From the IMG/VR virus record IMGVR_UViG_3300021960_000462, positions 1 to 25,491 of that record: 25,491 nucleotides of DNA. One strand, written 5' to 3'. The position numbers and the translations under genes are program-made. Positions within the stretch are counted from its first letter, which is position 1; each line of letters begins with the position of its first letter. The notes below the pieces were generated by a model, which was not told where the DNA came from, did not search any database, and was given only the letters and a program-made list of their open reading frames with translations. Below, piece by piece: positions 1-25,491 of this stretch. Source of the stretch: a virus.

Positions 1-1
1 T

Positions 2-532
2 CAATTCCAGTTTAACAACTTAGGATTTGCTGGTGCATCTGAATTCCTTGTTTATGATGCTAACACTGGATCCGTTGGTGTTGGTAGCACAATTCCTGGT
101 GATCTTGATGGAGATCCTGTAAGACTTGACGTTCTTGGAACTGTCCGTGCTACAAGATTTGTTGACAGAGATGGTAATGATGTAGGTGGACTTTACAAAC
201 TTGTCAACGCTAACGTTGGACTCGGAACTTCCGCAGCTGGATCAGGAAACTTAGTTGTCGTAAGTAAGTATCTTATTGATACAACTAACGGTCCATGTAC
301 TGTGTATCTTCCCACAGCTGGGTTGCAAACAGGACATTGGATTGAGATCTTAGATCAGGGAAGTTCTTGGAACATAAATAATGTAACGGTATACTCTGGT
401 ATTGGGTCACAGTTTCAAAATCAACTTTTGAATACATCTGATGGTCCTCTTTATCTTGATGCTCCTGCTCAGGTTAAGCTGATTTGGAGCGGTTCTTTAT
501 GGAAAGTATTCGCAAATCCAGTAGGAATTTAA
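2..532 (+). CDS. Virion/tail-fibre-type protein, C-terminal part (5' end outside window)
   Basis: The frame is open from base 2 to the TAA at 530-532, so this is the last ~176 residues of a longer protein whose start lies upstream. The visible part has a Gly/Val/Thr-rich beta-repeat stretch (SEFLVYDANTGSVGVGST), then a terminal beta domain containing YLPTAGLQTGHWIEILDQ and ending LIWSGSLWKVF. C-terminal domains of this look are common in structural proteins of T4-like cyanophages. It ends one base before the next gene, and the following genes are also structural, so I infer a tail-fibre or other virion role. The exact gene cannot be named without its N-terminus. Confidence 0.7.
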   Translation, partial: QFQFNNLGFAGASEFLVYDANTGSVGVGSTIPGDLDGDPVRLDVLGTVRATRFVDRDGNDVGGLYKLVNANVGLGTSAAGSGNLVVVSKYLIDTTNGPCTVYLPTAGLQTGHWIEILDQGSSWNINNVTVYSGIGSQFQNQLLNTSDGPLYLDAPAQVKLIWSGSLWKVFANPVGI

Positions 533-533
533 G

Positions 534-890
534 ATGTCACTTAGTTTAAGCAATCTATCTGGTAGCATCGCTAATTCAGCGAACTATTTTGTCTACGCTT
601 TGCGTAGAGATTCTGATGATATGTTGTGGTTGACTAAGATTAATAGTGCATCCAATGAAACTGCGATTGACCTTCATAGAACAGACGGAACACAAATTCC
701 TGGAGTTACTGAGGGGCAAGATTACGTTGAAGAAACTACTGCTGAGAAGCAGGCTCTCAATAATCCAGCAGATAAATATCAACAGATACGTTTCGATTCA
801 CGCAACTTGAATTATTTCATTGACAGTGACGGTTATTTTGTCCTGAAAATCGGCGGGACATATGACTATGATAGCGTTGGACCAAAATAA
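534..890 (+). CDS. Small cyanophage structural-region protein, function unknown (118 aa)
   Basis: This ATG ORF starts one base after the preceding stop and lies in a run of structural genes. The protein begins with a Ser/Asn/Leu-rich segment (MSLSLSNLSGSIANSANYF). It continues with a mixed charged domain containing YALRRDSDDMLWLTKIN and ends in an aromatic beta-like tail (YFIDSDGYFVLKIGGTYDYD). No signal peptide or membrane segment is visible. I do not recognise a named domain. Position and composition suggest a small virion component or fibre-associated protein, which is an inference only. A GGAG ribosome-binding site for the next gene follows its stop. Confidence 0.65.
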   Translation: MSLSLSNLSGSIANSANYFVYALRRDSDDMLWLTKINSASNETAIDLHRTDGTQIPGVTEGQDYVEETTAEKQALNNPADKYQQIRFDSRNLNYFIDSDGYFVLKIGGTYDYDSVGPK

Positions 891-905
891 AAACGACGGA
901 GAACA

Positions 906-3900
906 ATGGCTGAATTTCGTTTAGGGCGTTTAAAATTTAACTGGACAGGGAACTGGACTCCCTCGACAGCATATGTCATTGACGACATTATGCGTTTTGG
1001 TCCTAATAACTATGTTTGTATTACCAACCACACCTCTACGGGTATTGGTACTACTGCATGGGCATCGACCGATTCGGCATATTGGCAACTTCATGTAGAA
1101 GGATTCACCTTTAAAGGTGCATTTAGTACTGTAACCACTTACGTCGTTAACGATGTAATTAAACTTGGTGGTAATCAGTATATCTGTACCTCCAACCATG
1201 TATCCGTTGCTTCTACTTCTCTCTGGGCATCTCAGAATCAGAATCAGTACTGGCGTACATACAATGAGAATGTTACTCCTGCTGATGAGTGGAGACCTGA
1301 TACATATTACAACGTAAACCAACTCATTACCATTGGTGGTAACGTTTATCGTTGTAACCAAGCGCATACTGGAGCCGCTACTACATCTAGTTGGTATTCT
1401 ACTGACTTTAGTAAGTGGACTATCTTTAATCCTGGATTGGATGTTGTTGGTGCTTATACTACATCTGTTCAGTATGGACCTAATGATGTAATTAAGATTG
1501 GTCCTAAACAGTATCGAGTCACAACGCCTTTCAATGCCAGCGGAACTGTAGAATACGGTAATCTTTCCGTTCTTGCAGATGGTGTTGAGCATCGTGGTGG
1601 ATGGATTGCAACTGGCATCTACTATCCTGGAGATTTGGTTGAGTTTAATGGTAATGCTTACATTAACATTTCTCAGTCTCTAGGAAATCAACCAAACTTA
1701 AGTGCATCTGATTCTTTCTGGAACCCTGTTGCTGTAGGTTTAGGAACCACGGCTGCTGTTGGAACTTATAGCAGCACCAGAACTTATAACCAATCTGATA
1801 TGGTTACCCTTGGTGGTAACACATATCGTGTGATTTCTCCTCAAGTAAGTGGTATCAACCCCCTTGGAATTGGTAGCACCGAGAACTGGCAACTTGTAGT
1901 TAAAGGTCTTAATTTTGCTGGAACTTGGGCGACAGCAACGACATACGAACTCAATGATATTGTTGAGTATGCATCGTCTGCTTATGTTTCGGTAGCATCC
2001 TCTAACATGAGCGTTATTCCCGGAACAAACGCTAGCAAGTGGGCTGCGTTTGCTATTGGAGATAGCACTGCTCTCTTGACAACTAGAGGAGATCTTCTCT
2101 ATAGAAATGCTTCTGCTCCCGCAAGACTTGGTATTGGATCTCTCGGTACTGTTCTTACATCCAATGGAACAGATGTATTCTGGGATTATGCTGGTGTACA
2201 AACTAAGATTCTGTACGTTGATCCTGTTACTGGTAATGATACCGAGACAGGAACTTCCGCTGCTACTGCATACAAAACTCTTGGTGTTGCTCTGACTAGT
2301 GCTACTGGACCTCAGTCAATTACCAACCTTGTATACAATGGTGTAACTGGATTTGCTACCATTACTGTTCCGAATCATGGAATTCTTTTTAATGGTTCCA
2401 GAATCAGACTCAATAACATTGCATTCTCTACTGCAACCTTAGTTTCTCAAGTTGGATTCTCCAGCAATATCTTCCCTGCCGTTAATGGTCAGCAACTCGG
2501 TGGAAGAGGAGGCCAAGGCGGCGGCGGATTCTTCTTTGATGTTTCTAACAGAGTAGACGATAACACTCTGGTTGTTAACATTGGTACTGCTCCTGTTGAT
2601 CTTCAATATGTTCAGGGCGGAACTGTTACCGATGTATCTCCTGTTATCTTTAAACTGTCCGCTGGTGACTTCTTTGAGCAACTGCCCATCAGACTGAATC
2701 CTAACGTTTCCGTTGTTGGTGATTCTCTCAGAGGTACAACTATTCTTCCTGCGGCTGGTCTTTCGACTGATGGTGTTACTCCCAACAACAGAAAGACAAT
2801 GTTCCAACTTTCTGATGGTTGCGTTCTTCAGGGACTCTCCCTGAAGGGTATGACTGGATTTACTTATAATCCTAACGCACCATTTGATATTGGACAAACC
2901 AATATTCGTGTTGGAACTGGAACTACTGCTTGTGGTATTTTCTGTGCTCTAAATCCAGAATCTCCAATCTTAAGAAAGTCTCCTTACCTTAAGGATTGTA
3001 CTTCCTTCTCTCATGGTGGTGTAGGTGTATTCATCGATGGTGGTATTCACACCGTTGGTAACAAGTCGATGGTATTTGACTCCTTCACTCAGATTAATAG
3101 TGATGGTGCTGGATATGTTCTTGATAAAGACGCTCGTGCTGAGATTGTTTCTTGCTTCACATATTACTGCTCCTGGGGTTATTTCGCTGGAGAAGGTGCT
3201 AGAGTTCGTTCGGTTGGTGGTAACAACTCTTACGGCGATTACGGTGTAATTGCTTCTGGATTCTCGACTTCGGAAACACCAAGAACTGCCAGTGTATATG
3301 GAGATAGATTTGAAACAATTACTGGATCTATAGTCAACGGACCTCTTGCTGTTGGACTTGCGATGACTGGTGCCACTTCTGGTGCTAGAGCCACAATTCT
3401 GAATGACCAGACTGCTGGCGACTACATCATCTTCAAGTACAACGCTGGATATGGTGATCCTTCCATTGGTATCGGAACCACTTCCTTTATTCCTGGCGAG
3501 ACAGTTAACATCGCTGGTGGTAGATCGGCTGGTATTGCTTCTGTTGCTGGATCTGTTGGTGGGCAGAAAGGTGTTCTGATTGAAGTTGCTGGACTCTCTA
3601 CAACTCCTAGAGTTGGAGACAACGTAGCGTTTACAACCACAACAGTGGCGGCTGGAATCAACACTGATAACAACTACTATATTATTGCTGCTGTTACTGG
3701 ATTTACAACTGCCACTGGTCGTGCTACACTGAGCATTGCTCCTGAGAAAACACTCAGAACAATTGATGATGGAACAAGCACTTCTCTCATTCAAATGAGA
3801 ACCAACTTCTCGCAAATGCGTCTGACAGGACACGACTTCCTGAGTGTTGGTACTGGTAACTCTGTAACAACCAACTATCCTAATGTTAATGATGATACGG

Positions 3901-4367
3901 TTCAGCAGGGTAATGAAACCAATGTAAGACTTGGTGGTAAAGTGTTCTTCGTTTCTACTGACCAAGGTGGTAACTTCCGAGTTGGTGACTTCTTCTCGGT
4001 TGATCAGTTAACTGGTAGAGCAACCCTGGATGCTTCGGCGTTCAACCTGTCTGGTCTGACTGAACTGAGACTGGGTGCTATTGGTGGTCAGATTGGTGAA
4101 TCGATTAACGAATTCTCCTCTGACGGAACACTGTCGGGTAACTCTAACCAGGCCGTACCCACGGAGCAAGCAGTTAAGACTTATGTTGACACTCTTGCCG
4201 CTGGACTTAATAACACTCTGGTTGCTAGAGCTGGAAGCACCATGACTGGGGCCTTAAAACTTTATGCTGATCCTGGTCCTGGATATGCTGCTAGCATGTA
4301 TGCTGCAACACGTCACTATGTTGACGATCAGGTTGGACCTTCCCAATACTTCTCGGGATCCATTTGA
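906..4367 (+). CDS. Giant tail fibre: seven sugar-binding-like modules plus beta-helix-like body (1153 aa)
   Basis: Start ATG has GGAG at 898-901. Residues ~13-382 hold about seven degenerate repeats of 45-55 residues (near 13-62, 70-117, 128-173, 182-225, 231-274, 284-330, 338-382). The pattern W/Y-x(6-8)-Y-x(3)-D/N-D-x-V-x(3)-G-N-x-Y resembles carbohydrate-binding module 5/12-type beta modules on phage fibres. Residues ~391-428 carry the fibre signature TTRGDLLYR..A.ARL.IGS.GTVL.S.G. From ~437, YVDPVTGNDTETGTSAATAYKTL is typical of the entry to a right-handed beta-helix. The C-terminus has EQAVKTYVD, MTGALKLYADP and AATRHYVDDQV, the usual fibre end motifs. It is probably a receptor-reading side or tail fibre. 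The fibre assignment is strong; the sugar specificity is not knowable from sequence. Confidence 0.85.
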   Translation: MAEFRLGRLKFNWTGNWTPSTAYVIDDIMRFGPNNYVCITNHTSTGIGTTAWASTDSAYWQLHVEGFTFKGAFSTVTTYVVNDVIKLGGNQYICTSNHVSVASTSLWASQNQNQYWRTYNENVTPADEWRPDTYYNVNQLITIGGNVYRCNQAHTGAATTSSWYSTDFSKWTIFNPGLDVVGAYTTSVQYGPNDVIKIGPKQYRVTTPFNASGTVEYGNLSVLADGVEHRGGWIATGIYYPGDLVEFNGNAYINISQSLGNQPNLSASDSFWNPVAVGLGTTAAVGTYSSTRTYNQSDMVTLGGNTYRVISPQVSGINPLGIGSTENWQLVVKGLNFAGTWATATTYELNDIVEYASSAYVSVASSNMSVIPGTNASKWAAFAIGDSTALLTTRGDLLYRNASAPARLGIGSLGTVLTSNGTDVFWDYAGVQTKILYVDPVTGNDTETGTSAATAYKTLGVALTSATGPQSITNLVYNGVTGFATITVPNHGILFNGSRIRLNNIAFSTATLVSQVGFSSNIFPAVNGQQLGGRGGQGGGGFFFDVSNRVDDNTLVVNIGTAPVDLQYVQGGTVTDVSPVIFKLSAGDFFEQLPIRLNPNVSVVGDSLRGTTILPAAGLSTDGVTPNNRKTMFQLSDGCVLQGLSLKGMTGFTYNPNAPFDIGQTNIRVGTGTTACGIFCALNPESPILRKSPYLKDCTSFSHGGVGVFIDGGIHTVGNKSMVFDSFTQINSDGAGYVLDKDARAEIVSCFTYYCSWGYFAGEGARVRSVGGNNSYGDYGVIASGFSTSETPRTASVYGDRFETITGSIVNGPLAVGLAMTGATSGARATILNDQTAGDYIIFKYNAGYGDPSIGIGTTSFIPGETVNIAGGRSAGIASVAGSVGGQKGVLIEVAGLSTTPRVGDNVAFTTTTVAAGINTDNNYYIIAAVTGFTTATGRATLSIAPEKTLRTIDDGTSTSLIQMRTNFSQMRLTGHDFLSVGTGNSVTTNYPNVNDDTVQQGNETNVRLGGKVFFVSTDQGGNFRVGDFFSVDQLTGRATLDASAFNLSGLTELRLGAIGGQIGESINEFSSDGTLSGNSNQAVPTEQAVKTYVDTLAAGLNNTLVARAGSTMTGALKLYADPGPGYAASMYAATRHYVDDQVGPSQYFSGSI

Positions 4368-4388
4368 TTCTGGGTTTATAACTCCATA

Positions 4389-4405
4389 ACCCCCCTTTGG
4401 GGGGT
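4389..4405 (+). terminator. GC-rich hairpin after the giant fibre gene
   Basis: Six C (4390-4395), loop TTT, six G (4399-4404), plus a flanking A-T pair, form a very stable hairpin about 20 bases after the fibre stop. The downstream stretch is ATTCTTATAA rather than a T-run. It may be a weak terminator, an mRNA-end stabiliser or both. A late promoter starts 6 bases further on. Confidence 0.6.
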
Positions 4406-4410
4406 ATTCT

Positions 4411-4418
4411 TATAAATA
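4411..4418 (+). promoter_or_regulatory. T4-type late promoter TATAAATA
   Basis: This is an exact match to the T4 late -10 element recognised by the phage sigma factor gp55. It lies in the 86-base gap before the small virion gene. Initiation would be expected near 4424, giving a leader of about 30 bases that carries an AAGGAAAG ribosome-binding site (4439-4446) before the ATG at 4454. It would drive the adhesin cassettes late in infection. Confidence 0.8.
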
Positions 4419-4453
4419 ACATTAACTGCACAAACGCAAGGAAAGATTAGAAA

Positions 4454-4789
4454 ATGGCTGGTGCTAACTATAATAAGTTGAATATCACATCAGCGACGGA
4501 CCAAACTTTGGTTCCCGCAATGGCGTCGAATACTTATTCTGTTGTTACCGTTTCGATGGTAAATAGGTCTTCTACTCAGTGTAAAGTAAGAATTGCTCTT
4601 ACCAATACCGCTGGTTCGCCCGCTGCTGGTGAATATCTTGAATATGATGCCATTCTAAACACTGGTGGTGTTCTTGAAAGAACTGGTATCGTAGTCGCTT
4701 CTGGTAAGTCAATTACCGTTTCGGCAACTGCCGTGACAGGATCTCTTACTGTTTCTGCTGTAGCATACGGAATCGAAGGAGTATCGTAA
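4454..4789 (+). CDS. Small beta-rich virion protein (111 aa)
   Basis: This is the first gene after the late promoter, with AAGGAAAG upstream. The protein is rich in Thr, Val, Ala and Ser with alternating hydrophobics (VTVSMVNRSSTQCKVRIAL, KSITVSATAVTGSLTVSAVA). This is consistent with a single Ig-like or jelly-roll beta sandwich of the kind found in small tail or capsid decoration proteins of cyanophages. There is one Cys and no signal peptide. The stop is followed after one base by the first glycine-rich adhesin gene. A structural role is inferred from context and composition; no specific family was recognised. Confidence 0.65.
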   Translation: MAGANYNKLNITSATDQTLVPAMASNTYSVVTVSMVNRSSTQCKVRIALTNTAGSPAAGEYLEYDAILNTGGVLERTGIVVASGKSITVSATAVTGSLTVSAVAYGIEGVS

Positions 4790-4790
4790 C

Positions 4791-5582
4791 ATGCCTATTC
4801 AGTACATTCTTGATTCTAATTGTTGCGAAGTCCACGGAATTTCTTGCTGCTGGATCGTACCTGATGGTGTAAAACACGTCACCTTTGAATTATGGGGCGG
4901 CGGCGGCGGTGGAGGAAACGCTGGTACTAACTGTAACTGCTGTCAATCTGGCGGCCCAGGTATGGGAGGTGCATACGCTAGAAAATCTATTAACGTAACT
5001 CCTGGAGATTACTACTACGTTTGTGCTGGATCTGGCGGCATGACCTACCAGGAGGGTGAATTTACTGGTGCTCCTGTAAATCTTTGCTGTAATGGAATTA
5101 GCGGTGGAAACAGTTTTGTAATTGGAGTCGGACTTACTAATTTCTGTGCAGAGGGTGGTTGTGGAGGCCGAAGTGATTTCGGTATTAATTGCTATTCTTA
5201 CTGTGGATGTATGTTTTATTCTAGTGGCACTCCTGGAATAAGCGCAACTTCATATGGGTATGATTACCATGCTCATAGCAATGGTGGACTCATGCACTTA
5301 TATGCTGATGGTGGAAACCCCTACACAATTAAGAATTGGGGTGGCACTGGAGCAGGCCCTGGCGGCGGCGGAGCAGGACATAATCACTCCGGATCGTATA
5401 ACTGCTGGGGTGGAAAAATGGGTGACAACAGTTGGGGCAAATATGTTGGTTTCCCTGAACCAATGATGCATGGTAGAATTCCTGGTGGCGGTGGAGCTGG
5501 CCAACACTTCCAAAGTGGTTGCAATTGCAACCCAGGTAGAAGTGGCCCAGGCGCTCCCGGAATGGTTAAAATTACATACTGA
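4791..5582 (+). CDS. Glycine/cysteine-rich adhesin, cassette copy 1 (263 aa)
   Basis: The core motif is W21-x-V-P-x-G, then TFELWG and seven consecutive glycines (36-42). A GGxYA..I.V.PGDYYYVCAGSGG segment follows, and the end is PGGGGAGQ...PGMVKITY. This pattern is the glycine-rich domain found at tips of many phage fibres. T-even gp38 adhesins also use glycine-rich motifs to form a polyglycine receptor-binding tip. I count 18 cysteines, often as CC or CxC, which is very unusual for a fibre protein. The central part differs from the two sister copies, as expected of a receptor-binding region. A chaperone-like partner follows 8 bases downstream. Adhesin function is inferred from family resemblance. 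Confidence 0.75.
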   Translation: MPIQYILDSNCCEVHGISCCWIVPDGVKHVTFELWGGGGGGGNAGTNCNCCQSGGPGMGGAYARKSINVTPGDYYYVCAGSGGMTYQEGEFTGAPVNLCCNGISGGNSFVIGVGLTNFCAEGGCGGRSDFGINCYSYCGCMFYSSGTPGISATSYGYDYHAHSNGGLMHLYADGGNPYTIKNWGGTGAGPGGGGAGHNHSGSYNCWGGKMGDNSWGKYVGFPEPMMHGRIPGGGGAGQHFQSGCNCNPGRSGPGAPGMVKITY

Positions 5583-5590
5583 GAAAGACA

Positions 5591-6172
5591 ATGGCAGACT
5601 ATAAAGTATTAGTAAATACATCTACTGGTAGAATCGGTCCCTATCCCATTGTCAGTGCTGGTAATGAGAGTCCAGCGCCCAGTGGATATCAGTATGTAAC
5701 TCTTGAAGAAGATACACCAGTATATGATGTTCTTCTTGCAATTGAAGGTAAACTTCATTTTGATATTGATATCTGGAAATCCACTTATGATTTTGATAAT
5801 CAGCAGTGGAATTATGCTCAGAAACAATGTGAAATTACTTGGAATGATGTAATCACTAATAGAAACGCTCTTCTTGATCAAAGTGATTACGCTTATTCCG
5901 CTGCAATTTATCATGATGTGGAATATGCACAGAAAATGTGGAGAGATTACAGAGCTCATCTGAGAATCTTATTTGATAATGTAGACTTTGAAAATGATAA
6001 TCCTTGTGATTTTGAATTCCCTGAGGGACCATTTGAAATCGAAGCAATGTCTGAATACATTCAGGCTGGAAATGCCAACATGAGAGTCATTGCCGACTCT
6101 AAAGTTAGAAGAGGTGATGTTTGGTACACGGAGATGTATCAACGTCTTGGTATCAGCACAACAGGAGTATAG
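5591..6172 (+). CDS. Tail-fibre assembly chaperone-like protein, cassette copy 1 (193 aa)
   Basis: Residues ~70-125 read like phage tail assembly chaperone proteins (the Phage_tail_APC/Tfa type): W..V..NRNALLDQSDY, then about 16 residues, then MWRDYRAHLR. The N-terminal ~60 residues (DYKVLVNTSTGRIGPYPI...YQYVTLEEDTPVYD) would be the fibre-interacting part. It has no signal peptide and is acidic and aromatic. It sits between adhesin copies 1 and 2, as Tfa or gp38-type helpers follow the fibre they fold. The role as a dedicated folding or attachment partner of the upstream adhesin is inferred from order and the short motif. Confidence 0.6.
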   Translation: MADYKVLVNTSTGRIGPYPIVSAGNESPAPSGYQYVTLEEDTPVYDVLLAIEGKLHFDIDIWKSTYDFDNQQWNYAQKQCEITWNDVITNRNALLDQSDYAYSAAIYHDVEYAQKMWRDYRAHLRILFDNVDFENDNPCDFEFPEGPFEIEAMSEYIQAGNANMRVIADSKVRRGDVWYTEMYQRLGISTTGV

Positions 6173-6178
6173 TAAACA

Positions 6179-7024
6179 ATGGGAAGACATTCAACAAAAG
6201 GATACGACTGTAATCTAGCATGTACAGGAGTTTTTTGGTTATCTCCTGAGGATGGTGACAGAACTACAGCTACAGGTACTGGATCCGTTAATAGATGCTG
6301 TCTTTGGACAGTTCCTCAAGGTGTTTACTGTGCTACCTTTGAAGTATGGGGTGGTGGTGGACAAGGAAATAACAAGTGCTGCTGTTCTTGTTATCCTGGT
6401 ATTGGCGGATCTCCTGGTGGATATGCAGCCAAGACAATTAAGGTTCAACCCGGATGGCAATATACCCTCTGTGCAGGTGGTGGTGGCTGGGACGCTTGCT
6501 GGAATGCGAACCAAGTTAGCGCATGTCAGTGTAGAGGTTGTGGAAGCTTCGTTAAAGGATGTAACTTAGGATTTGATTGCAACAACCAACGTGCTGAGAG
6601 TGACGTTTACAAGGGTGGAAAACTTTACGCTGACGGCGGCCTCGGCGGCAGTTGGTGTAATGACTGCTCTCAATATGGATCTTGCACTGGTGGTTGGTGG
6701 AGAAGCACTGAGAAGTGTGGATGTTCCTTTGGTGGAGATATTAACTTAAGTGGTGGATGGGCAGAAGTACATACCTGTTTTGAGAACTGCATCTTAACTG
6801 GTGGTTTTGGAGCTCCCATGGGAGGTCCTGATCAGTGGCAAGGCAGAGTGTGCTGCTGCTATCAATGCGGTCAAGGCCGTGGCGCTGGTGATCAATCTTG
6901 CGGATGCTGTGGAACTTTCCCTGGTGGTGGCGGTGGAGTCAATCCTATGGCAGGGGCTGATCATTGCGATGGTTGTGCTTGCTCTGGTAAGGGCGGCAAT
7001 GGTCTTATTAGAATTACATACTGA
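6179..7024 (+). CDS. Glycine/cysteine-rich adhesin, cassette copy 2 (281 aa, 33 Cys)
   Basis: This is a paralogue of the genes at 4791 and 7631. It shares the W43-T-V-P-x-G / TFEVWGGGG core (residues 43-61), the GGYAAKTIKV.PG..YTLCAGGGG block and the PGGGGG...GLIRITY end. It is the most extreme in cysteine: about 33 in 281 residues, including CCCSC, ACQCRGC, RVCCCYQC and SCGCC. An extra N-terminal segment (residues 1-38) is not shared with copy 1. AGGAG occurs before the ATG. It is probably an alternative or additional receptor-binding tip. The cysteines could form disulfides or bind metal; the sequence does not decide. Confidence 0.75.
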   Translation: MGRHSTKGYDCNLACTGVFWLSPEDGDRTTATGTGSVNRCCLWTVPQGVYCATFEVWGGGGQGNNKCCCSCYPGIGGSPGGYAAKTIKVQPGWQYTLCAGGGGWDACWNANQVSACQCRGCGSFVKGCNLGFDCNNQRAESDVYKGGKLYADGGLGGSWCNDCSQYGSCTGGWWRSTEKCGCSFGGDINLSGGWAEVHTCFENCILTGGFGAPMGGPDQWQGRVCCCYQCGQGRGAGDQSCGCCGTFPGGGGGVNPMAGADHCDGCACSGKGGNGLIRITY

Positions 7025-7032
7025 GGAGAAAA

Positions 7033-7638
7033 ATGGCAACAACAAAGTATTGGGCACTTGTTTATAGAAAAACCCACCTTGATGAAGGTTATTTCTTCCG
7101 CAAGGTCGCTAATGTTGTTCCCACCTCAGAAAAGTGGGAAGCAGATCAATTAGCAACGTGGGTTGAAGTCACTGGCGATTTGAAAACAGCCATGACTGAT
7201 CCTTCTGACACTAGAATCGTCGATGATCAGAGAACTAGATATAGTTTTGAATCGCAAACTTGGGATGCATTTTTTGTTAAACCAAGTATTGTAGAAAAAA
7301 CTCCGTCAGATCCCCAACAATCCGCATTGGAGATCGCCCTCTCTAATAGAGAAACTTTATTAAAAGAAGCAGCAATTCGTAAAAAAGTAAGAGATATTAC
7401 TCCTGGATTTGCTGCAGCTATTGATGCATATGTTGCGGAACTAAATAATCTTGAGATTGTAAAGGGTAAAACCTTCGATCTTGTTTGGCCCATTCAACCA
7501 TGGTCCACCAGCGTCACTTCAAACAGTGAGGCAAAAATCGCTGGAGAAGCAGGAATGTTTTCAAAATATTATGCACAAACAGAATTTGCTCCTGGTGTAA
7601 CACCTAGATTTAGCTCCGAGGGATACGTTAATGGCTAG
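7033..7638 (+). CDS. Tail-fibre assembly chaperone-like protein, cassette copy 2 (201 aa)
   Basis: It follows adhesin copy 2 by 8 bases with GAGGAG before the ATG. It is weakly related to the partners at 5591 and 8405. It keeps the ALSNRETLLKEAAIRKKVRD segment (~115-135) that matches NRNALLDQSDY in copy 1 and ETLLEEARRIRDEQLDASDY in copy 3, but the WR.YR..LR motif has degraded to IDAYVAELNNLE. The N-terminus starts YWALVYRKTHLDEGYFF, a beta-like fibre-binding half. Its last 8 bases overlap the start of adhesin copy 3, suggesting translational coupling. Chaperone function is inferred from position and residual similarity. Confidence 0.55.
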   Translation: MATTKYWALVYRKTHLDEGYFFRKVANVVPTSEKWEADQLATWVEVTGDLKTAMTDPSDTRIVDDQRTRYSFESQTWDAFFVKPSIVEKTPSDPQQSALEIALSNRETLLKEAAIRKKVRDITPGFAAAIDAYVAELNNLEIVKGKTFDLVWPIQPWSTSVTSNSEAKIAGEAGMFSKYYAQTEFAPGVTPRFSSEGYVNG

Positions 7639-8395
7639 AAATTTATATTCTGCATCTACCTATCAAGACGCTTGCGGCAGGTGTATTGATGATAATGACA
7701 AGACGGGATGTCAGATTCGTTGTGTCCGCATGGTTGATTTCTGCGAAGCAGGAAACTACACCTGGACTGTTCCCACTGGCGTAACCAGAGTTACTTTTGA
7801 AGCCTGGGGTGGCGGTGGTGGAGGATCTGCTCGCTGCTGCTGCGATTGCTATCACCATGGTCACGGCGGATCTGGTGGTGGATACAGTGCTGTTTCTGTT
7901 GCTACTGTTGCTGGTTGTCAGTATACGGTTTGCGTAGGACGTGGTGGTAACGAAGACGTAACTGGTAAGTTAGGTCGCCACTGGTGCTGCTGGGGTAAAG
8001 ACGGTGGAACTTCTTATGTGACTGGATATAACCTTTCTTCTTTCTGTGCAACCGGTGGCGGTGGTGCAGACATGGCTGGAAACGGTTGCTATAGTCACTG
8101 TGGTTGCATGTCTAACCAAGCTGGTTGTGGATCTGGTGGAAATATCTATGGCAATGGTGCTACTGGAGGACAGACAGGATACTCTGATGCCCAGTACTAT
8201 TCGATTGGTTGGGCTGGCGGTGCTGCATTCACTGCTGGAACTAAGTGGTTCTCTCATGAGCATTGCTGCCAGTGTCGTCCTGGCGATCCTGGTGCTCTTC
8301 CTGGTGGCGGTGGAGATGGTCCTCGCAACTACAATTGCTGCTGCTATCAAGCTGGTAACGGCGGTACTGGTCTCGTTCGCATTAGATTTGAATAA
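7631..8395 (+). CDS. Glycine/cysteine-rich adhesin, cassette copy 3 (254 aa)
   Basis: This is the third paralogue. Core W45-T-V-P-x-G / TFEAWGGGGGG (residues 45-65) is followed by ARCCCDCYHHGHGGSGGGY, YTVCVGRGG, and a PGGGGDG...GTGLVRIRFE end. There are about 24 cysteines plus a His cluster (CYHHGHG, HEHCCQC) that gives Cys/His patterns suggestive of metal binding. The N-terminal region (DACGRCIDDNDKTGCQIRC) is unique to this copy. The start overlaps the preceding gene by 8 bases. AAGGAG follows its stop for the next gene. It is probably a receptor-binding tip protein. Confidence 0.75.
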   Translation: MARNLYSASTYQDACGRCIDDNDKTGCQIRCVRMVDFCEAGNYTWTVPTGVTRVTFEAWGGGGGGSARCCCDCYHHGHGGSGGGYSAVSVATVAGCQYTVCVGRGGNEDVTGKLGRHWCCWGKDGGTSYVTGYNLSSFCATGGGGADMAGNGCYSHCGCMSNQAGCGSGGNIYGNGATGGQTGYSDAQYYSIGWAGGAAFTAGTKWFSHEHCCQCRPGDPGALPGGGGDGPRNYNCCCYQAGNGGTGLVRIRFE

Positions 8396-8404
8396 AGGAG
8401 AACA

Positions 8405-8917
8405 ATGGCAAAGTTTGGTTTAATGCTGCAGGAAGCAAACGGTTATTGCTTCAACACCTGGGCATATAGAGAACATGAAGAACCCCCTGCAGAGGCAGTG
8501 CCCGAGGGAGTAAGATTTGTTTGGATCACTGATGAGCATCCTCAGTGGGAACAGGCTTATGCTATTTTTGTAGATGATCCTACCGAAGGAGAGACTCCTT
8601 GGGCAGAGTATTATGGACCCTCTACAAATGGTGGTCCTCAATATGATTTCACTCTTGGAACTTTTACTTTCCCCAAGATTGATAGAGGAGAAACTCTTCT
8701 TGAGGAAGCTCGTAGAATTCGTGATGAGCAGTTAGATGCAAGCGATTACTTCATGCTTCTCGATGATGTTCCCGACTCCATTATGAATGCAGTTATTGCT
8801 TGGAGACAAGAACTTAGAGACATGCCTAACAAGGTAATTAGTGGTGAGTGGACACACAGCAGAGACCTTATTTTTTCTGCTCCTCCCTCTGGTCTCTTTA
8901 ATCACGTTAAACTCTGA
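8405..8917 (+). CDS. Tail-fibre assembly chaperone-like protein, cassette copy 3 (170 aa)
   Basis: It has a strong AAGGAG ribosome-binding site 9 bases after adhesin copy 3. Residues ~90-145 carry the clearest assembly-chaperone pattern of the three partners: ETLLEEARRIRDEQLDASDY, about 16 residues, then IAWRQELRDMPNKV. This matches the R..LL..sDw...W..YRq.LR..p consensus of Phage_tail_APC-type proteins. The N-terminal half (KFGLMLQEANGYCFNTW) is presumed to recognise the adhesin. The gene ends at the TGA at 8915-8917, directly against the stop of the minus-strand fibre gene, with no terminator between. Confidence 0.65.
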   Translation: MAKFGLMLQEANGYCFNTWAYREHEEPPAEAVPEGVRFVWITDEHPQWEQAYAIFVDDPTEGETPWAEYYGPSTNGGPQYDFTLGTFTFPKIDRGETLLEEARRIRDEQLDASDYFMLLDDVPDSIMNAVIAWRQELRDMPNKVISGEWTHSRDLIFSAPPSGLFNHVKL

Positions 8918-10705
8918 TCAAAGAGCACCAAAGAAGAACGCAACAGCCGCACTCTCTGCAGCCTCGTTTTTAACGTACTGCACAGAGGCGGCTCTTTGAG
9001 TATCTGCTGCTCCGACACGAATGTCTGGTGTGTCTGCGGTTAATCTAACTTCCTGATTAAATGTAGCAACACCAGTTACCGACAGACCGTCATCGAGAGT
9101 TGCAATTTTGGTTGCATGGAATGGACCTGTAAGATCAGCAGCATAGTTTTGTGTTGCTAATCTTGCGGTGTAGTTTTGTCCGTAGAATGTAGAGATACCA
9201 TTTGTGGATAGTCTCTCAGCATGAATCAAACCACTCTGTAAGGTAACACCAGTACCAACAAATACAGTCGATACTGTACTGACGCCGGAGAGGTTCAGAG
9301 ACACCGCTGTAAGACTTGTCTCGTCCATTCTGCTGGTGCCTACCTCTAAGCGGGTAGAGTGCAGCGTTGACGTGCCTCCTACGCTTATCCTAGAGTCATG
9401 TCCACCATTGAGGGTAATACTTTGTGTACCAATGGTTAAAATTCCAGTGATTCTAGCATCACCAACAACAATTAGTGCAGTATTTACACCAATGCGATTT
9501 CCGATACCACTAATTTGTGCTATAATATCGGAAGATCCTTCATAAGTTCCTTGACGTGGTATCAGGAGAGACGTTCCAATAGAGTGTCCTGATCCACCAT
9601 TCAGAATAGTTACCGTTGCAGATCCATCCGCAAGAATATCTACGGAGAATGATGCTCCAGTTCCACCAGCTCCTGCAAGTGGATGACCTGCAATCGCAAA
9701 TACTCCAGTGTTTCTTCCAGACTGAGGATTAATACCAGAGACATTTGTCAATCCAGTAATAACGCCAACACCTTGTACAACTGTAGCAATGCCAAGTGCT
9801 CCACCAATTTGTAAGTTAGATACTGTAGAGACACCAGTTGTTGTTGAGATATTGCCAGAGATATTACCAAAGACATTACCAAAGAAACCAAAACCATCGG
9901 ATCCAATACCAAGAGCCGAGATGTTCGTGTTCAGATAAAGGGAGTCATCACCAACACCTGCAAAGTCTTTGTCTGCTGGTACTGATAAGGACAGGAAGTT
10001 TACATCCTGAATGGATGATTTGACACAAAGAGTCTGACCAGAACGAAGGAAAATGTCATCAAAGATTTCTGCTTCATTCGATGCAATACCTTTTGCGTAG
10101 GTAATATAATCAGAATCAAGAAGTTCTTCTACAGTTCCAGAAGAAATACCAATCGTGATTCGAGCATCCTTTGATTGGTTTGCGTTGGAAACATAAAGAG
10201 TTGTTTTTGTTGGGTTAGTCGCTGTTAGAATTGGAAGATTTCTATTGATGTTCTGGGTTGTGATTCCAGTCTTGATAGCAGTTCCTTTTCCAAAGAGAGT
10301 TGCAACAGCGTCTCTATATTCGATAGCACCAGTAGCCAGGAAACTTACATCTGGTTTGGTACATGAAATAAAGACACTATCTCCACTACGGATACCAACA
10401 TTAGAAATTCTGAGAGATTCTAGTGCATCAATTCTTACACCAGTCAGAAGTTTATCTGAATCTCCAACAATAAGTTCTGTTCTTATACCAACACCGTTAT
10501 TTCTTTCTACAAAGATTGTACCGACGCCAACGGTTACGTTCGCAGGATCGGAGCCCTGGTTCACGATATCGATGTTTACACCTGTAAGATTGCCATCTGA
10601 TGTGTAGAGAATGGCGTTGGTGTTAACACCCAGATTTCGTGTGGTCTTGAGCGAATTTAACTTTCCAATTCTCGATGCCACGCTGATTCCTCTGACAGAG
10701 CCCAC
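8918..10705 (-). CDS. Fibre-like structural protein on the minus strand (595 aa)
   Basis: Composition and repeats are those of a cyanophage long-fibre protein: Gly/Ser/Thr/Val/Ile-rich throughout, with repeats such as GNVFGNISGNIS, TTTGVSTVSNLQIGGA, SVDILADGSATVTILNGGSG and DDGLSVTGVATFNQEV. The C-terminus is ADTQRAASVQYVKNEAAESAA, which resembles the trimer-like ends of fibres. The frame is closed by an in-frame TAA just upstream, so the start is the GTG at 10705 or a later codon; no internal Met lies near. No ribosome-binding site is visible. It is the only minus-strand gene here and ends head-to-head with the adhesin block with zero spacing. Confidence 0.75.
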   Translation of the reverse strand: MGSVRGISVASRIGKLNSLKTTRNLGVNTNAILYTSDGNLTGVNIDIVNQGSDPANVTVGVGTIFVERNNGVGIRTELIVGDSDKLLTGVRIDALESLRISNVGIRSGDSVFISCTKPDVSFLATGAIEYRDAVATLFGKGTAIKTGITTQNINRNLPILTATNPTKTTLYVSNANQSKDARITIGISSGTVEELLDSDYITYAKGIASNEAEIFDDIFLRSGQTLCVKSSIQDVNFLSLSVPADKDFAGVGDDSLYLNTNISALGIGSDGFGFFGNVFGNISGNISTTTGVSTVSNLQIGGALGIATVVQGVGVITGLTNVSGINPQSGRNTGVFAIAGHPLAGAGGTGASFSVDILADGSATVTILNGGSGHSIGTSLLIPRQGTYEGSSDIIAQISGIGNRIGVNTALIVVGDARITGILTIGTQSITLNGGHDSRISVGGTSTLHSTRLEVGTSRMDETSLTAVSLNLSGVSTVSTVFVGTGVTLQSGLIHAERLSTNGISTFYGQNYTARLATQNYAADLTGPFHATKIATLDDGLSVTGVATFNQEVRLTADTPDIRVGAADTQRAASVQYVKNEAAESAAVAFFFGAL

Positions 10706-10714
10706 AATTTTAGC

Positions 10715-10722
10715 TATTTATG
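10715..10722 (-). promoter_or_regulatory. Late-promoter-like CATAAATA for the minus-strand fibre gene
   Basis: On the minus strand the sequence reads CATAAATA, one base away from the T4 late element, ten bases or so before the GTG of the fibre gene. If used, transcription would start only about 4-5 bases before the GTG, giving an almost leaderless mRNA. That makes either the promoter or the start assignment uncertain. Confidence 0.35.
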
Positions 10723-10731
10723 TGGTAGAAT
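10723..10731 (+). promoter_or_regulatory. Candidate extended -10 promoter (TGG-TAGAAT) for the sugar/carbamoyl operon
   Basis: TGN followed by TAGAAT fits a host sigma70 extended -10 element. There is no convincing -35. Initiation near 10738 would give a leader of about 19 bases before the epimerase ATG at 10757. It sits in the 51-base divergent gap and overlaps the candidate minus-strand late promoter, so the two could compete or mark different times of expression. Confidence 0.35.
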
Positions 10732-10756
10732 ATATACAGGGTGCTGCAAGAATGTT

Positions 10757-11590
10757 ATGATTATTCTGACTGGACATAAAGGTTTTATTGGATCCCATTT
10801 ATTAGATTCTTTGAAAGCACAGCATAAAGAAGTTGTGTGCGTTGAGAAAGAAGAGGTATTAACTTTCTTTGACCAATTTAAAATTTGGGATAGAGTAACT
10901 AAGATCATCCACATGGGTGCAAACTCTAGCACCGTGGGTAAAGATCTGAGAGATTACTACGTTTACAATATTGACTTCACTCTTCGTTTGTTTGAGAAGG
11001 CAATCGAATATCAAATCCCAGTCAAGTATGCATCCTCGGCCTCTGTGTATGGTATGAATGGGCATGATTCATACAATCCTTTGAACTATTACGCCTTGAG
11101 TAAGTTGACTATTGACTACTATGTCATGGACAACCTAGATAAGTTCAAAGAAATTCAGGGATACAGATTCTTTAATGTGTATGGAACTGGTGAGGACAAG
11201 AAAATTCTTGCCAATCAGTCCAGCCCTATCAGTAAGTTTATCAAACAGATTGAAGAACAAGGATACATTGAACTGTTTGAAGGATCAGATGAGTTTCTGA
11301 GAGACTTTGTTTGGGTTGGTGATTGTGTTGACATTGTTCTTTATGAGGATGTTCCCTCTGGAATCTATGATGTTGGCACATCCAAACCAGTATCATTCCA
11401 GTATGTTGCTGAAAAAGTAGTTGAAGTATACGGTGGAGAGATTAAATACATTCCTTTTCCTGAGCATTTGATTGGAAAGTATCAGAACTTTACTTGTGCA
11501 AAAGAGGATTTCCCTGGTTATAATTACATTTCCGTGGCAGAATATCTGAACCCTGAGGATGGACTTGTGCATACCTCGGAAGGGTGTTAG
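10757..11590 (+). CDS. HldD-like NAD(P)-dependent sugar-nucleotide epimerase (277 aa)
   Basis: This is an extended short-chain dehydrogenase. It has a Rossmann GHKGFIG motif (6-12), GANSST (55-59), YASSASVYG (91-99), the catalytic YxxxK (Y112, K116) and RFFNVYG (137-143). The second half closely resembles ADP-L-glycero-D-manno-heptose 6-epimerase: LFEGSDEFLRDFVWVGD (173-189) and YIPFPEHLIGKYQNFT (231-246). It is ~30 residues shorter than bacterial HldD, mainly between residues 30 and 50. Family knowledge predicts epimerisation of a nucleotide-activated heptose or similar sugar in the cytoplasm. It heads an operon with a GT9-like protein, which fits heptose chemistry. The exact substrate is an inference. 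Confidence 0.85.
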   Translation: MIILTGHKGFIGSHLLDSLKAQHKEVVCVEKEEVLTFFDQFKIWDRVTKIIHMGANSSTVGKDLRDYYVYNIDFTLRLFEKAIEYQIPVKYASSASVYGMNGHDSYNPLNYYALSKLTIDYYVMDNLDKFKEIQGYRFFNVYGTGEDKKILANQSSPISKFIKQIEEQGYIELFEGSDEFLRDFVWVGDCVDIVLYEDVPSGIYDVGTSKPVSFQYVAEKVVEVYGGEIKYIPFPEHLIGKYQNFTCAKEDFPGYNYISVAEYLNPEDGLVHTSEGC

Positions 11591-11638
11591 AATAGGACTA
11601 CATAGTACAGATATTATTCTTTATCATCTTTATCGATA

Positions 11639-12595
11639 ATGACAGCATCTAAAAAATCTTCCCCCAAGGGAAAGATTGCCTTTACCAATGGCGGACTTGG
11701 CCGAATGCTGAGTGCAATTCGCCCACTGGAAAGATTTGTTCAAGCAAATCCAGAGAATAGGGTTATGACAAACTCTAGTCTCGATTTTGTTTGGGGAAAT
11801 AAAATTCTTCAACCAAAGTCATATCATTCTGAGATGAAGAACATCTTCAATGATATAATTAAAGATAGAGAATGGATTGAGGCAGAACCATATACCGATT
11901 GGGAATATTACAATCAGAAGATTAGTATTGGTCAAGCGTTTGATAAACATTGGAATGGAAAGTACTCGGATAATCCAGAAGACTATCGTCCAAACATTTA
12001 TTTGACCGAAGAAGAACTGGCATATGGTAGAGCAATTATCAATGCGGCTGAGAAGGAGCATGGTAATGAAAAGACCATCATCATTCAACCGTTTGGTAGA
12101 GGGGCTAGTAAAGAGGAAGAACTTGAAACTGTAATTGATAAAACTTCTAGAAGTTTTAGTTTTGAATTTTATCTAGAACTTGTCAAACAACTCAGATCGG
12201 AGTATAATGTGGTGTGCATGTCGGAGTTTAAGGCTCCGAATGATTTACTCACTATTTGTCCAAAGGATGTTGAGATCCGCCATTGGTTTGGTGCAATTTC
12301 TCAGTGCGATTACTTTATTGGTTGTGACAGTCTAGGACAACATGCGGCATACGCATTCAACACTCCTGGTAGTGTGATTATTGGAAGCACGTTCCCCGTG
12401 AATATTTCATATCCACATTACTTTAATACGATTACAAAGAAAGACTTTGTACCTCAGTTTGATACTTTCCGTTTGAGTGGATTCGGATCTCATGAGGCCT
12501 CATACTACAATTCTGGTTGTATGATGTTTGATGAACAGGAAACTGAGGAAATTATTGAAAACATTATCAAAGACATTGAGGAAAAGACTAAATGA
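11639..12595 (+). CDS. Glycosyltransferase family 9 / heptosyltransferase-like protein (318 aa)
   Basis: The C-terminal half carries CDYFIGCDSLGQHAAYAF (223-240) followed by GSVIIGST, the nucleotide-sugar-binding hallmark of GT9 enzymes such as LPS heptosyltransferases (DYFIGPDSG..H.A.A...P...LFG). The N-terminus has the glycine-rich FTNGGLGRMLSAIRPLERF loop expected of a GT-B fold. It lies 48 bases after the HldD-like epimerase and overlaps the carbamoyltransferase by 4 bases (ATGA). No signal peptide. It probably transfers a heptose-like sugar made with the epimerase product. The acceptor could be host surface glycan, virion protein or DNA. The start has only a weak upstream ribosome-binding site. 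Confidence 0.6.
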   Translation: MTASKKSSPKGKIAFTNGGLGRMLSAIRPLERFVQANPENRVMTNSSLDFVWGNKILQPKSYHSEMKNIFNDIIKDREWIEAEPYTDWEYYNQKISIGQAFDKHWNGKYSDNPEDYRPNIYLTEEELAYGRAIINAAEKEHGNEKTIIIQPFGRGASKEEELETVIDKTSRSFSFEFYLELVKQLRSEYNVVCMSEFKAPNDLLTICPKDVEIRHWFGAISQCDYFIGCDSLGQHAAYAFNTPGSVIIGSTFPVNISYPHYFNTITKKDFVPQFDTFRLSGFGSHEASYYNSGCMMFDEQETEEIIENIIKDIEEKTK

Positions 12596-14346
12596 GCGTT
12601 TGGATTGGTGCTGTAACTCGTGGTCATAATGGAGCCGCTTGTTTACTTAAGGATGGAGAACTAGTTTTTTATCTTGAAGAAGAGAGACTGAGTAGGAAGA
12701 AGTATGATGGTGGTCCCATGGCTGGACTGCTGAAGATGAAAGAGTTTACTGATAAACTCGATTGTCTTGTTGTAGCACATACTGATTCTTTAGATAAAGC
12801 AGGTAAAATTGATTTCTCTGGTGATGATTATGTCACTGCTCTGGCCAGAAAGATTGGTTTAATTGACCGTTATGCTCCCAGTAGACCTCATCCTCAAGTT
12901 GTTGATCTTGGTATGATTCACCATGAGATGCACGCTTCTTGTGCTTTCTATAACTCTGGTTTTGAATCTGCTGCATGTTTGATTGTTGATGGCGCAGGAA
13001 CTTTTGTTCCTCTTGGTGAAGATAGTATTGGTTGGGAACTAGAAACTATTTTCCAAGCATCCTATCCTGGAAAGTTTATTACAAAATACAAGCACATTGG
13101 TGTTCGTGGACCTGTAACAACCTTTGAGAAACTTCAGGTTCCTCACGCTCATCGTGGTCGTGGTGAAGATGAAGGACTGCATGATGTGATCTTCACTGAT
13201 CACCCAGGTATTACAAAAACCTATGAAGCGATGACCGATTATCTCGGATTCTCCTTCATTGAGGCTGGTAAGGCGATGGGTCTTGCTCCTTATGGTAAAC
13301 CTAATCCTGAGATTCCTCCCATCTTTATGGGACCTGAGGGACGTAGGTTCAGTAATAGGAATCTTTTCGTCCCTAACTATCCTAATGGCGCATACGTTGA
13401 CAAAACCATCTTCCCATACCTGGATACAGATAGTCTTGAAGTTCAAAAAGATTTTGCTTATGCTGTTCAAGAGGCAACTTCAGATGAGATGATTCGTCTG
13501 ATTCATAAAGCGATTGAATTGACTGGTGAAAAGAACATTGTTATCGCTGGTGGATATGGTTTGAACTGTGTTGCAAACTATAAGTATCGTGAACATCTCC
13601 CCGAAGGTGTAAATCTATACTGTGAGGCCATCGCTCACGATGGTGGAACTTGTATTGGTGCAGCAAAATACGTTTGGCATGAATCAGAAAAAGACATGAC
13701 GATTAGAAAGAACGAATCACTTTATCTTGGTCCTCAACCTTCCTACGATAATATTAAACTTAAAGAAGGTGAGGAAGTTAGAGATGTAACTCCTGAAGAG
13801 GTCATTGATATCATTCAGGAGCAAAACATCGTTGCTCTTTATCAAGGTCGATCTGAGGCTGGTCCTCGTGCTCTTGGTAATAGAAGTCTTCTCTTTGATC
13901 CTACTGTTAAGGATGGAAAAGATCAGGTGAATACTATCAAGAAGCGTGAATGGTTCCGTCCTTTTGCTGGTACAATTATGGCCGAGCACGTTCATGATTG
14001 GTTTGATCTTCGTGGAATGGATGATACTCCTTTCATGATGTATGCCGTTAATGCTGCTTCTGAGGAGAAAGCGGAACAGATTCCTAGCATCATGCACGTT
14101 GATAAGACTTGTAGAATTCAAACTGTTACTGAAGAGCAGAATGCAAATTACTACAATCTGATCAAGGTATTCTATGAGAGAACTGGTGTACCTATTCTGT
14201 TCAATACTTCTTTCAACCTTGGTGGTGAACCTCTTGTTGAGACCGTAGAGGATGCTCTGTGGACGCTTAGAAACTCTGGTATCAATTATCTGTATCTTGC
14301 AGATCTTGGAAAACTGGTAACCATTATGTCAAATGACAGAGCATAA
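12592..14346 (+). CDS. NodU/TobZ-family O-carbamoyltransferase, two-domain (584 aa)
   Basis: This is a full-length member. The N-terminal Kae1-like domain has GHNGAACLL (11-19), the metal-binding HHEMHA (110-115), IVDGAG (131-136), and AGGYGLNCVANY near 318-330. The C-terminal YrdC-like domain has GRSEAGPRALGNRSLLFDP (419-437) and REWFRPFAGTI. In TobZ the C-terminal domain makes carbamoyl-adenylate from carbamoyl phosphate and ATP, and the Kae1-like domain transfers the carbamoyl to a hydroxyl. Family members act on sugars and antibiotics, and a virome-derived member has been reported to act on 5-hydroxymethylcytosine in DNA. It overlaps both neighbours (4 and 14 bases), implying coupled translation. 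The acceptor here is unknown. Confidence 0.9.
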   Translation: MSVWIGAVTRGHNGAACLLKDGELVFYLEEERLSRKKYDGGPMAGLLKMKEFTDKLDCLVVAHTDSLDKAGKIDFSGDDYVTALARKIGLIDRYAPSRPHPQVVDLGMIHHEMHASCAFYNSGFESAACLIVDGAGTFVPLGEDSIGWELETIFQASYPGKFITKYKHIGVRGPVTTFEKLQVPHAHRGRGEDEGLHDVIFTDHPGITKTYEAMTDYLGFSFIEAGKAMGLAPYGKPNPEIPPIFMGPEGRRFSNRNLFVPNYPNGAYVDKTIFPYLDTDSLEVQKDFAYAVQEATSDEMIRLIHKAIELTGEKNIVIAGGYGLNCVANYKYREHLPEGVNLYCEAIAHDGGTCIGAAKYVWHESEKDMTIRKNESLYLGPQPSYDNIKLKEGEEVRDVTPEEVIDIIQEQNIVALYQGRSEAGPRALGNRSLLFDPTVKDGKDQVNTIKKREWFRPFAGTIMAEHVHDWFDLRGMDDTPFMMYAVNAASEEKAEQIPSIMHVDKTCRIQTVTEEQNANYYNLIKVFYERTGVPILFNTSFNLGGEPLVETVEDALWTLRNSGINYLYLADLGKLVTIMSNDRA

Positions 14347-15400
14347 GACAGTATGGGGAGTCAATCTTACTCATGATGCTGGCGTTTGCCAAGTGACTGA
14401 TGGTAAGATTGACTGGTTTCTCTCGGAAGAAAGAGCAAGTAGGTACAAGCATGATATTGATCCTACTTTTGTTCTAGATTACTTGGAAGAGCACACCAGA
14501 GTTGATAAATGGGTCATTACTGGATTGTTGCATAAAACTTGGGAACCCGAATACATTCATGAATGGGCTCTTGAGTTTGATTATAAAGTAGCAAAGTGGT
14601 ATAAGAAACTTTATGGAATAAAAAACGATCACATTAATAGAATTATATCTACAGAGCACCATATTTTTCATGCTGCTTGTGGGTATTATAATTCTGGTTT
14701 TGATGAAGCAGTTGTTGTGGTTGCTGATGGAATGGGAAATCCATTAAAGTATGACGACGACGAACCAACTTGTCATGAAGTTGAAAGTGTATATCATGTA
14801 AAGAACGGAAATTTTGAATGCGTTTGGAAAAATGTTACACCAACTTTTATTGATTGTGATCGTCCATATCCAAAGTGTGATTGGATTAATCAAAATGCAG
14901 AGATTGGCATTGGAATGGTTTACTCTGCTATGTCAGTTTATCTTGGATTTGGTGAACTTGGATCTGGAATTCTTATGGGGTTGGCTGCCTATGGTAAACC
15001 AGATCCAAACATAAAACCGTTCTTACTTCATCCCTCAGTAATTGATCAAGACCTTTTTCATAGAGTTCAGTACGGTGCAAAGTTTATACCCTATGAGTAT
15101 GTAAAATTTGAGGGTGAAGTAGATGATATGACACCAGATCATCCAAAGTTTCAACCTCTCGCCAATCTTGCCTGGAGATTGCAATTAGATTTTGAGATTT
15201 ACATGACCCATCTTCTGAAAACCGCATCAATTCAAACTGGATGTAAAAACATTGTATTGTCTGGTGGTTGTGCATTGAACTGTGTAGCCAACTATGAATA
15301 CCTTAAACACCTTCCAGACGATGTAAAACTATATGTTGAACCAGTCAGTGATGATTCTGGCATTCCTATCGGTGCCGCATATATGGGGCATGAATTATGA
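14333..15400 (+). CDS. Carbamoyltransferase paralogue with only the Kae1-like domain (355 aa)
   Basis: It aligns with the N-terminal ~60% of the upstream enzyme: LTHDAGVC near 12-19, HHIFHA (109-114), VVADGMGN, MGLAAYGKPDPN and SGGCALNCVANYEY near 309-323. It stops at IPIGAAYMGHEL, the point where the longer protein continues into its activating domain. The GRSEAGPRALG region is entirely absent and no remnant follows, because the next gene starts inside the last codons (ATGA). The catalytic metal ligands are retained. It may use carbamoyl-adenylate made by the full-length neighbour, form a hetero-complex with it, or be non-carbamoylating. The 14-base overlap with the upstream gene supports co-expression. 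Confidence 0.8.
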   Translation: MTEHKTVWGVNLTHDAGVCQVTDGKIDWFLSEERASRYKHDIDPTFVLDYLEEHTRVDKWVITGLLHKTWEPEYIHEWALEFDYKVAKWYKKLYGIKNDHINRIISTEHHIFHAACGYYNSGFDEAVVVVADGMGNPLKYDDDEPTCHEVESVYHVKNGNFECVWKNVTPTFIDCDRPYPKCDWINQNAEIGIGMVYSAMSVYLGFGELGSGILMGLAAYGKPDPNIKPFLLHPSVIDQDLFHRVQYGAKFIPYEYVKFEGEVDDMTPDHPKFQPLANLAWRLQLDFEIYMTHLLKTASIQTGCKNIVLSGGCALNCVANYEYLKHLPDDVKLYVEPVSDDSGIPIGAAYMGHEL

Positions 15401-16116
15401 GTAAAACTGAATACTGGAGAGGAGCAGAACCAAAGACTCCCTTTGCACCATCATTTTTAATTCAACACTATACCGCAAAACATGGAAGTGAAGACTTCAA
15501 AAAAAGACTCATTGAGTATTGCTTGAAGTGTGAGAAAATGCTTGAGGATGAAGAGTTGGTTTCTGAAGTAATTAAAAATACTGAAGATCCATATGCATTC
15601 ACTCAACATTGGAAACAACATAATTTGTTGGACGATAGTGGAGATAGACTAGACGGCAATCATCTCAAGAGATTCCCAGAAGATAAAGTTCAGACGGAAT
15701 TTTTTGAGATGATTCGTGAACACTATCTGAGATTTTTATCTGATCTTGGATATCAACGTCGCAAAGTTTACATTCATACTTGGGCTAATTGTTTAAGGTC
15801 TGGGCAATTTGTAAACAGGCACTGTCATGTGTCTGGACCAAATTCATACTTAGCATGTACATATTATCCACAGGCATCTAATACCAGTCTTTATCTCTTG
15901 AATCCATTCGATGAAGGTGAGGCAGTTGCATTTCCAACAATATCTGGTGGAATTGTTATGTGGCCTAGTTGGGTATATCACAGAACAAATACTACAAATC
16001 ATGATCTAAGAGTAAGTGTTGCTAGTGACATTGTAACCGAAGAAACAATGATTGCTAATCCTTGGAGACCACATATTCTTTTAGATGATCCTGCTACCAT
16101 GCCAGGATTGTACTGA
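15397..16116 (+). CDS. 2OG-Fe(II) oxygenase-like protein (239 aa)
   Basis: The C-terminal ~110 residues fit the phage and bacterial 2OG-FeII_Oxy_5-type pattern. NRHCHVSGPNSYLACTYYP contains H142 and H144 (iron side). A strand follows with GGIVMWPSWVYHRT containing distal H195, then LRVSVASD with R205 placed to bind 2-oxoglutarate. Residues 1-110 are helical and highly charged with no recognised domain. Such enzymes hydroxylate protein side chains, sugars or nucleobases using Fe(II), O2 and 2-oxoglutarate. It is translationally coupled (ATGA) to the short carbamoyltransferase, so it may create the hydroxyl that is then carbamoylated or glycosylated. That order of reactions is inference. Confidence 0.7.
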   Translation: MSKTEYWRGAEPKTPFAPSFLIQHYTAKHGSEDFKKRLIEYCLKCEKMLEDEELVSEVIKNTEDPYAFTQHWKQHNLLDDSGDRLDGNHLKRFPEDKVQTEFFEMIREHYLRFLSDLGYQRRKVYIHTWANCLRSGQFVNRHCHVSGPNSYLACTYYPQASNTSLYLLNPFDEGEAVAFPTISGGIVMWPSWVYHRTNTTNHDLRVSVASDIVTEETMIANPWRPHILLDDPATMPGLY

Positions 16117-16143
16117 TATATAAAACAATTAACCTATAAAATC

Positions 16144-16377
16144 ATGAACGCAATCATTTATTCAAAAGAGGGGTGTAAGCACTGCAAACTCATTAAAGAA
16201 GTCATGGACTTGACAAATATCGAACATGTGGTGTATACTCTTGATGAGCACTTTGACAGAGAACAATTCAAAAGTGAGTTTGGTGATGCAACTTTTCCAA
16301 GAGTTATTATTGATGGAGAGTTAATCGGAGGAGCAAAAGAAGCAATTGAGTTTATCAAAACCAGGCAATCAAATTGA
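16144..16377 (+). CDS. Glutaredoxin (77 aa)
   Basis: This is a compact glutaredoxin with the redox motif CKHC (C11, C14) after a beta strand (AIIYSKEG), the cis-proline segment TFPRVIIDG and the glutathione-binding GG (LIGGAKEA). At 77 residues it is the size of phage NrdC-type glutaredoxins. In T4-like phages these reduce ribonucleotide reductase or other disulfides during infection. It lies 27 bases after the oxygenase and may belong to that transcript. A link to the unusually Cys-rich adhesins upstream is possible but speculative. The stop is followed by a 153-base gap. Confidence 0.9.
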   Translation: MNAIIYSKEGCKHCKLIKEVMDLTNIEHVVYTLDEHFDREQFKSEFGDATFPRVIIDGELIGGAKEAIEFIKTRQSN

Positions 16378-16437
16378 TTTCATGTCAATAAATAAAGGTG
16401 TTGATGTAATATTATCAGGGAGAAGAAAACCTCGCAC

Positions 16438-16505
16438 TATAATTGATCAGACATTTGTCTTCTTCGGAAGAGAAATCCGCATTTACATTTCCTCTAGAAG
16501 GAAAT
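16438..16505 (+). promoter_or_regulatory. TATAAT box and structured leader before the small membrane-protein gene
   Basis: In the 153-base gap after glutaredoxin there is a consensus TATAAT (16438-16443) without a recognisable -35. Two hairpins follow: TCTTC-TTCG-GAAGA (16458-16471), a C(UUCG)G tetraloop in RNA, and ATTTCCT-CTAGA-AGGAAAT (16487-16505). The second lies 12 bases before a strong AGGAGG (16518-16523). The hairpins may stabilise the 5' end or control translation. Confidence 0.4.
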
Positions 16506-16530
16506 TCAAAAAAAGATAGGAGGTTGTCCG

Positions 16531-16761
16531 ATGTTAACAGCAGTAGTTGCAATAATGACTGCGTTCATGATAGTCGGAGCATTGATGATGGGGGTTTTAA
16601 TTGGCTGGGTATGGAAGTCTCAAGTAGATGCCACAGCATACGAAGCACAAGCAGAAATGCACCCCGAGATGTTTGATCAGTATGGAAGACTTATCCCTGA
16701 TGAGTTGATTGCTGTTAGGTTTGAAACCGAAGATGATTATGATGAAGAAGAGGAGGATTAA
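16531..16761 (+). CDS. Small single-pass membrane protein with acidic tail (76 aa)
   Basis: AGGAGG at 16518-16523 sits 7 bases before the ATG. Residues 1-28 form one hydrophobic membrane segment (LTAVVAIMTAFMIVGALMMGVLIGWVW). A short Met/His/Gln region follows, and the C-terminus is a strongly acidic run (ETEDDYDEEEED). Most likely orientation is N-terminus outside and tail in the cytoplasm, although a K at residue 29 is the only positive charge nearby. Small membrane proteins of this layout are common and uncharacterised in cyanophages. They could act in lysis timing, superinfection exclusion or host membrane takeover. No function can be assigned. Confidence 0.75.
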   Translation: MLTAVVAIMTAFMIVGALMMGVLIGWVWKSQVDATAYEAQAEMHPEMFDQYGRLIPDELIAVRFETEDDYDEEEED

Positions 16762-16770
16762 TTTTTAATC

Positions 16771-17259
16771 ATGACTACTAAAACAGTTTCTGTAAAGAAA
16801 GCGGCTCCCACAAAGTTACCGCCAAACCCATTACAGAGTGAAATTCTTGATCTTGTTTCTAAGCAAAGAACCAAGGCAAAAAAAGTCGAAGTTTTGAAAG
16901 AGTATAGAAATCCTTGTTTGGTTTCTCTTCTCATCTGGAATTTTGACGACTCCATTCAGTCTGCTATTCCTGAAGGTGATGTTCCCTACAAACCAAATGA
17001 AGAGTCTCATCCCGTTGATGGTGTGAGTAGACTGAATCAGCATACAAAGAGATTTTACAACTTTGTTGTTGGTGGAAATTATGATCTGAACAGAACTCGT
17101 AGAGAGGCACTTTATATCGAATTGCTTGAGTCAATTCATCGTGATGAGGCTAAAGTTCTCAATCTTGTTAAAGACAAAAATCTACAGAGCGAGTATAAAA
17201 TTGACAGAGAAGTTGTTTCCGAAGCCTACCCGGATATTAAATGGGGAGGCCGAGTCTAA
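16771..17259 (+). CDS. Conserved cyanophage hypothetical (162 aa)
   Basis: The ATG begins nine bases after the preceding stop. The N-terminus is basic and flexible (MTTKTVSVKKAAPTKLPPNP), followed by a mostly helical domain: SEILDLVSKQRTKAKKVEVL, then LVSLLIWNFDDSIQSAIPEG, RFYNFVVGGNYDLNRTRREA and LYIELLESIHRDEAKVLNLV. It looks like the DUF6433-type family I associate with T4-like cyanophages, but that name is from memory and untested. The helical LLESIH.DEA segment is the most conserved-looking part. No catalytic motif or membrane segment is visible. The stop is one base before the GTG of the next gene. Confidence 0.7.
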   Translation: MTTKTVSVKKAAPTKLPPNPLQSEILDLVSKQRTKAKKVEVLKEYRNPCLVSLLIWNFDDSIQSAIPEGDVPYKPNEESHPVDGVSRLNQHTKRFYNFVVGGNYDLNRTRREALYIELLESIHRDEAKVLNLVKDKNLQSEYKIDREVVSEAYPDIKWGGRV

Positions 17260-17260
17260 A

Positions 17261-17563
17261 GTGGTTGGATGGACTAAAGCAGAACGAGAAGATGCTCTTT
17301 CTTTATACGGATGTGAAATTATCGTAGCAGATGGAACCTGGGAGCAGGTTAATACCAAAGATGCTCCCAGAGATGCAAAAATCATTAAGTATAAAATTGA
17401 TGGTGAAATGCATTATGATCTGACTAAACCATCCAAGAACACAAAACTTTTTGATATGTATTGGGACAAATTCAGAGAAGAGTTTGTTGGGTGGGACTTT
17501 GGAAATGGAAATGTCAATCCAAAGTCATGGGGGTATCAACCCAAAACCAAAAAGAAAAAATAA
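17261..17563 (+). CDS. Small hypothetical protein, GTG start (100 aa)
   Basis: The frame is open further upstream (an ATG exists at 17126), but that extension lies inside the previous gene. I chose the GTG at 17261, one base after the previous stop, because GGGGAGG at 17243-17249 fits as its ribosome-binding site. The product then starts MVGWTKAEREDALSLYGCEI and has a mixed alpha/beta look with many Trp and Tyr, ending in a Lys-rich tail (KTKKKK). No domain was recognised. It is the last gene before a strong terminator and so closes this transcription unit. Confidence 0.65.
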   Translation: MVGWTKAEREDALSLYGCEIIVADGTWEQVNTKDAPRDAKIIKYKIDGEMHYDLTKPSKNTKLFDMYWDKFREEFVGWDFGNGNVNPKSWGYQPKTKKKK

Positions 17564-17572
17564 TTACAAAAA

Positions 17573-17602
17573 AGCCCGAAAAAAAATTCGGGCTATTTTT
17601 TT
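17573..17602 (+). terminator. Rho-independent terminator
   Basis: AGCCCGAA (17573-17580) pairs with TTCGGGCT (17587-17594) around an A6 loop, followed by A and seven T (17596-17602). This is a classical intrinsic terminator ending the preceding unit. An early-type promoter begins at its T-tract. Confidence 0.9.
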
Positions 17603-17629
17603 GCCTATAGGGTCGATATGTGATATAAT
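17601..17629 (+). promoter_or_regulatory. Extended -10 sigma70-type promoter (TGA-TATAAT)
   Basis: TATAAT (17624-17629) is preceded by TGN (17621-17623), with a partial -35 TTGCCT at 17601-17606 and a 17-base spacer. It would be read by host RNA polymerase early in infection. Predicted initiation is about 17636, directly at the ATG (17637) of the Mom-like gene, so the message may be leaderless. Confidence 0.75.
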
Positions 17630-17636
17630 GGGTTCT

Positions 17637-18236
17637 ATGAAGACAGATTACTCCATTGACCGAATCTCCAAAGAGGAAGCAAAGGGTCTGCTTCTTCAGT
17701 ATCACTATTTGAAGGATTTATCCAAGGACTTCAAATCTGGGTTCAATTATGGACTTTTTAAGGATACTGATTGGGATTGTCCTCTCAGAATAGGTGGGTG
17801 TCTTGGCACTTGCATATTTACAGGTCTCCCTGTACCAGAAATAGCAAAAGGAGCGTTTGGACTTGAACGACATGAACAACAAGGATTATTCGAACTTTCA
17901 AGACTTTGCATCGAACCTATTACGCAGTCACGAGAATATAACATCACTTCTTGGTTTGTGTCAAAAGCGATTAGACAACTTCGGAAAGATACTGAAGTTA
18001 AAGCAATCATTTCTTATGCTGATTCAGATTACCATTCTGGTACAATTTATAGAGCTTGCAACTTTAAGTACTGCGGTCTTACGGATCGAAAAAAAGATTT
18101 CTACTATGCAGACGGAACTAAACACTCTCGTGGAAAAATCAAAGGAATAGAAGGAGAGTGGCGTGATCGTTCTAGAAAACATAGATACGTTATGATCTTC
18201 GACAAAAAACTTGAATTAAAATGGAAGACAGTTTAA
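17637..18236 (+). CDS. Mom-like DNA adenine-modification protein (199 aa)
   Basis: The sequence resembles the GNAT-fold Mom family of phage Mu, which adds a carbamoylmethyl group to N6 of adenine and protects DNA from restriction. Recognisable parts are the N-terminal EEAKGLLLQYHYLKDL, a central FELSRLCIEP strand, SWFVSKAIRQLRKD, and the family-typical IISYADSDYHSGTIYRACNF followed by YCGLTDRKKDFYYADG. The C-terminus is basic (RDRSRKHRY). An in-frame ATG at 17628 overlaps the -10 box, so 17637 is preferred. It is placed directly under an early-type promoter, which suits an anti-restriction enzyme. Family assignment is from motif memory; chemistry in this phage is inferred. Confidence 0.7.
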   Translation: MKTDYSIDRISKEEAKGLLLQYHYLKDLSKDFKSGFNYGLFKDTDWDCPLRIGGCLGTCIFTGLPVPEIAKGAFGLERHEQQGLFELSRLCIEPITQSREYNITSWFVSKAIRQLRKDTEVKAIISYADSDYHSGTIYRACNFKYCGLTDRKKDFYYADGTKHSRGKIKGIEGEWRDRSRKHRYVMIFDKKLELKWKTV

Positions 18237-18379
18237 AAATCATACAAAAAGAAGATGGATCTTTTGAGATGGACTGGGATCCACAAGACCCAAAATGGTC
18301 TTGGATGAACGGCTTGACATCAGAGCAGGTTAGTCTTATAATGCAGGAAGCAATCAAGGATTACCTCGATGACCATTGA
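18221..18379 (+). CDS. Microprotein with W-x-W and acidic motifs (52 aa)
   Basis: The ORF starts at an ATG overlapping the last 16 bases of the Mom-like gene and ends 11 bases into the next gene. The product is MEDSLKIIQKEDGSFEMDWD, then a PQDPKWSWMNGLT turn and an amphipathic acidic helix (SEQVSLIMQEAIKDYLDDH). This organisation, a short beta/acidic segment plus WDP.DP.W..lNG and a terminal helix, recurs in small cyanophage proteins of unknown function. The two-sided overlap and lack of any other gene in the 132-base space between its neighbours support it as real. No function can be assigned. Confidence 0.65.
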   Translation: MEDSLKIIQKEDGSFEMDWDPQDPKWSWMNGLTSEQVSLIMQEAIKDYLDDH

Positions 18380-18695
18380 AGGCCGCCCAGTGTTGAGTGA
18401 TTTTTGTTACAAGAAATATACTCTGGAACATCTTGAAAATTGGGTTTTAGATGCCCTCAGTTGTGATGATATTACTCATAAAGAAGTCTATGAGACAATC
18501 GTAACGGCTGTAAGTGATAATGTTAAGCATCACAGGAAAGAGTTGGATAAAAGCGTTGATCTCCTGTATCTTCTAAAAGGTCATCGTGACATTGAGATTG
18601 GTGTGGGGAATGATGAACCGTTTGATTCCTGTGATAGGGATGATACATCTAAAAAGTGCAAACAGCAGTGGGATGAATTTTGGGAGGCTCTTTGA
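18369..18695 (+). CDS. Hypothetical helical acidic protein (108 aa)
   Basis: It begins at an ATG overlapping the previous microgene and ends one codon before the GTG of the next. It is predicted mainly helical (TLEHLENWVLDALSCDD, ETIVTAVSDNVKHHRKELDK) with an acidic C-terminus (DSCDRDDTSKKCKQQWDEFW). Four cysteines are spread through the protein without a zinc-binding spacing I recognise. No signal peptide. Small overlapping genes like this, under a host-type promoter, are typical of the early region of T4-like cyanophages where host-takeover proteins are encoded. Function unknown. Confidence 0.65.
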   Translation: MTIEGRPVLSDFCYKKYTLEHLENWVLDALSCDDITHKEVYETIVTAVSDNVKHHRKELDKSVDLLYLLKGHRDIEIGVGNDEPFDSCDRDDTSKKCKQQWDEFWEAL

Positions 18696-18926
18696 GTGTA
18701 TACGCTTCAACTTCTTGCTCCATTCATCGCTGGATTATGCTTTGATAATTTTGTAAGCAAGCAAGGAGAATTGTGTAATTTTAGAGATTCGCAAGTACCT
18801 GTCATAAAATATGACACGCAAAGTTCTGAAAAGTCATGTTATAAAGATGGAATCTTTTATACACGTTGTAAAGACACAGAAAATCCCGAAGTCCTTCATT
18901 ACCACAATCTTCTGAAAGCCCAATGA
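18696..18926 (+). CDS. Small hypothetical protein with hydrophobic N-terminus, GTG start (76 aa)
   Basis: GTG start directly after the TGA of the previous gene, with GGGAGG at 18682-18687 eight bases upstream. Residues 1-16 (MYTLQLLAPFIAGLCF) are hydrophobic and could be a signal anchor or uncleaved export signal; no good positive n-region is present. The remainder is polar with three further cysteines (GELCNF, EKSCYK, YTRCKD), so disulfides outside the cytoplasm are possible. Its last four bases (ATGA) overlap the start of the next, clearly exported, protein. No family recognised. Confidence 0.6.
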   Translation: MYTLQLLAPFIAGLCFDNFVSKQGELCNFRDSQVPVIKYDTQSSEKSCYKDGIFYTRCKDTENPEVLHYHNLLKAQ

Positions 18927-19300
18927 AAAAACTGATTGCACTTCTGCTTGTTCTTTCTGGTGCTCCTGCACTTGCGACGCCAGAACAAAATGCCTTTTAC
19001 CGTCCATTTCGTTATGAAACTCCCTGTATGTTGGAGCAGGGTATTCAAACCTATCCTGATACCTGTGTGGTGATTGAAACCCGTGAAAAGGGTGGAGCAC
19101 TTCGCACTCGCAACATTTTCTCTAACAAACATGGATTGACTATCAAAGGTCGTTTTGATAAAGAACAAGGATACATGACTTGGGATAGTCATAACAAGTT
19201 TGAGTACAAGTGGGAATATAAAACTGGTGGACATAATGACTTAGGTGCTTGGACTTATGTGATGCCTGGGTTTCTCGTGCAAAACGTTAGTTGGGATTGA
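18923..19300 (+). CDS. Exported small protein with cleavable signal peptide (125 aa)
   Basis: The N-terminus MKKLIALLLVLSGAPALA is a textbook Sec signal peptide (KK n-region, Leu-rich core, A-L-A cleavage before T19). The mature ~107-residue part contains a cysteine pair (PCMLEQ, DTCVVIE) that could form a disulfide, and beta-rich segments such as GLTIKGRFDKEQGYMTWDS and KFEYKWEYKTGG. It should act in the periplasm or be secreted. It is translationally coupled (ATGA) to the hydrophobic 76-aa protein before it. No enzymatic motif is seen. Host-envelope modification or superinfection exclusion are possible roles but unsupported. Confidence 0.75.
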   Translation: MKKLIALLLVLSGAPALATPEQNAFYRPFRYETPCMLEQGIQTYPDTCVVIETREKGGALRTRNIFSNKHGLTIKGRFDKEQGYMTWDSHNKFEYKWEYKTGGHNDLGAWTYVMPGFLVQNVSWD

Positions 19301-19303
19301 ACC

Positions 19304-19696
19304 ATGGGAATGTTCGACTGGGTGAAGAGTAGTTATCCTTTACCAGAACCTTTCATGGGTATAAACCAAACCAAAGATATTGAAGAAGGATATAGTGGAA
19401 CTATGTCTCACTTCTGGATAGATCCTGCTGGTTATTTGTGGTGTGGTGATTATAGGGGAACTTCTACGTTTGAGACTATTAAAAAAGATGATCCACGTTA
19501 TAATCCAGAAAGATATTTTCTAAATTATGAGTGGATACCTACAGGAAAGCACGGTAAGTATCAAGTTCATGCCATCACCAAATACATTGAAATCTATCCA
19601 GAACAATGGAAGGGTAAATGGGAGGACTGGCCCCGCTTGCGATTACATTTCAAGTATGGTAAAGTGGTTGAATACGAAGATGTCACTGGACGATGA
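19304..19696 (+). CDS. Conserved cyanophage hypothetical, MGMFDWV family (130 aa)
   Basis: It begins MGMFDWVKSSYPLPEPF followed by NQTKDIEEGYSGTMSHFWID. This is an N-terminus I associate with a small protein recurrent in phages, including T4-like cyanophages. It is rich in aromatic residues (YLWCGDYRG, YEWIPTGKHGKYQVHA, EQWKGKWEDWPRLRLHF), suggesting a compact beta protein. No signal peptide or membrane segment. The stop codon overlaps the next start (ATGA at 19693-19696). Function unknown. Confidence 0.7.
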   Translation: MGMFDWVKSSYPLPEPFMGINQTKDIEEGYSGTMSHFWIDPAGYLWCGDYRGTSTFETIKKDDPRYNPERYFLNYEWIPTGKHGKYQVHAITKYIEIYPEQWKGKWEDWPRLRLHFKYGKVVEYEDVTGR

Positions 19697-20163
19697 AAGA
19701 GTTTGATTATGATCTCGATTACAAGTCTCTTGACTTCACAGATTCAGAGACTCGCAAACTTTATCGTATTGGAAGGGGAGAGCAAGGAGTTCTACTGGTA
19801 CGGCCTTATACTAACGATATATGCAAACACTGGAGGTTTGTAGATGAAGATACTGCTCATCAATCTTCTACTAAAATATACTCGATGTTCGAGAATTATA
19901 AGTCGAAAGGTGATTTCATTGGAATGGACATGGCGAGAAAATTCCTTGAAATGGGTTTCACAAGAGCCCGCAGATATGCTAATCATTCAGACGGACGCAA
20001 ATACGATAAAAAGGGTTCGAGACCCGTGGTTCGACCACAAGAAAAAGATTGGGCAGTGAATGAAAAGGCAAAAGCAGCACAAGTCTTTAAAGTAGTTCGA
20101 GATAAAGCCGCATATGATCCTGTATATCAGGAAATGAGAAAGGTGTGGAGGTCAAACGAATAA
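19693..20163 (+). CDS. DUF4385 family protein (156 aa)
   Basis: It starts MKEFDYDLDYKSLDF and continues with LYRIGRGEQGVLLVRPYT, HWRF, GDFIGMDMARKFLEMGFTRA and RRYANHSDGRKYD, the recognisable DUF4385 consensus. The N-terminal half is a conserved globular domain and the C-terminal ~45 residues are a charged helix. Members occur in T4-like cyanophages and in bacteria, with no established function. It is coupled to the preceding gene by an ATGA overlap. The conserved Arg/Lys/Asp/Tyr cluster around RARRYANH could be a nucleic-acid or nucleotide site, but this is a guess. Confidence 0.85.
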   Translation: MKEFDYDLDYKSLDFTDSETRKLYRIGRGEQGVLLVRPYTNDICKHWRFVDEDTAHQSSTKIYSMFENYKSKGDFIGMDMARKFLEMGFTRARRYANHSDGRKYDKKGSRPVVRPQEKDWAVNEKAKAAQVFKVVRDKAAYDPVYQEMRKVWRSNE

Positions 20164-20166
20164 ATA
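20159..20166 (+). promoter_or_regulatory. Late-promoter-like AATAAATA before the MKSF gene trio
   Basis: AATAAATA differs at one base from TATAAATA and straddles the DUF4385 stop, 22 bases before the first MKSF-type gene. A start near 20172 would leave a ~16-base leader. It would fit late expression of head-internal proteins, but AT-rich chance occurrence cannot be excluded. Confidence 0.3.
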
Positions 20167-20187
20167 AATCGGTAATGGTTCACCAGC

Positions 20188-20556
20188 ATGAAATCTTTTA
20201 AACAATTTGACGAGGAAGCAAAATCTTGCTGGAAAGGCTGGAAAAAGGTCGGCAAGAAAATGAAAGGCGGCCGCCTTGTTAATGATTGCGTTAAAGAACG
20301 TGCTGATACCTGGCACCCTGATCCTGAACAAGATCGCAAACTGGGTGGCCCTGGTGCCAATCAGCGTGCTCGTGAAGATCGTGAAGCAGCATCTAAACCA
20401 AAGGAAGATCCTAGGAAACTAAGATCAGGAGAATCCTATATGGATTACCATAACCGCCAAAATCCAAAACCCGCTTCCAAACCTAAAGAGGGAGTAGGTG
20501 ATAGAATCAAGCGTAGATTGGGTGATGCTATTGACCGTGTTGCGGGATTAAAATGA
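20188..20556 (+). CDS. Putative internal head protein 1, MKSFKQF leader and CWKGW motif (122 aa)
   Basis: The N-terminus MKSFKQFDEEA resembles the T4 internal-protein capsid-targeting sequence MKTYQEFIAEA. Next comes a basic cysteine motif, SCWKGWKKVGKKMKGGRLVN followed by DCV (~residues 13-35), a short motif I recognise from marine phage and large-virus proteins. The rest is charged, low-complexity and disordered-looking (PASKPKEGVGDRIKRRLGDA). Very basic overall, so DNA association is plausible. ATGA overlap with the next gene, which also begins MKSF. A head-internal role is inferred from the leader; the cleavage site here (EE/A) is less canonical than in the third gene. Confidence 0.6.
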   Translation: MKSFKQFDEEAKSCWKGWKKVGKKMKGGRLVNDCVKERADTWHPDPEQDRKLGGPGANQRAREDREAASKPKEDPRKLRSGESYMDYHNRQNPKPASKPKEGVGDRIKRRLGDAIDRVAGLK

Positions 20557-20873
20557 AGTCATTCAGGGAGTTTGTAATTGAAGCGAACAAGAGTGGTGAT
20601 TCTTCTTTGCATGACTGGTTTGCTAAGAGTCGCTCTTCTGATGGCACCCCTGGTTGGGTTCAACTGGGTGGTAAATACGCAGGAAAACCCTGTGCAAAAC
20701 AACCAGGACAAACCACAAAACCGAAGTGTGGTTCTTCAAAAATGAAGGCAGACCTCTCCGATAAAGAAGAGGAAAGCGCATTTAGAAGAAAGAATAAACA
20801 GGATAAAAATCCAAATCGTAAAGGTAAACCGATCAACGTCGCCACCGAGAAAAAGAAGGAGAAAAAGAAATGA
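20553..20873 (+). CDS. Putative internal head protein 2, MKSFREF leader (106 aa)
   Basis: The N-terminus MKSFREFVIEA matches the T4 internal-protein leader, with V-I-E|A fitting the (L/I)-x-E prohead protease logic loosely. The body is the compact block SLHDWFAKSRSSDGTPGWVQ, then GKPCAKQPGQTTKPKCGSSK and an EEE.AFRRK..QDKNP segment. This combination recurs in cyanophages and other large viruses (DUF5872-like, from memory). It ends in a poly-Lys tail. Strongly basic and hydrophilic with one Cys pair. It overlaps both neighbours by ATGA. Likely packaged with DNA; function after ejection unknown. Confidence 0.65.
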   Translation: MKSFREFVIEANKSGDSSLHDWFAKSRSSDGTPGWVQLGGKYAGKPCAKQPGQTTKPKCGSSKMKADLSDKEEESAFRRKNKQDKNPNRKGKPINVATEKKKEKKK

Positions 20874-21859
20874 AATCATTTAAGTCATTCTTGGCAGAAG
20901 CGACGGATCGTGAATACCGTGCAGAACTTGCTAGAGAGCGTCGCACAGAAAGAGAGACGCAGCAACAGCATGTAAAAGCTGGAATCGGTGCAAAGAAAAC
21001 AGGGCCCAAACTGAGCACAACTAAGAGATCAGAAACTGCTGGTAAAGACTATGCTAATAGTCAGATGGGTAGCATTGCTCTTCATGACAAATCTTCTAAG
21101 AAAAGAGGTCATACTGTAGGAAATCCTTTCCCCGAGGAATATCAGTATGACATTGACGAAGGCATGACAATGAAAGACTTCAAACAACAAAGAAGTCGTC
21201 AGAAGCAAAAAGAAAAGAGGGCAGCAGATAAGATTGCTCCTAATCGCAGAAAGGATATTCATACCGATAGACTTTCTCCCGAAAGAGCAGCACGTCATCG
21301 TGCAAATGTAGATCCTGACTTTGAGGGTAATGATGAAAGAAACTATCCTGGTGGTAAGTTAAATCCAAAGAAAGTTCGTAAAGCAAAAGCACTTGGAGAA
21401 CTTGGAGAAGCAGCAAATGCAGCACAACAAGCTGCTATTGCCATCTCTATGAAAGAGAAAGGAAAAAAACCCATGGGAGGTGACGCTGCTAAACCAGGAC
21501 CCAATAAAAATTATGTAAAACCCATGGGCGAAGAAGTATCTGAGAAAGATGATGAGTATTCGATGATCAGATCTGAACTAAAGTCTATTCGCAATGCTGC
21601 ATCTAGATTAGATAAAAAGATTGGAAAGAATAAGAAAGGTGGAATGGAAGCCTGGGTTCAATCCAAGATTACTAAGGCACAAGATTATATTGATACCGCT
21701 GCTGATTATGTGACTAACGAAGAAGCAGGTGAGAAGGATGCGTGCTATAATAAAGTAAAGCGCCGCTTCAAGGTGTGGCCTTCTGCTTATGCATCGGGTG
21801 CATTGGTTCAGTGCCGTAAAAAGGGTGCTGCTAACTGGGGCAACAAAAAGAAAAAGTAA
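20870..21859 (+). CDS. Putative internal head protein 3, MKSFKSFLAEA leader and VWPSAYASG domain (329 aa)
   Basis: MKSFKSFLAEA|T is the best match in the trio to the T4 capsid-targeting leader, with a canonical gp21-type L-A-E|A cleavage point after residue 10. Residues ~11-140 are very basic and disordered. Near residues 180-200, EAANAAQQAAIAISMKEKGK is a segment I know from cyanophage proteins. Residues ~230-285 are helical (MIRSELKSIRNAASRLDKK, ITKAQDYIDTAADYV). The C-terminus is a known small viral module: DACYNKVKRRFKVWPSAYAS, then GALVQCRKKGAANWG. A DNA-bound, capsid-internal protein is the inference; no enzyme motif is visible. Confidence 0.65.
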   Translation: MKSFKSFLAEATDREYRAELARERRTERETQQQHVKAGIGAKKTGPKLSTTKRSETAGKDYANSQMGSIALHDKSSKKRGHTVGNPFPEEYQYDIDEGMTMKDFKQQRSRQKQKEKRAADKIAPNRRKDIHTDRLSPERAARHRANVDPDFEGNDERNYPGGKLNPKKVRKAKALGELGEAANAAQQAAIAISMKEKGKKPMGGDAAKPGPNKNYVKPMGEEVSEKDDEYSMIRSELKSIRNAASRLDKKIGKNKKGGMEAWVQSKITKAQDYIDTAADYVTNEEAGEKDACYNKVKRRFKVWPSAYASGALVQCRKKGAANWGNKKKK

Positions 21860-21874
21860 ACTCTGAATTTTGTT

Positions 21875-22186
21875 ATGAAAAAGTATAAGACTGAAGATTA
21901 CTTCTCTGTAATTGAGACAAAGACTGGTAGAAAGATTTGCGACTGTGGTATTGAGCAAGATGCTCTTGCCATGGTCGCTTTTGATCCAGAAAATAGAACG
22001 ATCACTAGAAACCAATTCTTAGCTGGTCAGGTTATTGATGTTGAGATTCCTAAGGCACTTCCTACCACCAATATTGTACCTTCTGTTCCTAAGGAATATT
22101 TTGACTCAATGTACCCTGAGATTCCAGATGATATTGTTGAACCATTGGTTCTTCCCGAAAGTCAGTTACAACCCTTAAATTTGTAA
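21875..22186 (+). CDS. Conserved small hypothetical (103 aa)
   Basis: The ATG lies 15 bases after the previous stop. The protein has a short beta-type N-terminal domain, EDYFSVIETKTGRKICDCGI followed by EQDALAMVAFDP. A QFLAGQVIDVEI strand and a Pro-rich acidic tail (PEIPDDIVEPLVLPESQ) follow. The CDCG pair is the only cysteine cluster. No signal peptide or membrane segment. It is the last gene before a near-consensus promoter and there is no clear terminator after it. Function unknown. Confidence 0.65.
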   Translation: MKKYKTEDYFSVIETKTGRKICDCGIEQDALAMVAFDPENRTITRNQFLAGQVIDVEIPKALPTTNIVPSVPKEYFDSMYPEIPDDIVEPLVLPESQLQPLNL

Positions 22187-22204
22187 CACAAGTTACAGAA
22201 CTAC

Positions 22205-22233
22205 TTGACTATATACTGTAATTAGAGTATAAT
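22205..22233 (+). promoter_or_regulatory. Near-consensus sigma70-type promoter
   Basis: TTGACT (22205-22210), a 17-base spacer and TATAAT (22228-22233) match the host sigma70 consensus at 11 of 12 positions. Initiation near 22240 would give a ~14-base leader before the ATG at 22254. It is expected to be an immediate-early promoter for the microprotein unit ending at the terminator at 22948-22972. Confidence 0.88.
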
Positions 22234-22253
22234 ATTCCTCTAACGTTCATCCT

Positions 22254-22460
22254 ATGACGAAAGCACTTTTGCTTTTAGCATGGGTTCCACTTCTTTCTGT
22301 TTCAACGCCACGACTTATTCAAAATTCATATCCTGTGAGTATAAGTTGTGACGCAGCGTGGGAACTAATGGACATCGTTAAAAACGACGATGTAGTTAAC
22401 CAAAGAACAGAAGACCGATTGCTACTAGAACTACGAAAAGACGTAGTTATGAGGTGCTAA
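22254..22460 (+). CDS. Small exported protein, first gene of the early microprotein unit (68 aa)
   Basis: It lies just below the near-consensus promoter; no clear Shine-Dalgarno sequence precedes the ATG. MTKALLLLAWVPLLSVSTP is a plausible signal peptide or anchor. The mature part has ISCDAAWELMDIVKNDDVVN and RTEDRLLLELRKDVVMRC, with two cysteines 37 residues apart that could be bonded outside the cytoplasm. No family recognised. Such early exported microproteins may alter the host envelope or block superinfection, which is inference only. Confidence 0.6.
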   Translation: MTKALLLLAWVPLLSVSTPRLIQNSYPVSISCDAAWELMDIVKNDDVVNQRTEDRLLLELRKDVVMRC

Positions 22461-22470
22461 AATTAAATAG

Positions 22471-22507
22471 GACGCAAGTAAGCCGACTCGGAACGGGACG
22501 TTCATCT
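22471..22507 (+). repeat. Leader repeat copy A (GACGCAA..AAGCCGACT..GGAACGGGAC)
   Basis: GACGCAAGTAAGCCGACTC followed by GGAACGGGACGTTCATCT lies directly before the ATG at 22508. Nearly the same string recurs at 22643-22680 before the next gene. In this copy GAACG-GGA-CGTTC can form a small hairpin; copy B cannot. Candidate post-transcriptional or translational control element. Confidence 0.55.
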
Positions 22508-22660
22508 ATGGAAGCAATCATTCTAACTTGCTTACAGGCACAATTAATGGTTGGGAGAGTCATTAAACACGACATTCCCAAACAAGCGAAGAATGATATT
22601 ATTTGGGAGATCAAACAGATTTCTCCAAAGTCTTGCCCCATAGACGCAAAAGCCGACTGA
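22508..22660 (+). CDS. Microprotein between two leader repeats (50 aa)
   Basis: The frame is open from a GTG at 22454, but that would overlap the previous gene and run through repeat copy A, so the ATG at 22508 is preferred. The product is MEAIILTCLQAQLMVGRVIK, then HDIPKQAKNDIIWEIKQISP and KSCPIDAKAD. It has a mildly hydrophobic first helix and two cysteines. No Shine-Dalgarno is evident, unless the GGAACGGGAC of the repeat serves. Its last codons lie inside repeat copy B. Not recognised; possible envelope or regulatory microprotein. Confidence 0.5.
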   Translation: MEAIILTCLQAQLMVGRVIKHDIPKQAKNDIIWEIKQISPKSCPIDAKAD

Positions 22661-22680
22661 AGGAACGGGACTAACCATCT
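22643..22680 (+). repeat. Leader repeat copy B
   Basis: GACGCAAAAGCCGACTGAA followed by GGAACGGGACTAACCATCT repeats copy A with a 2-base deletion and a 2-base insertion. It overlaps the stop codon of the 50-aa gene and precedes the DUF4278-like gene by 22 bases. Confidence 0.55.
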
Positions 22681-22702
22681 CATTTCTTTAGGAGAAAAAC
22701 CA

Positions 22703-22840
22703 ATGTCGAAAGTAGTTTATCGTGGCGTTGAGTACGATACTCAAAAGCGTATCGAATATCAACAGCAGATGATGCAACAACCCCAACAATACAACGAGAC
22801 CTATCGTGGTATTAAGTTTGTAAAGGAGGGTCATAAGTGA
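22703..22840 (+). CDS. DUF4278-like microprotein, cyanobacterial type (45 aa)
   Basis: A good ribosome-binding site (TAGGAG, 8 bases upstream) precedes the ATG. The product has two copies of a YRG motif: VVYRGVEYDT near the start and ETYRGIKFVKEG near the end, joined by a Gln/Met-rich linker. This is the layout of DUF4278 proteins, which are characteristic of cyanobacteria, so host origin is likely. Function of the family is unknown. TGATG overlap with the next microgene shows coupled translation. Confidence 0.7.
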   Translation: MSKVVYRGVEYDTQKRIEYQQQMMQQPQQYNETYRGIKFVKEGHK

Positions 22841-22938
22841 TGAAAAAACTTAACTTCCTTCAACTCATCAAAGAGCAGAAGCAAAAAGAAGATCGTCGTC
22901 ACAAAGCTCAACTAGCACAACTAGTAGTTGCAAAATAA
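22840..22938 (+). CDS. Basic microprotein (32 aa)
   Basis: The ATG overlaps the stop of the preceding gene (TGATG), with a strong AAGGAGGG nine bases upstream inside that gene. The product, MKKLNFLQLIKEQKQKEDRR then HKAQLAQLVVAK, should form one amphipathic basic helix. It is the last gene before a clear terminator. No relative recognised; the ribosome-binding site and position support translation. Confidence 0.6.
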   Translation: MKKLNFLQLIKEQKQKEDRRHKAQLAQLVVAK

Positions 22939-22947
22939 CGATAAGTT

Positions 22948-22972
22948 GAGGGGTTAACCACCCCTCTTTTTT
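22948..22972 (+). terminator. Rho-independent terminator ending the microprotein unit
   Basis: GAGGGGT (22948-22954), loop TAACC, ACCCCTC (22960-22966) and six T (22967-22972) form a standard intrinsic terminator ten bases after the last microgene. Confidence 0.9.
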
Positions 22973-23010
22973 CATCCTAAATATTTTTATAGTCTATTGG
23001 GGGTAAGGTT

Positions 23011-23250
23011 GTGAAGGAACTTTCCAACAAAAAGGCAGCAAAAAAACTCATCAAAAGGTATAAAGAACATCCTGACTGGTATACCCAAGAAGAGATGTTA
23101 TATGCTAAAATGGTGAAGAGATCAATCAAACGTAATGAAGGAGAGAAGTGTGCTAGAGAATGTGAAACTGGTGAGTGTAACCCCGGATGCGGAAAAGATG
23201 ATGGGGTATGTTGCGAGAGTGTCGAATCCAAACAATCAGGAGAATCCTGA
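23011..23250 (+). CDS. Small basic hypothetical overlapping thyX (79 aa)
   Basis: GTG start behind GGGGGTAAGG. The first ~45 residues ([40 protein letters not shown]) resemble a small basic helical protein found in cyanophages. The last ~33 residues ([22 protein letters not shown]...) are Cys-rich and are translated from DNA that also encodes the N-terminus of ThyX in another frame, an overlap of ~100 bases. The tail may be an extension produced by loss of an earlier stop. The start of the gene is credible; its C-terminal end is less certain to be functional. Confidence 0.55.
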
Positions 23251-23791
23251 GTATTCAAAACTCCTTGCATATTGCATTAAACACAACCATTGGAGTGTAT
23301 TTGAGCAAGCGCATATGACTCTGGAGATTGAAACCTCTAGGGCAATTGCGGCTCAAATTCTCCGGCACCGTTCGTTCACATATCAAGAATTTTCACAGCG
23401 TTACGCTGATACTAATCTTCTTTCTGAAGAGATTCCCCTTCCTGAACTTCGTCGTCAAGATACAAAGAATCGTCAAAACTCTATTGATGATCTGGATGAG
23501 GAGAAAATCTTCCTCCTGAATAAAATGGTTCAGGATCTCTTCAGAGATGCCCAAGACGTGTATAACTTTATGCTATCTCAGGGAGTCGCCAAAGAATGTG
23601 CTAGAATGGTGCTTCCTCTGGCAACGCCAACCAGAATTTATATGACCGGATCTGCACGCTCTTGGATTCACTATATACAATTAAGATCTGCAAACGGAAC
23701 GCAGAAAGAACATATGGACATTGCCAACAAGTGTAAAGAAATCTTTGTTGAGCAGTTTCCGACTTGTGCCAAAGCTTTGGAGTGGAATTGA
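23150..23791 (+). CDS. thyX: Flavin-dependent thymidylate synthase ThyX (213 aa)
   Basis: Contains the ThyX signature [14 protein letters not shown] (about 72-85), the preceding HNHWSVFE region, and SWIHYIQLR...GTQKEH near the C-terminus. It makes dTMP from dUMP using FAD, NAD(P)H and methylene-tetrahydrofolate, supporting phage DNA synthesis. Start choice: an ATG lies at 23135, but the GTG at 23150 has AAGGAGAG 6 bases upstream and yields [16 protein letters not shown], the usual length and N-terminus for phage ThyX. It overlaps the preceding small gene by ~100 bases and shares one base with the next start (TGATG). Confidence 0.93.
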
Positions 23792-24039
23792 TGGCAACAT
23801 ATCCTGTTATTAATAAAATCACTGGTGAACAGAAAGACGTGGTTCTGAGCGTCCACGACTGGGAACAGTGGAAAAACGATAATCCAGACTGGCAGAGAGA
23901 TTGGTCTGACCCATCAACTTGCCCCTCTCCTGGAGAGGTTGGTGAGTGGCGAGATAAACTCGTCGCTAAAAACCCCGGTTGGAATGATGTGTTAGGTCGA
24001 GCTGCTGCATCGCCTGGATCCCGAGTCAAAAAAATCTAA
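23791..24039 (+). CDS. Small conserved cyanophage hypothetical (82 aa)
   Basis: The frame is open upstream into thyX, but the ATG at 23791, overlapping the thyX stop by one base, is the natural start. The product is ATYPVINKITGEQKDVVLSV, then HDWEQWKNDNPDWQRDWSDP and GEVGEWRDKLVAKNPGWNDV, with a basic end (PGSRVKKI). The N-terminal strand plus TGE turn and the Trp-rich middle occur in a small protein commonly found near replication genes of T4-like cyanophages. It has only one Cys, so no zinc ribbon. Function unknown. Confidence 0.7.
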   Translation: MATYPVINKITGEQKDVVLSVHDWEQWKNDNPDWQRDWSDPSTCPSPGEVGEWRDKLVAKNPGWNDVLGRAAASPGSRVKKI

Positions 24040-24046
24040 TTTTTTT

Positions 24047-24799
24047 ATGCCTAGAAGAAAGTCATCGGTCAACAATGTTGGCGTAGGTCTTACTATCAAG
24101 TCGCAAAAAAGAAGGAAACCTCTTAGTGCGGATTTGCTCACGGATATCAATCCGTTGACAGAGAATCAAATTAAACTGTTTGATTCTTATAAAAAGGGTA
24201 AAAACCTTTTTGCGTATGGAGCTGCAGGAACAGGAAAAACATTTGTTGTCCTGTATAATGCACTTAAAGAAGTACTGAGCGAGGATACTCCGTACAATAA
24301 AATCTATATTGTTCGTTCTCTTGTTTCGACTAGAGAAATCGGATTCCTCCCTGGAGACCACGAAGACAAATCTTCTCTGTATCAGATACCATACAAGAAC
24401 ATGGTGAAATACATGTTCGAGATGCCTTCTGATTCTGATTTTGAAATGTTGTATGGTAATCTTAAACAACAAGAAACCATCTCTTTCTGGTCTACTTCTT
24501 TTATTCGTGGAACTACCATTGACGATGCAATCATTATCGTTGATGAATGCCAAAACTTGAATTTTCACGAATTAGATAGTATAATTACTCGTGTAGGTGA
24601 GAACGCCAAGATTATGTTCTGTGGTGACGCTCGTCAGTCTGATCTTATTAAAACTCATGAGAAGAATGGAATCCTAGATTTCGTTCGTATCATTCAGCAA
24701 ATGGAATCATTTGATCTGATTGAGTTTGGTGTTGATGACATCGTAAGATCTGGCCTCGTAAAAGAGTACCTAGTACATAAAATTGCCCTTGGTTTTTGA
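24047..24799 (+). CDS. phoH: PhoH-like P-loop ATPase (250 aa)
   Basis: Walker A GAAGTGKT (58-65), Walker B IIIVDECQN (162-170) and FCGDARQSDL (~190-200) identify the PhoH family, a near-universal gene of marine phages. The N-terminal ~35 residues are basic and variable. PhoH proteins resemble the N-terminal part of superfamily 1 helicases and bind ATP; their role in phage infection is not settled (phosphate stress and RNA metabolism have both been proposed). The TGATG overlap with the exonuclease gene suggests co-translation and a nucleic-acid role. The upstream gap is seven bases of mostly T, without a ribosome-binding site. Confidence 0.92.
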   Translation: MPRRKSSVNNVGVGLTIKSQKRRKPLSADLLTDINPLTENQIKLFDSYKKGKNLFAYGAAGTGKTFVVLYNALKEVLSEDTPYNKIYIVRSLVSTREIGFLPGDHEDKSSLYQIPYKNMVKYMFEMPSDSDFEMLYGNLKQQETISFWSTSFIRGTTIDDAIIIVDECQNLNFHELDSIITRVGENAKIMFCGDARQSDLIKTHEKNGILDFVRIIQQMESFDLIEFGVDDIVRSGLVKEYLVHKIALGF

Positions 24800-25470
24800 T
24801 GTTTAAACACAACAGTATTGATCTTCCGAATATTTCCCGAACAACTATTGAGGGTAAACGATTCTATAAAATCGACGACGTAGAGAAACTATTCATCTCT
24901 ATCACAACGATTACATCTTTCATCACAGCACCTAAGTTTGCCTCTTGGAGAACTAAAGTGGGTGAGGAAGAAGCAAATAAGATTACCGCAAGAGCTACTA
25001 GTCGAGGAACGGATATGCACTCCCTAGTGGAGTCATATCTGAACAATGAGGAAGATCAGCCTTCTGTGCAACCATTATCACAGTTGCTGTTTAATATTTC
25101 AAAGAGCACTCTAGATCGTATTGATAATATCTACTGTCTAGAGTCCGCTCTTTACAGCGATGTTCTTGGTGTTGCAGGAACTGTTGACTGTATTGCTGAG
25201 TTTGATGGTGAACTTGCTGTAATCGACTTCAAAACATCATCCAAACCCAAAAAGAGAGAGTGGATTGATCACTACTTCGTACAGTGTGCGGCTTATGCCT
25301 GCATGTTCTACGAATTAACTAATATACCCGTTAAGAAGTTCGTCATTCTTATGGCGTGCGAAGACGGAGAATGCGTTGTTTATGAGGAATATGACAAGAA
25401 AAAATACATTGGAATGCTATCTCGATACATCAGAAACTTTGTTGAACATAATCTTTCCAACTATGGATAA
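24799..25470 (+). CDS. RecB-like PD-(D/E)XK exonuclease (223 aa)
   Basis: The nuclease core is recognisable: G-x-x-x-H (G70, H74), E115 in CLESALYS, GTVD (D130), VIDFKTS (D143, K145) and the QxxxY motif (Q162, Y166 in VQCAAYA). This is the motif set of the RecB/Cas4/MGME1-type exonucleases commonly annotated in T4-like cyanophages. It probably acts in host DNA breakdown, recombination or replication-end processing. I chose the ATG overlapping the phoH stop by one base rather than the TTG codon before it. It runs with PhoH as one unit. Confidence 0.85.
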   Translation: MFKHNSIDLPNISRTTIEGKRFYKIDDVEKLFISITTITSFITAPKFASWRTKVGEEEANKITARATSRGTDMHSLVESYLNNEEDQPSVQPLSQLLFNISKSTLDRIDNIYCLESALYSDVLGVAGTVDCIAEFDGELAVIDFKTSSKPKKREWIDHYFVQCAAYACMFYELTNIPVKKFVILMACEDGECVVYEEYDKKKYIGMLSRYIRNFVEHNLSNYG

Positions 25471-25491
25471 TGAATTACAGGCGGAGATCGC
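25463..25491 (+). CDS. Possible start of the next gene (3' end outside window)
   Basis: An ATG at 25463, overlapping the end of the exonuclease gene by 8 bases, opens MDNELQAEI and continues past the window edge. Overlaps of this kind are common in this genome. With only nine codons and no clear ribosome-binding site it cannot be identified, and an ATG at 25470 in another frame is an alternative. Confidence 0.35.

Follow-up and report, generated by a model that had tools for sequence, protein, structure and literature searches.

Related glycosylation and carbamoylation systems

In the TibC/Aah (BAHT) systems, a dedicated glycosyltransferase (GT) is encoded with an adhesin, which it decorates many times. 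TibC heptosylates a bacterial adhesin on Ser, with Asp110 as the catalytic base, and carries an iron finger with four conserved Cys residues, Cys339/342/358/370 (PMC4358343). For the GT9 enzymes WaaC and WaaF, the acceptor is the LPS core. Sugar attachment to Cys sulfur, the chemistry that we propose here for phage fibres, is represented by the glycocin S-glycosyltransferases (sublancin, glycocin F, and pallidocin) (PMC6405829, PMC9877059). Glycocins are small bacteriocins bearing Glc or GlcNAc on one or a few Cys residues, whereas the phage fibres contain tens to more than 100. The glycocin enzymes also have a fold different from that of the phage GT.

Where PMC11256854 cites Freeman et al. 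2023, phage-encoded glycosyltransferases are described as modifying mycobacteriophage virion proteins. The modified proteins differ from the present candidates: they belong to the capsid or tail, and to other phages. We know of no link between this glycosylation and Cys-rich adhesins, heptose genes, or a carbamoyltransferase. In the P. aeruginosa LPS core, the carbamoyl group sits on heptose (7-O-carbamoyl heptose). Carbamoylation of this core is marked in a figure legend of PMC7168646. Sullivan et al. 2010 (PMC3037559) observed repeated co-occurrence of LPS-type genes, including clusters 304, 305, 307, and 308, in large cyanophages, and left it undecided if these genes have a function or serve as stuffer DNA. 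Elsewhere, the carbamoyltransferase was labelled a pyrimidine gene (PMC9146016), and phage glycosyltransferases were attributed to a change of the host O-chain (PMC7029224). Our literature search for Cys-rich or S-glycosylated phage fibres returned nothing, virion glycan data for the phages considered here were not found, and we found no earlier description of a phage that decorates its own fibre-tip Cys residues with modified sugars.

The five-gene cassette

The window, i.e., the whole stretch of marine phage DNA that was analysed (25,491 nucleotides), contains five consecutive plus-strand genes: an HldD-like nucleotide-sugar (ADP-heptose) epimerase (10757..11590, 277 aa), the GT (11639..12595, 318 aa), two carbamoyltransferases, CT1 (12592..14346, 584 aa) and CT2 (14333..15400, 355 aa), and a 2OG-Fe(II) oxygenase (15397..16116, 239 aa; 2OG-FeII_Oxy_5, 32.7 bits). 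The first-pass annotation had described this run of genes and its overlapping junctions, and all five open reading frames lie where it placed them. The epimerase and GT are separated by a 48-nt gap, and the next three junctions, which link the remaining four genes, overlap by 4, 14, and 4 nt. A Mom-like gene, also noted in that annotation, lies near the cassette at 17634-18236 (Pfam Mom, 84 bits).

The epimerase matched the TIGR02197 heptose epimerase profile at 182 bits, a sub-threshold assignment given the equivalog cut-off of 274.6. Residues S116, Y140, K144, and K178 of E. coli HldD, which we take to be catalytic, are all kept in the window protein in an alignment whose residue numbers are offset by 5. 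CT1 has the complete two-domain architecture of the NodU/CmcH/TobZ-type O-carbamoyltransferases, Kae1-like plus YrdC-like (PF02543, Carbam_trans_N, 68 bits; PF16861, Carbam_trans_C, 194 bits), and matches TobZ and GdmN. The locus differs from these systems in having a second copy that consists of the transfer domain alone and in using the enzymes beside a fibre GT. This second copy, CT2, matched only PF02543, the N (Kae1-like) domain, with no second domain in the chain; its metal-site motifs, HxxxH and a C-terminal Asp, are present, and it would presumably depend on carbamoyl-adenylate made by CT1.

The GT belongs to phrog_8954, a family with no assigned function. The window protein had zero Pfam matches, and the P-SSM2 GT scored 15.4 bits against the PF01075 (GT9) gathering score of 22. 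When PDB chains were searched by sequence with the GT alignment, no genuine match emerged, and the fold search alone succeeded. The predicted structure (pLDDT 93.8) resembles GT9 heptosyltransferases, and its closest match is TibC (4rap; Z 20.6, rmsd 3.0, 272 aligned residues, Foldseek E 1.8e-10). The GT-B fold is shared with WaaC/WaaF (Z 17.1-18.9), and structures of this type among the matches were 1psw (Z 18.9), 2h1f (Z 17.5), and 3tov (Z 20.6). The donor-binding motif D-[TS]-x3-H of the C-domain is kept: D230, S231, and H235 are invariant in 51 aligned sequences, and D230...H235 lines up with WaaC D261...H266.

The GT differs from WaaC and TibC at the position of the catalytic base. The position of WaaC Asp13, in the N-terminal loop, is occupied by Arg22 within a GG-x-G-R22 motif that is near-invariant among the GTs, with Lys in HTVC112P, and neither the WaaC catalytic Asp nor a counterpart of TibC Asp110 is found there. 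The alignment of Arg22 with WaaC MGD13 is of low confidence by sequence alone, the similarity of GT and WaaC being weak; hhalign placed the N-terminus wrongly against WaaF, and the Arg/Asp comparison therefore draws on the WaaC alignment only. Unlike TibC/Aah, the phage GT shows no four-Cys iron finger (no Cys is invariant in the 51-sequence alignment), and the N-terminal beta-barrel of BAHT, about 97 residues, is absent, as the first strand of the catalytic fold begins at residue 11.

Conservation of the cassette in marine phages

The five-gene set is the local form of a cassette conserved in marine phages, the constant core of which is the GT plus a carbamoyltransferase. A carbamoyltransferase immediately follows the GT in 75 of 93 GT loci, and hence the pairing is not due to chance. 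P-SSM2, S-SSM7, S-CAM1/3, and Sf-FS3 also encode an ADP-heptose-like pathway, made up of a kinase and an adenylyltransferase of the HldE type, a HAD phosphatase, and HldD, a further likeness to TibC/Aah; P-SSM2 and S-SSM7 are cultivated isolates. Co-conservation of the five genes in cyanophages, which the first-pass annotation had proposed to check, held in part: the GT and carbamoyltransferase form a conserved pair rather than being scattered independently, and all five functions lie within one cluster in S-SSM7 and Sf-FS3, but the exact five-gene order is not kept as a unit, the epimerase being located elsewhere or missing in relatives. No HldE homologue was found in the window or its close relatives (30-73 kb fragments), so that the heptose supply of the window phage is a presumed one. 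Carbamoyltransferases without a GT occur in other contexts in S-SSM5 and HTVC008M, and so the enzyme need not act on a fibre glycan. The Aeromonas GT, used as a query against viral contigs, gave no match.

Cysteine-rich fibres beside the glycosyltransferase

A fibre/adhesin block, all on the plus strand, precedes the cassette. It contains a long tail fibre (906..4367, 1153 aa), homologues of which also precede the cassette in S-SSM7, P-SSM2, and S-CAM1, followed by three adhesins that we regard as candidate substrates: adhesin A (4791..5582), with a Gly_rich_2 domain and 6.8% Cys, and the Gly-rich adhesins B (6179..7024; 11.7% Cys, 33/281 aa) and C (7631..8395; 9.4% Cys). Each is paired with a small protein (5591..6172, 7033..7638, and 8405..8917, respectively), the first of which may be Tfa/chaperone-like, judging by its position. 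The predicted model of adhesin C resembles the cyanophage Pam3 fibre 7ypx and the Bxb1 tail tip. These three Cys-rich adhesins had been overlooked in the first-pass annotation. T4-type late promoter sequences (TATAAATA and near matches) occurred 32 times against 30 expected, i.e., at chance frequency, and hence no promoter is claimed; one perfect TATAAATA site lies at position 4411.

High Cys content was found to accompany the GT in many related viruses, with up to 148 Cys residues in a single chain in other phages. An open reading frame with at least 7% Cys was present in the available flank of 72 of 91 GT loci, nearly always upstream. When GTs were clustered at 70% identity and at least 5 kb of upstream sequence was required, a Cys-dense frame occurred in 34 of 37 independent clusters versus 0 of 80 control loci of marine T4-like phages (926 kb); the three clusters without one in the available flank were L083, L086, and L087. 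Counted in reverse, a GT was present at 67 of 76 Cys-rich adhesin loci, the remainder being on short or incomplete contigs. Across the whole genomes of D505, HJ05, SBP1, and HTVC112P, no gene is denser in Cys than the fibre gene touching the GT gene. L048 initially looked like an exception to this, but two Cys-rich adhesins lie about 11 kb from its GT.

The pairing spans several fibre folds that are unrelated to one another. In phages of Vibrio, Aeromonas, and Pelagibacter, the GT and a Cys-rich fibre occur with the rest of the cassette missing; Pelagibacter fibres show only mild enrichment (1.5-1.9% Cys). Within a single domain family, Gly_rich_2, Cys content was 0-1.9% in four GT-free phages versus 8.0-11.6% in cyanophage copies adjacent to the GT; in P-SSM2, a copy at a different genomic location had 0.4%. 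Cys was enriched 11.1-fold in GT-linked fibres, compared with 1.12 for Ser, 0.91 for Thr, and 0.97 for Asn. In a 17-residue solenoid repeat, 127 of 130 Cys residues of GT-containing phages fall at six mostly variable registers, at which GT-free phages have zero Cys; residue variability suggests that these registers are probably exposed.

Probable target and acceptor of the proposed modification

That the same pairing recurs in many related viruses suggests that the phage decorates the Cys residues of its own fibre tips with modified sugars. What the analysis establishes directly is the gene content and synteny, the predicted fold, the conserved residues, the association of the GT with Cys-rich fibres, and a distribution of Cys of the kind expected for exposed positions. 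We consider it very likely that the fibre is the target of the cassette and likely that Cys is the acceptor; glycosylation of virion fibres at Cys, taken together, is our favoured reading and a reasonably probable one. The first-pass annotation had listed virion proteins, host surface polysaccharide, and phage DNA as possible targets; the first is now strongly supported by the Cys-rich adhesins adjacent to the cassette and by the occurrence of GT and Cys-rich fibres across unrelated phages, and the other two are unlikely. Compared with TibC and its adhesin, the link between enzyme and substrate here is one of genomic association.

The GT may instead glycosylate the adhesins on Ser, Thr, or Asn, with the Cys residues forming disulfides or binding metal and merely accompanying this type of adhesin. 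We judge this unlikely, though it is in keeping with the closest fold, that of a Ser O-heptosyltransferase (PMC4358343), and with the high conservation of Cys in the adhesins, some positions of which are near-invariant (C71, C101, C139, C159, and C212). Modified Cys residues had been expected to evolve freely, but in fact no adhesin residue is more conserved than Cys. A structural or metal-binding role could likewise account for such strong conservation, which consequently does not discriminate between the readings. The feature common to the diverse GT-linked fibres, however, is Cys, with no enrichment of Ser, Thr, or Asn. Disulfides are not readily reconciled with odd Cys counts in 162 of 322 adhesin chains, with CC doublets, or with Cys at variable solenoid registers, where a test for pairing between adjacent rungs (disulfide ladders) revealed none. 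Moreover, phage fibres form in the reducing cytoplasm.

Remodelling of the surface polysaccharide of the host, for instance as a block to superinfection, is the usual interpretation of LPS-type genes in cyanophages (PMC3037559) and pelagimyophages (PMC7029224), but here it appears improbable. The cassette is located in the fibre block across different genera, and host remodelling leaves the Cys-rich fibres unexplained. It is further weakened because phages with neither sugar pathway nor carbamoyltransferase beside the GT in the examined region still pair the GT with a Cys-rich fibre. Marine Synechococcus LPS is also reported to be devoid of heptose. Direct carbamoylation of Cys, as by HypF on the C-terminal Cys of HypE, with a separate job for the GT, would accord with the weak HypF_C_2 similarity of CT2 (E 0.0017) and the position of the carbamoyltransferase directly after the GT; it is very improbable, as the GT and a Cys-rich fibre are present in Vibrio, Aeromonas, and small Pelagibacter phages for which no carbamoyltransferase match was found, and the CT1 relatives of known function, TobZ and GdmN, are O-carbamoyltransferases. 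Carbamoylation or glycosylation of hydroxymethylated DNA bases, suggested by the nearby Mom-like gene, is the least credible, given that PF00303 (dCMP-hydroxymethylase family) is absent from five complete phages with GT and carbamoyltransferase (S-SSM7, P-SSM2, S-CAM1, Sf-FS3, and S-CAM3), that the Mom-like gene is confined to near-identical phages among the annotated loci, and that the cassette has no link to replication genes.

Proposed pathway and significance

In the fibre glycosylation that we favour, the GT would transfer sugar from an ADP-heptose-type donor onto Cys side chains of the adhesins encoded just upstream. A heptose-type donor seems probable, and carbamoylation of the sugar is a plausible step that we favour slightly less. 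The HldD-like epimerase would fix the donor configuration, and in the fuller relatives HldE kinase/adenylyltransferase and the HAD phosphatase would supply further steps of the donor pathway. CT1 would produce carbamoyl-adenylate and carbamoylate the sugar, CT2 may use the same intermediate on a second position or acceptor, and the 2OG enzyme may hydroxylate the sugar or the adhesin. Fibre tips would thereby be densely covered with small neutral carbamoylated sugars, a coating that could alter receptor binding, stability, or recognition; we infer the timing and the biological benefit of the modification. In its most general form, to which we give even chances, the proposal is that carbamoylated heptose-type sugars on tens to more than 100 Cys residues per fibre chain are widespread in marine phages, and that they are attached by a TibC-fold S-glycosyltransferase with a basic residue replacing the catalytic Asp, an enzyme that is not restricted to a single fibre fold, each fibre that it serves having acquired Cys at exposed sites.

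The LPS-type genes of cyanophages hence gain one testable job: to make a sugar and attach it to the receptor-binding fibres of the virion itself. If Cys is indeed the acceptor, we know of no protein S-glycosylation that would be more extensive, and the GT would represent a new class of enzymes of use in protein chemistry. It would also explain why host recognition in abundant marine phages may not be predictable from fibre sequence alone.

Cassette and its surroundings

The five ORFs that the first-pass annotation had placed at 10757-16116 (+) are present in the window sequence, and four of them are linked by overlaps of 4, 14 and 4 nt, in agreement with the overlapping junctions it described. 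The window is the entire virus record of 25,491 bases, which the gene statements here cover. By profile and family matches, the cassette encodes an HldD-like epimerase (TIGR02197, 182 bits, under cut-off) that keeps the catalytic residues of HldD, a glycosyltransferase (GT; 11639-12595) of phrog_8954, a family without an assigned function, two carbamoyltransferases (CT1, of the two-domain NodU/CmcH type, and CT2, which has just the N domain) and an oxygenase of the 2OG-FeII_Oxy_5 family. Upstream lie Gly-rich adhesins A, B and C (4791..5582, 6179..7024 and 7631..8395), each directly followed by a small protein (5591-6172, 7033-7638 and 8405-8917), an arrangement as for fibre chaperones. A 595-aa protein without a family match (8918-10705, -), between fibre block and cassette, is probably a fibre. 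The sole perfect copy of the T4-type late promoter motif TATAAATA in the window (4411-4418, +) is just 5' of the adhesin block; the window-wide count of this motif was no higher than chance. In L013, a near-identical record of the same phage, the reading frames of fibre and GT genes are broken at several points, probably through errors in sequencing.

Co-conservation in cyanophages, which had been proposed as a check, was borne out. P-SSM2, S-SSM7, S-CAM1, S-CAM3 and Sf-FS3 carry a tail-fibre block followed by the same GT and CT1, and all five window functions recur together in S-SSM7 and Sf-FS3, because their clusters also hold short CT2 and 2OG oxygenases. T4-GC 304 to 308 accompany GT and CT1 in these five phages: an HldE adenylyltransferase domain (304; TIGR02199, 106 bits), an HldE kinase domain (305; TIGR02198, 148 bits), a protein publicly named phosphoheptose isomerase that matches HAD phosphatases (306; TIGR01689), a cupin (307) and an HldD-like epimerase (308), with scores below the equivalog cut-offs. 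By sequence, this set resembles the enzymes of ADP-heptose synthesis, minus the isomerase. Public names in locus L002 (18024-18368, 18349-18705) look wrong: its 'phosphoheptose isomerase' matches HAD phosphatases and its 'cysteine dioxygenase' is a generic cupin. The more distant L014-L016 retain only GT, CT1 and 2OG oxygenase, and a carbamoyltransferase is the next gene in 75 of the 93 GT loci that have a following gene.

Cysteine-rich fibres accompany the GT

Adhesins A, B and C contain 6.8, 11.7 and 9.4% Cys. ORFs with at least 7% Cys and at least 10 Cys within the available flank of the GT were scored as Cys-dense; they occur in 72 of 91 GT-bearing loci and in 34 of 37 GT clusters (70% identity, at least 5 kb upstream). 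Most (126/137) lie upstream of the GT on the same strand, the other 11 belonging to four loci with an inverted fibre block. Across the 91 loci, Cys-dense proteins average 9.8% Cys versus 0.88% in other ORFs, and they show no excess of Ser, Thr or Asn. Several architectures are represented. Besides Gly_rich_2 adhesins there are long fibres of 500-1400 residues, in which the Cys count reaches 148 (L046); other fibres are coiled-coil-like and rich in alanine (Vibrio D505, SBP1) or consist of 17-residue solenoid repeats (L066, L085, HTVC112P). In the whole genomes of D505, HJ05, SBP1 and HTVC112P, the GT-touching fibre is the most Cys-dense gene; in L048, an apparent exception, the GT is about 11 kb away from a pair of adhesins that contain 45 and 46 Cys. 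As a control, 80 neck-gene neighbourhoods from marine T4-like phages (705 ORFs over 926 kb) had no Cys-dense ORF and no GT. The reverse search from the adhesin found the GT in 67 of 76 loci, the rest being short or truncated contigs; hits were confirmed against a Cys-rich query, so Cys-poor adhesins lie outside this sample.

The same fibre types are Cys-poor in phages without the GT. Gly_rich_2 proteins have 8.0-11.6% Cys beside the GT in cyanophages, versus 0% in HTVC008M, 0.5% in S-SSM5, 0.4-1.2% in S-RIM44 (three adhesins) and 1.9% in S-SCSM1, which have no GT genome-wide; one encoded elsewhere in the P-SSM2 genome has 0.4%. Of the 130 Cys in 183 solenoid repeats of GT-bearing phages, 127 occupy registers 1, 7, 8, 11, 12 and 17, mostly variable positions, and 65 repeats of GT-free CRP-1, CRP-7 and Venkman have none at those six registers. 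The solenoid fibres of L066 (3-5726) and L085 (2-5080) would make a practical system in which to map the residues that are modified.

The main rival reading is that fibres are glycosylated on Ser/Thr and that Cys is structural. Cys is the best conserved residue of the Cys-rich adhesins and its count is odd in half of the chains, which fits functional sites but alone does not separate modification from structure. Same-register Cys on adjacent solenoid rungs was no commoner than expected (P 0.24 and 0.75). Modification of host glycans by the cassette, one of the targets first offered, accounts for neither the fibre linkage nor Cys. For DNA modification, also offered, there is a Mom-like protein encoded nearby (17634-18236, +; Pfam Mom, 84 bits; phrog_1384), whose gene adjoins the cassette in near-identical phages L011-L013. 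This reading too explains neither feature, and its hydroxymethylase is absent from five complete relatives.

Proposed mechanism

The GT model, built from a 51-sequence alignment, is confident (pLDDT 93.8), and its best PDB matches (Foldseek) are 4rap and 4rb4 of TibC, which heptosylates the TibA adhesin from ADP-heptose. VIA-align gave Z 20.6 and rmsd 3.0 over 272 residues against TibC, an equal Z against the GT9 protein 3tov, and WaaF and WaaC next. The phage GT lacks the N-terminal barrel and iron finger of TibC and is therefore not a BAHT member, although it may work like one. Its donor motif D230-S-x3-H235 is the counterpart of WaaC D261...H266. Arg22, near-invariant in the alignment (Lys in HTVC112P), aligns with the catalytic Asp13 of WaaC (Asp110 of TibC); the sequence alignment is weak there, and is backed by a loop pattern common to WaaC (MGDVLHTLPAL) and the phage family (GGAGRVLCSIPAL). 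With Arg22 at the Asp13 position, the GT would have no base to deprotonate a hydroxyl acceptor, and a thiol as acceptor would fit this.

We propose that fibre Cys is the acceptor, since this would most simply explain why the GT occurs with cysteines whatever the fold of the fibre. The donor would most likely be an ADP-heptose-type sugar, given the fold, the HldD-like epimerase and the HldE domains of relatives; Vibrio and Aeromonas hosts could supply such a donor. CT1 holds both domains required for forming and transferring a carbamoyl group. CT2 keeps the metal-site motifs and lacks the YrdC-like domain, and would therefore depend on CT1. Split carbamoyltransferases do exist, since N and C domains are separate genes in S-RIM44 and S-SCSM1 (domain order from gene lengths and annotation); there the pieces are neighbouring genes without a GT (L021:8462-10083; L023:6603-10185, four in S-SCSM1, then an epimerase). 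For the P. aeruginosa LPS core, a figure legend marks 7-O-carbamoylation (PMC7168646). A cyanophage paper places the carbamoyltransferase in pyrimidine synthesis (PMC9146016), a role that the domain evidence does not support.

Among open-access papers, we found none on the GT/Cys-rich-fibre pairing, a result that argues weakly for its novelty. Heptosylated adhesins, glycosylated virions and S-glycosylation are each already known; to our knowledge, their combination, the Cys-rich substrates and a basic residue replacing the catalytic Asp are without precedent. A tryptophan-halogenase homologue lies near the cassette in L001 (17164-18651), L047, L048, L061, L085, L094 and L099, and Trp is 1.57-fold enriched in Cys-rich fibres. 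The whole case is one of sequence and prediction, and it points to glycosylation of virion fibres on Cys; these Cys-rich fibres may carry further modifications.
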